From positions 124,001 to 188,000 of the forward strand of contig NZ_JNYZ01000006.1 in NCBI RefSeq assembly GCF_000717335.1: 64,000 bases of DNA, given 5' to 3'. Below are positions 1-64,000 of the stretch, piece by piece. How positions within the stretch are numbered: position 1 is the stretch's first letter; the number at the start of each line of letters is the position of its first letter. The translations under genes and the position numbers were made by a program. The DNA comes from Amycolatopsis jejuensis. GTDB taxonomy: Bacteria > Actinomycetota > Actinomycetes > Mycobacteriales > Pseudonocardiaceae. The notes beneath the pieces were generated by a model. That model saw nothing but the letters and a program-made list of their open reading frames with translations. It was not told the DNA's origin and made no database searches.

Positions 1-467
1 CGGTGTGGCTGTTCGTGGCGGTCTGCGCCGCGGTGGCCTTCGTGCTGGGCCTCACCGTCTTCGGACGGCGGCTGCTGGCGATCGGGTCCAACGGCTCCGC
101 CTCGCGGCTGGTCGGGATCCCGGTCGCGAGAACCGTGCTCCTCTCCTTCGTGATCTCCGGTGCGCTTGCCGGTCTGGCCGGGGTGCTGCAGCTGGCGCGC
201 ACCGGCAGCGCGGCGGCCAACATCGGCGCGGGTTACACGCTTCCTGCGCTCGCCGCGGTGTTCCTCGGATCGACAACGATCCGGCCCGGCCGCTTCACGG
301 TTCTGGGGTCACTGGTGGGTGTTTTCTTCGTGGCGGTCAGCGTCAACGGCTTGACGCTCGCCGGTGCCAAGGACTGGGTCGAGCCGGTCTTCAACGGGGC
401 CGCAGTCGTGATTGCGGTTGCGGTGGCCGCGGTACTGGCGAAACGACGACTCGGTGCGGAACGGTGA
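1..467 (+). CDS. ABC transporter permease, ribose/RbsC type (3' part)
   Basis: The gene enters from the left edge; only the last ~154 residues are visible, so the true start lies outside. The piece is hydrophobic, with at least four membrane segments, and carries the pattern of the BPD_transp_2 permeases (RbsC/AraH/XylH): a conserved loop with the run RLVGIPVARTVLLSF, then a TLPALAAVFLGSTTIRPGRF stretch typical of sugar and autoinducer-2 permeases. It forms the membrane channel of an importer whose ATPase and binding protein should lie upstream. Its stop overlaps the start of the next gene (GTGA), so the two are probably translationally coupled. Substrate cannot be read from this fragment. 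Confidence 0.85.
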   Translation, partial: VWLFVAVCAAVAFVLGLTVFGRRLLAIGSNGSASRLVGIPVARTVLLSFVISGALAGLAGVLQLARTGSAAANIGAGYTLPALAAVFLGSTTIRPGRFTVLGSLVGVFFVAVSVNGLTLAGAKDWVEPVFNGAAVVIAVAVAAVLAKRRLGAER

Positions 468-1417
468 GCGAAGTGGATTACCCGGGGGATGGCTGCGGCG
501 TCGAGGACGCCGAATTGATCGAGGTCGCCGACGGCGTCCACGCGTGGATTCAGCCGGATGGAACGTGGTGGATCAACAACGCCGGGTACATCAGCGGCGA
601 CGATTTCGGCATCCTGGTGGACACCTCCTCGACCGAGCTGCGCACGCGGGCTTTCCTCGATGCGGTGGCGGGTGTCTCGGGCGGCAAGCCGCTGCGGTAT
701 GCGATCAACACCCACCACCACGGCGATCACACTTTCGGCAATTCCCTGCTGCCTGCCGAGACCGTGCTGATCGGCCACGGCAACATGCGCGCCGGGCTAC
801 TGGCCGACCGCACGCTCGAGCAGTTTCCGCCGTATTTCTCCCCGCGCCCGCACTTCGGCGCAGTGACCCGGCGCCTGCCCGACCTGACGATCAGCACCGC
901 GACGGAACTCCATCCCGGAGGCAGGCAGGTGCACGTCGTCCCGGTGGGTTTCACGGCCCACACGGAGGGCGACGTCGGGATCTGGATCCCGGACGTCCGC
1001 GTCCTCTTCGCCGGCGACCTCCTGTTCCCCGGCCACACTCCGATGATCATGGCAGGCTCGCCGAGCGGGGCGATCCGGGTACTGGACTGGATCGCGTCGT
1101 TCGGCGCGGAGCTGGTGGTTGCGGGCCATGGGCTTCCGGTCGCCGCGGACGGTCTGCCCGGGATCCTGGACCAGCATCGGCGCTATTACGAGTTCGTCCT
1201 CGAACAAGCCCGGCGGGGAGTGGCGGACGGCCTGACGCAGCTGGAGGTCGCGCAGACGGCCGACCTCGGCGAGTACGGCGAACTCCCGGACCCGGAGAGG
1301 TTCGTCCTGAATGTGCACAGCGCGTACGCCGAGCTGGCGGGCGGTTCGACCGACCGGGCAGCGGCACTTGCGGACGCGGTCGCGTGGCTGGGGCGGCCCA
1401 TCCGGACGAAGGCGTGA
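464..1417 (+). CDS. MBL-fold metallo-hydrolase
   Basis: A 317-residue protein with the metallo-beta-lactamase zinc signature THHHGDH (about residue 83), a later conserved His in VGFTAHTEGD, an Asp in LFAGDLLFPG and a C-terminal His in VAGHGLP. These are the usual metal ligands of the superfamily, so it should be a two-metal hydrolase (lactonase, thioesterase or phosphodiesterase type; substrate unknown). I chose GTG at 464 because it overlaps the permease stop and gives a normal family length; a longer in-frame extension reads through the permease in another frame and is not credible. The coupling to a sugar-type permease and a downstream ROK regulator suggests a role in using the transported compound, which is inference. 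Confidence 0.85.
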   Translation: MSEVDYPGDGCGVEDAELIEVADGVHAWIQPDGTWWINNAGYISGDDFGILVDTSSTELRTRAFLDAVAGVSGGKPLRYAINTHHHGDHTFGNSLLPAETVLIGHGNMRAGLLADRTLEQFPPYFSPRPHFGAVTRRLPDLTISTATELHPGGRQVHVVPVGFTAHTEGDVGIWIPDVRVLFAGDLLFPGHTPMIMAGSPSGAIRVLDWIASFGAELVVAGHGLPVAADGLPGILDQHRRYYEFVLEQARRGVADGLTQLEVAQTADLGEYGELPDPERFVLNVHSAYAELAGGSTDRAAALADAVAWLGRPIRTKA

Positions 1418-1446
1418 CGGGGTGAGCACGCGGTCCGGGGGCACCC

Positions 1447-1463
1447 CGCCCACATAGTGGGCG
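1447..1463. repeat. 7-bp perfect inverted repeat before the ROK gene
   Basis: CGCCCAC, a 3-base spacer, then GTGGGCG. It lies 30 bp after the MBL gene and 38 bp before the ROK start. It could be an operator for the ROK regulator or a weak hairpin terminator; no T-run follows, which argues for an operator. Confidence 0.35.
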
Positions 1464-1501
1464 CGCGGGAGTCCGGGCCGGTGGTCTGTCACGATCCCCT
1501 C

Positions 1502-2722
1502 ATGACCTCCCGGCGAGTGGGGGCCGAGGATTTACCAGGAACACTGTCGCGCGGGCCCCGGCGCGGTGCCAGCGCGAGCGTGGTCCTGCGCGCGGTGCTC
1601 GATCACGGACCGATCGCCCGGAGTGCCATCGCCCGGCGGACCGGGCTGTCCGCGGCTGCGGTCACCGGGCACACCGTCGAGCTGATCCGGCTCGGTCTCC
1701 TGCGTGAACTGCCGGAGGAGCCCGGTCCGAAGGGGCCGGGCCGTCCGCACGTCCCGGTCGATCTCGACACCGGGCGGCACGTCGTCTGCGGGGTGCACCT
1801 CGCCGTGCACCATGCCACGGTCGCGCTGCTCGACCTGCGCGGCAATGTCCTGGTACAGCACGAAGAACCGCACGCCGGGCTCGGTGCGGAGGAGCTGCTC
1901 GCCCGTACCACCGAGATCCTCGACGACCTGCTGCTGGAGCACGCGCCGGACCGGACGCCGCTCGGGCTCGGCGTGGCCACCGGCGGCTGGGTGGACCGGG
2001 CGTCCGGCACGGTCGTCGAGCACGCGATGCTGGGCTGGCGGGACGTGCCCGTCCGGGCGCTGCTGACGTCCGGTACCGGTTTCGCCGTCGAGATCGACGG
2101 CCACGCACGGGCGCTGGTGCGCGCGGAACGGCTGCTCGGGCGACGGCGGTCCCGCGAGAGCGTGGTGCAGCTCTTCACCGGCAATGTGGTCGACGCCGCG
2201 TTCGCGACCGGGGACACCGTGCACCACGGCCCGCGTTCGGCGGCGGGCGCGGTGGCCCACCTGCCGGTGGACGGCAGTACCGAACCGTGCCGGTGCGGGC
2301 GCGCCGGCTGCCTCGAAGCGGCCGTTTCGGAACAAACGCTCGCGCGCCGCGGCGCCGAAATGGGATTGCTCGCGGACGAATCCTTTCCGCAATTACTCGC
2401 CCTCGCCGCCAACGGCGACCCTATTGCCCGGAAATTGTTCTTCGACCGGGCGCGGCTCGTGGGACAGGCTGCGGCATTGCTGATCGACGTGCTCAATCCG
2501 GAGATTCTCGTTCTCGTGGACCGGAGTGTAGCGCAGCTGCCGGACTGCCTTCCCATCATCCGGGAAGAGGTCCGGACCCGGTCGCTTGCCTGCGGGGACG
2601 TCGAGGAAACCGTTGTGGGGACGAGCTTTCCCGGGACCGAACTGGCCACCGCAGGCGGTGTCGTGATGCTGGACGCACTTTTCGAGGACCCGCTGGGTCC
2701 GCTGCTGGCGCGCGTTTCGTGA
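1502..2722 (+). CDS. ROK-family transcriptional regulator
   Basis: A 406-residue protein. An N-terminal winged helix-turn-helix (about residues 20-75, containing GPIARSAIARRTGLSAAAVT) is followed by a ROK sugar-kinase-like domain. The zinc-binding ROK signature is visible as CRCGRAGCLEAAVS (about residue 260), just after the GAVAHLPV segment. This is the NagC/XylR-type arrangement: repressors of sugar genes that sense a sugar or sugar phosphate. The ATG at 1502 is chosen because it begins directly before the HTH; a GTG at 1457 is in frame but adds an unconserved leader. Its position after a sugar-type permease suggests that it controls that operon. Confidence 0.85.
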   Translation: MTSRRVGAEDLPGTLSRGPRRGASASVVLRAVLDHGPIARSAIARRTGLSAAAVTGHTVELIRLGLLRELPEEPGPKGPGRPHVPVDLDTGRHVVCGVHLAVHHATVALLDLRGNVLVQHEEPHAGLGAEELLARTTEILDDLLLEHAPDRTPLGLGVATGGWVDRASGTVVEHAMLGWRDVPVRALLTSGTGFAVEIDGHARALVRAERLLGRRRSRESVVQLFTGNVVDAAFATGDTVHHGPRSAAGAVAHLPVDGSTEPCRCGRAGCLEAAVSEQTLARRGAEMGLLADESFPQLLALAANGDPIARKLFFDRARLVGQAAALLIDVLNPEILVLVDRSVAQLPDCLPIIREEVRTRSLACGDVEETVVGTSFPGTELATAGGVVMLDALFEDPLGPLLARVS

Positions 2723-2753
2723 ATCGCCGGGGTTATTTCACGGCCGCGCAAAA

Positions 2754-2783
2754 TTGACGCCGGCCGCGGCGGCGCCGAAGAAT
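2754..2783 (+). promoter_or_regulatory. Candidate promoter of the organosulfur operon
   Basis: TTGACG (2754-2759), an 18-bp spacer, then AAGAAT (2778-2783). It lies in the 132-bp gap between the ROK gene and the binding-protein gene. The -35 box is good, the -10 box weak. No other feature was recognised in this gap. Confidence 0.35.
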
Positions 2784-2854
2784 GAGCGTATCCCCGCCGG
2801 TGAAACGCGATCCTCGCGCCGGCCGCCGCATCCCCGAACCGAAAGAGCGCCGCC

Positions 2855-3925
2855 GTGCACACACTCCGAAAAACCCGCTCGAAACCCCGTTCGCCGAAAA
2901 TGACCGGTTTCGCCCTCGCCACCGTCCTGCTCGCGGGGTCGGTGCTCTCGGGATGCGCATCGGCCACCGCTACCGGCGCCCCGGGTCAGCCCGAGCAGCT
3001 CGAACTGCGGTACCAGGGCGGCGCGAACGCGGTGAACCTCGCCGAGCTCGCCGAGGATCTGGGCTACTTCGGCAAGATCAAGCTGAAGTGGGTCGGCAAC
3101 ACGATCAGCGGCCCGCAGGACATCCAGTCCACGGCCACCGACCAGACCGATTTCGGCGGCGCCTTCTCCGGTGCCATCGCCAAGCTCGTCGACGCCGGGG
3201 CCCCGGTCAAGGCGGTGGTCAACTACTACGGCTCGGACGACAAGACGTTCCTCGGCTTCTACACCAAGCAGGACAGCCCGATCCGGACCGCACGCGACCT
3301 GATCGGCAAGAAGGTGGGGGTCAACACCGTCGGCGCGAACCTCGAAGCCGTCCTGGACACCTGGCTCAAGCAACAGGGGCTGTCCGAGGCCGAAATCAAA
3401 CAGGTGCAGCTGGTCGTCATCCCGCCGGTCAACGCCGAGCAGGCGCTGCGCAACGGGCAGCTCGACGTCGCCGCACTGCAGGGGGTCCTGCAGGACCACG
3501 CGGTCGCCACCGGCGGTGTCCGCGCGCTGTTCAGCGACGTCGCCGCGTTCGGCCCGTACAACGGCGGGTCCTACGTGCTGCGCAAGGACTTCATCAAGAA
3601 GAACCCGGAGACGGCGAAGGTGTTCGTCGCCGCGATCGCCCGCGCGATCGAGTGGGAACGGGTCACGCCCCGCGAGGACGTCATCGCCCGCTTCACCAAG
3701 ATCATCCAGGCGCGCGGCCGCAACGAGGACACCAGCACGCTCAAGTACTGGAAGAGCGTCGCCATCACCCACGGCGGCCTGATCAGCGACCAGGACTACG
3801 CCCGCTGGACGCCCTGGCTGCGGGAACAGGGCTTCATCAAGAGCGACACCCTCGACCCGGCGAAGATCTACACCAACGAGTTCAACCCCTACCGTGACGG
3901 CGCGACCCCGGCGGCCGGAAAATGA
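2855..3925 (+). CDS. ABC substrate-binding lipoprotein, sulfonate/nitrate (SsuA/TauA) type
   Basis: A 356-residue secreted binding protein. The N-terminus has basic residues, a hydrophobic stretch and the lipobox LSGC with the lipidated Cys at residue 34. The mature part has the SsuA/THI5-like pattern: a beta strand ending in RYQGGANAVNLAELAEDLGYF, a long middle with TDFGGAFSGAIAKL, and NSPIRTARDLIGKKVGVN-like features of periplasmic family 16 proteins. The GTG start at 2855 is preceded by GAAAGAG with a 7-base gap; an internal ATG at 2900 would shorten the signal peptide n-region. Its stop overlaps the next ATG (ATGA). Binding of alkanesulfonates or related sulfur compounds is inferred from the family and from the oxygenases downstream. 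Confidence 0.88.
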   Translation: MHTLRKTRSKPRSPKMTGFALATVLLAGSVLSGCASATATGAPGQPEQLELRYQGGANAVNLAELAEDLGYFGKIKLKWVGNTISGPQDIQSTATDQTDFGGAFSGAIAKLVDAGAPVKAVVNYYGSDDKTFLGFYTKQDSPIRTARDLIGKKVGVNTVGANLEAVLDTWLKQQGLSEAEIKQVQLVVIPPVNAEQALRNGQLDVAALQGVLQDHAVATGGVRALFSDVAAFGPYNGGSYVLRKDFIKKNPETAKVFVAAIARAIEWERVTPREDVIARFTKIIQARGRNEDTSTLKYWKSVAITHGGLISDQDYARWTPWLREQGFIKSDTLDPAKIYTNEFNPYRDGATPAAGK

Positions 3926-4710
3926 GCACCCCGGCCAAAATCGGCATCCGCGGCGTGACCAAGACCTTCGGCGCGCTGACCGCACTCGACGACATCACCC
4001 TCGACATCGCCGACGGCACGTTCCTCGCGCTGGTCGGGCCGAGCGGGTCGGGCAAGTCGACGCTTCTCGACCTGCTCGGAGGCCTCGCCACGCCGACGTC
4101 CGGCGAGGTGCTCATCGACGGCGCCCCGGTCATCGGCCCCGGCCTCGACCGCGGCGTGGTTTTCCAGCAGTACGCGCTCTTTCCGTGGCGCACCGCACGC
4201 GGCAACGTCGAGTTCGGTCTCGAAGGCGGGCCGCTCGGCAAACGCGAACGGGCGGAGCGGGCCCGCGAATACCTCGACCTGGTAGGGCTTTCCGGGTTCG
4301 AGGACCGGTATCCGCACGAGCTTTCGGGCGGGATGAAGCAACGCGTCGCCATCGCCCGCAGTCTCGCGTACGACCCGGCCGTGCTGCTGATGGACGAGCC
4401 GTTCGCCGCGCTCGATGCCCAGACCCGCGAGCAGCTGCAGGAGGAACTGCTGCGGATCTGGCATCGGACCGGCAAGACGATCGTGTTCATCACGCACGGC
4501 ATCGACGAAGCGGTGTACCTGGGCCAGCGGGTGGCCGTGCTGACGTCCCGTCCCGGGCGGCTCAAGGCGGTCGTCGACATCGACCTCGGTGACCGCGGCG
4601 GTGACCTGCGTTCCGACCCGGAGTTCGGCAGGCACCGGCATCTGCTCTGGGAACTGCTGCACGAAGAGGTCGAAAAGGCCGCCGAGACCGAACGGAGTGC
4701 CGTGCGATGA
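3922..4710 (+). CDS. ABC transporter ATPase, SsuB/TauB type
   Basis: 262 residues. Walker A GPSGSGKST (about residue 41), Q-loop FQQYALFPW, signature LSGGMKQR, Walker B VLLMDEP and the switch His in FITHGIDEA are all present, so it should be a functional nucleotide-binding domain. The GIDEAVYLGQRV ending is typical of the nitrate/sulfonate/taurine (NitT/TauT) import ATPases. It starts inside the stop of the binding-protein gene and ends inside the start of the permease gene, consistent with stoichiometric assembly of one importer. Confidence 0.92.
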   Translation: MSTPAKIGIRGVTKTFGALTALDDITLDIADGTFLALVGPSGSGKSTLLDLLGGLATPTSGEVLIDGAPVIGPGLDRGVVFQQYALFPWRTARGNVEFGLEGGPLGKRERAERAREYLDLVGLSGFEDRYPHELSGGMKQRVAIARSLAYDPAVLLMDEPFAALDAQTREQLQEELLRIWHRTGKTIVFITHGIDEAVYLGQRVAVLTSRPGRLKAVVDIDLGDRGGDLRSDPEFGRHRHLLWELLHEEVEKAAETERSAVR

Positions 4711-5555
4711 CCACCACCCTGAAGGCACCCACCGGACCCACCGCCCCCGCCGGGACCCCGGCGCGAGCGGAACCGAAGCGGCGGAAGCGGGTGCGGAGCC
4801 GCGTCCCGCACGGCTGGGTCGCGGTGGTGCTTTTCCTGGCGGTGTGGGAGCTCGTTCCCCGGTTCGTCCTCGGCGAGGACACCCGGACCTTCCTGCCGCC
4901 GGTGTCCGAGGACCTGCAGGCGCTGTGGGGCCTCGCGGCCGACGGGCAGCTCGCCGACCACCTCCTGGCGAGCATCGGCCGCTCGGCCGCCGGGTTCGCC
5001 GTCGCGGTGGCCGTCGCCGTCCCGCTCGGATTGCTGATCGGCTGGTACCGCCCGGTCGCCCGGTTCCTCCAGCCCTTGCTGGAACTGGCGCGCAACACCG
5101 CGGCGCTGGCGCTGCTGCCGGTGTTCACGCTGCTGCTGGGCATCGGCGAGCTGTCGAAGGTGAGCCTGGTCGTCTACGCCTGCGTGTGGCCGGTGCTGCT
5201 CAACACGATCGCCGGGGTGCACTCGGTGGACCCGTTGCTGGTCAAGGCCGCGCGCTCGCTCGGGCTGTCCAGTCCGCGGCTGTTCCGGAAGGTGATCCTG
5301 CCCTCGGCGGTGCCGACGGTGTTCACCGGACTGCGGATGGCCGCCTCGTACTCGGTGCTGGTGCTGATCGCCGCCGAGATGGTCGGCGCGAAGGCCGGGC
5401 TCGGGTACCTGATCAACACCACCCAGGTCAATTTCCAGATTCCCCAGATGTACGCCGGGATCATCGCCGTCTCGGTGCTCGGACTGGTCGTCAACCAAGG
5501 CTTCGTCGTGCTGGAGCGGCGGGTTTCGACGTGGCGCGGGAAGGAGAAACCGTGA
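4707..5555 (+). CDS. ABC transporter permease, SsuC/TauC type
   Basis: 282 residues with about six membrane segments. The first ~35 residues are a charged Pro/Ala/Lys-rich cytoplasmic tail. The EAA-loop region that docks to the ATPase is visible as AARSLGLSSPRLFRKVILPS, followed by the conserved GAKAGLGYLI motif of SsuC/TauC. The ATG overlaps the ATPase stop by four bases, and its own stop overlaps the next GTG. Together with the two preceding genes it makes a complete organosulfur importer. Confidence 0.9.
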   Translation: MTTTLKAPTGPTAPAGTPARAEPKRRKRVRSRVPHGWVAVVLFLAVWELVPRFVLGEDTRTFLPPVSEDLQALWGLAADGQLADHLLASIGRSAAGFAVAVAVAVPLGLLIGWYRPVARFLQPLLELARNTAALALLPVFTLLLGIGELSKVSLVVYACVWPVLLNTIAGVHSVDPLLVKAARSLGLSSPRLFRKVILPSAVPTVFTGLRMAASYSVLVLIAAEMVGAKAGLGYLINTTQVNFQIPQMYAGIIAVSVLGLVVNQGFVVLERRVSTWRGKEKP

Positions 5556-6877
5556 GCAGGCAGTTGCATCTCAACGCATTCGTGATGCCGAACGGGCACC
5601 ACGAGGCCGCATGGCGGCATCCGTCGACGGATCCGCACCGGGCACGGACACTGCAGCACTACATCGACATCGCCCGCACCGCGGAGCGCGGCAAGCTGGA
5701 TTCCCTGTTCCTCGCCGACGGCGTCGCACTGTGGAGCAACGTCAAACACAACTCGCACAGTCACTTCGAGCCGTTGACCCTGCTGTCCGCGCTCGCCGCG
5801 ACGACCGTCCACATCGGACTCATCGCGACCGCGTCCACCACCTACAACGAGCCGTACCACCTGGCGCGGAAGTTCGCGTCGCTCGACCACCTTTCCGGCG
5901 GCCGGGCGGGCTGGAACATCGTCACCTCGGCGGGCGTGGACGAGGCCCGCAACTTCAACCTCGGCGCCCGTCCGGCGCACGAGCTGCGGTACGCGCGGGC
6001 GACCGAGTTCGTCGAGGTCGTCAAGAAACTCTGGGACAGCTGGGACGACGACGCCGCGGTGCTCGACAAGGCCAGCGGGATCTACGCCGACACCGGGCTG
6101 ATCCGGCCGATCGAGCACAGCGGCGAGCACTTCCAGGTACACGGGGCGCTGAACATCGCACGGCCGGTGCAGGGCCACCCGCTGCTGGTGCAGGCCGGTT
6201 CGTCGGAAACCGGCAAGGAGTACGCGGCCCGGCACGCCGAGGCGGTGTTCACCGCGCAGCAGACGTTCGCCGAGGGCAAGGCGTTCTACGAGGACGTCAA
6301 GGGCAGGCTGGCGAAGTACGGCCGCACGCCGGACGAGATCAAGATCCTGCCGGGGATTTCCCCGATCATCGGCCGGACCAGCGAGGAGGCGCGGGCCCGC
6401 GCGGCCGAGCTGAACTCGCTGATCACGCCGGAGTACGGGCTCCACCAGCTTTCGACGCTGCTCGACCACGACCTCACCGGCAGCCCGCTGGACGGCCCGC
6501 TGCCCGAGGTCGGGTCGTTCACCGAAGGCGCGCAGAGCCGGCTCGCGCTCGTCGTCGGACTGGCCCGGCGCGAAAACCTGACGATCCGGCAGCTCCTCGA
6601 ACGGCTCGCCGGTGGCCGCGGCCACCGCGTTTTCGCCGGTACCCCGGCCGAGATCGCGGACGAACTGGAGCAGTGGTTCACCGATGGCGCGGCGGACGGC
6701 TTCAACGTCATGCCGCCGACCCTGCCCGGCGGGCTCGACGATTTCGTCGACCTCGTCGTCCCGGAACTGCGGAGGCGCGGGCTTTTCCGCACCGAATACA
6801 CCGGCACCACCCTCCGCGAGCACTACGGCCTCGCCCGGCCGGTCAACCGAAACCGAGTGAAGGAGCACGCCGCATGA
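5552..6877 (+). CDS. FMN-dependent monooxygenase, NtaA/SnaA/DszA (SoxA) family
   Basis: 441 residues of the bacterial luciferase-like fold, NtaA/SnaA/DszA/SsuD-related branch. The N-terminus RQLHLNAFVMPNGHHEAAWR is highly characteristic, as are the segments DSLFLADGVALW, LDHLSGGRAGWNIVTSAG and the QAGSSETGKEYAARHAEAVF block. Enzymes of this group use FMNH2 supplied by a separate reductase and O2 to oxidise sulfonates, dibenzothiophene sulfone, nitrilotriacetate or dimethylsulfide-type compounds. The GTG start at 5552 is set by its four-base overlap with the permease stop. In this operon it most likely releases sulfite from an imported organosulfur compound. The flavin-reductase-like gene at 7771 is a possible FMNH2 source but lies on the other strand. 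Confidence 0.87.
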   Translation: MSRQLHLNAFVMPNGHHEAAWRHPSTDPHRARTLQHYIDIARTAERGKLDSLFLADGVALWSNVKHNSHSHFEPLTLLSALAATTVHIGLIATASTTYNEPYHLARKFASLDHLSGGRAGWNIVTSAGVDEARNFNLGARPAHELRYARATEFVEVVKKLWDSWDDDAAVLDKASGIYADTGLIRPIEHSGEHFQVHGALNIARPVQGHPLLVQAGSSETGKEYAARHAEAVFTAQQTFAEGKAFYEDVKGRLAKYGRTPDEIKILPGISPIIGRTSEEARARAAELNSLITPEYGLHQLSTLLDHDLTGSPLDGPLPEVGSFTEGAQSRLALVVGLARRENLTIRQLLERLAGGRGHRVFAGTPAEIADELEQWFTDGAADGFNVMPPTLPGGLDDFVDLVVPELRRRGLFRTEYTGTTLREHYGLARPVNRNRVKEHAA

Positions 6878-7770
6878 CCACCATCGACACCGACGTCCGC
6901 AAGCTGACCGGGAGGATCGGCGCCGAGATCGTCGGCCTCGACCCGGCCGGTGAGCTGGACCCCGGCCAGGTCACCTTCCTGACCGACGCACTGCACACGC
7001 ACAAGGCATTGCTGTTCCGGAACGTCGAGCTCGACGACGAAGGCCAGCAGCGTTTCGCCCGCCACTTCGGCGAGCTCACGAAAGCCCACCCGACCGTCCC
7101 GTCGGTGGACGGCGCGCCCAGCGTGCTGCCGGTCGACAGCGAGGAAGGCCGCGCCAACAACTGGCACACCGACGTCACGTTCGTGCTGAACCCGCCGAAG
7201 GCCAGCACGCTGCGCAGCATCGTCGTGCCGCCGTACGGGGGTGAGACGCTGATCGCGAACTCCGCCGCGGCGTACCGGGACCTGCCGGAGCCGTTGCGGG
7301 CTTTGGCGGACACTCTCCGCGCGGTGCACACCAACGACTACGACTACGTCAAGGCCCCGGAAACCGTGGACGACAAGGAAAAGGAGCGGCGGGCCCAGTT
7401 CGTCTCGCGGAAGTACCGGACCGTGCACCCAGTGGTCCGGGTACACCCGGCGACCGGTGAGCGAGGCCTGTACGTCGGCGGCTTCGCCCAGCGGATCGTC
7501 GGCCTGTCGACCGGCGAATCCCGCGACCTGCTGCGGCTGCTGCAGTCGTACGTGACCCGGCCGGAGAACATCGTGCGGGTGCCGTGGGAACCGAACCAGC
7601 TGGTGCTGTTCGACAACCGGATCACCCAGCACTATGCGGTCGACAACTACGACGACCTCCCCCGGCGGCTGAACCGCGTGACGGTCGCGGGGGACATCCC
7701 GGTCGGCACCGACGGGGAGCCCAGCACGTCACTGGAAGGCGACGCTTCCCACTACACGACCGTGGGGTAG
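6874..7770 (+). CDS. TauD/TfdA-family Fe(II)/2-oxoglutarate dioxygenase
   Basis: 298 residues. The facial triad is visible: H-x-D in NWHTDVTF (about residue 98) and the distal His in ITQHYAVDNY, with the 2-oxoglutarate-binding Arg in RRLNRVTVAGD. The family is known for taurine and alkyl sulfate cleavage, giving sulfite or sulfate plus an aldehyde. It overlaps the monooxygenase stop by four bases (ATGA), so it is the fifth gene of one transcript. Having both a flavin monooxygenase and a 2-oxoglutarate dioxygenase behind a single importer widens the range of sulfur compounds that can be used. Confidence 0.9.
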   Translation: MTTIDTDVRKLTGRIGAEIVGLDPAGELDPGQVTFLTDALHTHKALLFRNVELDDEGQQRFARHFGELTKAHPTVPSVDGAPSVLPVDSEEGRANNWHTDVTFVLNPPKASTLRSIVVPPYGGETLIANSAAAYRDLPEPLRALADTLRAVHTNDYDYVKAPETVDDKEKERRAQFVSRKYRTVHPVVRVHPATGERGLYVGGFAQRIVGLSTGESRDLLRLLQSYVTRPENIVRVPWEPNQLVLFDNRITQHYAVDNYDDLPRRLNRVTVAGDIPVGTDGEPSTSLEGDASHYTTVG

Positions 7771-8421
7771 TCACGGTGCCAGCCCCCGGGATGCGGCCCA
7801 CGGCGGCAGCCCGGGCAGGCCCGAGGCCGGCAACGGTGGGGCGCTTACCTGGTTCAGCTCGGTGCAGAAAGTCGGCCCGGGCATCCGCCCCACCGGCTGC
7901 AGCCGCACGGTGTAGCTGTCGTCGACCAGCCCTGGCTGGAAATGCGCGTGCTGCACCTCCCCGATGATCAGGACACTGGAACCAAGATCGACCGCGGTGT
8001 GCAGTGTGCATTCGAAGCTCACCGGTGCTTCGCGGATCCGGGGTGCCGCGATGGCGACGCAGGGAGCCGGGGTCAGGCCGGTGACCTCGAACTCGTCCAC
8101 GGAACCGGGGAATTCCAATGAGGTCGTGACCAGCGCGGGCAGTAACCCGGCCGTCGCGATGTTCACCACGAACTCCCCGGTTTCGCGGACGCAGCGCAGC
8201 GTGTCCTTGCCTTCCCGCCCGTCCGTTTTCGTCTTGTCGATCGACACACCGAGCATCGGCGGAAAGGAGGACACCACGGTGAAGAAGCTGAACGGCGCGA
8301 TGTTGAAGGTTCCGGCAGCGGCCAAGCTGGACACCCACGCGATCGGGCGCGGGATCACGCTGCCGGTCAGCAGTTTGTACACGTGTTTCCGCGAAAGGTC
8401 CGAAATGGCGACTGACGGCAT
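7771..8421 (-). CDS. Flavin-reductase-like (flavoredoxin/DIM6-NTAB) protein
   Basis: 216 residues with the FMN-binding split-barrel pattern of the flavin-reductase-like family: an N-terminal TGSVIPRPIAWVSSL, then FNIAPFSFFTVVSSFPPMLG, DTLRCVRETGEFVVNIAT and EVQHAHF. It should bind FMN, reduce flavin with NAD(P)H or act as a flavoredoxin. It is the last gene of the minus-strand importer operon, 6 bp after LivG, and ends exactly where the dioxygenase gene ends on the other strand. It may serve the neighbouring FMN monooxygenase or the catabolic pathway; the sequence does not decide. The C-terminal ~30 residues are Pro/Ala-rich and unconserved in appearance. Confidence 0.82.
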   Translation of the reverse strand: MPSVAISDLSRKHVYKLLTGSVIPRPIAWVSSLAAAGTFNIAPFSFFTVVSSFPPMLGVSIDKTKTDGREGKDTLRCVRETGEFVVNIATAGLLPALVTTSLEFPGSVDEFEVTGLTPAPCVAIAAPRIREAPVSFECTLHTAVDLGSSVLIIGEVQHAHFQPGLVDDSYTVRLQPVGRMPGPTFCTELNQVSAPPLPASGLPGLPPWAASRGLAP

Positions 8422-8427
8422 GCGGGC

Positions 8428-9228
8428 CTATCCGGTCTTTTCGAGGGTGGACCCGGCCGGGTCGGGTGAGTCGCCGTCGGCCTCGCCGAGGTAGGCGTCG
8501 ATGACATCGGTGCGCCGGAAGACCTCCCGCGGGGGTCCTTCGGCCAGGATGCCCCCGGCGGCGAGCACGGTCACCTGGTCGCAGATTTCCGTGACGACGC
8601 GGACGTTGTGCTCGACGATGAGCACGGTCAACCCGGTTTCGCGGAGGGCTTTCAGCCGGGCGAGCAGGATGTCGATCTCCTCGTCGTTCATGCCCGACGT
8701 CGGTTCGTCCAGCGCCAGCAGATGCGGCCGGGACATCAGCGCCCTGGCGATGTCGATCATCTTCAGGTCGCCGCTCGCGATCGTGCCGAGCTCTTGATCG
8801 AGCAGGCCGGGGCTCAGGCCGACGGAGGTCAGCGCCTGTGCGCACCGCTCGGCGAACAGCCGCTGCTCCCGTGCGGTCTTCCACGGCCGGAAGGCGACGG
8901 TGTGCCACGGCAGGGTCCGCAGCTGGTGTTCGCCCAGCCGCAGCAGGTCCGCGACGGTCATGTCGTCCGGCGCCTTGGGGTTCTGGAAGGTGCGGCCGAG
9001 TCCCTTGTTCGTCCTGCGGTGCGCGGGCAGCCCGTGCAGCTGTTCGCCGTCCAGCGTGATGGACCCGGTGCAGGGGACGAACCCGCTGATCGCGTTCAGC
9101 AACGTGGTCTTGCCGGACCCGTTCGGCCCGAGCAGCCCGTGGATCCGGCCCCGCTCGACGGTGACGGACACGCCGCGGAGGACGTGTGCGCCGCCGAACC
9201 GGACGTGCGCGTCGGTGATTTCCAGCAT
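8428..9228 (-). CDS. livG: Branched-chain-type ABC importer ATPase (LivG)
   Basis: 266 residues, the larger of two Liv-type ATPases. Walker A GPNGSGKTT (about residue 37), the Q-loop region GRTFQNPKAPDDM, Walker B LLALDEPTSGMND and the switch His in VEHNVRV are present, plus the LivG-type insertion between Q-loop and signature. The ABC signature is unusual, IASGDLK in place of LSxGxQ-like forms, which I note as odd; the Ser-Gly core is kept. The ATG at 9228 overlaps the LivM stop by one base. It partners with LivF and the two permeases; substrate may be an amino acid, amide, urea or aromatic acid. Confidence 0.87.
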   Translation of the reverse strand: MLEITDAHVRFGGAHVLRGVSVTVERGRIHGLLGPNGSGKTTLLNAISGFVPCTGSITLDGEQLHGLPAHRRTNKGLGRTFQNPKAPDDMTVADLLRLGEHQLRTLPWHTVAFRPWKTAREQRLFAERCAQALTSVGLSPGLLDQELGTIASGDLKMIDIARALMSRPHLLALDEPTSGMNDEEIDILLARLKALRETGLTVLIVEHNVRVVTEICDQVTVLAAGGILAEGPPREVFRRTDVIDAYLGEADGDSPDPAGSTLEKTG

Positions 9229-10214
9229 CAGGACTCCTTCCGCCGGGCCCGGATCGCGCGGTAGGCCGTTTTTCCTACCCCCGCCACCCCACCGGGGAGC
9301 AGCACCAGCAACAGCAGCGTGGCCAGCCCGTACACCAGGCCGCTGGCCTCGGCGAGTCCCAGCATGCCGAGCGAAACATAGGTCAGTACCACCGCCGCGA
9401 TCACCGTCCCGATGCTGGAGGAAGCCCCGCCGAACACCACGATCAGCAGGAGCAGAACCGCCGCGCCGAGGTCGAAGTCCTGCGGTCCGACGTACCCGTT
9501 GAGCAGGGCCAGCAGCGCACCCGCGAGACCGGCCAGCGCGCCGGAGACGACCGTCGCGAGCACCCGGCCCCGGTTGATGGCGACGCCGGTGGCCTTGGCC
9601 ATGTATTCGTCTCTCGCCGCCGCCTTCAGCGCCAGCCCGAAACGGGATTTTCGCAGGCAGTGCACCAGATAACCACTGGCCGCGACGAGCGGCACCGCCA
9701 GCAGGACGAACTGGCGCGGGTCGGACAGTTCCAGGCCGAGGATCGACCCGGCGGCGACGGGGTGGCCGTTGGAACCGCCGGTGACCGTGCTTTCGTTGAC
9801 CAGCACCAGTTGCACGCATTCGGCCAGCGCGAGCGTCGCGAGCGCGAAGTAGTGCGATTTCGTCCGCGCGCCGATGATGCCGCTCAGCCCGGACACCGCC
9901 GCTCCGGCCACAATGGACAGCAGCAACGCCGGCAGCGGCCCGATCGCGTCACCGGCGAGCAGCGCGACCGTGTACCCGCCGACGGCCATGATCGCGGCCT
10001 GCGCAAGGGAAAGCATCCCGCCGAGCCCGAACACCACGGTGAGGCCGAGCGCCGCAATCGCGTACACGCAGGCCAGCGCGACCGTCATCAGCGTGGAGTC
10101 GGCCGCGCCGCTCACCGCGGCCAGGAAGACCGCCGCGGCCGCTGCCACGACGACGGGGTTGAGGATCGGCTGGATTCGCTTGCCCTGAGCGGCAATCCGG
10201 GTCATCGAGCTCAT
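9228..10214 (-). CDS. livM: Branched-chain-type ABC permease (LivM)
   Basis: 328 residues, about nine to ten membrane helices. The conserved LivM pattern is visible: AIAALGLTVVFGLGGMLSLAQAA near the N-terminus, then GYTVALL, ATLALAECVQLV, TGGSNG and the cytoplasmic loop GLALKAAARDEYMAKATGV that contacts the ATPase. The start ATG at 10214 overlaps the LivH stop by four bases; a second ATG three codons in is also possible. A longer in-frame upstream extension lies across LivH in another frame and was dropped. Confidence 0.87.
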   Translation of the reverse strand: MSSMTRIAAQGKRIQPILNPVVVAAAAAVFLAAVSGAADSTLMTVALACVYAIAALGLTVVFGLGGMLSLAQAAIMAVGGYTVALLAGDAIGPLPALLLSIVAGAAVSGLSGIIGARTKSHYFALATLALAECVQLVLVNESTVTGGSNGHPVAAGSILGLELSDPRQFVLLAVPLVAASGYLVHCLRKSRFGLALKAAARDEYMAKATGVAINRGRVLATVVSGALAGLAGALLALLNGYVGPQDFDLGAAVLLLLIVVFGGASSSIGTVIAAVVLTYVSLGMLGLAEASGLVYGLATLLLLVLLPGGVAGVGKTAYRAIRARRKES

Positions 10215-11089
10215 ACTTCGCGCACCGCCTCGATGTCGTCGCCGAACAGTCCCTTCACCCGCACCAGGAGCACGAGCACCATGACCAGGTACGCGACGCC
10301 GAGCCCGTATCCGGCGCTGAGGTACACCTGGGTCAGGCTGACCATCAGCGCGATCAGGAACCCGCCGACGAGCGCGCCGGTGAGACTGCCCAGCCCGCCG
10401 AGCACGGCGGCGCTGAAACCGATCGCGCTCAGCTCCAGGCCACCGGTGGGCCGGAGCCCGGTCACCGGGGCGATCAGCACCCCGGCGAGCCCGGCCAGCA
10501 CCCCGCCGAGCACGAACGACAGCAGGTACATCCGGGCCGGGCTCACCCCGAACAGCGTGACCACCTCGGGATCCTGGGCGCAGCCCCGCATCGCCCGGCC
10601 GATCTTCGTTCTCGCGATGAGCCACAACAGGGGGAGGACGACCGCGCCGGCGATCGCGACGATGACGACCTGGTTGGGCGTGATCGACAGGCCCGCGATC
10701 CGCCACGGCTGATCCGACGCCAGCCCCGCGAGGTACCGCGGCTGGCTGCCCCATCCCAGGGTGATCGTCGCCTCGATCACGATCGCGGCGGCGACCGTCG
10801 CCAGGATCGGCACGCTGAGATGGCGGTGGCGAAGCGGGACGAGCACCACTCGCTCCATCAGGAACGCCAGCGCGGCTGCTGCGACCACGCCGCCGAGCAC
10901 CGCGATCGGCATTCCCACCCCGGCCCGCAGCAGGCTGTACGCCGCGTAGGGCGCCAGAATCGCGATACTGCCGTGCGCGAAATTGACCAGCTTGGTCGTC
11001 TGGTAGATCAGGGAGAACCCCAGCGCGACGAGCGCGTAGACCGCACCTGCCACGATAGCGCTGATGATCGTCTGGAGAAAGATCGTCAT
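10211..11089 (-). CDS. livH: Branched-chain-type ABC permease (LivH)
   Basis: 292 residues, about eight membrane helices. Family marks are the N-terminal AIVAGAVYALVALGFSLIYQ, the LVNFAHGSI segment and the ATPase-facing loop IGRAMRGCAQDPEVVTLFGV. The ATG at 11089 is chosen because it begins the first helix; an in-frame start further upstream would add an unconserved 36-residue leader that runs through the intergenic gap. It pairs with LivM to form the channel of the importer. Confidence 0.87.
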   Translation of the reverse strand: MTIFLQTIISAIVAGAVYALVALGFSLIYQTTKLVNFAHGSIAILAPYAAYSLLRAGVGMPIAVLGGVVAAAALAFLMERVVLVPLRHRHLSVPILATVAAAIVIEATITLGWGSQPRYLAGLASDQPWRIAGLSITPNQVVIVAIAGAVVLPLLWLIARTKIGRAMRGCAQDPEVVTLFGVSPARMYLLSFVLGGVLAGLAGVLIAPVTGLRPTGGLELSAIGFSAAVLGGLGSLTGALVGGFLIALMVSLTQVYLSAGYGLGVAYLVMVLVLLVRVKGLFGDDIEAVREV

Positions 11090-11129
11090 CGCAACCTGCC
11101 GAATGGTCTGCCGCCGGAACGGGGAATGG

Positions 11130-12320
11130 TCATTTCGCCTGTGCCGGAAGGAGGACGTCGACGAGTTTGCGCTGCCCGTTCTCCCACGTTCCGGCAATCA
11201 CGAGCGGGTTGACCGGATCGCCGTTCGGGTCGAAGGCGAAGTCGCCCATCGGCAGGTTCGGGATCTTGATATTGCGGTAAGCGGTGGTGAATGCCTCGGC
11301 CGATTTCCCGGCGTCCGGGTTGTTGCGCAACGTGGTCAGCATCGTGACCGCCATGGTGTAGAACGAGGCGCAGTCGGCATTCGGCAGGGTGCCGAACCGT
11401 TTCTGCCATTTCTGGCTGAATTGTTTCGCGGCGTCGGACCATTCGGGAAGGAACGGGGTCGAGTAGATGACCTTGTTCGCGAGGTCGGTACCGGCGGTCT
11501 GCAGGAACGTGTCGCTGGACGCCGTGGTGGGGAAGTAGAACTTCGCGTCGAGGCCGAGCTGGTTCGCCTGCTTGACGATCCGCGCCGCCTGCAGGTCGTA
11601 GCCCTCCAGGTAGGCGACGTTCACCCCGGCGCGTTTGAGCGCGAGCAATTGCCCGGCGTAATCGGTCGCACTGGAGTCGTAGGTCGCGCTCGCCGCCGGG
11701 GTCACACCGGCCGCGGCGAATCCGGCCGTGATCGTCTTGTTGTTGGCCAGTCCGTACGGCGTCGTGTCGCTGATGACCCCGATCTTGGCGTTCTGGCCCG
11801 CCCGGCCGAGAATCCATTTCCCGTAGACCTGGTTGGTGACCCCGTCGTGGGTCTGCACCCGGAAGATGTATTTGTTCCCCTCCGCGGTCAGCGACGGGTC
11901 GTAGCTGCCGGACACGATGGGGACCTTTTTCGCCGACGCGATCGGCAAGGCGGCCCGGGTGTCGCCGGAACAGATGGTGATGATCGAAAGGGGATTCTCG
12001 GCCAGTACACTGCGGGTGGCGGCGACGGCGGCGGAGGGCTCGCATTTCGCGTCCGCCTTGGCCAGCTTGATTTCCCTGCCGTTGACGTTGTGGCCGAACT
12101 CGTCGAAGGCGAGCTGCCACGCCTGGTCGAGCCATTCCCCGTAATAGGCGGCCGAACCGGAATAGGGTGCGGCCAATCCGATGGTGACCGCGGAATCCTT
12201 GGCGGCGCCGGCTCCGCCCCCGCATCCGGTCACCGCGAGCGCGAGCGCGGCGAGCGCGCCTGCGGCGGTCATCTTGGTGGACAGGCGGGCCGGGCGGCGC
12301 CCGTGGCTGGTTCGCATCAT
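11130..12320 (-). CDS. livK: Branched-chain-type ABC substrate-binding lipoprotein (LivK)
   Basis: 396 residues. A twin-basic n-region, a hydrophobic stretch and the lipobox VTGC (Cys33) mark a lipoprotein. The mature part is a periplasmic-binding-protein type I fold of the LivJ/LivK/AmiC group: TIGLAAPYSGSAAYYGEW at the start, a central CSGDTRAALPIASAKKVPIVSG block, and IGVISDTTPYG. This protein sets the substrate of the importer. It lies between LivF and LivH with gaps of 95 and 40 bp. Because the catabolic operon diverges from this one, its ligand is the best single clue to the pathway's substrate. Confidence 0.88.
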   Translation of the reverse strand: MMRTSHGRRPARLSTKMTAAGALAALALAVTGCGGGAGAAKDSAVTIGLAAPYSGSAAYYGEWLDQAWQLAFDEFGHNVNGREIKLAKADAKCEPSAAVAATRSVLAENPLSIITICSGDTRAALPIASAKKVPIVSGSYDPSLTAEGNKYIFRVQTHDGVTNQVYGKWILGRAGQNAKIGVISDTTPYGLANNKTITAGFAAAGVTPAASATYDSSATDYAGQLLALKRAGVNVAYLEGYDLQAARIVKQANQLGLDAKFYFPTTASSDTFLQTAGTDLANKVIYSTPFLPEWSDAAKQFSQKWQKRFGTLPNADCASFYTMAVTMLTTLRNNPDAGKSAEAFTTAYRNIKIPNLPMGDFAFDPNGDPVNPLVIAGTWENGQRKLVDVLLPAQAK

Positions 12321-12415
12321 CGGTGTTCCCGTCGTGATCGGAAATGGGGGGACCGGACGTCGCAGGGCACGGCGACGGTCGAACTGCACTTCGAGGGTTT
12401 TACTGGAGCTGCGGG

Positions 12416-13135
12416 TCAGGCACCCACGCCGAGATAGCCGTCTTCGAGTCGTTGCTGCGTCAGCAGTTCCTCCGGGGTGCCGGTGGTGACGACGCGCCCT
12501 TCGTCGAGCACCATGCCCCGGCCGGCGATCCGCAGGCTTTTGCGGACGTTTTGCTCGACCAGCAGAATCGCCGTACCCCCCTTGGCGATCTTGGCCAGTT
12601 CCCCGAGCACGTCGAGCTGGTACGCGGGGGACAGGCCGGTCAGCGGTTCGTCCAGCAGCAGCGCCACCGGCCGCGACATGAGCGCCCGGCCGATCGCGAG
12701 GAGCTGCTGTTCCCCGCCGCTGAGCGTGCCGGCCCGCCGGGCGCCCCACTTCGCCAGCGCGGGCAGCATGGTCAGTACCTCGTCCACCGCGGACGCGAGT
12801 GCGGCGGACCCGGTGTGCTGGTACCCGCCGAGCTTGAGATTGTCCAAAGTGGACATCCCGGGGATCACCCGCCGCCCGGCCGGGACGTGGGCCATCCCGC
12901 GGCGGGCGACCCGGTGCGCGGGCAGGCCGGTGAGGTCCCGGCCGTCCAGCCGCACCGTGCCTTTCCGGCAGGGGAGCAGGCCGGAAAGCGCACGCAGCAG
13001 GGTGGTCTTCCCCGCCCCGTTACGGCCGACCACCGCGAGGATTTCGCCGGGTTGCACCGTCAAGGACAGGTCGTGGACGACGGCGGGGCCCCGGTGGTAG
13101 CCGGCCTCGATGCTGCTGACGATCAAGCCTGCCAT
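12416..13135 (-). CDS. livF: Branched-chain-type ABC importer ATPase (LivF)
   Basis: 239 residues, the shorter Liv ATPase. Walker A GRNGAGKTT (about residue 37), signature LSGGEQQ, Walker B ALLLDEPLTGLSPAYQ and the switch residue region VEQNVRKSLRIAGRG are all present and canonical for LivF. It is the first gene of the minus-strand operon; AGGTGGAG lies just before the ATG. It works with LivG as the second half of the ATPase dimer. Confidence 0.88.
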   Translation of the reverse strand: MAGLIVSSIEAGYHRGPAVVHDLSLTVQPGEILAVVGRNGAGKTTLLRALSGLLPCRKGTVRLDGRDLTGLPAHRVARRGMAHVPAGRRVIPGMSTLDNLKLGGYQHTGSAALASAVDEVLTMLPALAKWGARRAGTLSGGEQQLLAIGRALMSRPVALLLDEPLTGLSPAYQLDVLGELAKIAKGGTAILLVEQNVRKSLRIAGRGMVLDEGRVVTTGTPEELLTQQRLEDGYLGVGA

Positions 13136-13170
13136 CTGGCTCCACCTCCATGGGAGAGTCCTCTAGCCGC

Positions 13171-13190
13171 TGTATAGTACATTTTATAAT
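13171..13190 (-). promoter_or_regulatory. AT-rich operator-like island upstream of the Liv operon
   Basis: A 20-bp AT-rich block in very GC-rich surroundings, 36 bp before livF. Read on the minus strand it contains TATAAAATGTACTATA, an imperfect palindrome. The TATAxAATG part recurs before the Mo-hydroxylase genes (14176) and in a variant form before the GntR gene (13348). It is a candidate GntR operator and/or -10 region. Confidence 0.45.
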
Positions 13191-13345
13191 CCCGACCGCA
13201 ACCGGCTCGGCGGGAGAAGGTGAGGCACCGTGGCAGCGGAGTGGCGATCATGATCGGCCCGTACGGCAGCCGGTAAAGTGCGGCTGACCGCAGGATTCAC
13301 CGCCGGTCCGGTGGTTCCGTCCGGGGACGGGGCCGCGTGTCCCGG

Positions 13346-13370
13346 CTATAGAGTGCAAAGAATAATGCAG
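13346..13370 (+). promoter_or_regulatory. AT-rich operator-like island upstream of the GntR gene
   Basis: Contains CTATAGAGTGCA followed by AAGAATAATGCAG, about 40 bp before the regulator's ATG. The TATAGAxTG core matches the islands at 13171 and 14176. Autoregulation by the GntR protein is the simplest reading. The rest of the 274-bp divergent gap (13136-13409) shows no other feature. Confidence 0.4.
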
Positions 13371-13409
13371 GGTCCACGGCCGGCCAGCCGGCGCACCCGG
13401 GGAGAGATC

Positions 13410-14105
13410 ATGAACATGCCCGAACCCGGTCCGGGGGCGACGGCCCGCCGCCGCCGGCTCACCGCCCGCGACGTCGTCGCGGAGGAACTGCGGCGCGAGA
13501 TCGTGAGCGGGCGGATGCCTCCCGGCACCAAGCTGAACCCGCAGGAGCTCGCCGAGCGGCTCGGGGTGAGCCAGACCCCCGCGCGGGAGGCGATCCAGCT
13601 GCTGGCCACCGAGGGTCTCGTGCGCAACGATCCGTTCCGCGGTGCCCAGGTCTCCCCGCTGACCGTCGAGGAATACGAAGAGCTGTACCTGATGCGGGTG
13701 GGCATCGAGGGGTTCGCGGCCCGGCTCGGGGCGGAGCGGATTTCCGGGGACCGGGTCGACCAGATGGCCGAGCTGCTGGCCGACATGGAGCGCGCGGCCA
13801 AGGCGGACGACATCGACCGGTTCTACGAGTACGACCACCGGTTCCACGAGCTGCACTACTACGCGACCGGCCGCGAGTCGCTCGTCCGCCGCATCATGAA
13901 CCTGCGGGTGGCGACGGAGCGGTATGCGCGCGTCGCCTACCGCATGCCGAAGGTGACCATGGCGGACACGCTGGCGAACCACCGCTCGCTGCTGGACGCC
14001 GTCCGCGCCCGGGACGGCGCTGCGTCGGAAGCCGCGCTCAAGGAAGATCTTTCCCGCACCCTTGAGGTGTTCACCGCAGGATTTCCCGGCGACAGCACGG
14101 AGTAA
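13410..14105 (+). CDS. GntR-family regulator, FadR (FCD) subfamily
   Basis: 231 residues. The N-terminal winged HTH (about residues 20-85) has the GntR pattern LRREIVSGRMPPGTKLNPQE then LAERLGVSQTPAREAIQLLATEGLV. The C-terminal all-helical FCD domain carries spaced Asp/His residues (DHRFHELHY, then a late LANHRSLLDAV) that usually bind a metal and a carboxylate ligand. I chose ATG 13410, behind GGGGAGAG; in-frame codons upstream overlap the operator island. It sits between the divergent importer operon and the catabolic genes, so it most likely represses both until the substrate or an acid intermediate appears. Confidence 0.88.
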   Translation: MNMPEPGPGATARRRRLTARDVVAEELRREIVSGRMPPGTKLNPQELAERLGVSQTPAREAIQLLATEGLVRNDPFRGAQVSPLTVEEYEELYLMRVGIEGFAARLGAERISGDRVDQMAELLADMERAAKADDIDRFYEYDHRFHELHYYATGRESLVRRIMNLRVATERYARVAYRMPKVTMADTLANHRSLLDAVRARDGAASEAALKEDLSRTLEVFTAGFPGDSTE

Positions 14106-14132
14106 GCGCGGCTGACGGGTCACCGTGAGCCA

Positions 14133-14162
14133 TTGACTTTGCCGCGGCGAGCCGCTTACCCT
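14133..14162 (+). promoter_or_regulatory. Candidate promoter of the catabolic operon
   Basis: TTGACT (14133-14138), an 18-bp spacer, then TACCCT (14157-14162). The AT-rich operator-like island at 14168-14188 would cover the transcription start, a classical repressor position. Confidence 0.45.
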
Positions 14163-14167
14163 CAGGA

Positions 14168-14188
14168 ATATAATTTATAGAATGTTGG
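14168..14188 (+). promoter_or_regulatory. AT-rich operator-like island upstream of the Mo-hydroxylase genes
   Basis: Contains TATAATTTATAGAATGTT. The TATAGAATG core resembles the islands at 13171 (minus strand TATAAAATG) and 13348 (TATAGAGTG). An ATG inside this island (14182) is in frame with the next gene but is more likely part of the operator than a start codon. Confidence 0.45.
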
Positions 14189-14232
14189 CCCGTGCGGCCG
14201 AGACCTGCTCGACGAGGAGACAGGGGAGTGCG

Positions 14233-14733
14233 TTGCCAGACGTCTGCGATGCCGCGATGGCCGGATTCCGGTGCAATGGCGCGGAATTCCGGCTGGACCA
14301 GGCCGGGGACCGGGTGCTGGCCGACGTGCTGCGGGAGGACCTCGGGCTGACCGGGACCAAAATCGGCTGCGGCACCGGCGATTGCGGTGCCTGCACGGTG
14401 CTGCTCGACGGAAGTCCGGTGAACTCCTGCCTCGTCTACGCGGTCGAGTGCGCCGGGAGTGAAGTGCAGACGGTCGAAGGGGTTTCGCACAGCGGTACCG
14501 GGCAGGTGCTCGCCGAAGAACTCGCCGCGGCGGGCGCTGTGCAGTGCGGGATCTGCACGTCGGGCTTGCTCGTCATGGCGGTGTCGCTGCTCGAGGCGGA
14601 CCCGGCGCCGGATCGGGCCGGGATCGAGACCGCGCTGAGCGGGAATCTGTGCCGCTGCACCGGTTATCTCGCGATCGTGCGGGCCGTGGAAGCCGCTGCG
14701 GGGCGGCTCGCCGATGAGCGGGAGGCGGGATGA
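14233..14733 (+). CDS. Molybdenum hydroxylase, [2Fe-2S] subunit (CoxS/XdhC-like small subunit)
   Basis: 166 residues from the TTG at 14233 (GGGGAG lies 4 bases before); ATG 14182 or ATG 14257 are alternatives. It has both cluster-binding motifs of the xanthine-oxidase family: the ferredoxin-like GCGTGDCGACTVLLDG with the later Cys in NSCLVY, and the all-helical domain motifs QCGICTSG and CRCTGY. It passes electrons from the Mo site to FAD. The next gene starts inside its stop (ATGA). The matching FAD subunit lies more than 12 kb downstream at the end of the same gene train. Confidence 0.9.
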   Translation: MPDVCDAAMAGFRCNGAEFRLDQAGDRVLADVLREDLGLTGTKIGCGTGDCGACTVLLDGSPVNSCLVYAVECAGSEVQTVEGVSHSGTGQVLAEELAAAGAVQCGICTSGLLVMAVSLLEADPAPDRAGIETALSGNLCRCTGYLAIVRAVEAAAGRLADEREAG

Positions 14734-17003
14734 CGGTGCTCGGTGCGGAACTGCCCCGGCCCGATTCGGCCGCCAAAGCGAGTGGACTTGCCCGCTATAC
14801 CGAGGATTTCCGTCCGGACGGCCTGCTGCACTGTGCCGTCGTCCGGTCGCCGGTCGCGTCCGCGCGCATCCTGGCTGTCGACACCGCGGCGGCCGGGAAA
14901 GCCGCCGGGGTTGTGCGGGTGCTGACCGCCGCCGATCTGCCGGATCGGCGGTGGGGCACGGTGGTTCGCGACCAGCCGGTGCTGGCTCGCGAGGTCGTGC
15001 GATTCGCCGGGGAGCCGATTGTGCTGGTGGCGGCGGAGAACAAGGCCGCGGCCGACCGGGCCGCCGCACTCGTCGGGCTGGAGCTCGACCCGCTGCCCGC
15101 AACGACCACAGTGGACGAAGCGCTGCGCGAGGACAGCTGGCCGGTGCACGACGGGCAGCCGAATTGCCTGTCACCCGCGCGAATCCGGCGCGGCGACGTG
15201 GATGCGTGCCTCCGGGATGCGGCGTTCGTGGTGACCACCCGGATCGAATCGCATCGCGTCCACCAGGGCTACCTCGAACCGCGAGCCACCCTCGCCGAAC
15301 CTGATGGCATGGGCGGAATCGCGGTGACCACCTCGTCGCAGGCGCCGTTCGTGGTCCGGCAAGGGCTGGCCGCTCTGCTGGACCTGCCGATGTCGAAGAT
15401 TTCCGTGCGAGTACCCGCGTTGGGCGGTGGCTTCGGCGGGAAGCTCCACCTCGGGCTCGCGCCGCTGGCAGCGGTGATGTGCCTCGCGACCGGCCGTCCG
15501 GTGCGGGTGGTGTGCTCGCGCGAGGAAGACATGCGGGCCGGCAACCCGCGGGAGAATTCCGTGGTGGAGCTGACCAGCGCTGTCGATCAGGAGGGCCGGA
15601 TCCACGCCCGCCGCGCGCTGGTCTACCTCGATTCCGGCGCCTACGCCTTCGACACTCCGATGATCGCCTCGATCGCGGCACTGCAAGGGACCGGGCCGTA
15701 CCGGGTGGACGCGGTCGACCTGACCGCGGTTCCGGTGGCCACGAACACCTGCCCTACCGGGTCCTTCCGTGGCCCGTCCGGACCGCAGCTGACCTACGCG
15801 GTGGAAACGCACATGGACGAGATCGCGGCCGCGGCCGGGCTCAGTCCGGTGGAGCTGCGCCGCCGAAACCTGTTGCATGCAGGCGATCGTGGCCCGTCCG
15901 GGGAACTTCTGCCCGACGTCGCAATGGGCGAGTGTCTTGACGTTGCGGCCGAACGGCTGGCGGAATGGCGCCGCGAAGCACCATCAGTCCAGCCCGGACG
16001 GCGTCGTGGATACGGCCTTGCGTGCGCGTGGTGGCTGACCTCCGGCGCTCCGGCGGGCGCCACGGTGACGATGAACGAAGACGGTACCGCGACGGTGCTG
16101 ACCGGCGGAACGGAGATCGGGACCGGCGCGATCGTGGTCGGGGTCGCCGCATTGGTCGCCGATGTGCTCGGCCTGTCGTACGACCAGGTCACCGTGCGTG
16201 CGGGCAGCACCGCGGAAGGTCCGTACGACTCGGGTTCCAAAGGCAGCCGCAGTCTTTACGGCGTCGGCAATGCGGCGCTCGAGGCGGCGGAGGCGGTCGC
16301 CCGGCAGTTGCGGGAGGAAGCCGCCGAACAGCTGGAAACCGCGCCGGAGGATCTGGTGCTCGCCGACGGGCGGCTCAGCGTCCGCGGCCTGCCGCAGGCT
16401 TCGGTCGCGCTCGCGGACGTGGTGACCGGTGCGATCAACCGCACCGGCCCGGTGGTCGCGTCCGGACGATTCCGCGCCGCGCGGACCCCGCTGGTGGGTG
16501 CGCAGCTCGACGGCCTGCCGTTCGACGCGTTCAACGAGGCCACTTTTCACTGCCATGCCGCCGAAATCGAACTGGACTGCGAAACCGGGCGCATCGAGGT
16601 GCTGCGGTATCTCGCGGTGCACGACATCGGCACCGTGCTCAACCCGGCGGGCGCCCGCGGCCAGGTGGAGGGAGGGGTGGTGCAGGGCTTGGGTTACGCG
16701 CTGAGCGAAGTGCTCGACGTCGGTGCCGACGGCATCGTCCGCAACGCCGACCTCGTCGACTACCGGCTGCCGACCATCGCGGACGTTCCCCGGGAGATCG
16801 AGACGGTGTTCGTGGCCGGGTATCCCGGCGCGACCGGCCCCCGCGGGGCCAAGGGGGTCGGGGAGGCACCGGTGATCGTTCCGGCTGCCGCCGTCGGTGC
16901 CGCATTGCGCGACATTCTCGGTGCCACACCGCATGTCCTGCCGATGGACCCGATCCGGATCGCCGATTTCCTCGACAGTCTCGAAGCGGCCGGGCAGTCA
17001 TGA
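14730..17003 (+). CDS. Molybdenum hydroxylase, large Mo-cofactor subunit (xanthine dehydrogenase family)
   Basis: 757 residues, a normal length for the family. Visible marks: the N-terminal RPDSAAKASGLARYTEDF, the Mo-cofactor loop ALGGGFGGKLH (about residue 230), the substrate-pocket region CPTGSFRGPSGPQ, and the C-terminal catalytic Glu in GAKGVGEAP. The CO-dehydrogenase-specific AYxCSFR loop is absent, so this is not a CO dehydrogenase. It should hydroxylate a carbon next to nitrogen in an aromatic heterocycle, or oxidise an aldehyde, with water as oxygen source. The substrate is not readable. Overlap with the FeS subunit gene indicates co-translation. Confidence 0.88.
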   Translation: MTVLGAELPRPDSAAKASGLARYTEDFRPDGLLHCAVVRSPVASARILAVDTAAAGKAAGVVRVLTAADLPDRRWGTVVRDQPVLAREVVRFAGEPIVLVAAENKAAADRAAALVGLELDPLPATTTVDEALREDSWPVHDGQPNCLSPARIRRGDVDACLRDAAFVVTTRIESHRVHQGYLEPRATLAEPDGMGGIAVTTSSQAPFVVRQGLAALLDLPMSKISVRVPALGGGFGGKLHLGLAPLAAVMCLATGRPVRVVCSREEDMRAGNPRENSVVELTSAVDQEGRIHARRALVYLDSGAYAFDTPMIASIAALQGTGPYRVDAVDLTAVPVATNTCPTGSFRGPSGPQLTYAVETHMDEIAAAAGLSPVELRRRNLLHAGDRGPSGELLPDVAMGECLDVAAERLAEWRREAPSVQPGRRRGYGLACAWWLTSGAPAGATVTMNEDGTATVLTGGTEIGTGAIVVGVAALVADVLGLSYDQVTVRAGSTAEGPYDSGSKGSRSLYGVGNAALEAAEAVARQLREEAAEQLETAPEDLVLADGRLSVRGLPQASVALADVVTGAINRTGPVVASGRFRAARTPLVGAQLDGLPFDAFNEATFHCHAAEIELDCETGRIEVLRYLAVHDIGTVLNPAGARGQVEGGVVQGLGYALSEVLDVGADGIVRNADLVDYRLPTIADVPREIETVFVAGYPGATGPRGAKGVGEAPVIVPAAAVGAALRDILGATPHVLPMDPIRIADFLDSLEAAGQS

Positions 17004-17078
17004 CCCGGGCGCCCGACCCCAACCATTCCCCAACTCCATAAATATTGCAGGTAGTGACTCAGGGAGGAGGTGACGTCG

Positions 17079-19196
17079 TTGACTCCGGAAGGCCCTCACC
17101 CGTCGCCGGGGCCGCGCAAGCGGTACCGCATCGGTTTCGACATCGGCGGCACGTTCACGGATTTCGCCTTGCACGACGCCGAAACCGGTGAGCTGCACGT
17201 CTGGAAGCGGCTGTCCACCGGGGCGGACCCGTCGGTCGGCGCGCTGGCCGGAATCGAGGACGTGCTCCGGCTGGCCGGTGCCTCGCTCGCGGACGTCGGG
17301 CAGGTCGTGCACGGGACGACGATCGGCGCGAACACCGTGATCGAGCGGAAGGGCGCCGAGACCGCGCTGCTCGTGACCGAGGGCTTCCGCGACCTGCTGA
17401 TCATGCAGCGCCCGGCCCGGTACAGCACTTACGACCTGTGGTTCGACAAGCACGAGCCACTCGTTCCCCGCCATCGGGTGGTCCCGGTCCGGGAACGCCT
17501 CGCCCACGACGGGACCGTCGTCCGCGAACTGGACGAGAACGAGCTGCGGAGCGCGCTCGAAGGCCTGCGGGACAAGGGAATCGAAGCCGTCGCTGTGTCG
17601 CTGCTGCACTCCTACGCGGCCAGTGATCACGAGACGCGCGTCGGCAAGCTCGTCTCGCAAGTGCTTCCCGAAGCGTCGCTTTCCCTTTCCCATGAGGTGG
17701 CGCCGATCATCGGCGAGTACGAGCGCACCAGCACGACCGTGGTCAACGCGTACATCCAGCCCGCGTTCCGGCACTACCTCGATTCGCTGCAGGGAGCGCT
17801 GGCCGGCCGCGGGTTCACCGGCCAGGTGTTCATCAACCAGGGCAACGGCGGCTTGAGCACCCCGGCCGAGGTGGTCCGGCTGCCGATCCGGGCACTCGAA
17901 TCGGGCCCGGCCGCGGGCGTGTCCATGGCCGCGTGGATCGGGCGGGCGCACGGGCGTGGTGACCTGGTCGCCTTCGACATGGGCGGGACCACCGCGAAGG
18001 CGTGTCTCATCGAAGGCGGCGAACCGAAGATGGAGCGCGTCTTCGATGTGGACCAGACCTTGATGCGGGTCGGTACCGGGCTGCCGGTGGTGACCCCGTC
18101 GGTCGATCTCATCGAGATCGGGGCGGGCGGCGGCAGCATTGCGCGGGTGGGACTGGGAATCGTCGAGGTGGGGCCGGAAAGCGCCGGCGCCGAACCGGGG
18201 CCGATCTGTTACGGCGGGGGCGGAACCCGTCCGACGGTGACCGACGCCAACGTCGTCCTCGGCTATCTCAACCCGGACTTCTTCCTGGGCGGCCGGATGA
18301 GCCTGGACGTCGAGGGCGCCCGCGCCGTGATCGGCCGGGAGATCGGCACCCCGCTCGGCCTCGACGACGGCGGGGCGGCTTGGGGGGTTCACGAAGCGGT
18401 CACCAGCAACATGGAGCACGCGATCCGCGCGGTGTCCATCGAGCGCGGCCGGGACCCGCGGGACCTGACGCTGGTCGCCTTCGGCGGAGCCGGACCGACC
18501 CACGCGTCGCGGCTGGCTCGCAATCTCGGGATCGGCGAAGTGATCTTCCCCGCGGCGGCCGGGATCGCGTCGGCCGTCGGGCTGCTGCAGGCCGCGCCCC
18601 GGGTGGACCTGCCGCGGACGTTCGTGTCATTGCTGGACGACGAGGGGGTCGCGGCCCGGCTCACCGCCGAACTGGCCGAGCTGGCGGCAGAGGTGAACCA
18701 CCTGCTGGACAACGTCGCACCCGGCGCGCAGCGGTCCATTGTGTACCGGGCGGACATGCAGTACGTCGGACAGGGCCACGTTGTCGAGGTCGAGGTTCCG
18801 CGCTGTGCGGAGGACGAGCTGGCCGGTGCTTTGCGGGAACGCTTCGAGGCGGACTACGCCGGGATGTACGGCTACTCCTATCCGGATGCGCAAGCACAGA
18901 TCACCTCGATCACGGTGGTGGGCACCGCGCCCCCTGCCGCGTTCGACCTGCCGCCCAACACCGCGACCGGTGGCGAGACCGCGAGCCGTCCGGTCTATTT
19001 CCCGGAACTCTCCGGATATGCGGACTGCCCGGTGTACCGGCGGGACGATCTGCCTGCCGGGACGCGGATCGAAGGTCCCGCGGTGGTCGAGGACGGCCAG
19101 TGCGCGATCCTGCTGCTCCCCGGCGACGAGGCCACTGTGGACGATCACCGGAACGTGCTCGCCCGGATCGGCGGCCACGCCGAAGGAAGGGGCTGA
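17079..19196 (+). CDS. hyuA: Hydantoinase/oxoprolinase A-type ATPase subunit (HyuA)
   Basis: 705 residues. It begins RYRIGFDIGGTFTDFAL, the phosphate-binding motif of the ASKHA fold in HyuA/5-oxoprolinase/acetone carboxylase, with HGTTIGANTVIERKGA and a second nucleotide motif AFDMGGTTAKACLIEGG (about residue 300). TTG 17079 is preferred over GTG 17070 because GGGAGGAGGTGA (17062-17073) is an excellent ribosome site that would overlap the GTG. With HyuB it should open a lactam or hydantoin-type ring with ATP, or carboxylate a ketone as acetophenone carboxylase does. The gene follows the Mo hydroxylase after 75 bp; HyuB starts 2 bp after it. Confidence 0.88.
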   Translation: MTPEGPHPSPGPRKRYRIGFDIGGTFTDFALHDAETGELHVWKRLSTGADPSVGALAGIEDVLRLAGASLADVGQVVHGTTIGANTVIERKGAETALLVTEGFRDLLIMQRPARYSTYDLWFDKHEPLVPRHRVVPVRERLAHDGTVVRELDENELRSALEGLRDKGIEAVAVSLLHSYAASDHETRVGKLVSQVLPEASLSLSHEVAPIIGEYERTSTTVVNAYIQPAFRHYLDSLQGALAGRGFTGQVFINQGNGGLSTPAEVVRLPIRALESGPAAGVSMAAWIGRAHGRGDLVAFDMGGTTAKACLIEGGEPKMERVFDVDQTLMRVGTGLPVVTPSVDLIEIGAGGGSIARVGLGIVEVGPESAGAEPGPICYGGGGTRPTVTDANVVLGYLNPDFFLGGRMSLDVEGARAVIGREIGTPLGLDDGGAAWGVHEAVTSNMEHAIRAVSIERGRDPRDLTLVAFGGAGPTHASRLARNLGIGEVIFPAAAGIASAVGLLQAAPRVDLPRTFVSLLDDEGVAARLTAELAELAAEVNHLLDNVAPGAQRSIVYRADMQYVGQGHVVEVEVPRCAEDELAGALRERFEADYAGMYGYSYPDAQAQITSITVVGTAPPAAFDLPPNTATGGETASRPVYFPELSGYADCPVYRRDDLPAGTRIEGPAVVEDGQCAILLLPGDEATVDDHRNVLARIGGHAEGRG

Positions 19197-19198
19197 CC

Positions 19199-20926
19199 GT
19201 GGACCCGTTGACGCTCGGGGTGATGTGGCGCGGCCTGGTCGCGCTCACCAACGACGCCGGGGTGGTACTGCGCCGCACGGCGTACTCGGAGGCGGTCCGC
19301 GAGGGCCGCGACTTTTCGGTCGGGCTGTTCGACCGGCGCGGCCGGATGATCGTGCAGGGCGACTTCAGCCCGGGGCACCTCGGCTCGATGCCGTCGGCCA
19401 TCACGCATTTCCTGGAGTACTACGACGCAGGCGAGCTGCGCCCCGGGGATTGCCTGATCCTCAACGACCCGTGGATGGGATCCGGGCACCTGCCGGACTT
19501 CTTCATGCTCAGCCCGTGTTTCCTCGACGGCACCCTCGTCGGGTACGCGGTGAACTGCACGCACATGATCGACGTCGGCGGCGCGGCCCCCGGGTCGCAG
19601 CAGGTCGAAGGGATCAACGACCAGTTCCAGGAAGGGCTGCGGCTGTGGCCCACCCGGGTGTGGCGCGAGGGCGAGCCGAACAAGGAGGTCCTGCGGATCA
19701 TCGAGGCGAACGTCCGCGTCCCGGACAAGCTGCTCGGTGACCTGATGGCCATGCGCAACTGCAACCGGATCGTGGAGCAGCGGCTGGCCGAGCTGATCGG
19801 CAAGTACGGGATCGAGCGCTACGACGAGGCGTGCGACGAGATCCTCGACCGGTCGGAGGCGGCGATGCGGGCCGCGATCGGCGAGATGCCGGACGGCACC
19901 TACCACGCGGTCGACTACTTCGACGACTACGGCCCGGGCACCGACCCGCTGCGAATCGAGGTCGCGGTCACCGTGGACGGCGGTGCGGTCACCATCGACT
20001 TCACCGGTTCCAGCCCGCAGACCCGCTCGGGCATCAATGCGGTGCTCACCTATGTCCGCGCATTCTGTTACTACACGGTCAAATGCATCACCAGCGGGGC
20101 ATCCGTGCCGCAGAACGGCGGCTGCCTGCGGCCGATCACCTTTGTCGCGGAGCCGGGTTCGGTGGTCAACGCGCAGCCGCCGGCCGGGTCCGGCGCGCGG
20201 GCGATCATGCAGCAGCGGTTCGTCGACGTGCTGATGCTGGCGTTTTCCGAAGTGCTCCCGGACCGCGTCATCGCGGCCAGCTCGCACTGGGCCAACCCGA
20301 ACCTCGGCGGGTCCGACCCGCGCACCGGACGCCGGTTCGTGCACTACGACATCGTCATCGGCGGGTTCGGCGGGCGGCCGGAGTCCGACGGGATGGAGGC
20401 CACGCCGAGCGCCTTCAACATCGACGGCATTCCGGTGGAGGTCAACGAAAACTCGTACCCGGTGCGGGTCGAACGGCTCGAGCTGATCCCCGATTCGGCA
20501 GGCGCCGGGCGCAACCGGGGCGGACACGGCATCCGCAAGGACGTCGCGATGCTGGGCGAGCACATGATGTTTTCCAACCTCACCGACCGCCAGCGGTTCG
20601 CACCGCCCGGGATTCTCGGCGGGGCGCCCGGTGCGGTCGGCAGGACGGTGCTCAACGCCGACGCGCCGGAGCCGGTCGTCCTCGCGTCCAAGGGCACGTA
20701 TCAGCTCGACCACGGCGACGTCGTCAGCACGTGGCTCTCCGGCGGTGGTGGCTACGGTGACCCGCTGGATCGCGCAACCGAACGGGTGTCGGCCGACGTG
20801 GTCGCCGGGTTGCTGACCACCGCGAAGGCGGCGGAATCCTACGGGGTGGTCGTGGACGACGCTGGTGCCGTCGACGAGGCTGCGACGCGAGACCTGCGGG
20901 TCCGGCGCCGGGAGTCGGCGCGATGA
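19199..20926 (+). CDS. hyuB: Hydantoinase/oxoprolinase B-type subunit (HyuB)
   Basis: 575 residues from GTG 19199. It shows the HyuB pattern: REGRDFSVGLFDRRGRMIVQ, GDFSPGHLGSMPSAITHF, LNDPWMGSGHLPDFFM, and a late LPDRVIAASSHWANPNLGG. HyuB forms the catalytic partner of HyuA in N-methylhydantoinases, 5-oxoprolinases and related carboxylases. It is co-transcribed with HyuA, and its stop overlaps the ATG of the flavoprotein gene that follows (ATGA), tying ring opening to an oxidation step. Confidence 0.88.
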   Translation: MDPLTLGVMWRGLVALTNDAGVVLRRTAYSEAVREGRDFSVGLFDRRGRMIVQGDFSPGHLGSMPSAITHFLEYYDAGELRPGDCLILNDPWMGSGHLPDFFMLSPCFLDGTLVGYAVNCTHMIDVGGAAPGSQQVEGINDQFQEGLRLWPTRVWREGEPNKEVLRIIEANVRVPDKLLGDLMAMRNCNRIVEQRLAELIGKYGIERYDEACDEILDRSEAAMRAAIGEMPDGTYHAVDYFDDYGPGTDPLRIEVAVTVDGGAVTIDFTGSSPQTRSGINAVLTYVRAFCYYTVKCITSGASVPQNGGCLRPITFVAEPGSVVNAQPPAGSGARAIMQQRFVDVLMLAFSEVLPDRVIAASSHWANPNLGGSDPRTGRRFVHYDIVIGGFGGRPESDGMEATPSAFNIDGIPVEVNENSYPVRVERLELIPDSAGAGRNRGGHGIRKDVAMLGEHMMFSNLTDRQRFAPPGILGGAPGAVGRTVLNADAPEPVVLASKGTYQLDHGDVVSTWLSGGGGYGDPLDRATERVSADVVAGLLTTAKAAESYGVVVDDAGAVDEAATRDLRVRRRESAR

Positions 20927-22230
20927 CCGTCGAGTTTTCCTTCAATGGCAAGAAGATGACCGCGGGCGAGGGGCAGTCGGTCGCCGGTGCTCTGCTGGCG
21001 TGCGGACAGGAGGAACTGAGCCGCAGCTCCAAGTACCGTCGGCCGCGCGGGGTCTACTGTGCACACGGGCACTGCCCGAACTGCCTGGTACGAGTGGACG
21101 GTGTGCCGCATGTCCGGTCGTGTCTGGTTCCCGCCGGGCCTGGCATGCGGGTGGAGACGGAAGGATCCGCGGGCAAGCGGTTCGATGTGTACCGGTCGCT
21201 CGGCGTCATCGGGAAGTTCTTCCCGGTGGGCTTCCAGTACCGCTGGTTCAAACGGCAGAACGCGGCGTGGCGGCTGTGGGAGAACCAGCTGCGCAAACTC
21301 GCCGCGGAGACCGAGATCCCGGCTCCGTTCGACATCCCCGCGGGCGAGCGGCTACGCGCCGACCTGCTGGTGGTCGGGGCCGGTCCCGCCGGGATCGCAG
21401 CGGCGGCCACGGCGGCGCGGAGCGGGCTGCGCGTTGTGCTGGCCGGACGGCGGCCTCGGCTGGGTGGTTCGGCGGCTCCTGCCGTCGCCAGTGCGGATCT
21501 GCTTCAGGCAACGGAGTTCGTGCGCAGCGCCGAGAACGTCACCGTGGTAGCGCCGGGAACGGTGGTCGCCGGGTTCGGCGACCAGTACGTGATCGACCGG
21601 GGCGACCGGGCGCTGGAGGTGACCGCCACGGCCAGCGTGCTGGCCACCGGGGCGTACGAGCGCGCGGTGGCTTTCCCCGGCAACGACCGGCCTGGGGTGC
21701 TGCTCACCAGCGGCCTGCATCGGCTGGTGTGCGAGGACGGGGTGCTCACCGGCGCGCGCGCCGTGCTGGTGGCCGAGGACGACACGGCGTACCGGCTGGC
21801 CGTCGATCTGCAGCGCGCCGGGCTGCGCATTCAGGCCATTGTGGACAGTCGGCCCGGCCCCGCGGTGGCCTTGCCGGAGGGGATCGAGGTGCTGACCGGC
21901 GCGCGCGTCACCGGGGTCCGCGGCCGTCGGCGGATCACCGGCGTGGCTATCGGCCAGCGGACCATCGCGTGCGATGTCGTCGGGATGAGCGGCGGGTGGC
22001 AGCGGGCCGACGAATTGCGGTACACGGTGACCAGCGTCGGCGACGCGGTGGTACACGGGGAGCGTGCGACCCGGATCGACCCGGCCGGATGGGAAAACGC
22101 GCCGCTGCCGGTGTTGCAAGGGGTCGGTGCGGTGGCCGGGACGATGGATGCGGACGCGGCCTTCACCGAGGGCTCGCTGGCGGGCGCTTGGGCCGCCGCG
22201 CAGCACACCGGGGGAGGAAACCATGGCTGA
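20923..22230 (+). CDS. [2Fe-2S]/FAD oxidoreductase, opine-oxidase or HcnA/B-like subunit
   Basis: 435 residues in two parts. Residues 1-90 are a ferredoxin-like domain with Cys residues in YCAHGHCPNCLVRVDG and VRSC, as in sarcosine oxidase alpha N-termini and HcnA. The rest is an NAD(P)/FAD two-dinucleotide oxidoreductase with a Rossmann motif LLVVGAGPAGIAAAATAARSG (about residue 147). It therefore looks like HcnA fused to the N-terminal part of HcnB/OoxA. With the two following genes it makes a three-subunit flavoprotein amine or imino-acid dehydrogenase (hydrogen cyanide synthase, opine oxidase, D-hydroxyproline dehydrogenase group). It overlaps HyuB upstream and the small ferredoxin gene downstream. 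Confidence 0.82.
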   Translation: MTVEFSFNGKKMTAGEGQSVAGALLACGQEELSRSSKYRRPRGVYCAHGHCPNCLVRVDGVPHVRSCLVPAGPGMRVETEGSAGKRFDVYRSLGVIGKFFPVGFQYRWFKRQNAAWRLWENQLRKLAAETEIPAPFDIPAGERLRADLLVVGAGPAGIAAAATAARSGLRVVLAGRRPRLGGSAAPAVASADLLQATEFVRSAENVTVVAPGTVVAGFGDQYVIDRGDRALEVTATASVLATGAYERAVAFPGNDRPGVLLTSGLHRLVCEDGVLTGARAVLVAEDDTAYRLAVDLQRAGLRIQAIVDSRPGPAVALPEGIEVLTGARVTGVRGRRRITGVAIGQRTIACDVVGMSGGWQRADELRYTVTSVGDAVVHGERATRIDPAGWENAPLPVLQGVGAVAGTMDADAAFTEGSLAGAWAAAQHTGGGNHG

Positions 22231-22504
22231 CAAAACCGTGCTCTGCCTGTGTCTCGACATCACCGAGCAGGATCTCGACCGGGCGGTGGCGGAGGGGTTC
22301 ACCGACGCCGAGACACTCAAGCGCTACACCGCGAGCTTCATGGGACCGTGCCAGGGAAAGTCCTGTATGGACACGATACTGGCGCGGCTGGCGGACAAGA
22401 CCGGCGTCGACCCGGAGTCTCTGCGCCGCCCGACGCTGCGGCCCCCGGCGCATCCGATCCGGCTGGGGATCCTGGCCGGTCTGGGAGGTGCTGATGCCTC
22501 CTAG
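22223..22504 (+). CDS. BFD-like [2Fe-2S] small subunit
   Basis: 93 residues. Cys pattern C-x-C in VLCLCLDI near the N-terminus, then GPCQGKSCMDT about 35 residues later, the signature of the BFD-like [2Fe-2S] domain found at the C-terminus of HcnB/OoxA and SoxA-like proteins. Here the domain is a separate gene instead of a fusion, which is slightly unusual. GGGGAGGAAA precedes the ATG. It overlaps the FAD/FeS gene by 8 bp and the DAO gene by 11 bp, so the three are surely co-translated. Expected role: electron transfer between the two flavoprotein subunits. Confidence 0.82.
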   Translation: MADKTVLCLCLDITEQDLDRAVAEGFTDAETLKRYTASFMGPCQGKSCMDTILARLADKTGVDPESLRRPTLRPPAHPIRLGILAGLGGADAS

Positions 22505-23693
22505 GATCCTTCCGGGCGCGAAACCGTTGCGCGACTGCGAGATCGCGATCATCGGCGGTGGGGTGCACGGCCTGTCGCTCGCGTACCACCTGGCGAAGTC
22601 CGGGCGCAAGAACATCGCGGTGTTCGAGCGGTCGTACCTCGGCGCGGGCGCGAGCGGACGCAATTTGTCGCTGATCCGCAGTTCCTGGCAGCAACGCGCG
22701 TGGGCGGAACTGGTGTGGTACTGCCGCCAGATCTGGAGCCGGATCTCGGTGGAGCTGGACTACAACGTCATGCTGACCGAGCGTGGTTCGTACCTGTGCA
22801 TCCACAGTGAACAGTCGATCGCGGTCGCTCGCGAAGCGGTGGCTATGCAGAACTCGCTGGGCATTCCCACCCGGATCGTCAGCCGCGCGGAGCTCGCGAA
22901 TGCCGTGCCACAGCTGGACACCGAGGGAATGCTCGGCGCCGTCCACGATCCGACGGCCTGCATCTCACGGCACGACGCGCTGGTGTGGGGTTACGCCCGG
23001 GCAGCCGCCCGCCTCGGGGTCGCGGTGCACACGGAAACCGCGGTGACCGGGATGCAGGTGATCGGCGGGAGGGTGAACCGGGTCGTGACCGATCGTGGGT
23101 CGGTCGCTGCCGGGATGGTGGTCGACTGCGCGGGTTCCGGCTCGGCGGAGGTCGCGGAGATGGCCGGGGTCACGCTCCCCATCCGGAAGCTGGCGCTGGA
23201 GATGTTCGTGACCGAGCCGTACCGGGCTTACCTCGATCCGATCGTCTCGGTGATCGAGGACCAGGCGTACCTCATGCAGACGTCCCGCGGGGAGTTCGTC
23301 GGCGGCGCCGAGCCCACCGGGCACGTCGGCACGCCGAGGCTGGCTACCAGCTACGCGGCGCTGCGGCAGTCGGCGGCAGTCCTCGCGCGGCTGTTTCCCG
23401 CACTGCGCGGGGTGAACATCCTGCGGTCGTGGGCCGGGCTGATCGACATGACGCCGGACGGCGCCGGGCTGGTCGGGGAGACCGAGGAACGCCCGGGGTT
23501 CTTCCTGGACTGCGGATGGGGCGGCGAGGGCTACATGGTGTCGGTCGGCACCGGACCGCTGCTCGCCGAGTACCTGAACACCGGGGTGCTGGACCGGCGC
23601 CTGAAACCGTTCCACTTCAGCCGGTTCGCCGCCGGGGAGCGGCTGGACGACGGGCTGCTCGTGGTGGACGCCGCGGGCGAGACCCGGGCTTGA
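22494..23693 (+). CDS. DAO-type FAD oxidoreductase (sarcosine oxidase beta/HcnC/OoxB-like)
   Basis: 399 residues. FAD-binding Rossmann motif EIAIIGGGVHGLSLAYHLAK at residue ~16 and the flavin-site segment GAGASGRNLSLIRSSW; the C-terminal GLIDMTPDGAGLVGE and DCGWGGEGYMVSVGTGPLLAEY match the sarcosine oxidase beta/HcnC group. This is the subunit that oxidises the substrate C-N bond of a secondary or primary amine. A longer in-frame upstream reading frame crosses two other genes and was rejected; the ATG at 22494 has GGGAGG in front. The oxidation product (2-oxo acid or aldehyde) could feed the ligase or aminotransferase downstream. Confidence 0.86.
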   Translation: MPPRILPGAKPLRDCEIAIIGGGVHGLSLAYHLAKSGRKNIAVFERSYLGAGASGRNLSLIRSSWQQRAWAELVWYCRQIWSRISVELDYNVMLTERGSYLCIHSEQSIAVAREAVAMQNSLGIPTRIVSRAELANAVPQLDTEGMLGAVHDPTACISRHDALVWGYARAAARLGVAVHTETAVTGMQVIGGRVNRVVTDRGSVAAGMVVDCAGSGSAEVAEMAGVTLPIRKLALEMFVTEPYRAYLDPIVSVIEDQAYLMQTSRGEFVGGAEPTGHVGTPRLATSYAALRQSAAVLARLFPALRGVNILRSWAGLIDMTPDGAGLVGETEERPGFFLDCGWGGEGYMVSVGTGPLLAEYLNTGVLDRRLKPFHFSRFAAGERLDDGLLVVDAAGETRA

Positions 23694-23702
23694 GGGGGCA
23701 CC

Positions 23703-25223
23703 ATGTACCGGCACCTGATCGAGCGGACCGTGCGCATGCACGGCGACCGCCCCGCGGTGATCTGCGGCGGCGTCACGCGGACATACGCGGAGGTCCACGA
23801 ACGGGCCAAACGGCTGGCGAACGCGCTCGCCGCGCGGGGCTGCCGTCCCGGGGACCGGATTGCGGTACTGCTGCACAACTGCCCGGAGTACCTCGAACTC
23901 GACCTGGCGCTGGCGTTGGCCGGGTACGTGCGGGTGTCGCTGAACGTCCGCGCTCCGGCCGGACAGCAGCTCACCGTCCTGTCCGACTCGGGTGCGACCG
24001 CGCTGATCTACGCCGAGAGATTTGCTGACGTGGCAGGGGAAATCCTGGCCGCCAACGACGTACGGGCGGTGTTGTGTCTCGGTGGTGGCGACAATGACTA
24101 CGATGCCGCACTGGCGGCGGCGCCGGACGAGCCGCCTGCCGCCGATCCGGCGCCGGACTCGCTGTACTGCCTCTTCTACACCTCGGGTACGACCGGACGG
24201 CCGAAGGGCGTGATGCTCACCCACGCCGCGTATCTGGCGGTGGCGCACCATCTGCTGCTGGAGTTCGGGCCGGTGCACGCGGGGGACAAGATCGTGCTCA
24301 CCCAGCCGCTCAGCCACGGCGGCGGATTCTTCCTGCTGCCCTGGTTCCTGAGCGGCGCGACCTGCATCGTGATGGAGCGGTTCGATCCGGCCGGTTGCCT
24401 CGAACTGACCGCCCGGCACGGCGCGCAGACCCTCAAGGTGGTGCCGACGATGCTGCTGCAGATGCTGTCCGCCGGGGTCAGCGCACCCGACCTGCCTGCA
24501 CTGAAGAAGATCATCTACGGTGCGTCCCCGATGCCCGCGCAGCAGCTCGGCGACCTGATGGACACGTTCGGCGGAGTCTTCGCCCAGCTGTACGGCCAGG
24601 CCGAAGCGCCGATGTGCATCACCGTGCTCGACGAACGGGACCATCTCGCGGGTGGCCGGTTGCTGTCGTCGGCCGGACGGCCGTGGCGCGGCGCCGAGGT
24701 GCGGGTGGTCGACCCGGCGGGCCGGGACGTCGCGCCCGGGGAACCCGGTGAGGTGATCGTGCGCGGACCGCACCTGATGGCCGGGTACTGGAAGCAGCCG
24801 GAGCTCACCGCCCAGGTGCTGCGGAACGGCTACCTGCACACCCGCGACCTGGCCGAAACGGACGACCGCGGGTACGTCTACCTGCTCGGGCGCACTGACG
24901 AAATGATCATCAGCGGCGGGTTCAACATCGCGCCGCGCGTCGTCGAGGACGTGCTCAACCGGCATCCGGCGATTCTGGATTCGGCCGTCATCGGCGTGCC
25001 GCACGACACGCTCGGCCAGGAGGTGGCCGCGTTCGTGAGCCTGCGCCCCGGGCGGGACGCGACCGCCGAGGAGATCATCGCCTACGCGAAAACCGAGCTG
25101 GGGTACCAGAAACCCCGCCGGATCGAGTTCCGGGCCACGCTGCCGCGCAACGCCTACGGCAAGGTCTCGCGGCCGGAGCTGGTGCCCGGCCAGGACAACC
25201 GAGGAGAACTGTCCGATGTCTGA
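23703..25223 (+). CDS. AMP-dependent acyl-CoA synthetase/ligase
   Basis: 506 residues of the ANL superfamily. Visible motifs: P-loop YTSGTTGRPKGVMLTH (about residue 160), YGQAEAPM region, GYWKQPELT, the hinge GRTDEMIISGGFNI and the C-terminal catalytic Lys in NAYGKVSR. It activates a carboxylate as acyl-AMP and then acyl-CoA. It starts 9 bp after the DAO gene and overlaps the aminotransferase start by 8 bp. It probably activates the carboxylic acid formed by ring opening or deamination so that it can enter beta-oxidation-like steps. Long-chain specificity is not suggested by context. Confidence 0.87.
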   Translation: MYRHLIERTVRMHGDRPAVICGGVTRTYAEVHERAKRLANALAARGCRPGDRIAVLLHNCPEYLELDLALALAGYVRVSLNVRAPAGQQLTVLSDSGATALIYAERFADVAGEILAANDVRAVLCLGGGDNDYDAALAAAPDEPPAADPAPDSLYCLFYTSGTTGRPKGVMLTHAAYLAVAHHLLLEFGPVHAGDKIVLTQPLSHGGGFFLLPWFLSGATCIVMERFDPAGCLELTARHGAQTLKVVPTMLLQMLSAGVSAPDLPALKKIIYGASPMPAQQLGDLMDTFGGVFAQLYGQAEAPMCITVLDERDHLAGGRLLSSAGRPWRGAEVRVVDPAGRDVAPGEPGEVIVRGPHLMAGYWKQPELTAQVLRNGYLHTRDLAETDDRGYVYLLGRTDEMIISGGFNIAPRVVEDVLNRHPAILDSAVIGVPHDTLGQEVAAFVSLRPGRDATAEEIIAYAKTELGYQKPRRIEFRATLPRNAYGKVSRPELVPGQDNRGELSDV

Positions 25224-26148
25224 AAAGGTCCCCGAGATCGCCCCGTACAAACGGGGGTTCGCCTGTGTGGACGGGGAGTTCGTGCCCGCCGCCACCGCCT
25301 CCGTTTCCATCTTCGACCACAGTTTCCTCTACGGTGACGGGGTGTTCGAGTCGATCGTGTGCCGCGGCGGCCGGTTGTTCGCGTTGCGCCCGCACCTCGA
25401 CCGGCTCTGGGCGTCCTGCCAGTACCTGCAGATCACGCCGCCGTACGACCAGGAGCAGATCGCCGGGTTCATCACGGAACTGTTGCGGCGCAACGAGCTT
25501 TCCGAAGGTTACGTCCGGGTGGTGATCAGCAGGGGCGAGGGGTATCCGGTGTCCGACCCGCGGAAGGCGGTCAACCCCACGCTGGTCATCTCCGTCCAGG
25601 GCGCGCCTGCGGTGGTCCGGCCGCCCGAGGTCGGGGTGAAGCTGGCGATCGCGTCCACCCGGCGGACCCCGGCGATCTGCCTCGAACCGCGGGTTAAGTC
25701 GAACAACTACCTCAACCACATCGTCGCGAAACTCGAGGCGATCGCCGCGGGCGCCGACGACGCGATCCTGCTCGACCTCGACGGGAACGTCGCGGAGCTG
25801 CCGGTGGCGAACATCTTCGCCAGGCACGGGGACGTCCTGTCCACGCCGCCGTCGAACGGGATCCTCGCGGGGATCACCCGGGCGACCGTGCTGCGGCTGA
25901 TCGCCGAGGGCGCCACCGGGCCGGAGCTGACGGTCGTCCAGCGGGTGATGGCCGCCTACGATCTCTTCACCGCGGAAGAGGTCTTCATCGTGGGCACCGG
26001 GACCGGGGTCACGTTCGTCGAGACGATCGACGGTCGGCAGATCGGCGACGGCACTGCCGGGCCGGTGACCAAACGGCTGAGGGACGCGTACACCGAACTG
26101 CTGCGGCGAGGCGAGCTCGAGCCGCAGCTGGCCAGCGAAGGAGCGTAG
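25216..26148 (+). CDS. Class IV PLP aminotransferase (BCAT/D-amino acid transaminase-like)
   Basis: 310 residues. N-terminal GEFVPAATASVSIFDHSFLYGDGVFES is the fold-type IV signature; the PLP Lys lies in RVKSNNYLNHIVAKLEA (about residue 163), followed by ILLDLDGNVAELPVANIF where the Glu region binds the pyridine nitrogen. BCATs, D-amino-acid transaminases and 4-amino-4-deoxychorismate lyases share this pattern, and I cannot separate them without alignment. In this operon it would move an amino group onto or off an intermediate made by the amine dehydrogenase. It overlaps the ligase by 8 bp; the SDR starts 2 bp later. Confidence 0.85.
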   Translation: MSEKVPEIAPYKRGFACVDGEFVPAATASVSIFDHSFLYGDGVFESIVCRGGRLFALRPHLDRLWASCQYLQITPPYDQEQIAGFITELLRRNELSEGYVRVVISRGEGYPVSDPRKAVNPTLVISVQGAPAVVRPPEVGVKLAIASTRRTPAICLEPRVKSNNYLNHIVAKLEAIAAGADDAILLDLDGNVAELPVANIFARHGDVLSTPPSNGILAGITRATVLRLIAEGATGPELTVVQRVMAAYDLFTAEEVFIVGTGTGVTFVETIDGRQIGDGTAGPVTKRLRDAYTELLRRGELEPQLASEGA

Positions 26149-26150
26149 CC

Positions 26151-26933
26151 ATGACCGATGATCTGCGGTACCCGGAACTGCGGGGCAAGAACGTACTGGT
26201 GACCGGCGGCTCGCGGGGAATCGGCGAGGCGACCGTCCGGGACTTCGCCGCGGTGGGGGCGAACGTCTTCTTCAACTACCGCGCTAGCTCCTCGCGGTCT
26301 GACGAGCTGGTCGCCGAACTCGGCAAGGAGCACGCGGCGGCCACCCAGGCCGACCTCGCGGACCTGTCTGATGTCGAGCGGCTGTGGGAGGAGGCGGTGT
26401 CGTGGAAGGGCGGCATCGACGTGGTCGTCCACAATGCGTCGGTGCGCGAGCCCATCCCGCTGGACGCGCCCACTTCCGAGTGGGATGAGCATTGGCTGTC
26501 GGCGCTGCGGGTCAACCTGGTGGCGCCTGCGCACCTGTCGCGGTTCGCGATCAAGCATTTCCTCGGCCGGGGCTGCCAGGGGGTCATCATCGGGCTGACC
26601 GGCCGGATCGCGGTACGCGGCGACTACCCGGAGTACCTGCAGGACGGTGCCGCCAAAGGTGGGCTGAACTCGATGCTGCGCGGGATCGCCAGCGGTTTCG
26701 CGAAGAACGACATTCTCACGTATCTGATTTCGGGCGGGATCATCGAAACCGACCAGGCACGCTCGCAATTCGACGCCCAGGGCGGCCGGGAACGGTATAT
26801 GGCGGAGATCCCGATGGGGGAGTTCGGGACGGTGCAGGACATTTCGGAGCTGATCCTGTTCCTGTCGACCGGCCGGGCCCGCTACTCCACCGGGTCCACC
26901 ATCGATGCCACCGGCGCCTCTTTCCTGCACTAG
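26151..26933 (+). CDS. SDR-family oxidoreductase with shifted catalytic residues
   Basis: 260 residues. Classical N-terminal cofactor motif TGGSRGIGEA and HNAS-type HNASVRE segment. The usual Ser...Tyr-x3-Lys active site is absent: the position four before the conserved Lys is Asp (QDGAAKGG), and the usual Ser is Thr/Gly (GLTGR). A Tyr six residues further back gives Y-x6-K (EYLQDGAAK), the spacing of enoyl-ACP reductases such as FabI. It may therefore be an enoyl reductase or a non-canonical dehydrogenase. The C-terminus STGSTIDATGASFLH is typical of SDRs. It lies 2 bp after the aminotransferase and 23 bp before the FAD subunit gene. Confidence 0.85.
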   Translation: MTDDLRYPELRGKNVLVTGGSRGIGEATVRDFAAVGANVFFNYRASSSRSDELVAELGKEHAAATQADLADLSDVERLWEEAVSWKGGIDVVVHNASVREPIPLDAPTSEWDEHWLSALRVNLVAPAHLSRFAIKHFLGRGCQGVIIGLTGRIAVRGDYPEYLQDGAAKGGLNSMLRGIASGFAKNDILTYLISGGIIETDQARSQFDAQGGRERYMAEIPMGEFGTVQDISELILFLSTGRARYSTGSTIDATGASFLH

Positions 26934-26956
26934 CCTGTTTCCCGAGAGGGGCCGAG

Positions 26957-27847
26957 ATGCCTTCTGCCGTCCCGGAATTCGCGTACCGCCGGCCGTCCAC
27001 CATGGCCGAGCTGCTGGGTGCCATGGCCGAACCGGGAGCGTACGCACTGGCCGGGGGGACCGACCTGGTCCCGCTGCGCGCTTCCGGGGCCATCACTCCC
27101 TTGGCGCTGGTCGACGTCAAACACGTCGCCGAACTCCAGGGAGTCATGGCCGGCCATGACGGGATCCGGGTCGGCGCAGCGACTACGCTGGCATCGCTCG
27201 TCGGTTTGCCGGATGCAATCCTGGACGGAGCACAGATCGTAGGCGCCGCGCAAACCCGCTCCCGCGCCACCCTGGGCGGCAACCTCTGCCGATCCTCCCC
27301 GGCGGGCGACACCCTGTGCGGCCTGCTGGTCCTGGACGCGGTAGCCGAACTCCGGTCATCGGAGGGCACCCGGCACGTCCCGGTCCGGGAGTTCTTCACC
27401 GGCCCGGGCCGTAATGTCGCCACGCCTTCCGAAGTACTGGTTGCCCTCCGGCTTCCCGCGGCGCCAGGCGGCTCGGCCTACCGGCGGTTCACCTACCGCC
27501 GGGCAATGGATCTTGCCGTCGTGGGGGTCGCGGCTTCGCTGTCCATTGTGGACGGTACGTGCACCTCGGCGGCGATCGCCCTCGGGGCTGCGGCACCCAC
27601 CCCGCTACTGGCCCCTTCGGCGGCCGAGGTTCTGGTCGGCACGGGTTGCACTGACGAAGACCTCTCTGCCGCGTCCGAATGCGCCGTGGCGGCAGCTTCC
27701 CCGATCGACGATGTACGGGGCACGAGGGCGTATCGGTTGCGGGTGCTGCGTTCGCTTACCCGTGAGGTCTTGGGGCTTGCCCGATCGCGGGCGCTGGGTC
27801 ACTGCCGGGCCCCGATGCAGTCTCCACGGGAGCTTTCCGGCAAATAG
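26957..27847 (+). CDS. Molybdenum hydroxylase, FAD-binding subunit (CoxM-like)
   Basis: 296 residues of the medium FAD subunit of xanthine-dehydrogenase-type enzymes: start AYRRPSTMAELLGAM, pyrophosphate loop ALAGGTDLVP, then VGAATTLASL, and the second FAD loop QTRSRATLGGNLCRSSPAGD; the C-terminal CO_deh_flav_C domain follows. It completes the S-L-M trio with the FeS and Mo subunits that begin at 14233 and 14730. Separation of M from S and L by about ten kilobases of other genes is unusual but the same-strand, near-gapless layout supports one transcript. GAGAGGGGCCGAG precedes the ATG. Confidence 0.88.
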   Translation: MPSAVPEFAYRRPSTMAELLGAMAEPGAYALAGGTDLVPLRASGAITPLALVDVKHVAELQGVMAGHDGIRVGAATTLASLVGLPDAILDGAQIVGAAQTRSRATLGGNLCRSSPAGDTLCGLLVLDAVAELRSSEGTRHVPVREFFTGPGRNVATPSEVLVALRLPAAPGGSAYRRFTYRRAMDLAVVGVAASLSIVDGTCTSAAIALGAAAPTPLLAPSAAEVLVGTGCTDEDLSAASECAVAAASPIDDVRGTRAYRLRVLRSLTREVLGLARSRALGHCRAPMQSPRELSGK

Positions 27848-28007
27848 CTCATGCGGTAAGAAGATGGCATCCCCTCCTGCAATTCAAGGCGTCGCGGTCA
27901 CGATCCGCCGAATACGGCCACCTTGGTGCGCGCTCGCGCGGTTGTTGTCGCGGCTGCCTTGCGGCGGGTTCTGTGACCCCGACCAGGGCCGGGGAAGCGG
28001 TGCCGAC

Positions 28008-28026
28008 GCACTTCAAAGTGCCTTTT
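28008..28026 (+). terminator. Short hairpin with T-run after the catabolic operon
   Basis: GCACT-TCAA-AGTGC followed by CCTTTT. The stem is short, but it is the only terminator-like element in the 237-bp gap 27848-28084. That gap also holds the promoter region and operator of the DsbA-like gene and no other gene. Confidence 0.4.
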
Positions 28027-28056
28027 GCAAGCTCCCCCTTACTCACTCATGATGGT

Positions 28057-28072
28057 GTTACGCACTACTAGT
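28057..28072 (-). promoter_or_regulatory. Candidate HxlR operator upstream of the DsbA-like gene
   Basis: On the minus strand ACTAGTAGTGCGTAAC, 12 of 16 bases identical to the block at 29291-29306 between hxlR and azoR. It contains the perfect 11-bp palindrome CACTACTAGTG (28063-28073). ACTA/TAGT arms are typical of operators bound by YodB/HxlR-type repressors. Confidence 0.45.
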
Positions 28073-28084
28073 GAGGTGGGCAAG

Positions 28085-28756
28085 ATGGGTGAGCGAACAT
28101 CACGGCCCGAGGGGCCGCAGGTCGTCGTCGAGATGTGGGCTGACCTGGGCTGTCCCTGGTGCTACGTCGGAAAGCACCGGCTCCAGGAGGCGATCGAGCA
28201 GCGTCCGGATGCGGAGCGGTTCCGGGTCGTCATGCGGTCGTTCCAGCTGGACCCGGATGCGCCGCACGAGCCGGAAGAGAACGAGAAGAGCTTCATCCGT
28301 ACCCACGGCGGCACCGCGGCCGACGTCTTCCGGGCCGAGCGTCAGATGCAGGCCCTCGCCCGCCGGGAGGGGCTCGAGTATTCGCTGAATCGCCTGAACG
28401 CCAACACTTTCGACCTGCACCGCGTGGTCCAGTACGCCAACGACCACGGCCTGGGGTTCGCGTTCTTCTCCACCGTCCAGGACGGCTTTTTCGCCGGCAC
28501 CCTCAACCCGCACGAGCCGGATGCCCTCGCCGGTGTCGCGGAGGCGGTCGGGCTGGACGGGCGGCGGGTCCGTGAAATCGTCGCGGGCGGCGAGTACGGC
28601 GACCGCGTGCGCGCCGACCGCGCCGAGGGCATCGAGCTGGGTGCGACCGGGGTCCCGTTCGTCGTACTCGACCGGCGGGTGGCCGCTCCCGGTGCCCAGA
28701 AGGTGTCGGTCTACAGCCGTCTGTTGCAGCAGGTGGCCGAGGGGGCGGTGGCATGA
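28085..28756 (+). CDS. DsbA-family oxidoreductase (FrnE-like)
   Basis: 223 residues, thioredoxin fold with an inserted helical domain. The redox motif is CPWC in ADLGCPWCYVGKHRL (about residue 22), and the cis-Pro loop is GATGVPFVVLD near the C-terminus. FrnE/DSBA-like proteins of actinomycetes are cytoplasmic (no signal peptide here) and act as disulfide isomerases, glutathione-S-transferase kappa-like enzymes or polyketide tailoring enzymes. ATG 28085 is chosen for the GAGGTGGG site 6-12 bases before it; in-frame ATGs further upstream lie in the operator. It shares an operator motif with the azoreductase, suggesting joint control by HxlR. Confidence 0.86.
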   Translation: MGERTSRPEGPQVVVEMWADLGCPWCYVGKHRLQEAIEQRPDAERFRVVMRSFQLDPDAPHEPEENEKSFIRTHGGTAADVFRAERQMQALARREGLEYSLNRLNANTFDLHRVVQYANDHGLGFAFFSTVQDGFFAGTLNPHEPDALAGVAEAVGLDGRRVREIVAGGEYGDRVRADRAEGIELGATGVPFVVLDRRVAAPGAQKVSVYSRLLQQVAEGAVA

Positions 28757-28812
28757 GCCGGCGCGAGATCGTGGCGGGGTGCGATCCGGCTACCGGCACG
28801 TGCTCCATCGAC

Positions 28813-28833
28813 GCCGGCGAAAGCGGCGCCGGC
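28813..28833. terminator. Hairpin between convergent dsbA-like and hxlR genes
   Basis: GCCGGCG, a 7-base loop, CGCCGGC. It lies in the 80-bp gap between two convergent genes and could serve as a bidirectional terminator, although no T-run is present. Confidence 0.35.
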
Positions 28834-28836
28834 AGT

Positions 28837-29259
28837 TCAGCCCGCCGGCGCACTGACCGAGGTCTTGCCGCGGCCGACTCCGGTCCGTTCGCTGGCGGCC
28901 CGGTTGCCGGCGATCTCACCGTGGTGCGCGGCGGCCCAGCCGGCCATGGCCGTGACCGCGCCCAGCAAGGACCGTCCCAGGTCGGTGAGCTCGTACTCCA
29001 CTCGCGGCGGGACCTCGGGGTACGCGGTCCGCGTGATGAGCCCGTCCCGCTCGAGGTGCTTGAGGGTCTGGGTCAGCATCCGCTGGGAGATGCCCGGGAT
29101 GCTCGCCTGCAGGTCGGAGTAGCGCAGCGGGCCGGTGCGCAAGGTGGCGACGACGAGCACCGTCCACTTGTCCCCGATGCGGTCGAGCACCTCGCGGATG
29201 AAGGCGCTGTCCTGCGGCCAAGCCTGGCACGGACCACTGATCTGTCGAGCTGACGCCAT
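28837..29259 (-). CDS. HxlR-family transcriptional regulator
   Basis: 140 residues. Winged-helix pattern of HxlR/YodB/MarR-like proteins: VLDRIGDKWTVLVVATL, LRYSDLQASIPGISQRMLTQTL and VEYELTDLGRSL. An N-terminal Cys in SGPCQAWP (residue 11) sits where YodB/HypR-type regulators carry their redox-sensing Cys. The ATG at 29259 has a perfect AGGAGGTG eight bases before it; longer in-frame upstream sequence reads through the divergent azoreductase gene and was rejected. The C-terminal ~25 residues are an unconserved tail. Likely a repressor released by quinones or electrophiles, controlling the azoreductase and DsbA-like genes. Confidence 0.88.
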   Translation of the reverse strand: MASARQISGPCQAWPQDSAFIREVLDRIGDKWTVLVVATLRTGPLRYSDLQASIPGISQRMLTQTLKHLERDGLITRTAYPEVPPRVEYELTDLGRSLLGAVTAMAGWAAAHHGEIAGNRAASERTGVGRGKTSVSAPAG

Positions 29260-29290
29260 CCTGCTCACCTCCTGTCTGGTGGGTAACAGC

Positions 29291-29306
29291 ACTACCAGTA
29301 TGTAAC
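29291..29306 (+). promoter_or_regulatory. Candidate HxlR operator in the hxlR-azoR divergent gap
   Basis: ACTACCAGTATGTAAC in the 78-bp divergent gap, matching 12 of 16 bases with the minus-strand block at 28057-28072. A direct repeat GTAAC occurs at 29283 and 29302. Position fits simultaneous repression of both genes. Confidence 0.5.
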
Positions 29307-29337
29307 ACCTCCGGTCATACCGAAAGGGAATTCCGCC

Positions 29338-29964
29338 ATGTCGTACCTGCTTCGCATCGACTCCTCCGCGCTCGGCGAGGTCTCGGTCTCGCGCCAAGTC
29401 GCCCAGTCGTTCCTCGACGGCTGGGACGGCAAGGTCGTCCACCGCGATCTCGCCGCCGAACCCGTCCCGCACCTCAGCGCTGCCGGCATCACGGCCCGCG
29501 ACCTCGATCCCGTCGAGTACACGGCCGAGCAGGCTGCGGCAGCCGCAGTGCAGGACGAGCTCATCGACGAATTCCTCGGCGCCAGCGCCTATCTGTTCAC
29601 GGTTCCGATGTACAACCTGTCGATGCCGTCGGTGTTCAAGGCCTGGCTCGACCAGATCCTCGTCGCCGGTCGCACCTTCCGGCCGTCCCCGGCAGCCGGC
29701 CGTCCGGCGGTGCTGGTCTCCGCCCGCGGCGGCAGTTACGGCCCCGGCGCACCCCGGCACGGTTTCGACTACGTCGTGCCCACCCTCGAAGCCGTGCTCG
29801 GGCAAGAGGAACTGCTGGGGCTCGATGTCGCGACGGTGGTCCCGGAGCTCACGATGGCCCCGGACGTGCCCGCTCTCGCCGAACTCGTCCCGCTGCACAA
29901 GGCATCCATGGCCGACGCGCACGACCGCGCCCGCCGCCTCGCAGCGACGATTGCCGCCGCGTGA
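29338..29964 (+). CDS. azoR: FMN-dependent NADH-azoreductase/quinone reductase (AzoR family)
   Basis: 208 residues of the flavodoxin-like AzoR fold: N-terminal YLLRIDSSALGEVSVSR, the FMN-binding TVPMYNLSMPSVFKAWLDQI (about residue 90), and VSARGGSYG around residue 142. AzoR enzymes use NADH for two-electron reduction of quinones and azo compounds and protect against thiol stress. AAAGGGAA precedes the ATG. It is divergent from the HxlR gene, a common redox-sensing pair. A strong hairpin follows the gene. Confidence 0.9.
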   Translation: MSYLLRIDSSALGEVSVSRQVAQSFLDGWDGKVVHRDLAAEPVPHLSAAGITARDLDPVEYTAEQAAAAAVQDELIDEFLGASAYLFTVPMYNLSMPSVFKAWLDQILVAGRTFRPSPAAGRPAVLVSARGGSYGPGAPRHGFDYVVPTLEAVLGQEELLGLDVATVVPELTMAPDVPALAELVPLHKASMADAHDRARRLAATIAAA

Positions 29965-29978
29965 GAAAAAGCACGTCG

Positions 29979-30008
29979 CCGCCGTGTCGGCATTTGCCGA
30001 CACGGCGG
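29979..30008 (+). terminator. 14-bp perfect hairpin after azoR
   Basis: CCGCCGTGTCGGCA pairs perfectly with TGCCGACACGGCGG, with a two-base TT centre, followed by TCCTCC. It begins 15 bp after the azoR stop and ends 70 bp before the AraC-type gene. This is the strongest intrinsic-terminator-like stem in the window. Confidence 0.7.
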
Positions 30009-30078
30009 TCCTCCCGTATCGTTCGAGATGAGGCTGACCAGCGCGAACGCCGGTAAGCGGGGCTGCCGGGGGAGCGCG

Positions 30079-31059
30079 ATGACGGAGTCCTTCACGTTGC
30101 TGAGGCGGCACGAGGTGTTTCGTTCGCGCGATCCCGATCAGTTTCGCGAGCAAGTGGCCCGGATCTTCTGCCCGCACGACCTCGTGCTGTATGGCCGAGG
30201 TGCCCGCCTGAACGCTTACCTGCGGTCGAAGCGGCTGCGCAACTTGGCGATCAATCTGGTCGCGTACGGCGGCGACGTCCTGATCGATCCCGGCCGGCTC
30301 GACGACTTCTTCGTGGTCATGATGCCGTTGTCGGGGAATGCCCACGTCCGGTCCGGTACCGAGGAAATCGACTCCGGCCCGGGCCTGGCGGCAGTTCCGC
30401 ATCCCGACCGGCCGTTGCGCATGCGGTGGACGGCCGACTGCGTGCAGCTGATCATCCGGATCGATCGCGCCGCCCTCGAAGCGCGCCTGCGCGACGAACT
30501 CGGGTATCCGCTGAACGACGGGTCCCTGGCTTTCCGGCTGGGGATGGACATGACGGCCGGCCTGACGGCGAGCTGGCGGCGGATGTCCCTGATGCTGGCG
30601 TCCGAACTGGACAACGAGGAGAACCTCGTCGACCGCGACGAACTGGTCGGGTCATGGGAAGACATGCTGATGGCGAGTCTCCTGTCGGCGCAGCAGCACA
30701 ACTACAGTGCGGCGCCCGGGAAGCGCGTGTTTCCCGCGGCGAAGCCCGAGGTGAACGCTGCCATCCGCCTGATCAAGGACAGCCCCGGAGAAGACTGGTC
30801 GGTCAAGCGACTCGCCCGGATGGTGGACGTCGGCCCGCGAATGCTCCAGCAAGGGTTGCAGGCGATCGGCACGACCTTCACGGACGAGCTGCGCAGGGCG
30901 AGACTGCAGCGGATACACGATGCGCTGCACGCGGCCGCACCCGGCACGACCACGGTGTCGAAAGTGTTCGCGCAGAACGGGATCAAGCATCACAGCCGCG
31001 GCGCGAAGCAGTACCGCGGCCTGTTCGGCGAGCTGCCCTCCGAGACGCTGCGCAGCTGA
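30079..31059 (+). CDS. AraC-family transcriptional regulator
   Basis: 326 residues. The N-terminal ~200 residues resemble the AraC-binding-like (cupin) domain of the NahR/FeaR/OruR kind: start VFRSRDPDQFREQVARIFCPHDL, then the LAINLVAYGGDVLID and MPLSGNAHVRSG strands. The C-terminal HTH begins around residue 225 with IRLIKDSPGEDWSVKRLARM and ends ...FAQNGIKHHSRGAKQYRGLFGELPSE; the second helix-turn-helix is diverged from the usual GFxxxSxFxRxFkxxfGxtP. ATG 30079 follows CCGGGGGAGCG. No target gene is obvious; azoR is upstream behind a terminator and a GntR gene follows. Confidence 0.82.
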   Translation: MTESFTLLRRHEVFRSRDPDQFREQVARIFCPHDLVLYGRGARLNAYLRSKRLRNLAINLVAYGGDVLIDPGRLDDFFVVMMPLSGNAHVRSGTEEIDSGPGLAAVPHPDRPLRMRWTADCVQLIIRIDRAALEARLRDELGYPLNDGSLAFRLGMDMTAGLTASWRRMSLMLASELDNEENLVDRDELVGSWEDMLMASLLSAQQHNYSAAPGKRVFPAAKPEVNAAIRLIKDSPGEDWSVKRLARMVDVGPRMLQQGLQAIGTTFTDELRRARLQRIHDALHAAAPGTTTVSKVFAQNGIKHHSRGAKQYRGLFGELPSETLRS

Positions 31060-31180
31060 GTACGCAATCGGGATCGCTCTGCGCGCAGAACGGTCAGACG
31101 GGCGTCGGCACCACCGCTAATTTGAGTACCATGCAGTCCGCGCCGCAGCGGAACGCGCCTCTGGGATCGAAGGGGACCAG

Positions 31181-31870
31181 ATGTCCGTACCGGCTTCGCA
31201 TGGCAACGCGCCGGCCAAGGTCGTCGCTCGCTGGCTGATCGATTACCTCCAGTCGGGCGAGCTGCACCCGGGGGACCGGCTGCCGCCGGAGCGGCGGCTC
31301 TCGGAGATCCTCGGCGTCCACCGGGCGAAGGTGCGCGACGCGATCAATCCGCTCGAAGTGCTGGGGTTGCTGGACCGGCGGGTGGGTGACGGCACCTATT
31401 TCGTGAGCACGACTTCGGATCTGCTGCCCGAAACCGTCGCGTGGGGCGCCCTGCTGGCCCGGCACGACATCGCCCAGATGCTCGAGATGCGCCGCCCGGT
31501 CTCGGTGGAAATCGCCGGACTGGCGGCGGAACGGCGGTCGCCCGAACAACTGAGGCGGCTGCGCGAAATGTGCGGCACGATGTCCGGCGCAGCGGGGGAT
31601 CCGGACCGGTTCGCCCGGGCCGGCGCGGCATTCCACCGCCAGATCGCCGAAGCAAGCGGAAACGCGATGCTCGCGGGCACCGTCGTCACCCTCCAGACAC
31701 TGCTGCTCACGGAGATCGCCCGTGCGGAGGACCCTGGCCAGGCAATGGCCGATTACGCGCTGCTGGTGAACGCCATCGCGGCCTCCGACGCTGTCGCGGC
31801 GCGCGAGGCGATGGAGGCACACATCGAGCGCGTTGCGGGCAATATCCGCGCGCTGGACGCGGGCGACTGA
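31181..31870 (+). CDS. GntR-family regulator, FadR subfamily
   Basis: 229 residues. HTH at residues ~10-75 with LQSGELHPGDRLPPERRLSE and LGVHRAKVRDAINPLEVLGLLDRRVGDGTYF, a textbook GntR wing; the FCD effector domain follows with FHRQIAEASGN and a late EAHIERV. It differs clearly from the GntR at 13410. A 12-bp palindrome TCTGCGCGCAGA (31078-31089) lies in the 121-bp gap upstream and could be an operator; I see no good promoter. Downstream is the rearranged thioesterase/SDR region, so its original targets may have been lost. Confidence 0.87.
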   Translation: MSVPASHGNAPAKVVARWLIDYLQSGELHPGDRLPPERRLSEILGVHRAKVRDAINPLEVLGLLDRRVGDGTYFVSTTSDLLPETVAWGALLARHDIAQMLEMRRPVSVEIAGLAAERRSPEQLRRLREMCGTMSGAAGDPDRFARAGAAFHRQIAEASGNAMLAGTVVTLQTLLLTEIARAEDPGQAMADYALLVNAIAASDAVAAREAMEAHIERVAGNIRALDAGD

Positions 31871-31911
31871 CCTGCCCCGGCCGAACAAGGCTGACTCGCC
31901 GTGCGCCGACG

Positions 31912-32292
31912 TCACCCGTGCTGGTCGCCGGTCGTAAGCAGTGCCGCGCGCAGATGGGCGGGGATCGGCGACGGACGCCCGGTCTCGCCGAGATGGACGT
32001 CTCCCCAGCGGCCCGTCGACGCGACTGCGCCGCGGCTGAAGATCGTGAAGTCGTAGTGGATCGAGGACGTGCCGACGCGGTTGACCGTGATGTGCATCGT
32101 GACCGGGTCCTCGTAGAGCGCCGGTCGCAGGTGCTGCGTTTCGAAGTGGACGCGGATGATCCGGTGTTCGAGCTCGCTCGCGCCGATCGACCGGAGCAAG
32201 GCGAACTCGCACTCCTCGGCGAGCAGCACGCACGCGGTCGTGCTGAGCATTCCGCGCATGTTGACCTGGTGGGGAAGCAGCCTGCGCTCCAC
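31912..32292 (-). CDS. Hotdog-fold acyl-CoA thioesterase, possibly 5'-truncated
   Basis: 126 residues of the 4-hydroxybenzoyl-CoA thioesterase-like hotdog fold: VERRLLPHQVNMRGMLSTT, the long helix VLLAEECEFALLRSIG, then strands with VHFETQHLRPALYEDPV and GTSSIHYDFTIFS. From GTG 32292 the protein nearly fills the domain, but the reading frame upstream continues RSFT and then meets a TAG, so the natural N-terminal few residues and promoter may have been removed by the rearrangement at about 32,300. It is convergent to the GntR gene (41-bp gap) and head to head with an SDR remnant. Confidence 0.65.
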   Translation of the reverse strand: MERRLLPHQVNMRGMLSTTACVLLAEECEFALLRSIGASELEHRIIRVHFETQHLRPALYEDPVTMHITVNRVGTSSIHYDFTIFSRGAVASTGRWGDVHLGETGRPSPIPAHLRAALLTTGDQHG

Positions 32293-32296
32293 GGTG

Positions 32297-32776
32297 AAGC
32301 TGCGCTACTGGCGTGAACGCGCGAAATCCGGGGACGGCGTGCGGGCGTCGGTGGTGCACACGACCTCGGTCGCCGGTTTCGCCGGAAACTACGGACAGGC
32401 CGCGTACAGTGCGGCAAAGGCAGCGGTACTAGGGCTTTCCCGGGTTGTCTCGCTGGAAGGCGCGGCGTACGGCGTCCGGTCGAACGCGATCTCCCCCTCC
32501 GCGTCGACCCGCATGGGCGGGGAACAGGAACTGCCCGGCCTCCGCCCGTCCGCGGTGTCGCCGCTGGTGTCGTGGCTGGCGACCGAGAACTGCCCGGCCG
32601 ACGGCCAGATCTTCCACTGCATGAACGGGCGGCTGGCCGTGGTATCGGCCCCGCGGGCGGTGGAGGTGTTCACTTCGGCGGAGCCGTGGACCCTGGCTCA
32701 GCTGGATACATTGCTGCGTCCGGCGTTACTGAGCCCACCGGCGATCACGGAGTTCCTGGGGGAGGAGTTCGGCTGA
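32297..32776 (+). pseudogene. SDR remnant, N-terminal half missing
   Basis: The reading frame from about 32,297 encodes the C-terminal part of a short-chain dehydrogenase of the hydroxyacyl-CoA dehydrogenase kind: YWRERAKSG, then SVVHTTSVAGFAGN with the catalytic Ser, QAAYSAAKAAVLGL with Tyr-x3-Lys, and SNAISPSASTRM. The Rossmann half with TGxxxGIG is absent; upstream in-frame sequence is the antisense of the thioesterase gene. About 155 residues remain of a usual ~300. The C-terminal tail (LDTLLRPALLSPPAITEFLGEEFG) is intact. It is best read as a 5'-truncated pseudogene. Confidence 0.7.
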
Positions 32777-32860
32777 GGAGTGCCTGCGCGGCGATGGTGA
32801 TCCGCTGGCCGGGACGGGACCGGGATGGTCGATGGCGACCACCCCGCGGCACCGGGAGGT

Positions 32861-32876
32861 CTGGGGTTTTCCCGGT
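32861..32876 (+). promoter_or_regulatory. PAS-LuxR (PimM-type) box before the acyltransferase gene
   Basis: CTGGGGTTTTCCCGGT matches 13 of 16 positions of the PimM box CTVGGGAWWTCCCBAG (consensus recalled from the pimaricin literature). It lies 76 bp before the acyltransferase ATG. It is the best match of eight found in the cluster. The rest of gap 32777-32952 shows nothing else. Confidence 0.5.
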
Positions 32877-32952
32877 CACCGGCGGGAGAACCTGGGGCAC
32901 GGGCAACCCGGCCGGGGTGCGCTGACCGCTCGGGCGGGGAAGAGGTAGTGCG

Positions 32953-34014
32953 ATGGCGCTGATGAGGGGTCCGGGAGGCGACACTGCCGAGATCACCGGG
33001 AAGCCGGGCGCACGAGGTACCCGGGGGCGCGATCCGGCTGGCCGGGGCATGACCGGCGCAACCGCGGCGCTTTTCCCCGGCATGGCGGCTGCGGAGTTCG
33101 GCGACCTCGGCCGGTTCCTGGTGCTCGATCGTTACGTCCGCCGCTGGCTGCGGGCCGCCGACGACGCGCTGGGTGCGCCGTTGCTGCCCGCCTTCCGCGC
33201 CGAATCCGCCGAATCCGCCGAATCCGCCGACTACGGCCCCTTTTCGCAGGTGGCCTTTCTCGTGAGCTCGCTCGCACTGGCCGAGCGGGCCGAGTCCGAG
33301 TACGGGATGAGGCCGGACGTGTGTGTCGGGCCCAGCCTCGGCCAGCGTGCTGCGGCAGTCTATTCGGGCGCCGTCGGCTTCGCCGAGGCGGTGCGGCTGA
33401 CCGTCGGCTGGGCTCGCTGCGAGGAGGAGTACTTCGCGGCCGAACCGGACGATTTCGTGACCCAGTGCTTCGTCCGGGTTCCGCCGGACGCACTGCTGGA
33501 AGTGCTCGCGGATCTCGACAAACGCGGGGAGTGGGCGGAGGTCTCGGCCGAGCTGGGCAACGGAACCGTGATGGTGTCGATGTGCGAGGCAGTCCTCGGC
33601 GACGTGGTTTCGGCGGTTCGCCGCAGCGGCGGCTACGTCATGCAGGCCATGCGCCCGGCCGTGCATGCCCGGCGCTTCACCGCCCTGCGGGAGAAGGCGG
33701 CTGCCGTCCTCGACGGGTACCCGGTGGCCGATCCGGAGGTGCCGATCGTCGCCGACCAGGACGGCCGGGTCGTCCGCACTGCGGACGGGGTGCGCACCCT
33801 GCTTCTCGACGGCTTCGATCGTCCGGTGGACTGGCCCGCCGCGGTCACCGGGCTGGCCGGGCTGGGGGTCGGAACCGTATACGTCACCGGTCCGGACCAC
33901 TTGTTCCACCGGCTGGATGCGACGAGGTCGCTCGGTGAAATCGTCGCGGTCACCCCGGAAACGGTGAGCCGGCAGGCGGGGTGGCGGCCGGACCGGCGCA
34001 AGGCAGAGGTGTGA
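32953..34014 (+). CDS. Discrete acyltransferase, atypical (MCAT/VinK-like fold)
   Basis: 353 residues; the AT fold starts near residue 35, so ATG 33049 is an alternative start. The nucleophile motif is GPSLGQ (about residue 120) instead of GHSxGE, the N-terminal FPGQG is FPGMA, so the oxyanion Gln is missing, and the Arg that holds the carboxylate of malonyl groups (in RLVAARG-type helices) appears to be Trp (RLTVGWARCE). A catalytic His candidate sits in RPAVHARRF. These changes suggest it moves a monocarboxylic acyl or aminoacyl group rather than malonyl. The gene lies 3 bp before a loading-type NRPS, so transfer of an aminoacyl starter to the PKS is a reasonable inference. A 9-bp unit repeats three times at 33201-33229 (Glu-Ser-Ala). 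Confidence 0.72.
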   Translation: MALMRGPGGDTAEITGKPGARGTRGRDPAGRGMTGATAALFPGMAAAEFGDLGRFLVLDRYVRRWLRAADDALGAPLLPAFRAESAESAESADYGPFSQVAFLVSSLALAERAESEYGMRPDVCVGPSLGQRAAAVYSGAVGFAEAVRLTVGWARCEEEYFAAEPDDFVTQCFVRVPPDALLEVLADLDKRGEWAEVSAELGNGTVMVSMCEAVLGDVVSAVRRSGGYVMQAMRPAVHARRFTALREKAAAVLDGYPVADPEVPIVADQDGRVVRTADGVRTLLLDGFDRPVDWPAAVTGLAGLGVGTVYVTGPDHLFHRLDATRSLGEIVAVTPETVSRQAGWRPDRRKAEV

Positions 34015-34017
34015 CCA

Positions 34018-37000
34018 GTGGGAAAGGTGCGGGAAATGGGCAGAGGACAACGATTCACCCGTCGCGTGGCCCCGCTCGAGCGATGGTTTCTCGGTTTCCC
34101 CCAGACGTTTTCCCCGGTGCAGAACCTGGTGATCGAAGGGACCGGGCAGCTCGGCCCCGACGAGCTCCGGCAGGCGGTCGCGGCAGCGGGCGAGGTCTGT
34201 CCTGGCTCCCGGCTCGTCCGCCGCGGAAGCCGGTGGGCCGACCGGCAAACACCGCCGCCGGTCCGGTCCGCGCGGGGAATGCCGTTGTGCCGTACGGCGC
34301 TCACCGTCCCGCTGCCTCGGGCCGGCGCGTACTGCGAGGTCGTCGTCTTCGAAGATGCGGTGGTCTTTCGCGCCTCGCACGCGGTGATGGACGCCCGCGG
34401 CGTCAAAATCTGGGCTGATCAAGTGTTTCGCGCGCTTCGCGGCGAACAGCTGACCCTCCGCGAGTCCGAACGCACTGTGCTCGACCTCGACGAGCCCCTT
34501 CTCGACACTGCCGTGGCCGGAGGCCGCCGTCTCGCCCGGCCGTCGTTGCTCGCGATTCCGCGGGGGGCCCGGCCCGGGGAATGGCAGTGGGCGCGCCGGA
34601 CCATCGACGGCACCTATCCGGCGGTCGTGGCAAGGCTCGCCACCGAATTCGCGCGCCTGTCCGGCCGGGAGGTCGCACCGGTGAGCATCCCGCTGGACCT
34701 GCGGGGGTTCCACCCGGACCTGGACTCGACGTCGAACCTCGCGGTCACCGTCGCGATCGACATCCCGGCCGGGCAGGGCTGGCCGGAAACCCACCAGCAG
34801 CTGCTTCGGGTGCTCGCCGAACGCCGCGGGACGGTATACGCGCCCGGTCCCGAGATCTTCCGGGCGCCGCTGGCCTACCTGCGCGCGATCGTCCGGGGGC
34901 TGGACCGCCGCGCCCGGGCCGACGAGCGCTTCTCCACCGTCGCGACCGTGAGCAACGTGGGCCGGATCGACGCGGCGAGCTTCGGTACTCCCGGCTTCGA
35001 ACCCACCGCGGTCTACCTGCTGGGCGCACGGGATCCAGCCAGCCCGCCCGGCGTCGGCATCGTCGAATGCGACGGGCGCACCGAAATCACGCTGCCGTGG
35101 TGGCCGGGCGCGCACGACGAGCCCGAACAGCTGCTCGACCGCCTCCACGAGGCGCTTTCCCCGGCTGCGCACCGCAAGCACAGCACCTTGGCGGCCAAGG
35201 CCCCGGAAGCGCCCGGCACGGTACCGGCGGACCGGGGGGTCGTCGAGCAGTTCCGCGGCCAGGTGCGAGCACACCCGGACGCACTCGCGATCAGCGGCCC
35301 TTCCGGCGACCTCACCTACGCCGAGCTCGACCACCGTGCGCGAACCGTCGCGGCGGCGCTGATCGAGCGCGGGGTCGGCAAGGACGACGTCGTCGGGCTT
35401 TTCGCCGATCGCTCGAGCGAGGCGGTCGCCGGGGCATGGGGGGTCCTGATGGCAGGCGCAGCGTATCTGCCGATGGACACGAAACATCCGGATGAGCGCA
35501 TCCGGGGCCTGCTGGCGGACGCGCGTTCGCCGCTGTGCCTGATCGGGAAATCCCACCGGGACCGCGCGTGCCTGCCGGACGGCTGCGCCAGGGTGGTTCT
35601 CGAAGACCTGCCCCGCGCCGGGGAACCGGCGGTGCCGCCGAGGTACCCGGAGCCCTCCGATCTCGCGTACGTGGTCTACACCTCCGGCTCGACCGGCAAG
35701 CCGAAAGGGGTCGAGATCGAGCACCGCAGCCTGAGCAACTATGCGAGCTGGGCCACCCGCGAACACGGCATCGGCCCCGGTACCCGGCTGCCGCTGCTGT
35801 GCTCGCTTTCCTTCGACGTGGCCGAGATTTCTCTGATCCTCCCGTTCCTCACCGGGGGCACCCTGCTTCTGATGCGGGACGAGCTCAGCCATGTCAGCCT
35901 CCAGGAGATGTTCGACGCCGGAGCGACCGCGCTCGCACTGACCCCGTCGCATCTGGACCTGATCACCCGGCTCGGGCTGCGGCCGGGCGGCGTGCGCACG
36001 CTGATGGTCATCGGGGAGCAGTTCACCCGCTCGGTCGCGCTGCGCGCGCAGGAGATGTTCGGCCCGGAATGCCGGATTTTCAACCTGTACGGACCGGCCG
36101 AGGCGACGATCGGGGTCAGCCATCACGTTTTCGACGCCGCTGCCGATGCCGGCGCGAGCGTCCCGATCGGGCTTCCGCTCGACGGCGTCACGATGTACGT
36201 GCTCGACGCCGAACGCCGGTTCGCCGCGCCGGGGGAGACCGGCGAGCTCTACCTCGGCGGGCGGCAGCTGGCGCGCGGCTACCGGGGCCGCACCGACCTC
36301 ACCCGCGAGCGGTTCGTCCATCTCGCCGACGGCACCCGGGCCTACCGCACCGGCGACATCGTGCGCCGGCTGCCGTCCGGTGAGCTGGAGTTCTGCGGAC
36401 GGGCCGACGACCAGGTCAAGGTGCACGGCCACCGGATCGAGCCGGCCGAGATCGCGCACACGCTGGAAACGCATCCTTCGGTGGCGGCCGCGGTGGTCGT
36501 CCCGCGAGCGCGGCCGGGCGGGGACAAGGCGCTGTACGGCTACGTCGTCGCGGCGCCCGGCACGTCCGCAGGGCCGTCCGGGGAACTGGAAACACATCTG
36601 CGGCGCACCCTGCCGGAATACCTGATTCCCGCCGCCATCGTCGAGGTCGCGGAGATCCCGCGGACGATCAACGGCAAGGTCGAGGTCGCGGCTTTGCCGG
36701 ACCCGGCGGGGGGTGCACCGCGCGAAACCGGTGGCGTGGTGCCGCTCGACGAGACCGAGTCCGCGGTTTCGCGCATCTGGGCCGAGGTGCTGCAGGTCGA
36801 GTCCGGCCGTGTCACCCGCGACGCCGACTTCCACGAACTCGGCGGGGATTCGCTGAGCCTGATCGCGATGGTCGCCGAAGTGACTCGCGCCGTGGTCGGG
36901 CCTGCCGGAGAAGCGGCGCTGACGGTCCAGCTGCCGGACATCATCCGGCGGCCGACGGTGGCGCACGTCGCCGAGCTGGCCCTGATGGCCCTGACGGTTC

Positions 37001-37023
37001 AGGTGGCCCAGGTACCCGGGTGA
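34018..37023 (+). CDS. NRPS: condensation/acyltransferase-like domain - adenylation - thiolation
   Basis: 1001 residues (ATG 34036 behind GGAAAGG is an equally good start). Residues ~10-390 resemble a condensation or PapA-type acyltransferase domain with SHAVMDARG as the H-x3-D motif. Residues ~410-900 are an adenylation domain: A3 YTSGSTGKPKGV, A4 SFDVAE with the Asp that binds an alpha-amino group, A5 NLYGPAEATI, A7 YRTGDIV, A8 VKVHGHRIEPAEIAHTL and A10 Lys in NGKVEV. Residues ~925-1000 are a carrier domain with FHELGGDSLSL. No thioesterase or second module follows. Presence of the A4 Asp suggests an amino acid substrate; I do not assign which. It probably supplies an aminoacyl starter or side chain with the adjacent acyltransferase. 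Confidence 0.86.
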   Translation: MGKVREMGRGQRFTRRVAPLERWFLGFPQTFSPVQNLVIEGTGQLGPDELRQAVAAAGEVCPGSRLVRRGSRWADRQTPPPVRSARGMPLCRTALTVPLPRAGAYCEVVVFEDAVVFRASHAVMDARGVKIWADQVFRALRGEQLTLRESERTVLDLDEPLLDTAVAGGRRLARPSLLAIPRGARPGEWQWARRTIDGTYPAVVARLATEFARLSGREVAPVSIPLDLRGFHPDLDSTSNLAVTVAIDIPAGQGWPETHQQLLRVLAERRGTVYAPGPEIFRAPLAYLRAIVRGLDRRARADERFSTVATVSNVGRIDAASFGTPGFEPTAVYLLGARDPASPPGVGIVECDGRTEITLPWWPGAHDEPEQLLDRLHEALSPAAHRKHSTLAAKAPEAPGTVPADRGVVEQFRGQVRAHPDALAISGPSGDLTYAELDHRARTVAAALIERGVGKDDVVGLFADRSSEAVAGAWGVLMAGAAYLPMDTKHPDERIRGLLADARSPLCLIGKSHRDRACLPDGCARVVLEDLPRAGEPAVPPRYPEPSDLAYVVYTSGSTGKPKGVEIEHRSLSNYASWATREHGIGPGTRLPLLCSLSFDVAEISLILPFLTGGTLLLMRDELSHVSLQEMFDAGATALALTPSHLDLITRLGLRPGGVRTLMVIGEQFTRSVALRAQEMFGPECRIFNLYGPAEATIGVSHHVFDAAADAGASVPIGLPLDGVTMYVLDAERRFAAPGETGELYLGGRQLARGYRGRTDLTRERFVHLADGTRAYRTGDIVRRLPSGELEFCGRADDQVKVHGHRIEPAEIAHTLETHPSVAAAVVVPRARPGGDKALYGYVVAAPGTSAGPSGELETHLRRTLPEYLIPAAIVEVAEIPRTINGKVEVAALPDPAGGAPRETGGVVPLDETESAVSRIWAEVLQVESGRVTRDADFHELGGDSLSLIAMVAEVTRAVVGPAGEAALTVQLPDIIRRPTVAHVAELALMALTVQVAQVPG

Positions 37024-37043
37024 GCCGACGCGGCGGGAAGAAT

Positions 37044-37059
37044 CTACGGAAACCCTCAA
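37044..37059 (+). promoter_or_regulatory. PAS-LuxR (PimM-type) box before the first LAL regulator
   Basis: CTACGGAAACCCTCAA matches 12 of 16 positions of the PimM consensus. It lies 15 bp upstream of the -35 box at 37075. Gap 37024-37379 (356 bp) holds this box, the promoter below and no convincing gene. Confidence 0.4.
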
Positions 37060-37074
37060 ATGCCGGTGAAACCA

Positions 37075-37104
37075 TTGCGGAATCGACCGTCCGGTCCGTA
37101 CGGT
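37075..37104 (+). promoter_or_regulatory. Candidate promoter of the first LAL regulator
   Basis: TTGCGG (37075-37080), 18-bp spacer, TACGGT (37099-37104). An imperfect inverted repeat ACCGT...ACGGT overlaps the -10 region. The leader to the GTG start would be about 270 nt. Confidence 0.4.
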
Positions 37105-37379
37105 CCACCGCGGGAATCCGGAAGGGAGCGGGCCCGACATGAACGCCGAGGATGGTGGCCGGACGACGGCGGACCCGCCGGGTCCGGACCGGGCCGGTGC
37201 CGCGAGGTCTCCGATGCTGGCCGGACTTCGGTGCGCCGGTCGGTGATCACCTCGGCCGGCGCAGCGGAAAGGCCGTTGCGCGGCCCGGAATCCGGGTATC
37301 GAGCCGCCCCGTCCGCGACCCTGGGGGCAGGGTGCGGCGGGGTTCTCCCGAGTGAAGCACGGACAGGAAGCTGAGCAGA

Positions 37380-40253
37380 GTGGCCCCCTCGATCACCGGC
37401 CCCGGAGGCGACCGCGGGCGGCCCGCCTGCCGGTGCCGGGCGGCCCCGGCGATCGAGCTGGCCGGCCGCGACTGGGAAATGCGGCTGCTGGTCGGCCGGG
37501 CGCACGAGGCTGCGCTCGGCGAAGGCCAGGCCGTGCTCGTCCGCGGGCCGGCCGGGATCGGCAAGACCCGCATGGTCTCCGCCGTGCTGGACGAACTGGA
37601 CGGAATCGCCCGCGCGGTGCTTGCCGTCCGGTGCCCGCCGGGCGGCTCGCGGCCGTTCGAAGCGGTGCGCGGGCTGCTCGAACCGCTTGTGCAGAGCGAA
37701 GAAGCGGCCGGCCGGTACCAGCCGGGCGGTATCGGCCCGCAGGTGCTGCCCGGGTTGCCGGACGGCGCAGGCGGCTCGGATCCGGGTACCGCGGACGGCT
37801 ACGCGGTGATGCACGGGTTGCTGAGGCTGGCGGCCGGGTACGCCGCCGAAGGACTGCTCGCCCTCGTGGTCGACGATGTCCAGTGGGGTGACGAAGCCTC
37901 CTTGCGCTGGCTCGGTTTCGTGCTGCGGCGTGCGGAGAACCTGCGCCTGCTGGTGATCATGATCCAGCGGACCGGGCCGGGGGAGCCCGACCCCGGCGCG
38001 CTGGGCGAAATCGGCGAATCGTCCCGCTGCCTCACGGTCGATCTCGGTCCACTGCCGGTCGAAGCCGTGGCCGACGTGCTGGAATCCGGCTTCGGCGTGG
38101 CACCGGCCCCGGCGTTCGCGGCCAAGTGCGCGGAAGTGACCGGGGGCGATCCGCATCTGCTCGCCGAGATCATCGAGAAGCTCCGCGGCGAGGTCGTGCC
38201 GGACGCCCGGTCGGCCGGGGTGGTGGAAGCGGCGGGGCACCGGGTCGTCGCGCTGTCGGTACTGGACCGGCTGCCGGGAGACGCGCTCGCGGTCGCCAGG
38301 GCGATTGCCGTGCTGGGCCGTGAAGAGCTGGAGACGATCACGACGCTGGCCGCGGTCCGGCTCAGCGTCGCCACCGCGGCGGTACGCACGTTGCGCGGCA
38401 ACGGTTTGCTGAAGCCGGACCGGCTGGAGTACCGGCACGATCCGGTTCGCGCCGCCGTCCTCGACGCGGTGCCCCCGGCCGCGCTCACGGTGCTCCGGGT
38501 CCGGGCGGCGACGTTGCTCAACGACAGCGGGCGCCCGGCCGAGACCGTCGCGATCCAGCTGACCCGGATCGAGCCGCTGTCCCGGACGTGGATGGTGAAC
38601 GTCCTGCGGGAAGCCGCTGCGGATGCCGAGCGGCGCGGTGCGCCGTCGGCCGCGGCCCGCTACCTGGTGCACGCGCTGACGGCGGACGGGGATTCGGCCG
38701 CCATCCTGACCCACCTCGGCCGGGTGCTCGGCCAGACCGATCCCCGATCGGCGCTGCGGTACCTGGAACGGGCGTACGGACTGGTGCCGGACGCGGCGGG
38801 GCGAGTGCCGATCGTCGTCCAGCATCTGCTGATCTCCCTGGCGTCGGGGAGTGCTCGCCGGGGATTCGGGCTGGCCGCCCAGGTGCTCGACGCGCTGCAC
38901 GCCGAGCGACCGCCGGAACCGGCCGCGACCGGCCGGGCACTGCGGATGCTCGACACGATGCTGCTGATCTCGGGCATGGGCGAGGGGACCACCGGCGCGG
39001 ACGGGCATTTCCCGGCGGTCCCGCTGCCCGGCGGCGACGCCGGCGAGGATCGCCAGCTGCTGGCGGCGGCCGCCGCCCTCGGTGCCTTGCAGGGCCGCCC
39101 CCGGCCGGAGGTCGTCGCGCAGGCGGCGGAGGTACTCCGCGCCGGGACCGCGACCGCCGGCGGGTGGACGGTGATGGGCGCGGTGTTCCCGCTCTATCTC
39201 GCCGACCGGATCGATCCTGCGCTGGCGGCGGTGACCGAGCTGCTCGACAACGCAGAGCGGTGCGGCGAGGCTTTCCTTTGCGCACTGGCGGCGAGCGCAC
39301 GGGCCCACATCCGGCTCTTCACCGGCGATCTCGCCGAGGCGCTTTCCGACGCCCGGCTGGCGTTCGCCCTCGGCGCGAAGGGACAGGGCGTGCCGCGGGC
39401 CTTCCGGCATGCCGCCCTCGCCTCCGTTCTCGTCCACTACGATCAGCCGGTTCGTGCCGGGCAGGTGCTGGACGGCATGAACGGGCCCGCGCCGGACCAG
39501 ACGTTCCTGGGGCATCACTCGTACCTGATGGCCCGTGCGTACTCCCTGCGCGCACTGGGCGACGAGGAGGGGGCTCTCGCCGTCCTGCGCCGGTGCGGGG
39601 ACAGCATGGCGGATGCGGGTTTCCACAATCCGCTGGCGGCCCCTTGGTGGTCCGACGCCGTGGAGATCCTCGCCGGCGTCGGCCGGACCGGTGCGGGCAG
39701 GGAGCTGCTCGAGCCGGTGGAACCGCATGCCGAGCGCTGGGGTACCGCGCGTTCGATCGGGATGGTCCGCGTGGCCCGCGGCCTGCTGACGCCGGGCGAC
39801 GCGGGGATCGCGTTGCTGGAGGAGGCCGCGGAGCGGTTGTCGGGGTCCCCGGCCAGGCTGGAATCGGCGCGGGCCGAGTATCTGCTGGGGCGCCGGCTGC
39901 TGCAGCAGGGGGACAGCGAGCGAGCACGGGAACGCTTGCGGCGGGCGATTTCCCTGTCGGTGCGCAGCGGGGACAAATACCGGCTGCGACTGTCGGTGCA
40001 GGCGCTGGCCGCAGCCGGCGGACGGCTGCGCAGCGGGACGGCGTCGCCTGCCGATGCGTTGAGCCAGGGCGAGCAGCGGGTGGCCCAGCGCGCGGCGGAG
40101 GGCTTGACGAACCGGGAGATCGCCGAATCGCTGTTCCTCACCCTGCGGACGGTGGAACTGCATCTGACGAGCGTCTACCGCAAGCTCGGTATCAAAGGCC
40201 GCAGTGAACTGATGAGCGTTCTGGGCACAAACGAGCGCAATCCGGAGAACTGA
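37380..40253 (+). CDS. LuxR-family LAL regulator 1 (NysRI/AmphRI-like)
   Basis: 957 residues. N-terminal AAA ATPase with intact Walker A GPAGIGKTRM (about residue 58) and Walker B LLALVVDDVQWGDE; a long TPR-like middle; C-terminal LuxR HTH with QGEQRVAQRAAEGLTNREIA and TVELHLTSVYRKLGIKGRSEL. Large LAL proteins act as ATP-dependent pathway activators. It is the first of three in a row, an arrangement known from nystatin and amphotericin clusters. GTG 37380 follows GGAAG; ATG 37479 would cut into the ATPase domain. It is the only one of the three with a canonical Walker A Lys. Confidence 0.88.
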   Translation: MAPSITGPGGDRGRPACRCRAAPAIELAGRDWEMRLLVGRAHEAALGEGQAVLVRGPAGIGKTRMVSAVLDELDGIARAVLAVRCPPGGSRPFEAVRGLLEPLVQSEEAAGRYQPGGIGPQVLPGLPDGAGGSDPGTADGYAVMHGLLRLAAGYAAEGLLALVVDDVQWGDEASLRWLGFVLRRAENLRLLVIMIQRTGPGEPDPGALGEIGESSRCLTVDLGPLPVEAVADVLESGFGVAPAPAFAAKCAEVTGGDPHLLAEIIEKLRGEVVPDARSAGVVEAAGHRVVALSVLDRLPGDALAVARAIAVLGREELETITTLAAVRLSVATAAVRTLRGNGLLKPDRLEYRHDPVRAAVLDAVPPAALTVLRVRAATLLNDSGRPAETVAIQLTRIEPLSRTWMVNVLREAAADAERRGAPSAAARYLVHALTADGDSAAILTHLGRVLGQTDPRSALRYLERAYGLVPDAAGRVPIVVQHLLISLASGSARRGFGLAAQVLDALHAERPPEPAATGRALRMLDTMLLISGMGEGTTGADGHFPAVPLPGGDAGEDRQLLAAAAALGALQGRPRPEVVAQAAEVLRAGTATAGGWTVMGAVFPLYLADRIDPALAAVTELLDNAERCGEAFLCALAASARAHIRLFTGDLAEALSDARLAFALGAKGQGVPRAFRHAALASVLVHYDQPVRAGQVLDGMNGPAPDQTFLGHHSYLMARAYSLRALGDEEGALAVLRRCGDSMADAGFHNPLAAPWWSDAVEILAGVGRTGAGRELLEPVEPHAERWGTARSIGMVRVARGLLTPGDAGIALLEEAAERLSGSPARLESARAEYLLGRRLLQQGDSERARERLRRAISLSVRSGDKYRLRLSVQALAAAGGRLRSGTASPADALSQGEQRVAQRAAEGLTNREIAESLFLTLRTVELHLTSVYRKLGIKGRSELMSVLGTNERNPEN

Positions 40254-40338
40254 CCGCGATCGCTGCCGGTGAGGCAGGCCCGGGTCACCGGGCACGGAGC
40301 TGCACTCACCCGGGTGGAGGGGACCCGGCCGGGTGATC

Positions 40339-40368
40339 TTGCAGAAAATTTGCCCGTAGTTGTAACCT
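40339..40368 (+). promoter_or_regulatory. Candidate promoter of LAL regulators 2 and 3
   Basis: TTGCAG (40339-40344), 18-bp spacer, TAACCT (40363-40368), in the 169-bp gap before the second LAL gene. The start would be about 47 nt before the GTG, preceded by GGGAGGG. Confidence 0.4.
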
Positions 40369-40422
40369 TGGGCGCAGGTTCCGATCTGAAGAGTAACCGG
40401 ACGTGGACATCGGGAGGGTATC

Positions 40423-42915
40423 GTGCCATCCCTCCGGTCAAGTCCAGGAGGCACAAAGCTTGCGGAGCGTGACGTCGAAGTCGCCCTGCTGGACGATCTG
40501 GTCGAAGGGCTCCGAAACGGTCGATCTGCTCGTTTGAGCATTTTCGGCGAGCCCGGGGTCGGGCGCACCGCGCTGCTGCAGCGCCTTCTCGGGGCAGCGC
40601 GCGCGGCGGGGATGTGCGCCGCATACTCCCGCTGCTCGCCGTTCGACGCCGACATTCCCTACGCCGCGGCATTGCCGCTGAGCGCGGCGCTGCACCCGCC
40701 GGGCCGGTTCGCCGATCTGGTGGCGGCCTGCTGCACGGCGGACCGCGATGCGGCACTGAGCGAGATGTCCGGGGCGTTCGCGGAACTGACCGAGGGCGCC
40801 CCGCTGGTGCTGGCGATCGACGACCTCCAATGGGCGGACTCCTGGTCGCTGCGCTGGTTCGACCGGCTGGCCCGGCGGGCACACGGGTACCCGGTGCTGC
40901 TGGCGACGGCCGCGTACGGACCGGCCGGCCGGGATCGCGGCGGCGACTGTCCGGTGCACTGGCCGGAAATCCGGGTCGCGCCGCTGGGCACGGCCGCCAC
41001 CACGCGGATGCTGCACGAGGCGTTCGGTACGGACACCGGTGCGGATTTCGCCGCGGCGGCCGCGGGCGTCACGCGCGGCCATCCAGCCGTCGTGCACGAG
41101 GTGGCGGACCGGTTCGCGGAGGCCGGGCTGCCGGCGGACGCCGAGCGGATTCCGGACTTGACCGGCATCGCCCGCTCGGTGTGGTCCGAGCGGGCGGCCC
41201 GCATGCTGTGCGGGTTGCCCGCGGGGCCGCTCGAGCTGCTGCGCGTGCTGGCGATGGGCGGGGCCGAACGTGGCTTCGGGATGGCCGGCTCGCTCGTGGA
41301 TCCGGGCACCGATCTGCAGGCGGCGCTGGAGCAGCTGGTCGTGGCCGGGCTGGCCACCGGGCTCCCCGCGCCGCGGCTGGCCGGTCCGTACGAGGCTGCC
41401 GACGTGCTGGGGGCGATGCCTGCCGCCGAACGCGAGGAGCTGTTCTTCCGGGCTGCCGTGCTCGAGCACCGCGCCGGGGCCTCGTCCGGCCGGTTGGCGG
41501 ATCTGTTGTGTGGCACCGGACTCGTGGGACAGCCGTGGGCAGGCCGGGCGCTGATCGAATCCGCCGCCGAGCGGGCGCGGCAGGGGAACGCCACGGGGGC
41601 GGCCGAGGCGTTGCGGCGGGCACTGGCCGAGCCGATGAGCGCGGCCGAGCGGGAAGCGGCGTTGCTCGAGCTGGCCCGGATCGAGGTCGCGTACGCACCG
41701 GAGATCAGTGACATCTGCCTCCAGCTGGTCCTGCACGAGTCGCCGTGCTCGCCCGCGGCGGTCACCGCGGCCGATCTGCTGCTCGGCCGCGGTGCCGATG
41801 CTGCGTGCGCGACGGCGCTGATGCCGGGCGGTGCCGAGCGGGCGCCACGAGGCAGGCGGGCGGCGATGATCGCGCTCGGCAGGCTCGCGCAGGAGGAAGC
41901 GGCTGCGGAATCGGATGTCCCGGTCGCGCCGCCGGTCCCGCCGGTCGGTCCGGCGCAGGCCGGGGTGCTGGCCTGGCAGCTGGCGGCCCGTGCGGCCGAC
42001 CGGGAGCGGGTCCGCGGGCTGGCGGCGGCCGCGCTCTCCGCGCGCCACGACATTCCGCTGATGGTCAGGCTGGCGGCTTGCCGGGCCCTGCTGTGCTGCC
42101 ACGACCTCGACGAGGCGGTGGCCGGGCTGGACGCGCTGCTCGCCGACGCCCGGCGCGCGGCGGCGGGAGTGGTGGCCGCACAAGCGTTGCTCTACCGGGC
42201 ACTGACCGCGTTCCGGGCCGGCCTGCCCGAGGCGGCGGCGGACGATCTTGCCGCGGCCACCGCGGAACTTCCGCTGCGGTCATGGCATCCGACGCTCATC
42301 CCGCACCTGGTGGCCGGACGGCTCGGCGCCGAAGTCCGGCTCGGCAGGCTCGACCGGGCAGGGGAGATCGCGGCCGAACCGCTTCCGCCGGGTGCCGATG
42401 CCGGCGTCGCCTGGGCCTTTCTGTTGGCGGCGCAAGGTGAAGTACGGCTGGCCGCGGGCGATCCGGCAGGTGCTCTCGGGCCGCTGCGCGAGTGCGGGCG
42501 GATCCTGCGTTCGCGGCACTGGCACAATCCGATGCTCACGCCCTGGCGCACGCTGGCCGGAATTTCGCTCCGCTTGCTCGGGGACCGGTCCGCGGCCGAG
42601 GCGCTCTTCACCGAGGAATCGGCGCTTGCCTCCCGCTGGGGTACCGGCCTTGTCGTGCAGGCGTTCCGCGACCAGGTCACGGCGCGCGTCGGCGGGGCCG
42701 GTGCAGGTAGCGAAGCCCGATGCAGGCCGGCAACCCTGTCGGCGGCCGAACGCGACGCGGCGGAACTCGCCGCCCGCGGGATGGCCAACCGCGAGATCGC
42801 GGCGGAGCTGTCGATCGCGGTGCGCACGGTGGAGATGCGGCTGACCAAGGTCTACCGCAAGCTCGGGGTCGGCGGACGGGCAGAGCTGGCCGGCGCGTGG
42901 CAGGCCGAGGCGTGA
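40423..42915 (+). CDS. LuxR-family LAL regulator 2, Walker A Lys replaced by Arg
   Basis: 830 residues. The ATPase domain has the P-loop GEPGVGRTALL (about residue 44), where the invariant Lys is Arg; Walker B LVLAIDDLQWADS is normal. TPR-like helices fill the middle. The C-terminal LuxR HTH reads SAAERDAAELAARGMANREI and TVEMRLTKVYRKLGVGGRAEL. Loss of the Lys usually abolishes ATP hydrolysis, so this LAL may bind DNA without ATP control or depend on a partner LAL. It starts at GTG 40423 and ends 3 bp before the third LAL gene, so the two are coupled. Confidence 0.87.
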   Translation: MPSLRSSPGGTKLAERDVEVALLDDLVEGLRNGRSARLSIFGEPGVGRTALLQRLLGAARAAGMCAAYSRCSPFDADIPYAAALPLSAALHPPGRFADLVAACCTADRDAALSEMSGAFAELTEGAPLVLAIDDLQWADSWSLRWFDRLARRAHGYPVLLATAAYGPAGRDRGGDCPVHWPEIRVAPLGTAATTRMLHEAFGTDTGADFAAAAAGVTRGHPAVVHEVADRFAEAGLPADAERIPDLTGIARSVWSERAARMLCGLPAGPLELLRVLAMGGAERGFGMAGSLVDPGTDLQAALEQLVVAGLATGLPAPRLAGPYEAADVLGAMPAAEREELFFRAAVLEHRAGASSGRLADLLCGTGLVGQPWAGRALIESAAERARQGNATGAAEALRRALAEPMSAAEREAALLELARIEVAYAPEISDICLQLVLHESPCSPAAVTAADLLLGRGADAACATALMPGGAERAPRGRRAAMIALGRLAQEEAAAESDVPVAPPVPPVGPAQAGVLAWQLAARAADRERVRGLAAAALSARHDIPLMVRLAACRALLCCHDLDEAVAGLDALLADARRAAAGVVAAQALLYRALTAFRAGLPEAAADDLAAATAELPLRSWHPTLIPHLVAGRLGAEVRLGRLDRAGEIAAEPLPPGADAGVAWAFLLAAQGEVRLAAGDPAGALGPLRECGRILRSRHWHNPMLTPWRTLAGISLRLLGDRSAAEALFTEESALASRWGTGLVVQAFRDQVTARVGGAGAGSEARCRPATLSAAERDAAELAARGMANREIAAELSIAVRTVEMRLTKVYRKLGVGGRAELAGAWQAEA

Positions 42916-42918
42916 CCC

Positions 42919-45678
42919 GTGCTGCTGGAACGCGAATCCGCACTGGCCGAGCTGGAGTCCGTACTGTCCGAAGTGGACTCGGGCGACGGTGCCGTGGTGG
43001 TGATCGGCGGCGCCGCGGGGGCCGGGACGACGGCGTTGCTCCGGCAGCTGGCGACGACGGCCGGACGCCGTGGCGCCCGGGTGCTGCTCGGCGGCGGAGC
43101 CGAGACGGAGACGGGCTACCCGTTCGGGGTCGTCCGGCAGCTCGTACTCCCGCCGCTGAGCGCGCCGGACGACCCGGAGTTGCCGCTCGCGGCGCGGAAA
43201 GTGCTGCAGTGCCTTGCTTCCGGGGCCGCGGCCGACCTGCCGCCGTCGACCGTGCTGCCCGGTCTGCACGCGCTCATCGCCGGGTTCGCCGCGCACCGCA
43301 CGGTCGTGCTCCTGGTCGACGACCTGCCGTGGGCCGATGAGCCCTCGCTCCGCGCACTGGTGTTCCTCGCGGCGCGGCTGTGCGGGCTGCGGTTGCTGAT
43401 CGGCGTGGTGATCGCGGACGGCACCGGCGGGCGTTCGCCGTTGCTCCGGGAGATCGCGGGCGGGGCCCGCCATCACGTTCGCGTGGCGGCACTTTCGCCT
43501 GCCGCCACCGGGAAGCTGATCGGCAGCCGGTTCGGCGCTGCCCACGACCCGGAGTTCTCCCTGGCCTGTCACGAGATCACCGGCGGCAACCCGAAGGAAC
43601 TGAGCAGCCTGCTCGACCGCGCGCTTGGCCACCGGCTGAGCGGCCGGGCGGACGAAGCCGAGCAGATCCGCGCGCTGGGCGGGGCGGTCTGGGAGGAACG
43701 GCTGCGGTCCGTGCTGCGGCGCGATCCGGCGGTCGCCGCGCTGGCGAAGGCCGTGGTCGTCTTGGGGAACGGCGCCGACCATCGGCTCGTGGCACAGCTG
43801 TCGGGGCTCGAACCGCCACGGTATGCGGCGGCGAGGGCAGTCCTCGAGGGGTTGTTTCTGACGGCGCCCGAGGAGGTGCTTGCCCCCCGCATCGTCCGGC
43901 TGATCGAGGAAGCGATGAGCCCGCGCGAGGACGCTGCGCTGCGCAATGCCGCCGCGATCCTCTTGGCGGAGAGCGGATATCCGGTCGAGCAGGTCGTCGG
44001 GCAGTTCGGGCACGGCGGTGGCCGCGGGGAGGCCGCCGCGCTGCGCGTGGCAGCGGCCGAAGCCCGGCAGCGCGGGGAGCCGGAGGCAGCCACCCGGTAC
44101 CTGCGGCAGGTGTTGCGGGATCGGCCCAAGTACGACGTGGACCGGCCGTGGCTGCTGGCGGAGCTGGCGGCTGCCGAATTCGATGCCGGTGCGGCCGTGG
44201 CAGTCCGGCACCTGGCACAGGCGGCATCGCTGATGAGGTCCGCCCGCGACCGGGCGGCGGTGATCGCGCGGAGCCCGCTGTCGGTCGCGGCGGCCGGACC
44301 GCTGATCGACGAACTCGTCCGCGAGGTGTCCGAAGAGCTCGGCCCGGCCGAAAAGCTGCACGGCGCCGACCGTGAGCTGGCGTTACGGCTGGAAGCCCGT
44401 GCGTGGTACGCGGCGCTGGCCGACCCGGCGCGGCAGGCTGCGGCGATGGCCCGGCTGCGGAGCCTGCCCGGCACCGTCCCGCTCAGTGCGGCGGAGCGGG
44501 ACCTGCGTTCGGTACTGCTGCTTTCCGGTACTCTCAGCGCGCGGCTGAGCCGGGACGAGGTCGCCGCGCCGATCGCGCAGATCCTGGACAACCAGCCTGC
44601 CCACCGGGTCGACATGCAATCGACCATGTGGGTCCTGCCGACTGTGCTGGTGGCAGCAGGCGACCTCGGCGGCGCGCTCGGCTGGCTCGAGGCGGCGAGC
44701 GACTACACGAACCGGCGCTCCAGCGCGGGGTGGCGGTCGGTGGTCGATGCGCAGCGCGCTCTCGTGCTGCTCGCCAAGGGGCATCTGGCCGAAGGCCGGG
44801 AGCACGCGGTCCGCGCGTACGACGCCGTCGCCCTTGCCGAGCGAGAGCACCGGATCCTGCCGGAACAGGCCCTCGGGGTGGCGGCGTTCATGTTGCGGGA
44901 CAGCGAACTTGCCGGTCGTCTCCTCGGCAGCACCGAGCCCGACGGCCTGCCGTGGCAGTTCCTGATCCGCCGCGCATTGCTCGCGACTGTCACCGCGGAG
45001 CAAGGCGACCTCGAGGAGGCGCTCGCGCAGTTCCTGGACTGCGAGCGGTACCTGGACCGGATGGGCTGGTGCAACCCGGTATTGCACCGGTGGTGGGAGG
45101 GGGCGGCAATGCTGTCCCACCGGCTGGGGCGCGCCGGCCAGGCCCGGCGGGTGGCGGAGGAAAGCCACGAGCGTGCGGTCGCGTGGGGCGAACCGGTCAC
45201 CATCGCGCGGACGTTGCGGATCCGCGCGGCAGTCCACGACGGTGCGGCCGGGGTGCGGTGGCTGCGGGAATCCCTGGCCCTACTGGAGGAATCGGACAAT
45301 CCGTTCGAGCTGGCGTACACCCTCGTGGATCTCGGCGAACGGCTCCGGGAAACCGATCCGGCCGAGGCGGCCCGCCACGTGCTGTGCGGCCACCGGCTGG
45401 CCGCACAGTGCGGAGCGGGCTGGCTGGCCGAGCGCGCCGACCGGCTGTATGCGAGCAGCGCGGACGCGCCGGATACGCCGCGGCGACCCGGGCTGACCCC
45501 GGGGGAGACCACGGTGGCGGAGCTCGCGGCGCAGGGCCGCACCAATACCGAGATCGCCGAAACACTCGGAATCGGACGCCGGGCCGTCGAGAAGCGGTTG
45601 ACCGGTGTTTACCGCAAATTGCGCATCGAAGGCCGGCCGGGCCTGGCGGGCGCACTCGGACCGGACCGGTCCGGCTGA
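42919..45678 (+). CDS. LuxR-family LAL regulator 3, Walker A Lys replaced by Thr
   Basis: 919 residues. The P-loop region reads GGAAGAGTTALL (about residue 34), with Thr in place of the Lys; Walker B VVLLVDDLPWADE is kept. Long TPR-like helical middle, then a LuxR HTH with TPGETTVAELAAQGRTNTEI and AVEKRLTGVYRKLRIEGRPGL. As in regulator 2, ATP hydrolysis is doubtful. GTG 42919 is 3 bp after the preceding stop. No gene follows for 450 bp; the next gene is the PAS-LuxR regulator. Confidence 0.87.
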   Translation: MLLERESALAELESVLSEVDSGDGAVVVIGGAAGAGTTALLRQLATTAGRRGARVLLGGGAETETGYPFGVVRQLVLPPLSAPDDPELPLAARKVLQCLASGAAADLPPSTVLPGLHALIAGFAAHRTVVLLVDDLPWADEPSLRALVFLAARLCGLRLLIGVVIADGTGGRSPLLREIAGGARHHVRVAALSPAATGKLIGSRFGAAHDPEFSLACHEITGGNPKELSSLLDRALGHRLSGRADEAEQIRALGGAVWEERLRSVLRRDPAVAALAKAVVVLGNGADHRLVAQLSGLEPPRYAAARAVLEGLFLTAPEEVLAPRIVRLIEEAMSPREDAALRNAAAILLAESGYPVEQVVGQFGHGGGRGEAAALRVAAAEARQRGEPEAATRYLRQVLRDRPKYDVDRPWLLAELAAAEFDAGAAVAVRHLAQAASLMRSARDRAAVIARSPLSVAAAGPLIDELVREVSEELGPAEKLHGADRELALRLEARAWYAALADPARQAAAMARLRSLPGTVPLSAAERDLRSVLLLSGTLSARLSRDEVAAPIAQILDNQPAHRVDMQSTMWVLPTVLVAAGDLGGALGWLEAASDYTNRRSSAGWRSVVDAQRALVLLAKGHLAEGREHAVRAYDAVALAEREHRILPEQALGVAAFMLRDSELAGRLLGSTEPDGLPWQFLIRRALLATVTAEQGDLEEALAQFLDCERYLDRMGWCNPVLHRWWEGAAMLSHRLGRAGQARRVAEESHERAVAWGEPVTIARTLRIRAAVHDGAAGVRWLRESLALLEESDNPFELAYTLVDLGERLRETDPAEAARHVLCGHRLAAQCGAGWLAERADRLYASSADAPDTPRRPGLTPGETTVAELAAQGRTNTEIAETLGIGRRAVEKRLTGVYRKLRIEGRPGLAGALGPDRSG

Positions 45679-45793
45679 GCCTGCCGGGGAGCGTTTACCG
45701 GGACGTGATTGCGGGGTGGCGTGCTCACCCCATCGCCGCCCGCGGCCGTCCGGTGACCGGGCCCCGGCTTTTCGGCGCGCCGGTTGCCGGTTC

Positions 45794-45823
45794 TTGACCA
45801 GCGGATCTGCGGCTGCTTAAAAT
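45794..45823 (+). promoter_or_regulatory. Distal candidate promoter before the PAS-LuxR gene
   Basis: TTGACC (45794-45799), 18-bp spacer, TAAAAT (45818-45823). A close match to the vegetative actinobacterial promoter, in the 450-bp gap 45679-46128. It would give a ~300-nt leader to the PAS-LuxR gene. Confidence 0.5.
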
Positions 45824-45994
45824 ATCGTGGGAGTCTGGACTCTTGTCTCTGGGGCGGTATCGCGCAGGTTCACCTTCGGGTAATATTCAACTGTCTTTTC
45901 CCTGCCCGGCGGAGCGCCGGAGTGCGGGGGACCGCAGTGGACCGAACCATCGGCGCGCGGTACCGCAGTGTTAAGGCCGGCCAGTGCGGATCTG

Positions 45995-46024
45995 TTGACC
46001 CGGCCGTTTCATGATCGATACGAT
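45995..46024 (+). promoter_or_regulatory. Proximal candidate promoter of the PAS-LuxR gene
   Basis: TTGACC (45995-46000), 18-bp spacer, TACGAT (46019-46024). It shares the 18-bp spacing with the promoter 200 bp upstream. The 5' leader would be ~98 nt and contains the two inverted repeats listed next. Confidence 0.5.
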
Positions 46025-46048
46025 CCACGCGTGACAACCCGCAAACGA

Positions 46049-46071
46049 ATATTCCGATAATCCTGGAATAT
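46049..46071. repeat. 7-bp inverted repeat in the PAS-LuxR leader
   Basis: ATATTCC, 9-base spacer, GGAATAT. AT-rich and perfectly symmetrical, located about 20-40 bp after the presumed transcription start; a candidate operator for a higher-level regulator such as one of the LAL proteins. Confidence 0.35.
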
Positions 46072-46097
46072 GTGCGGCTCGAATCGCTCCATCGAAT

Positions 46098-46114
46098 CTC
46101 TCATGAAATGAGAG
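46098..46114 (+). repeat. Hairpin overlapping the AGAGG ribosome-site region
   Basis: CTCTCAT-GAA-ATGAGAG, seven perfect pairs with a three-base loop. The AGAGG at 46111-46115, the best ribosome site before ATG 46129, lies in the 3' arm, so folding could lower translation. Could equally be an operator. Confidence 0.35.
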
Positions 46115-46128
46115 GAACGGTCCTCCCC

Positions 46129-46815
46129 ATGAATTCAACCGCAACGGCCCCGCGCTGTGCGGTGCCGGTTCCCACCGTGCACACCGAGCACCGCGACAGA
46201 TATCGTTCGCTTTTCGACCAGTCCGGGATGTGCATGGCGAACCTGGACCTCGGGCTCCGGGTCACCGATGCCAATCGGTTTTTCTCGCGGCAGTTCGGCC
46301 GCAGTGCCCAGGAACTGCGTGGTCGCGGATTCTGCGAATTCCTGCACCCGAGTGTGCACGGAAAAGTGCGGCACCAGCTGACCCGGCTCAAGGAAGGCGG
46401 CCATCCGCGCTTTGCCGAGCAGGTCGTCGCGGTCGGCGCCGAACAGGCGGTGTTCGCCGGTGAGCTGACCGGCGTCGCCGTACGAGGTGACGCCGGCCGG
46501 GTCAACGGGCTACTGGTGCTGGTCCGGCCGGAGGAGACCAGCGGCGTCCTGCAGCTGGCCAGCGGCAAGCAGGCACTGCTGAGTCCCATCGACGCGCGGA
46601 TCCTCGAGGGCGTCGCGACGGGCGAGTCCACCGTGCAGATGGCGGCGAAGCTCTTCCTGTCCCGGGGCGGGATCGAGTACCACGTCACGACCCTGCTGCG
46701 GAAGCTGAAGGTGACCAACCGGCCCGCGCTCGTTTCGAAGAGCTACTCGCTCGGGATCCTGAGCCTGGGGCAGTGGCCGCCGCGAGTCCGGCCGGAGTAC
46801 ATCCGGGCCTCGTGA
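46129..46815 (+). CDS. PAS-LuxR pathway regulator (PimM/NysRIV/AmphRIV-like)
   Basis: 228 residues from ATG 46129. Residues ~20-130 form a PAS sensor domain (YRSLFDQSGMCMANLDLGLR, then VTDANRFFSRQFGRSAQEL and GFCEFLHPSVHGKV). Residues ~150-215 are a LuxR HTH: LSPIDARILEGVATGESTVQ, AAKLFLSRGGIEYHVTTLLR. This PAS plus LuxR layout of about 200-230 residues is the hallmark of the PimM family that directly activates polyene macrolide genes. In-frame starts at 46072 and 46108 are possible but fall in the leader repeats. Eight candidate PimM-type boxes in this window support a cluster-wide role. Confidence 0.88.
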   Translation: MNSTATAPRCAVPVPTVHTEHRDRYRSLFDQSGMCMANLDLGLRVTDANRFFSRQFGRSAQELRGRGFCEFLHPSVHGKVRHQLTRLKEGGHPRFAEQVVAVGAEQAVFAGELTGVAVRGDAGRVNGLLVLVRPEETSGVLQLASGKQALLSPIDARILEGVATGESTVQMAAKLFLSRGGIEYHVTTLLRKLKVTNRPALVSKSYSLGILSLGQWPPRVRPEYIRAS

Positions 46816-46952
46816 TCCGCGCGGGTGATCCGGACTGAACCCGGGCGGTCTTCCCGTGCGGATCGCCCGCAGCCGGGCGGCCCGTGCGGAATGACCCTTG
46901 CGCCAAGGGAAATCTGCTGCCCTTTCCGGGTTTCCGGTGCAGTACCGGGCGG

Positions 46953-47714
46953 TCACGCCGACGCGGCGGAGTCGCCGAGACGGGCGAGTTCGGCGGCGAT
47001 TTCGCGGTTCACCGCGGCAGCGTGGCCGGTCAGGTAGAAGTGCCCGCCGGGAAAGACCCGCATCCGGAACGTGGCGGTGGTGTGCTCGCCCCAGCGGCCG
47101 GCCTCCGCGACGGTCGCCTTCGGGTCGGCGTCGCCGACCAGGGCGACGATCGGGCAGTCCAGCCGGGTACCCGGGGTGCCTTCGTAGGTTTCGGCGGCAC
47201 GGTAGTCGTTGCGGATGGCAGGCAGCGCCAGGCGGAGCACTTCTTCGTTGTCCAGCAACGCCGATTCGGTTCCGCCGAGCCGGTTGATCTCCCGGAGCAG
47301 CCCGGCATCGTCGAGCCGGTGGACGTACTCGGTGCGGGACGCGGCGGGCGCCCGGCGTCCGGACGCCACCAATGCCGACACGGCGCCGGTGCGCACCGCG
47401 GTCTCGAAGGCGATCGACGCGCCCATGCTGTGTCCGAAGTAGACGGTCGGCAGCTCCGGCTCGCCGTCGAGCACTTCGCTGATCCGGTCGGCGTAGCTTT
47501 CCACTGTGGACAGGCACGGCTCGCGGTAGCGGTCCTGCCTGCCCGGGTACTGCAGCACGACGACGTCGGTGCCGGGCGGCTGCGCCGCGGCGACCGGCTG
47601 GTAGAAGCCGGCCGACCCGCCGGCGTGCGGGAAGCAGACCAGCCGGCGGGTGGCGGCCGGGGACGGCCGGAACCGGCGGAGCCAGAGATCGGCATTCGTC
47701 GCGGGGAGAGGCAT
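46953..47714 (-). CDS. Type II thioesterase (editing)
   Basis: 253 residues, alpha/beta hydrolase. N-terminal RLVCFPHAGGSAGFYQPVA with the oxyanion region, nucleophile in YFGHSMGASIAFE (about residue 95), Asp in VALVGDADPK and His in FPGGHFYLTGH. Type II thioesterases remove stalled acyl groups from PKS and NRPS carrier domains. The ATG at 47714 has GGAACGT-type weak ribosome site; a longer in-frame start would cross the divergent promoter region. It is convergent to the PAS-LuxR gene with a 137-bp gap in which only a weak 6-bp inverted repeat (46827-46864) is visible. Confidence 0.9.
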   Translation of the reverse strand: MPLPATNADLWLRRFRPSPAATRRLVCFPHAGGSAGFYQPVAAAQPPGTDVVVLQYPGRQDRYREPCLSTVESYADRISEVLDGEPELPTVYFGHSMGASIAFETAVRTGAVSALVASGRRAPAASRTEYVHRLDDAGLLREINRLGGTESALLDNEEVLRLALPAIRNDYRAAETYEGTPGTRLDCPIVALVGDADPKATVAEAGRWGEHTTATFRMRVFPGGHFYLTGHAAAVNREIAAELARLGDSAASA

Positions 47715-47803
47715 GGGACGTTCCTTCGTACCGGGGACGCGGGGTTTCGGCGGGGCCGGACGGAATGCACGGGCCGCCGGTGCCGCAGTACACACCCGCC
47801 GGG

Positions 47804-47819
47804 ACGAGGAAATCACCAG
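47804..47819 (+). promoter_or_regulatory. PAS-LuxR (PimM-type) box before the thioesterase gene
   Basis: ACGAGGAAATCACCAG matches 12 of 16 positions of the PimM consensus and shares AGGAAATCACC with the minus strand of the box at 49159. It lies 90 bp before the thioesterase ATG in the divergent gap 47715-47958. Confidence 0.4.
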
Positions 47820-47850
47820 AGCAGCCGAAAATGCGGCAGTTCCCGGTGAT

Positions 47851-47866
47851 GTGGTGCTTTCCTTAC
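47851..47866 (-). promoter_or_regulatory. PAS-LuxR (PimM-type) box before P450 copy 1
   Basis: Minus strand GTAAGGAAAGCACCAC, 11 of 16 matches to the PimM consensus, the weakest in the set and one base poorer than the copy before P450 copy 2. TTGACA follows after 16 bp (47883). Confidence 0.35.
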
Positions 47867-47958
47867 CCTTTCGCCGGGAGCTTTGACAGCCGTCCGGCGG
47901 CACTGGGAAGTTCGGTCCTGAGGTATGGAACGTCGTCGAGCGCAACGGAGTCCGACCC

Positions 47959-49139
47959 ATGTCCAGCCCTGCCGACCACCGGCCCAGTCTCGCCGCCCTG
48001 TCCACGCCGGTGCTCCGGCCCGCCCCGGATTGGCGGCGGCTGCAGGAATCCCGGGCGGTCGGTCCCGGTCCGGACCTACACCGGTGACGACGCGTGGCTG
48101 GTCACCCGGTACGCCGAGATCAAAGACCTGCTGATGGGCACCCGGCTCGGGCGGGCGCATCCGGACCCGGAGAACGCCGCCCGGTTCATCGACTCCCCGA
48201 TCCTCGGTGAGGCTGCCGGCCAGACCGGCTTCGCCCATGGGCTCGCCGGCCACCGCCGCCTGCGGACGGTGCTCACGCCCTACTTTTCGCACAGCCGGAT
48301 GGCTGCGCTCGAACCTCGCGTGGCGGAGATCGTCGACGAAGCGGTGACGGCTCTGGCGTCCGGCGGCCCGTCGGCCGATCTGCTGGCGGTGTGCGCGAAC
48401 CCCGCTGTCGATGGCGGTCCGGTGCGAGCTGATCGGCATTCCCGCCGAAGAACGCGACGAGCTGGGGCCGCTGCTCGCTGCCGCGAGCACGCTCGGCGGT
48501 GACACCGACCGCCTGGGTCCGCTGGCGGCCCTGGTCGGGCGGCTCGTCGCGCTCCGGCGGGAGGAGCCGCGTGACGATCTGATCTCCGGTGCCTGCGCTG
48601 CCGGGCTGACCGATGCCGAAGTCGCCGACGCCATCGCCGGGGTGATCTTCGGCGGTCGCGGCGTGGTGAACCATCTCGTGTTCGGTGTCGAGGGCTGTGC
48701 AGCGACGACGAGCTCGACCGCGGCAGTCACGGCCGATCCCGGGCTGATGCCTGCCGCGGTCGAGGAGATGGTGCGCACCGCCAGCGCGGGTGGCGTGATC
48801 ATGCCGCACTACGCGCGGGAAGATCTCGACATCGACGGAGTCCGCATTCAAGCCGGTGATCTGGTGCTGCTCGACCTGGCGCTGGCGAACACCGACCGGA
48901 GAGCCTTCGCCGAGCCCGACCGGATCGACCTCGGCCGCGTGCCGAACCCGCACCTGACCTACGCGCTCGGCAGGTGGCACTGTGTCGGCGCGCCGCTTGC
49001 GCGGATGGAGCTGCGGCTGGCGTTTTCCGCACTGCTGCAGCGTTTTCCCGGGCTGCGTCTCGTGCTTCCGGTGTCCGAGCTCAGTGTCCCGGACGATCAG
49101 CTGGCGGGTGGCCTGTCCGCACTGCTCGTCACCTGGTGA
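47959..49139 (+). pseudogene. Cytochrome P450 copy 1, frameshifted
   Basis: A reading frame opens at ATG 47959 (SSPADHRPSLAALSTPVLRP) but an extra G at about 48061 shifts it and leads to early termination. The next frame carries VRTYTGDDAWLVTRYAEIKD to about 48400, where an extra C shifts it again; the last frame runs to 49139 with RCELIGIPAEERDE, EEMVRTAS (ExxR) and the heme segment WHCVGAPLARMEL. A further -1/+1 pair at about 48692 and 48717 scrambles some nine residues, and one codon is missing in the I-helix. Copy 2 has none of these. Either a decaying duplicate or several sequencing errors; the promoter-box decay favours the former. Confidence 0.8.
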
Positions 49140-49158
49140 ACCCCGCCCGGGCGGTGAT

Positions 49159-49174
49159 GTGGTGATTTCCTTAC
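49159..49174 (-). promoter_or_regulatory. PAS-LuxR (PimM-type) box before P450 copy 2
   Basis: Minus strand GTAAGGAAATCACCAC, 12 of 16 matches. TTGACA (49191-49196) follows after 16 bp, the same layout as in copy 1, so activator binding just upstream of the -35 box is plausible. Confidence 0.45.
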
Positions 49175-49266
49175 CCTTTTTCCCGTGTCTTTGACAGCTG
49201 TTCACGGCACTGGGATGTTCGATCATGAAACACCCGACGTCGTCGATCCGCACGGGAGCCCGCCCT

Positions 49267-50442
49267 ATGCCCGCCGAAGACCGGCCCAGTCTCGCCGCCC
49301 TGTCCACGCCGGTGCTCCGGCCCGCGCCGGATTGGCGGCGGCTGCAGGAATCCCGGGCGGTCGTCCCGGTCCGGACCTACGCCGGTGACGACGCGTGGCT
49401 GGTCACGCGGTACGCCGAGATCAAAGACCTGCTGGCGGACCCTCGTCTCGGGCGGGCGCATCCGGACCCGGAGAACGCGCCCAGGTTCATCGACAGCCCG
49501 ATGTTCGATCCGGCGGCAGGCCGGTCCGGCTACGCGGACGAGATGGCCGACCACCGCAGGCTCCGGACGGTGCTCGCGCCGCACTTCTCGCGCAAGCGGA
49601 TGGCCGCGCTCGAACCTCGCGTGGCGGCGTTCGCCGACGAGGCGGCGGGCACGTTGGCGTCCTGGGGCCCGCCCGCCGATCTGCAGTCGGTGTTCGCGAA
49701 CCCGCTGTCGATCGCGGTCCTGTGCGAGCTGATCGGCATTCCCGCCGGAGAACGCGGGGAGCTCGGATCCCGGCTCGCCGCGGCGAGCGAGCTCGGCAGC
49801 GGCACCGACGGGCAGGGCTCGCTGGCGGCTCTGCTCGGGCGGCTCGTCGTGCAACGGCGGCGGGAGCCGAGCGACGATCTGATTTCCGGCGCCTGCGCTG
49901 CCGGGCTGGCCGACGAGGAAGTCGCCGAAGTCGTTGCCGGCGTGATCTTCGCGGGGCACGGCAGTGTGGTGAGCCACCTCGGCTTCGGCGTCGCGCGGCT
50001 GTGCACTGACGACGAACTCCGCGCGGCAGTCACGGCCGATCCCGGGCTGATCCCCGATGCGGTCGAGGAACTGCTCCGCACCGCCAGCGCGGGTGGCGGG
50101 GCCATGCCGCATTACGCGCGCGAGGACATCGAGGTCGGCGGAGTCCGTATCGAGGAGGGCGACCTGGTGCTGCTCGATTTCGCGCTCGCGAACTTCGACC
50201 CGCGGGCCTTCGAAGAGCCCGACCGGGTCGACGTCACCCGCACGCCGAACCCGCACCTGGCCTTCGCGCACGGGATCTGGCATTGCGTCGGCGCGCCCCT
50301 CGCCAGGATGGAGCTGCGGCTGGCCTTTTCCGCGCTGCTCCGGCGTTTTCCGGACCTGCGCCTCGCGCTGCCGGTCGCCGAGCTGAGCACCCCGGACGAT
50401 CAGCTCGCCGGCGGCCTGACCGCCCTGCTCGTCACGTGGTGA
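49267..50442 (+). CDS. Cytochrome P450 (copy 2, intact)
   Basis: 391 residues, soluble bacterial class. I-helix VIFAGHGSVVSH, where the usual Asp/Glu-Thr pair is Gly-Ser; K-helix ELLRTAS (ExxR); heme loop FAHGIWHCVGAPLARMEL with the axial Cys. ATG 49267 lies 93 bp after its box, exactly as ATG 47959 does in copy 1, which supports this start over GTG/ATG 49225. In polyene clusters P450s hydroxylate the macrolactone or oxidise a methyl branch to a carboxyl group. The neighbouring amidotransferase would fit a carboxyl-forming role, but that is inference. It ends 13 bp from the convergent exporter genes. Confidence 0.9.
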   Translation: MPAEDRPSLAALSTPVLRPAPDWRRLQESRAVVPVRTYAGDDAWLVTRYAEIKDLLADPRLGRAHPDPENAPRFIDSPMFDPAAGRSGYADEMADHRRLRTVLAPHFSRKRMAALEPRVAAFADEAAGTLASWGPPADLQSVFANPLSIAVLCELIGIPAGERGELGSRLAAASELGSGTDGQGSLAALLGRLVVQRRREPSDDLISGACAAGLADEEVAEVVAGVIFAGHGSVVSHLGFGVARLCTDDELRAAVTADPGLIPDAVEELLRTASAGGGAMPHYAREDIEVGGVRIEEGDLVLLDFALANFDPRAFEEPDRVDVTRTPNPHLAFAHGIWHCVGAPLARMELRLAFSALLRRFPDLRLALPVAELSTPDDQLAGGLTALLVTW

Positions 50443-50455
50443 GCGCCCGCACTCC

Positions 50456-51283
50456 TCAGAGCGGACGGCGAAATCCGCGGAGCGCGGCGAAAATCCCGGC
50501 AATTGCCAGCACGGCACAGATCAGGACCGTGAGCGCCGCCGTGCCGAGCCCGCCGCCGGGTAGCCCGAGAGCCAGCTCACGCATGGTGTCGACGGCGTAG
50601 GTCAGCGGGTTGATCCGGGCGAGCGTGCGGATCCAGCCGGGCAGCGCCGAGACCGGGATGTAGGCGCTCGAGAGGAACATCAGCGGGAGCACGGCCACGA
50701 CGCTGAGGCTCTGCATCGTCTGTGCCCGCCGGAGCCACGCGCCCAAGGCGAGGAACAGCCAGCCGATCCCCCAGCAGACCACCAGCGCCAGCAGGAGCGA
50801 CGCGGCCACGCCCGCGAGCCCGCCGCCGGGCCGGTGCCCGAACAGGGCGATCGCGGTGCCCAGCATCACCACCAGCTGCAGCGCGCAGAACGCGAGGTCG
50901 GCGCAGCTCCGGGCGACCAGCGGGACGGCCGGGTGCACCGGCATCGACCGCAGCCGGGCCACGAACCCGTTGTGCAGGTCCTCGACCAGCCCGGCGCCGG
51001 ACTGCATGGCTTGCTGCAGCACGTTGTTCAGCAGGATCGCCGGCATCAGGTAGTCCACATAGGACAGCCCGGGCGGGAACCCGGCGGTCGTCGTCAGCAC
51101 GGCGAACACCTGGGTGAACATGAAGAGCAGGGCCGCCGGCTGCAGGAGCGCGAACAGGATCTCCTGTGGGTCGCGCACCGTGGTGGACAGCTGGCGCCAG
51201 GTCAGCAGAGCCACCTGCGAGGCGAACGAGCTCGTGGGCCAGCGGGCCGGGGCGGTAACCGGGCGGGAGAGCATCGAGGTCAT
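50456..51283 (-). CDS. ABC-2 type exporter permease (DrrB-like)
   Basis: 275 residues with about six membrane helices: the N-terminal SQVALLTWRQLSTTVRDPQEILFALLQPA pattern, FPPGLSYVDYLMPAILLNNV, and LPLMFLSSAYIPVSALPGWI with INPLTYAVDTMRELALG at the end, all typical of daunorubicin-resistance-type DrrB. ATG 51283 is 17 bp after the ATPase stop. Likely exports the product of the PKS and gives self-resistance. Confidence 0.9.
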   Translation of the reverse strand: MTSMLSRPVTAPARWPTSSFASQVALLTWRQLSTTVRDPQEILFALLQPAALLFMFTQVFAVLTTTAGFPPGLSYVDYLMPAILLNNVLQQAMQSGAGLVEDLHNGFVARLRSMPVHPAVPLVARSCADLAFCALQLVVMLGTAIALFGHRPGGGLAGVAASLLLALVVCWGIGWLFLALGAWLRRAQTMQSLSVVAVLPLMFLSSAYIPVSALPGWIRTLARINPLTYAVDTMRELALGLPGGGLGTAALTVLICAVLAIAGIFAALRGFRRPL

Positions 51284-51300
51284 GGTGGGCTCCAGAGGGG

Positions 51301-52248
51301 TCAGGCCGCGGGCGCCGGATCGCGGTCGGTGAGGGCCAGGTAGACGTCGTCCAGCGTCGGTTCCCGCAGCGCGACGTCTTCGACCTCGATTCCGGCGCCG
51401 TCCAGCGCACGGAAGACGACGGCGAGCTCGCGGGCGGACTCGACCGGCACGACGACCGCGCCGGGCTCGGCCTCCGCCGGCTGCAGCCCGGTGCGCTGCA
51501 GCGCCGTGCACGCGAGTGCGGTCTGCGTGGCCAGCACGAGACGGACGTGCACCGAGCGCTGGCCGACCCGCGCCTTGAGCGCGGCGGCGGTCCCGGACGC
51601 GACGACCCGGCCCGCGGACATGACCGCGATCGTGTCCGCCAGCCGGTCGGCCTCGTCGAGGTACTGCGTGGTGAGCAGCACGGTCGTGCCTTGCCCGGCC
51701 AGTTCTTCGACGATCTGCCACAGGTTCATCCGGCTCGTCGGGTCCAGTCCGGTCGTCGGCTCGTCGAGGAAGATGACCTCCGGACGGCCGACCAGGCTCG
51801 CGGCAAGGTCGAGCCGCCGCCGCATGCCGCCGGAATAGGTGCGGGCGGGCCGTCCGGCGGCGTCGGTCAGCGCAAACGCGGCCAGCAGGTCGTCGGTCCG
51901 CTGCGCGGCTTGCCGCCGGTTCGCGCCCAGCAGACGGGCCAGCAGGGTCAGGTTGGCGCGCCCGCTGAGCCCGGCGTCCACGGACGCGAACTGCCCGGTC
52001 AGGCCGATCCGGCGGCGCACCTCGGCCGCCTCGTGCCGGACGTCGTACCCGGCGACGCGGGCCGAGCCGGACGCCGGCGCGAGCACCGTGGCCAGTACGT
52101 TGACGAGCGTCGTCTTGCCTGCGCCGTTGTGCCCGAGCAGGCCGAGCACGCGCCCGCGGCCGACGGTCAGGCTCACCCCGGCGAGCGCGGTGACCGCGCC
52201 GAAGTTCCGGGTGATCCCGGTGGCCTCGATCATCAGCTCGCGGTGCAT
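51301..52248 (-). CDS. ABC exporter ATPase (DrrA-like)
   Basis: 315 residues. Walker A GHNGAGKTTLVN (about residue 44), Q-loop TGQFASVD, signature YSGGMRRRLDLA, Walker B VIFLDEPTTGLDP and switch TTQYLDEADRLAD are canonical for the drug-exporter DrrA group; the C-terminal DUF4162-like extension (EVEDVALREPTLDDVYLAL) is also present. MHRELMIEA start at 52248 or MIEA at 52233 are both possible. Divergent from the amidotransferase gene with a 224-bp gap holding one PimM-type box. Confidence 0.92.
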   Translation of the reverse strand: MHRELMIEATGITRNFGAVTALAGVSLTVGRGRVLGLLGHNGAGKTTLVNVLATVLAPASGSARVAGYDVRHEAAEVRRRIGLTGQFASVDAGLSGRANLTLLARLLGANRRQAAQRTDDLLAAFALTDAAGRPARTYSGGMRRRLDLAASLVGRPEVIFLDEPTTGLDPTSRMNLWQIVEELAGQGTTVLLTTQYLDEADRLADTIAVMSAGRVVASGTAAALKARVGQRSVHVRLVLATQTALACTALQRTGLQPAEAEPGAVVVPVESARELAVVFRALDGAGIEVEDVALREPTLDDVYLALTDRDPAPAA

Positions 52249-52391
52249 GCGGTGCCTTTCGTCGTGCGATCCGGCCGGGCAGCCGCAAGCATGCGCGATC
52301 CGCCGCCGGGGTGCGAGCCCGCCATAGCAGGGAAAAACCCGGCGGACCGCCAGTAGGTGCCGGGCGGCGGCCCCCATGGGAGCCGGGAAGA

Positions 52392-52407
52392 CTAGGAGTT
52401 TCCCCGT
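52392..52407 (+). promoter_or_regulatory. PAS-LuxR (PimM-type) box in the exporter/amidotransferase gap
   Basis: CTAGGAGTTTCCCCGT, 12 of 16 matches to the PimM consensus, 65 bp before the amidotransferase ATG and 143 bp before the DrrA-like start. It could serve the amidotransferase operon and possibly the exporter. Confidence 0.45.
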
Positions 52408-52472
52408 TCGCCTCCTGCGATCGTCCGTCGTGGTGCGTACTTCCGCGCCTGCACGCGAAAGGAGTGGGCCGG

Positions 52473-54320
52473 ATGTGCGGTATCACCGGATGGGTGTCCT
52501 ACCAGCGGGACCTGCGGACCGACCGGACGCCAGTGGAGGCGATGACCCGGACGATGGCCTGCCGTGGCCCCGATGCCGAAGGGATCTGGACCGGCAGGCA
52601 CATCGCGCTCGGGCACCGGAGGCTGGCGGTGATCGACCTCAGCGGCGGCACGCAGCCGATGACCGCGCACACCCCGGACGGACGCGTGGTGATCACCTAC
52701 AGCGGGGAGGCGTACAACTTCACCGAGCTGCGGGACCGGCTGCGCGGGCGCGGCCACCGGTTCGAGACCTCGAGCGACACCGAGGTGGTGCTGCGTGCCT
52801 ATCTCGAATGGGGCGAGGCCGTGGCCGAGCGGCTCGACGGAATGTACGCCTTCGCGATCTGGGATGCCCGTGACGAGAAGCTGGTCATGGTCCGCGACCG
52901 GCTGGGGATCAAGCCGTTCTTCTTCCACCCGACCGCCGACGGCGTGCTCTTCGCGTCGGAACCGAAGGCGATCCTGGCCCACCCGCTGCAGAAGCGGGTG
53001 ATCACGGCCGACGGTCTCCGGGAGATGCTGAACGGCTGGAACACTCCCGGCGCCGAGATCTGGTCCGGGATGCGGGAGGTCCGTCCGGGCAGCCTGGTCG
53101 TGGTCGACCGATCCGGGGTGCGGGAACGCACCTACTGGACGCTGGAGCCACGCGAGCACATCGACGATCTCGAGTCGACCGTCGCGGTCACCCGCGAGTT
53201 GTTCGGTGACATCGTGAAACACCAGCTGGTCGCGGACGTGCCGCAGTGCGTGCTGCTGTCCGGCGGGCTGGACTCCAGTTCCCTCACCGTCGTGGCGGCC
53301 CGGCAGCTCGCCGCCCAAGGCGAACGGGTGCACACGTACTCGGTGGATTTCGCCGGCCGCAACGAATCCTTCCGGCCCGATTCGATGCGCGCCACCCCCG
53401 ACTCGCCGTTCGTGCACGACGTGGCCGATCACGTCGGCGCGATCCACCGGGACATCGTGCTGCCGTTCACCTCCATGGCCGATCGGGAACATCGCAGGGC
53501 GGTCATCGCGGCGCGTGATTTCCCGGTCGGCATGGCGGATGTGGACGTCCCGCTGTACCTGTTGTTCAAGGCGATCCGGGAGCATTCCACGGTCGCGCTG
53601 TCCGGCGAAGGGGCGGACGAGGTCTTCGCCGGATATCCGTGGTTCCACGTTCCCGAGCTCGCGCACGCCGACCTCTACCCGTGGATGGCCCCGGTGCTGG
53701 CGGAGTGGGACGACGCGAACGCGACGGGGATGATGAACCCGGGCCTGGTCGCCGCGCTCGATCTGGAGACCTATTTCAAGGACTCGTACCGCGACGCGGC
53801 CGCCGCGGTCGAGTTCCTGCCCGGGGAAGACGAGCACGAACGCCGCATGCGGATCATGTGCCATCTCCACCTCACCCGGTTCCTGCCCATGCTGCTGGAC
53901 CGCAAGGACCGGATCAGCATGGCGGTCGGCCTCGAAGTGCGCGTGCCGTATTGCGATCACCGTCTGGTGGAATACGTCTACAACACCCCGTGGTCGATGA
54001 AGACGTTCGACGGCAGGGAAAAGAGCCTGCTTCGCGCGGCGGCGGGCGACCTCTTGCCCGCTTCGGTCCGCAACCGCGTCAAGAGCCCCTTTCCGTCCAC
54101 TCAGGACGATCGGTATGCCGGCGAGCTTCAGCAGCAGGCGAGGGAGCTGACCGAGGACGCCGATCACCCCGTCTTCCGGTTCGCCGACCGCCGCTGGGTC
54201 GACGAGGTCGTGCGGATGGATCCGGCGGACGTCCCGGACAGCACCCGCGAGGCCCTCGACCGCACGGTCGACATCGCGACCTGGCTCGAGCTCCATCAAC
54301 CGGAAATCGAGGTCGGCTGA
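52473..54320 (+). CDS. Asparagine-synthase-like glutamine amidotransferase (polyene carboxamide synthase candidate)
   Basis: 615 residues. Begins MCGITGWVSY with the catalytic Cys2 of class II glutaminases, then RGPDAEGIW and the glutamine-site region HRRLAVIDLSGG. The synthetase domain has the ATP-pyrophosphatase loop LSGGLDSSSLT (residue ~262) and LSGEGADEVFAGYPW, with KDRISMAVGLEVRVPY. Such enzymes adenylate a carboxylate and amidate it with ammonia from glutamine. In a macrolide cluster this matches the PcsA-type carboxamide synthase described for rimocidin-type polyenes better than primary asparagine synthesis. AAAGGAGTGG precedes the ATG, 6-14 bases off. Confidence 0.88.
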   Translation: MCGITGWVSYQRDLRTDRTPVEAMTRTMACRGPDAEGIWTGRHIALGHRRLAVIDLSGGTQPMTAHTPDGRVVITYSGEAYNFTELRDRLRGRGHRFETSSDTEVVLRAYLEWGEAVAERLDGMYAFAIWDARDEKLVMVRDRLGIKPFFFHPTADGVLFASEPKAILAHPLQKRVITADGLREMLNGWNTPGAEIWSGMREVRPGSLVVVDRSGVRERTYWTLEPREHIDDLESTVAVTRELFGDIVKHQLVADVPQCVLLSGGLDSSSLTVVAARQLAAQGERVHTYSVDFAGRNESFRPDSMRATPDSPFVHDVADHVGAIHRDIVLPFTSMADREHRRAVIAARDFPVGMADVDVPLYLLFKAIREHSTVALSGEGADEVFAGYPWFHVPELAHADLYPWMAPVLAEWDDANATGMMNPGLVAALDLETYFKDSYRDAAAAVEFLPGEDEHERRMRIMCHLHLTRFLPMLLDRKDRISMAVGLEVRVPYCDHRLVEYVYNTPWSMKTFDGREKSLLRAAAGDLLPASVRNRVKSPFPSTQDDRYAGELQQQARELTEDADHPVFRFADRRWVDEVVRMDPADVPDSTREALDRTVDIATWLELHQPEIEVG

Positions 54321-54362
54321 ATCCGCGGAAACCGCGAATGCGCGGGGACCGGAAAGGAAGCT

Positions 54363-54378
54363 CTAGGGGAAAGGCCAG
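54363..54378 (+). promoter_or_regulatory. PAS-LuxR (PimM-type) box before the small-protein gene
   Basis: CTAGGGGAAAGGCCAG, 12 of 16 matches, with intact CTAGGG and CCAG ends. It lies 43 bp after the amidotransferase stop and 105 bp before the small gene, so the small protein and sugar gene may have their own activated promoter. Confidence 0.4.
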
Positions 54379-54483
54379 TCTTGCCGGAGAAGGGATGGAC
54401 CGGCCCGGCGGATGCGGTGCACGCTGATTCCCGGAGCGGAAAATCGAGACGGAGCTCTCCCGGTTTCGGAAGGGATGATCGAG

Positions 54484-54693
54484 ATGGCCAGTGTGCGGAT
54501 CGTGCTGACCGGTGGTCCGGCCGAATTGCCCGAAGGCGGCCGGGTCGCGGAGGTGGACAACCTGTGCGACAAGGTGAAGATTTCGTTCGGCTCCGGGTAC
54601 GAGCATTTCTCGCACCACGGCGAGGTGACCGAGGTGGACGGCGTCCGGCTGCCGGTTTTCCGCTGGTGCGAGAGGACCAAGATCGCGGAGTAG
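54484..54693 (+). CDS. Small conserved-looking protein (DUF5988-like), 69 residues
   Basis: 69 residues: a beta-rich, soluble protein with an acidic bias, no signal or membrane segment. Segments RIVLTGGPAELPEGGR, VKISFGSGYEHFSHHGE and FRWCERTKIAE look like a small family of unknown function that I associate with macrolide clusters (DUF5988, from memory). ATG 54484 lies nine bases after GGAAGGG; an in-frame ATG at 54475 touches that site. It sits between the amidotransferase and the sugar gene. Function unknown; a small accessory or regulatory protein is possible. Confidence 0.65.
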   Translation: MASVRIVLTGGPAELPEGGRVAEVDNLCDKVKISFGSGYEHFSHHGEVTEVDGVRLPVFRWCERTKIAE

Positions 54694-54796
54694 TGCCGGT
54701 CCGCCGAATTGTCTTCGCGGATTTCCGGAAGGTTTTCCCGCCGGAACGGAAACTGCGCCCGCGACGATTCGCCCCCCGGCCGAGAGAAGGGTTGAC

Positions 54797-55831
54797 ATGT
54801 CCAGGCGTGCATTGATCACCGGGATCACCGGGCAGGACGGTTCGTATCTGGCCGAGCACCTGCTTTCCCTGGGCTACCAGGTGTGGGGACTGGTCCGCGG
54901 GCAGGCGAATCCGCGGAAGTCGCGGGTCAGCATGCTCGCCGCCGATCTCGATTTCGTCAACGGCGACCTCCTCGACCAGGGCAGCCTGGTCGCGGCCGTC
55001 GACAAGGTCCAGCCGGACGAGGTCTACAACCTCGGGGCGATTTCCTTCGTGCCGATGTCCTGGGAGCAGGCGGAACTGGTCACCGAGGTCAACGGCATGG
55101 GCGTGCTGCGCATGCTCGAAGCGATCCGGATGGTGAGCGGGCTGTCGATCACGTCCCGTCCCCCGTCCGGTGGCCAGATCCGGTTCTACCAGGCGTCCTC
55201 GTCGGAGATGTTCGGCAAGGTGATGGAGACGCCGCAGTGCGAGACGACGACGTTCCATCCGCGCAGCCCGTATGGGGTGGCGAAAGCGTACGGCCACTAC
55301 ATCACGCGCAACTATCGCGAATCCTTCGGGATGTACGGGGTGTCCGGGATGCTGTTCAACCACGAATCCCCGCGGCGCGGTGCCGAGTTCGTCACGAGGA
55401 AGATTTCGCTCGCCGTGGCGCGGATCAAGCTGGGGCTGCAGGAAAAACTGAGCCTCGGCAACCTCGATGCGGTCCGCGACTGGGGGTTCGCCGGCGACTA
55501 CGTCCGTGCCATGCACCTGATGCTGCAGCAGGACGTCGCCGACGACTACGTGGTCGGGACCGGCCGGATGAACTCGGTGCGGGATGCGGTGCGGATCGCC
55601 TTCGGCTGCGCCGGCCTCGACTGGGAGGACCACGTCGTGATCGATCCGAAGCTGGTCCGGCCCGCCGAGGTCGAGACGTTGTGCGCGGATTCCGGGCTGG
55701 CGCGCAAGGTGCTGGGCTGGGAACCCACGGTGGCCTTCGACGAGCTGATGCGCATGATGGTGGAGTCCGATCTGCACCAGGTGTCGCGCGAACGCGGGAC
55801 GGACGGCCTTGCGCTGAGCGGAGCTTGGTAA
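54797..55831 (+). CDS. gmd: GDP-mannose 4,6-dehydratase
   Basis: 344 residues of the extended SDR family. N-terminal cofactor motif ITGITGQDGSYLAEHLLSLG, catalytic Tyr-x3-Lys in SPYGVAKAYGHYI, the conserved FNHESPRRGAEFVTRKI block and the substrate region NLDAVRDWGFAGDYVRAM are all diagnostic for GDP-D-mannose 4,6-dehydratase. It makes GDP-4-keto-6-deoxymannose. In polyene clusters this is the first committed step to mycosamine; the aminotransferase and glycosyltransferase would be expected to the right of the window. It lies directly before the PKS, the position of nysDIII beside nysI in the nystatin cluster. Confidence 0.92.
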   Translation: MSRRALITGITGQDGSYLAEHLLSLGYQVWGLVRGQANPRKSRVSMLAADLDFVNGDLLDQGSLVAAVDKVQPDEVYNLGAISFVPMSWEQAELVTEVNGMGVLRMLEAIRMVSGLSITSRPPSGGQIRFYQASSSEMFGKVMETPQCETTTFHPRSPYGVAKAYGHYITRNYRESFGMYGVSGMLFNHESPRRGAEFVTRKISLAVARIKLGLQEKLSLGNLDAVRDWGFAGDYVRAMHLMLQQDVADDYVVGTGRMNSVRDAVRIAFGCAGLDWEDHVVIDPKLVRPAEVETLCADSGLARKVLGWEPTVAFDELMRMMVESDLHQVSRERGTDGLALSGAW

Positions 55832-55857
55832 CCGGGCCTCGCCGGAACGGCCGGGAT

Positions 55858-55873
55858 CTAAGGTTTTCCCGGC
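55858..55873 (+). promoter_or_regulatory. PAS-LuxR (PimM-type) box before the PKS gene
   Basis: CTAAGGTTTTCCCGGC, 12 of 16 matches, in the 173-bp gap between the dehydratase and the PKS, 131 bp before the PKS ATG. Nothing else was recognised in this gap. Confidence 0.45.
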
Positions 55874-56004
55874 CGCGCAAGGGCGAAACTGCCGTGGTGG
55901 CAACGATTGCCGGCAGCCTGATGCCGGCGGGGTGCCACGGGAAATTCGTGACGTGCGATGCGGGCAGCAGCTCGCCGCTCGCGGCCGAGATGGGTTGAGC
56001 CGGG

Positions 56005-59000
56005 ATGGACAACGAACAGAAGCTCAGGGACTATCTCAAGCGGGCGAGCGCCGATCTGCAGCGTTCCCGCCGCCGGGTCGGTGAGCTGGAAGAGGCCGCC
56101 GTCGAGCCGATCGCGCTGGTCGGCATGAGCTGCCGCTTTCCAGGGAACGTCGCCGGTCCCGACGACCTCTGGCGGATGGTCGCCACCGGTGCGCACGGGA
56201 TCTCGGGCTTCCCGGCCGACCGGGGCTGGGACCTCGGCGGGGACCCCGACGGGCCGTCCGCCGGCGGTTTTCTCCGCGGTGCCACCGAATTCGACGCGGA
56301 CTTCTTCGGGATCTCCCCGCGGGAGGCGCTCGCGATGGATCCCCAGCAGCGGGTGCTGCTCGAAACCGCATGGGAGGCCTTCGAACGGGCCGGGCTCGAT
56401 CCTGCCGTGGTACGGGGGACCCGGACCGGGGTCTTCGTCGGCGCGATGGCCCAGGACTACCGGGTCGGTCCGGGGGAGGGTGCCGAGGGTTTCCAGCTGA
56501 CCGGCAGCGCGAACAGCGTGCTGTCCGGACGGCTCTCCTACACGTTCGGCCTGGTCGGTCCCGCGGTGACGGTGGACACCGCGTGTTCGTCGTCGCTCGT
56601 CGCGATGCACCTGGCCGCCCAGTCACTGCGCGCGGGTGAATGCTCGCTGGCGCTGGCCGGCGGGGTTACGGTGATGTCCAGCCCGGCCACGTTCACCGAG
56701 ATGAACCGGCAAGGCGGCCTCGCCGCCGACGGCCGGTGCCGCTCGTTCTCCGACGACGCCGGGGGCACCGGCTGGTCGGAAGGCGCCGGGCTCCTTGTCC
56801 TGGAACGGCTTTCCGACGCCCGCCGCAACGGGCACGAGGTGCTGGCGGTCATCCGTGGCTCCGCGGTCAACCAGGACGGCGCGTCGAACGGGCTGACCGC
56901 GCCGAACGGCCCGTCCCAGCAGCGGGTCATCGAGCAGGCGCTGATCAACGCCCGGCTCACCGCGGCCGAGGTCGACGTCGTCGACGCGCACGGGACCGGG
57001 ACCACCTTGGGCGATCCGGTGGAGGCGCAGGCGCTGCTGGCGACCTACGGGCGAGGGCGGGACGCGGCCCGGCCCCTGCTGCTCGGCTCGGTGAAGTCGA
57101 ACCTGAGCCACACCCAGGCCGCCGCCGGGGTCGCCGGGGTGATCAAGATGGTGCTGGCGATGCGGCACGGCATCGTCCCCCGCACGCTCGGTGCCGAAAC
57201 CCCGTCGTCCCATGTGGACTGGACGGCGGGGGCGGTCGAGCTGGTGACCGAGCAGGTCCCGTGGCCGGAGACCGGCGCCCCCCGCCGGGCCGGGATCTCG
57301 TCGTTCGGCATCAGCGGGACCAACGCACACCTCATCGTCGAGCAGGCGCCGCCCGCGGAGTCTCCGGCGGAGCCCGGCCGCACCGGCCCGGACGTGGTAC
57401 CCCTGCCGGTTTCCGGCAAGACCGGAGACGCGCTGCGGGCGCAGGCCGCGGCTCTGCTGTCCTTTGTGGACGAACAGTGGGACGTCGAGCCGGGCGACCT
57501 GGCGTATTCGCTGGCGACGTCGCGAGCGAGTTTCGAGCACCGCGCCGTGCTGCTCGCAGGCGATCGGAAAACGGCCGTCGCCGGGCTGACGGCACTGGCC
57601 GGGGGCAGCTCCGCGCCGGGCCTGCTGCTGGGGACCTGCCAGGGCCGGCCGAAACTGGCCTTCCTGTTCACCGGCCAAGGCGCGCAACGGCTGGGCATGG
57701 GCCGGGAGCTGTACGCCCGGTTCCCGGAATTCGCCGCCGAACTGGACACCGTCGCCGCCGCCTTCGACGCCCACCTCGACCGTCCACTGCAGGAGGTCAT
57801 GTGGGGCGACGAACCGGAAACGCTGGAGCGGACCGAATACGCCCAGCCTGCGTTGTTCGCCGTCGAGGTCGCCCTGTTCCGCTTGATGGAAGCGATCGGG
57901 GTCCAGCCGGACTACCTCCTCGGCCACTCCATCGGGGAACTCGCGGCGGCGCACGTGTCCGGGGTCTTCGGTCTCGAGGACGCGGCCGCGCTGGTGGCCG
58001 CCCGGGGCCGGCTGATGCAGGCGGTGCCGGGCACTGGATCGATGGTCTCGCTGGAGGCGTCGGAAGCCGAGGTCGCGCCGCTGATCGAGGGCAGGGCGGA
58101 CCTGGTTTCGATCGCCGCGGTCAACGGGCCCGCGGCGGTGGTCGTATCCGGTGATCGCGAAGCGGTCGCCGAGATCACCGCGCACTTCGCCGCACTGGAC
58201 CGCAAGACCCGCGAACTCCGGGTCTCGCACGCGTTCCACTCGCCTCATCTCGAACCGATGCTCGGCGATTACCGCGCTGTGGTGGCCGGTCTTTCCCCGC
58301 AGCCGCCGCTCATCCCGATCGTGTCCACGGTGACCGGCGACCCGATGACGGCCGAGCAGGCGAGGTCCGCGGACTACTGGGCCGATCAGGTCCGCCGGGC
58401 CGTCCGGTTCGCCGACGGCGTCGGCTGGCTGCGCGACCACGGTGCCGGAGTATTCCTCGAACTCGGCCCGGACGGCGTGCTGTCCGCCATGGTCGAGGAC
58501 TGCTGGAACGACCCAGCAGACCCGGAAGCCGCCGCGTTCCCGGTGTTGCGGGCCCGTCGCCCGGAGACGGCGGCGATCGCGTCCGCTGTGGGCAACCTGC
58601 ACGTACATGGCGTCCGCGTGCGATGGGATGCCTTCTTCGCCGGTACCGGCGTCCGCCGGGTGGACCTGCCGACGTACGCCTTTCAGCGCCGCCGGTTCTG
58701 GCCGAAAGCCATGGGTGCCGGGGCAGGCGAGCTGCGTGCGGCGGGCGTGGGCGCGGCGCACCATCCGCTGCTCACCGCGACCACCGCACTGGCGGACTCG
58801 GACTCGTTCCTGCTCACCGGCCGCCTTTCCGGCCACGCGCATCCGTGGCTCGCCGAGCACGTCGTCGACGGTGCCGTCCTCCTGCCGGGGACGGCGTTCC
58901 TGGAACTGGCGATCCGGGCCGGGGACGAGGTGGGCTGCGATCGGGTCGAAGAGCTCACGCTCGCCGCTCCGCTCGTCCTGCCCGCGCACGGCGGCGTCCA

Positions 59001-62000
59001 GGTCCAGGTCTGGGTCGGTGCGCCCGACGACGCGGGCAGCCGGGCGCTTTCCGTCTATTCCCGGCCCGATGCCGACGACGCCGAGCTTCCGTGGGTCCGG
59101 CATGCCACCGGCGTGCTGGTGGCCGAGGGCACCGATGCGGTGCCCGATGCGGACTTCGCCACCTGGCCGCCTGCCGGTGCCGAGGTGCTCGACCTCGACG
59201 GGCACTACGACCGGCTCGCCGCTGGTGGTTTCGAATACGGTCCGGCGTTCCGTGGCCTCACCTCCGCCTGGCGACGCGGCGACGAGATCTTCGCCGAGCT
59301 GGCGCTGCCCGAAGGCACCGGCGCCGAAGAGTTCGGCATCCACCCGGCGCTGCTCGATTCCGCTTTGCACGCCGCATCTTTCGCGGGCCTCGACGGTGGC
59401 CTTCCGTTTTCCTGGGAGGGCGTCTCGCTCCGGGCGACCGGTGCCGCGGAGGTCCGGGTCAAGATCACCAAGCTGGCCGGGGACACCATTTCCGTTGCGG
59501 TGGCCGGCCCTGCCGGGGAACCCATCGCGACGATCGACACCCTCGTGCTGCGCGGGACGGACCGGCAGGGGCGGCTCTCGCCGGTCGAGCGGGACTCGTT
59601 GTTCTCCGTGGTCTGGAAAAAGGCCCGGACCACCGGGGCGACGGCGCCGGTGTCCGTCGGCGTGCTGGGTGACGATGTCTTCGGGTTGGCCGGCGCGGTC
59701 CGGGAAGCGGGCCGCACCGCCGAAACGCAGCCCGGCCCGGTCTGGTCCGGCAACCCGGTTCCGGAAGTCGTCCTGGTTCCGGTGCAGTGCACCGGAACCG
59801 ACGTCGCCGCCGAGGCACACCGCTTGGCCGCCGAGGCACTGCATCGCGCGCAGGCGTGGCTGGCCGACGACCGGTTCGCGGCCTCACGGCTGATCTTCGT
59901 GACTCGCGGAGCCGACTGCAGCGACCCGGCCGCGGCGGCGGTCCGGGGTCTGCTCAGGGGCGCCCAGACCGAGCATCCGGATCGATTCGCGCTGCTCGAC
60001 CTCGACCCGGAGACGCCTGCGGCGGCCGGCCTCGGCGCGGCGCTGGCCGCCGGACCCGAGACGATGATTCGCGACGGCGTCGTGCTGCAGCCGAGGTTGA
60101 ACCGCGTTTTCCCGGCAGCCGCAACGGAAGTCCCGTGGAGTGCGGACGGGACCGTCCTCCTCACCGGCGCCGCCGACGGCCTCGCGGGTGTGTTCGCCCG
60201 CCATCTCGTGACCACCCACGGCGTACGCCGCCTGCTGCTGCTGAGCCGGCGTGGTGCCGCGGCCGATGGGGCCGACGGCCTCGTGACCGAACTGGCCGAG
60301 CATGGTGCCGAGGTCACGATCGCCGCCTGCGACGTCGCCGATCGGGCCGAGCTCGCCGCGGTGCTGGCCTCGATTCCGGACGCGCATCCGCTGACCGGGG
60401 TGGTCCACACAGCCGGGATGCTCGACGACGGGGTGCTCACCGCGCTGACGCCGGAGCGGCTGGACACTGTCCTCACCCCGAAGGCCGACGCCGTCTGGAA
60501 CTTGCACGAGCTGACCCGGGCCCTCCCGCTGACCGCGTTCGTGGTCTTCTCCTCGGTCGCCGGGACGTTCGGGGCGGCCGGACAGGCGAACTACGCGGCC
60601 GCCAATGCCTTCCTCGACGCACTCGTGGCGCGCCGCCGCAGCGAAGGACTTCCGGGAGTTTCCCTTGCCTGGGGCCCGTGGGCGCGATCCGGTGGCATGA
60701 CCGCCGCGCTGACGGACGCCGAGCTGGAGCGCCTGGCGCGGGCGGGCACTCCGCCGCTAGCCGTGGCGGAGGGCGTCGCGCTGTTCGATGCCGCGCTCTC
60801 TGTGCCCGAATCGCTGGTACTGCCGGTCCGGCTGGACCTGGGCGCGCTGCGGGCGTCCGGCGACGTTCCGCATCTGCTGCGCGGGCTCGTCAAGGTTTCC
60901 GGCCGCCGTTCGGTGGTCTCGGGTGCCGGCCCGGCGTCCGCGCTGGTCCAGCGGCTTTCCCGGCTGAGCGCCGAGGACCGTGCCGACGCGGTGCTGGAAC
61001 TGGTGCGGACTGAGGTCGCGGCGACTCTCGGGCACGCCGGTGCCGCGGCCATCGAACCCGGCCGTGCGTTCACCGACCTCGGCTTCGACTCGCTGACGGC
61101 CGTCGAATTGCGCAACCGGCTCAGCCGGGTCACCGGGCTTCGCAGCTCGGCCACGGTGATCTTCGACCACCCGACCGCACGTGCGCTGGCCGCGCACCTG
61201 CTCGGCGAGCTGATGGAACCGGAAGCTGCCTCCGGCACTCCGGCCGGAGACCCGCCGCGCCTGTCCGCGGCCGACGATCCGATCGTGATCGTGGGCATGA
61301 GCTGCCGGTACCCCGGCGGGGTCGCTTCGCCGGAAGACCTGTGGCGGCTGGTCGGCGAGGGCACCGACGCCATCTCGGGCTTCCCGGTGAATCGCGGCTG
61401 GGATCTGGGCGCACTCTACGATCCGGACCCCGACCACCCGGGCACGACGTATACGCGCGCCGGCGGTTTCCTGCACGACGCCGGCGAGTTCGACGCCGCC
61501 TTTTTCGGGATGAGCCCGCGGGAGGCGACGGCGACGGACTCACAGCAACGGCTGTTGCTGGAGGCATCGTGGGAGGCGATCGAGCACACCGGGATCGACC
61601 CGATGTCGTTGCGTGGCAGCCGGACCGGGGTGTTCGCCGGGGTGATGTACAACGACTACGGCGCGGTACTGGCCGGTGGTGAGTTCGAAGGTTTCCAGGG
61701 GAGCGGGACGTCGCCGAGTGTGGCTTCGGGCCGGGTTGCGTACACGCTGGGGCTGGAAGGACCGGCCGTCACCGTCGACACCGCGTGCTCTTCGTCGCTC
61801 GTCGCCATGCACTGGGCGATGCAGGCACTGCGCGCGGGGGAGTGTTCCCTTGCGCTCGCGGGCGGGGTGACGGTGATGTCCACCCCGGCTTCGCTCATCG
61901 AATTCGCCCGCCAGCGCGGGCTTTCCGCGGACGGCCGCTGCAAGTCCTTTTCGGACGCCGCGGACGGGGTCGGCTGGGCCGAGGGCGTCGGTATCCTCGT

Positions 62001-64000
62001 GCTCGAGCGGCTTTCCGACGCCCGGCGGAACGGCCACGAGGTCCTCGCGATCGTGCGCGGGTCCGCGGTGAACTCCGACGGCGCGTCCAACGGGCTGACC
62101 GCGCCGAACGGCCCGGCACAGCAACGGGTCATCCGCCAGGCGCTGGCGAGCGCGGGCCTGTCCGCTGCGGACGTCGATGCGGTGGAAGCACACGGCACCG
62201 GCACCCGGCTCGGCGATCCGATCGAGGCACAGGCGCTGCTGGCCACCTACGGCCGGGACCGGGACGAGGACCGGCCGCTGCTGCTGGGTTCGGTGAAGTC
62301 CAACCTCGGTCACACCCAGGCGGCCGCCGGGGCTGCCGGAGTGATCAAGATGGTGATGGCGATGCGCCACGGCATGCTGCCGCGGACGCTCCACGCCGCC
62401 TCGCCGTCGTCCGAAGTGGACTGGACGGCCGGAGCCGTCGAGCTGCTGTCCGAAGAGACCTGCTGGCCGGACACCGGACGGCCGCGCCGCGCCGGGGTCT
62501 CGTCCTTCGGGATCAGCGGAACCAACGCCCACCTGATCATCGAGCAGGCCCCTGCGCCGGGTCCCGCCCCGGCGGAACCGCAGGACGATGCGGTCGTCGT
62601 GCCGTGGCTGCTGTCCGGGAAGACCAGGGAGGCACTGCGGGCACAGGCCACGACCCTCAAGTCCTTTGTGGAATCCAGGCCGGACCTGCGCGCGGCCGAC
62701 ATCGCATTGTCCTTGGCCACCACCCGTTCGGCGTTCGGCCGGCGCGCGGCGGTCGTCGGCTCGGACCGTGCCGAGCTGCTCGCCGCGCTGGCTGCGCTGG
62801 GTGCGGATGCCCCGGCTCGCGGCCTCGTCGAAGGCGAAGCCGGCGGCGGGACCAAACCCGCGATGCTCTTCTCTGGCCAGGGCAGCCAGCGTCCCGGCAT
62901 GGGGCGGGAGCTCGCCCTGCGGTTTCCGGTGTTCGCCTCGGCTCTCGACGAGGTTGCCGCCCTGCTCGGCGATTCGCTCGACCGGCCGCTGCGTGAGATC
63001 TTGTTTGCCGCGGAAGGCACCGCCGAAGAGGAGCTGCTGAACACGACGGGCTGGACCCAGCCTGCGGTGTTCGCGCTCGAAGTCGCGCTGTTCCGGCTGC
63101 TGGAGTCGTGGGGGATCCGGCCCGCCGCGGTCGCGGGCCACTCGATCGGCGAGCTGGCCGCGGCCCACGTCGCCGGAGTGCTTTCCCTTGCGGACGCCTG
63201 CACCCTGGTCGCGGCAAGGGCGAAGCTCATGGCAGCGTTGCCGGCCGGGGTTGGCGCGATGGCGTCGGTGCAGGCCGGACCGGACGAGGTCGGCCCGTTG
63301 CTGACCGCAGGAGTCTCCCTCGCGGCGGTGAACGGGCCCGCTTCGGTGGTCCTCGCGGGCGACGCAGACGCGGTGGATGCGCTCGCCGCCCGGTTCGCCG
63401 GGCTCGGCCGCAAGACCAAGCGCCTGCGGGTGAGTCACGCGTTCCACTCCGCCCACATGGACGCCATGCTCGGCGAGTTCCGGGCGGTGGCGCAGAGACT
63501 GTCCTACCAGGAGCCGGTGCTCCCGCTGGTGTCCACCCTGACCGGCGAGTTCGCCACCGCCGCACAGGTGTGTTCCCCGGAGTACTGGGTCGAGCACGTG
63601 CGCGGCACGGTCCGGTTCGCCGACGGGATCGCCACCCTGCGCAACGCGGGCCTGACCACTTTCCTCGAAATCGGGCCGGACGCCGTGCTTTCGGCGATGA
63701 CCGAGGACATCCTTGCCGTCGAGGGCGATCCGGCCGTCGAGGCCGTCCCGGCCCTGCGCGGTGACCGGCCCGAGGACCTTGCGCTGACCGGCGCACTGGC
63801 CCGGCTGCATGTCCGCGGCATCGCGGTCGGCTGGCCCGAGTTCTTCGCCGGTACCGGCGCGCGCCGGACCGGCCTGCCCACTTACGCCTTCCAGCATGAG
63901 GCCTTCTGGCCCGAGGTCGTCCCCGCGCGCCCGGCGGCCGACCCGGCGGACGAGGGGCTGTGGGCCGCGGTCGAGAAGGGCGACGCCGATCGTCTCGCCG
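56005..64000 (+). CDS. Type I modular polyketide synthase (5' part): KS-AT-DH-KR-ACP, KS-AT-
   Basis: Open to the right edge; 2665 residues visible. An N-terminal docking helix ([20 protein letters not shown]) shows that the protein receives a chain from another subunit, so it is not the loading protein. Module 1: KS with Cys194 in [13 protein letters not shown] and KSNLSHT (Gly to Ser); AT with GHSIGE (Ser642) and HAFH (742), malonyl type; DH with [10 protein letters not shown] (His952) and [12 protein letters not shown] with LDD, Ser and NYAAANA Tyr but an altered cofactor loop [17 protein letters not shown] (Ser1696). Module 2: KS with Cys1928, EAHGTGT, KSNLGHT; AT with GHSIGE (Ser2380) and HAFH (2478), malonyl type. 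After this AT the sequence [15 protein letters not shown] resembles the linker before a KR, so module 2 probably lacks a DH. Confidence 0.93.

Follow-up and report, generated by a model that had tools for sequence, protein, structure and literature searches.

Does the NRPS-like gene that sits beside a discrete acyltransferase (AT) in Amycolatopsis jejuensis supply this enzyme with an aminoacyl starter? The two genes lie side by side in the window, i.e. the whole stretch of 64,000 nucleotides analyzed here (contig NZ_JNYZ01000006.1), and the initial annotation read them as a possible pair for priming a polyene synthase with an amino acid, as in vicenistatin-type macrolactam pathways. The explanation that we prefer, with middling confidence, is that both belong to one mycosamine-polyene cluster and are adjacent here by chance, with the AT loading the starter and the NRPS-like protein aminoacylating an amine of the polyketide. 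The features of the window are as follows.

33049..34014 (+; alternative start 32953): VinK-type discrete AT, putative starter loader, with GPSLGQ, Trp at the malonate-Arg position and the His of MRPAVHA
34018..37023 (+; probable start ATG 34036): C-like/A/T NRPS-like protein
34018..35202 (+): divergent condensation-superfamily domain with an SHxxxD motif (His121 and Asp125 invariant in a 37-row alignment)
35251..36678 (+): adenylation (A) domain, 10-residue pocket read as DVIAMILIGK
36763..36891 (+): thiolation (T, PP-binding) domain with the GGDSL serine
37380..45678 (+): three AAA/LuxR (LAL-type) regulators (37380-40253, 40423-42915, and 42919-45678)
46072..46815 (+): PAS-LuxR regulator
46953..48005 (-): type II thioesterase (TE), a homologue of which adjoins the C-like/A/T gene in several relatives
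49225..50442 (+): cytochrome P450
51301..52377 (-): ABC transporter ATPase
52311..54320 (+): asparagine-synthase-like amidotransferase, possibly a polyene carboxamide synthase; its true start probably lies more internally
54797..55831 (+): GDP-mannose 4,6-dehydratase family protein, assigned to mycosamine by analogy
56005..64000 (+): start of a six-module PKS that runs to contig position 207973 and opens with a docking domain and KS in place of a loading module

A VinK-type acyltransferase beside an NRPS-like gene

The gene set agrees with the polyene cluster of mycosamine kind that had been claimed, as it holds the features of a glycosylated polyene macrolide pathway (modular PKS, GDP-mannose dehydratase, DegT aminotransferase, glycosyltransferase, and P450); its product is predicted from genes alone. 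Both members of the pair are also genuine genes. The AT ORF (32953-34014, +) matches the Pfam families VinK_C (E = 2.1e-13) and Acyl_transf_1 (E = 2.2e-9), as well as PDB chains 5czc, 5czd, 8h6s, and 7f2r (E = 2.6e-78 to 1.2e-77), which are labelled "Malonyl-CoA-[acyl-carrier-protein] transacylase" and which we take to be VinK.

The unusual residues first reported for this enzyme were all recovered. GPSLGQ stands where 19 of 19 PKS ATs of the cluster carry GHSxGE, and an HMM alignment places Trp at the malonate-selective position that is Arg in all of these 19. The Gln of FPGQG is missing, the site reading FPGM in every one of the 19 rows of the VinK-like family alignment; the Gln loss and the changed serine motif are therefore family traits. 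Trp at the selectivity position is found in 4 of 19 family rows (the window, P0122, P0123, and P0149), with Leu, Val, Thr, or Ile in the others. Relatives of the AT begin at the Met of 33049 and the database copy has 321 aa, while a Shine-Dalgarno-like AGAGG precedes the alternative start at 32953.

The neighboring gene encodes a single C-like/A/T module, as described, in which Pfam detects A and T domains and none for release. The two genes are indeed adjacent, but the reported spacing of 3 bp is more probably 21 bp, because the 995-aa database copy of the NRPS-like protein fits a start at ATG 34036. The C-like domain gives no Pfam match at E 0.5, not even to Condensation, and has SHxxxD for HHxxxDG; profile comparison does align it with NRPS condensation domains (probability 97.2, using 13 of the 19 condensation matches in its own genome). 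Affiliation with WS/DGAT was rejected, given weak matches in 2 of 37 rows and a probability of 6.4 over 44 columns against three WS/DGAT proteins of the same genome, a weak control. The A-domain pocket, DVIAMILIGK, points to no clear amino acid. Some distant relatives carry DLTKxGExGK, presumably an Asn/Asp-type pocket, of which the window pocket resembles a more hydrophobic version (this comparison ignored the S. anandii row, a 180-aa fragment).

The loading ACP and the origin of the starter

The PKS genes that continue past the window encode 19 KS and 19 AT domains, and the first PKS begins ACP-KS. This lone N-terminal loading ACP has no AT, so that a starter AT acting in trans is required; a normal loading module with its own AT, which would have spoken against the initial proposal, is absent. 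We consider it very probable that the discrete AT is this in-trans starter transferase. A 600-aa head ORF of the first PKS was discarded as false, being antisense to the monooxygenase gene; genes were called by GC3, with some starts missed or misplaced. The sequence of the last PKS protein reads as TE-like at its end. Together with the noncanonical C-like domain, this led us to set aside a role of the NRPS as a terminal, tetramate-making module.

Just upstream of the loading ACP, outside the window, are a homologue of amino-acid monooxygenases (matching 3we0, E = 5.9e-207) and an AMP-binding acyl-CoA ligase. The closest solved structure of the monooxygenase presumably acts on several L-amino acids. 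The cluster thus holds both the monooxygenase and the CoA ligase of a guanidinobutyrate pathway, and a family scan of the genome places no ureohydrolase and none of its 20 CN_hydrolase matches, the amide-hydrolase family considered, in the cluster. One CN_hydrolase adjoins a monooxygenase paralogue on C18.

Since the monooxygenase homologue and the ligase lie beside the loading ACP, the starter is probably not derived from the NRPS, and the route is probably of the azalomycin type, by analogy, delivering a guanidinobutyryl (or omega-aminoacyl) group. The azalomycin pathway has a dedicated AT that charges the loading ACP with the starter (PMC5082578). Following this model, to which the chemistry below is fitted around an observed gene order and lone ACP, the amino-acid 2-monooxygenase would convert arginine to an amide, an unlinked amidase would hydrolyze it, and the cluster ligase would activate the resulting acid; arginine is favored by analogy, with lysine and ornithine less likely. 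The AT would then shift the 4-guanidinobutyryl (or omega-aminoacyl) group to the loading ACP of the first PKS, and nineteen modules and the terminal TE would finish the macrolactone. The idea of an amino-acid-primed polyene hence survives in kind, but not with the NRPS as the source. An azalomycin-type route was already predicted for the sister clusters by Caffrey 2022 (PMC8944477), so the starter route itself is not new. Starter loading along known chemistry would let the AT account for the priming of a silent polyene family, and would point to the gene behind this step; the same article reports production as undetected in cultures of A. saalfeldensis and A. benzoatilytica.

Distribution of the two genes

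The AT and the NRPS are adjacent in the window alone among four sister clusters, and lie 10-61 kb apart in the other three. In A. saalfeldensis, for example, DegT, glycosyltransferase, ligase, AT, monooxygenase, and PKS genes are contiguous, with the AT between ligase and monooxygenase. The PKSs of this cluster are 76-83% identical to those of the window cluster and the starter and sugar genes 84-89%, compared with 56% for the AT and 60% for the NRPS. Adjacency and parallel divergence could reflect functional coupling of the two; the type II TE (54%) and the ABC ATPase (61%) diverge similarly, which counts against it. The monooxygenase tree unites the four Amycolatopsis clusters (99.8), a grouping that the AT data reject (p-AU = 0.0001). 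Judged from these phylogenies, the window AT is a displaced, foreign copy, and it would have replaced the relative that sister clusters carry between the ligase and the monooxygenase.

We also examined the flanks (up to 10 kb) of 80 VinK-like loci kept out of 163 found. A C-like domain is present in 0 of the 80 others, compared with a monooxygenase in 20 and a ligase in 33. VinN/VinM-type A enzymes are the AT's partners in the vicenistatin type, whereas the neighbor here is the C-like/A/T protein; A-domain matches without a C-like domain occur near other ATs in 39 of the 80 loci, which we infer to be macrolactam loci. Lentzea albida has the set of AT, ligase, and monooxygenase, and its genome gives no match to the C-like domain at E 1e-10. 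Conversely, three Amycolatopsis genomes (G445, G481, and G489) have the NRPS but no VinK-like AT at E 1e-25 and no monooxygenase above 63% identity. The NRPS of G445 and G481 lies inside mycosamine PKS clusters, in the company of a type II TE and a GDP-mannose dehydratase, and in G445, the one of these two whose loading module was viewed, a PKS protein starts AT-ACP. In G489, the gene is beside a DegT aminotransferase on a 115-kb contig where no PKS domain was found, and this locus is not counted as a polyene cluster; the argument rests on G445 and G481.

All 4 of the Amycolatopsis genomes that have an orthologous monooxygenase carry both the NRPS and a VinK-like AT. By AT subclade, the NRPS occurs in 7 of 7 genomes of one and in 0 of 8 examined from its sister; this search covered 42 of the 80 loci, L039 of the sister subclade being outside this set. 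Across 80 Amycolatopsis genomes, A. jejuensis included, seven have the NRPS at 47% identity or more, a line drawn after seeing the matches, and all seven have a DegT homologue vs. 26 of 80 overall (P = 0.0002). At a looser cut (E 1e-20), 8 of the 12 genomes with a match have the aminotransferase (P = 0.015); these genomes are related, so both P values overstate the significance. The NRPS is absent at 47% from 19 of the 26 aminotransferase genomes and is therefore optional. In four Streptomyces genomes, the NRPS lies near a PKS with a lone ACP at its start, and three other Streptomycetaceae genomes have no such PKS near the copies examined. The AT-linked PKS of S. coacervatus extends to the end of its contig, which would fit that of the NRPS, a join we infer from orientation and missing parts alone. 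In G401, two of the four matches were viewed in context. The C-like/A/T protein recurs in amine-bearing polyene and polyol clusters, apparently also in those of Streptomyces. The family as a whole is widespread and often found alone, with some relatives where no PKS is seen.

These distributions bear on three other readings. The NRPS may act like VinM, capping the amine of an omega-aminoacyl starter that would otherwise close a lactam, with the AT loading the capped starter and the cap later removed or kept. The vicenistatin precedent of aminoacyl protection and dipeptidyl transfer (PMC11284099) agrees with this, as do the 4 of 4 genomes, the contrast between AT subclades, and the four Streptomyces genomes, but a guanidino starter would need no protection, and the three NRPS genomes lacking a VinK-like AT and any monooxygenase above 63% identity, and the three remaining Streptomycetaceae, argue otherwise; we find it possible but doubtful. 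It is unlikely that the NRPS serves an unrelated small pathway settled at the cluster edge, as its relatives without visible PKS genes (e.g. in G489) would suggest, given that four Amycolatopsis genomes keep it within the same polyene cluster even though its position shifts, and that it in G445 and G481 keeps the company of the TE and dehydratase genes. Finally, the original proposal that the NRPS charges its T domain and the AT passes this aminoacyl group to the loading ACP is very improbable despite the adjacency, the 4 of 4 co-occurrence, and the transfer of a dipeptidyl group between carrier proteins by VinK (PMC11284099), as the pair separates in three of four sister clusters, each gene occurs without the other, no C-like domain lies in the flanks of the 80 other VinK-like loci, a G445 PKS protein starts AT-ACP, and enzymes able to make a starter adjoin the loading ACP.

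A candidate aminoacylating enzyme and its relation to known systems

Returning to chance adjacency within one cluster, our best guess for the NRPS, a conjecture, is that it aminoacylates a polyketide amine, on mycosamine or on the starter. The C-like/A/T protein would charge its own T domain with an amino acid, and the C-like domain would hand this to the amine, giving an aminoacylated polyene. An aminoacylated product had been suggested from the outset, and with the pair separating across clusters it is the better reading of the NRPS. More broadly, we tentatively suggest that this branch of stand-alone C-like/A/T proteins, through a previously unrecognized condensation-superfamily domain, may attach amino acids to natural polyene macrolides and aminopolyols as amides (or esters), e.g. 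on the mycosamine amine. Our literature searches found no description of polyene aminoacylation by such an enzyme. The activity and toxicity of polyenes depend in part on the charge at the amine. A related point about positive charge is made in PMC8944477. If true, a polyene-aminoacylating enzyme would add a novel tailoring step and be of practical use as a tool; what is new here is the C-like/A/T enzyme, AT loading being known chemistry.

Relative to a canonical NRPS C-A-T module, the protein shares A and T domains and the His and Asp of the condensation motif, but it stands alone with no release domain, has Ser for the first His of HHxxxDG, and its C-like domain falls below Pfam detection. 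The AT resembles VinK of vicenistatin and its macrolactam homologues in sequence family, VinK_C small domain, FPGM, the non-Arg selectivity position, and a lone loading ACP as predicted acceptor. It differs in its nearby partners, a monooxygenase and a ligase rather than VinM/VinN-type enzymes, in its donor, probably a CoA thioester, and in the predicted product, a macrolactone polyene. With the 4-guanidinobutyryl systems of azalomycin/kanchanamycin, ECO-02301, and clethramycin, the cluster shares the amino-acid monooxygenase, ligase, dedicated AT, and lone loading ACP, whereas it encodes a glycosylated polyene with mycosamine genes, has no CN-hydrolase amidase, and has its AT moved to the far end. 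Another close system is the guanidinobutyrate-primed pentaene predicted for A. saalfeldensis by Caffrey 2022 (PMC8944477), which lists A. benzoatilytica and A. jejuensis among the related cases; term searches of its main text show neither the discrete AT nor the C-like/A/T protein of this cluster, and the window cluster is orthologous to the one it describes.

Starter loading on the polyene assembly line

The mycosamine polyene cluster of A. jejuensis (genome size 10.1 Mb; window at G000:C6:124001-188000, G000 being this genome) has at its left edge the discrete acyltransferase (AT) and the gene for the C-like/A/T protein, and continues rightward with three LAL-type regulators, a PAS-LuxR regulator, a type II thioesterase (TE), P450s, an asparagine-synthase-like enzyme, and a GDP-mannose dehydratase, after which the PKS genes reach contig position 285461. 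HMMs grown from the domains of the window's first PKS recover 19 KS and 19 AT domains in these genes, and a PF00698 scan of the genome returns 21 matches: the 19 PKS ATs plus the discrete AT of the window and a further match on contig C37. One PKS (ATG at 232237) opens with a lone ACP that leads directly into KS-AT-DH-KR-ACP. The assembly line therefore lacks a loading AT. A normal AT-containing loading module right of the window, which would have refuted the proposal of the initial annotation, is absent. Just right of the PKS genes, contig C6 285643-294124 (L019:1643-10124) encodes a class III lanthipeptide synthetase resembling RamC/LanC, together with a peptidase and two ABC transporters.

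The window's AT is a homologue of VinK, the dipeptidyl acyltransferase of the vicenistatin pathway, and very probably loads the starter. Its reported atypical residues hold up, with GPSLGQ and Trp against GHSxGE and Arg in all 19 PKS ATs. To its left, a thioesterase-fold protein (31912-32292, minus strand) overlaps a truncated SDR-like ORF (32156-32776, plus strand), one of which may be a remnant.

Genes just upstream of the loading ACP, which also include a UGT-type glycosyltransferase, a DegT aminotransferase, and a P450, are:
Contig C6 230386-232041, minus strand: amine-oxidase-family protein (the monooxygenase); best solved relative 3we0, an L-amino acid oxidase/monooxygenase (E 5.9e-207)
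Contig C6 228925-230337: AMP-binding ligase, near the loading ACP

These two and neighbouring starter and sugar genes are 84-89% identical to counterparts in A. saalfeldensis, where ligase and monooxygenase flank the AT. Caffrey (2022, PMC8944477) predicted guanidinobutyrate priming for the A. saalfeldensis cluster and mentioned A. benzoatilytica and A. jejuensis among its relatives. Family scans found neither a CN-hydrolase amidase nor a ureohydrolase within the cluster. A second amino-acid monooxygenase (G000:C18:133686-136111; 62% identical) adjoins a CN-hydrolase amidase, and in Lentzea albida a weak amidase match adjoins the monooxygenase. Across Amycolatopsis, 72 of 80 genomes contain a monooxygenase match at E 1e-100.

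Relatives and apparent displacement of the acyltransferase

From 163 AT relatives we kept 80 loci, with our own genome and A. benzoatilytica outside this set; counts were taken from the result table, with flanks of up to 10 kb and often less. The monooxygenase and/or ligase flanks the AT in 35 loci, an A-domain match takes their place in 39, which we infer to be of the macrolactam type, and neither occurs in the remaining 6. A C-like domain was found in none of these flanks (0/80).

The monooxygenase tree unites the window, A. benzoatilytica, A. saalfeldensis, and the Amycolatopsis genome G493 (99.8). The AT data reject this grouping in quick trees (p-AU 0.0001), because the ATs of the window, A. 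benzoatilytica, and A. silviterrae cluster with homologues P0124, P0125, and P0127. So the resident AT seems to have been replaced in the window's lineage, with the replacement located elsewhere in the cluster. In A. benzoatilytica, roughly 10 kb separate the AT and the C-like/A/T gene, which are on opposite strands; in A. saalfeldensis and G493 the distance is about 60 kb.

Distribution and possible role of the C-like/A/T protein

Among the 80 Amycolatopsis genomes, our own counted, the C-like/A/T protein is matched in 12 at E 1e-20 and in 7 at 47% identity or above, a line set after the matches were seen. A DegT aminotransferase homologue, present in 26 of 80 overall, accompanies all 7 (Fisher p = 0.0002) and 8 of the 12 (p = 0.015), and all 4 genomes with an orthologous monooxygenase (83% or more) carry the protein. 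In Amycolatopsis G445, the gene sits with a second stand-alone C-like protein, a type II TE, mycosamine genes, and a PKS protein starting AT-ACP, and a genome search found no VinK-like AT; G481 shares the same neighbours, the AT-ACP start being an observation from G445. The stand-alone protein directly follows in both (L189 and L198), His/Asp motif intact. In G489, an aminotransferase homologue adjoins the gene, and PKS domains sought on its contig were not found. The NRPS is thus not bound to the presence of that AT, and the proposal that it acts as aminoacyl donor to the starter loader is improbable.

For the first 395 residues of the C-like/A/T protein, Pfam gives no match, nor does a profile search (E 5) against solved structures. 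Profile comparison aligns almost the whole of this domain with condensation domains of NRPSs (probability 97.2), and His121 and Asp125 are invariant in a 37-row alignment. We tentatively prefer to read the NRPS as an aminoacyl transferase on an amine of the polyketide, at somewhat less than even chances. The literature searched, with subscription papers mostly outside its reach, yielded no description of aminoacylated polyenes or of NRPS enzymes in polyene clusters.

Ranked second, and rather unlikely, is VinM-like protective aminoacylation of the amine starter by the NRPS, kept as a rival since the association of the C-like domain in Streptomyces with one AT subclade and with lone-ACP PKSs revives a possible link to amine starters. 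Of 42 genomes searched, which represent 42 of the 80 AT loci, 9 encode a C-like domain relative; 7 of these make up one AT subclade (7/7), with 0 of 8 examined in its sister. In S. coacervatus, S. anandii, S. barringtoniae, and S. naganishii, the relative is accompanied by a type II TE and a LAL regulator, and a nearby PKS, interrupted by a contig end, has a lone ACP at its start. PKS genes in S. coacervatus extend from the AT until the contig stops, and the first part that they lack would fit there. In the other three of the seven, two Streptantibioticus and Streptomyces sp. RPT161, the surroundings of the copies examined show nothing or just weak KS- or ACP-like pieces; Streptantibioticus ferralitis has four C-like domain matches (L118, L123-L125).

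A possible carboxamide

The asparagine-synthase-like protein (window 52311-54320) has counterparts of 82-83% identity in G493 and A. benzoatilytica. None turned up in the 200 kb of A. saalfeldensis sequence covered, which begin within a PKS gene. The protein resembles in kind PcsA, the polyene carboxamide synthase of PMC4540446, so an amide at the polyene's exocyclic carboxyl would be possible by analogy.
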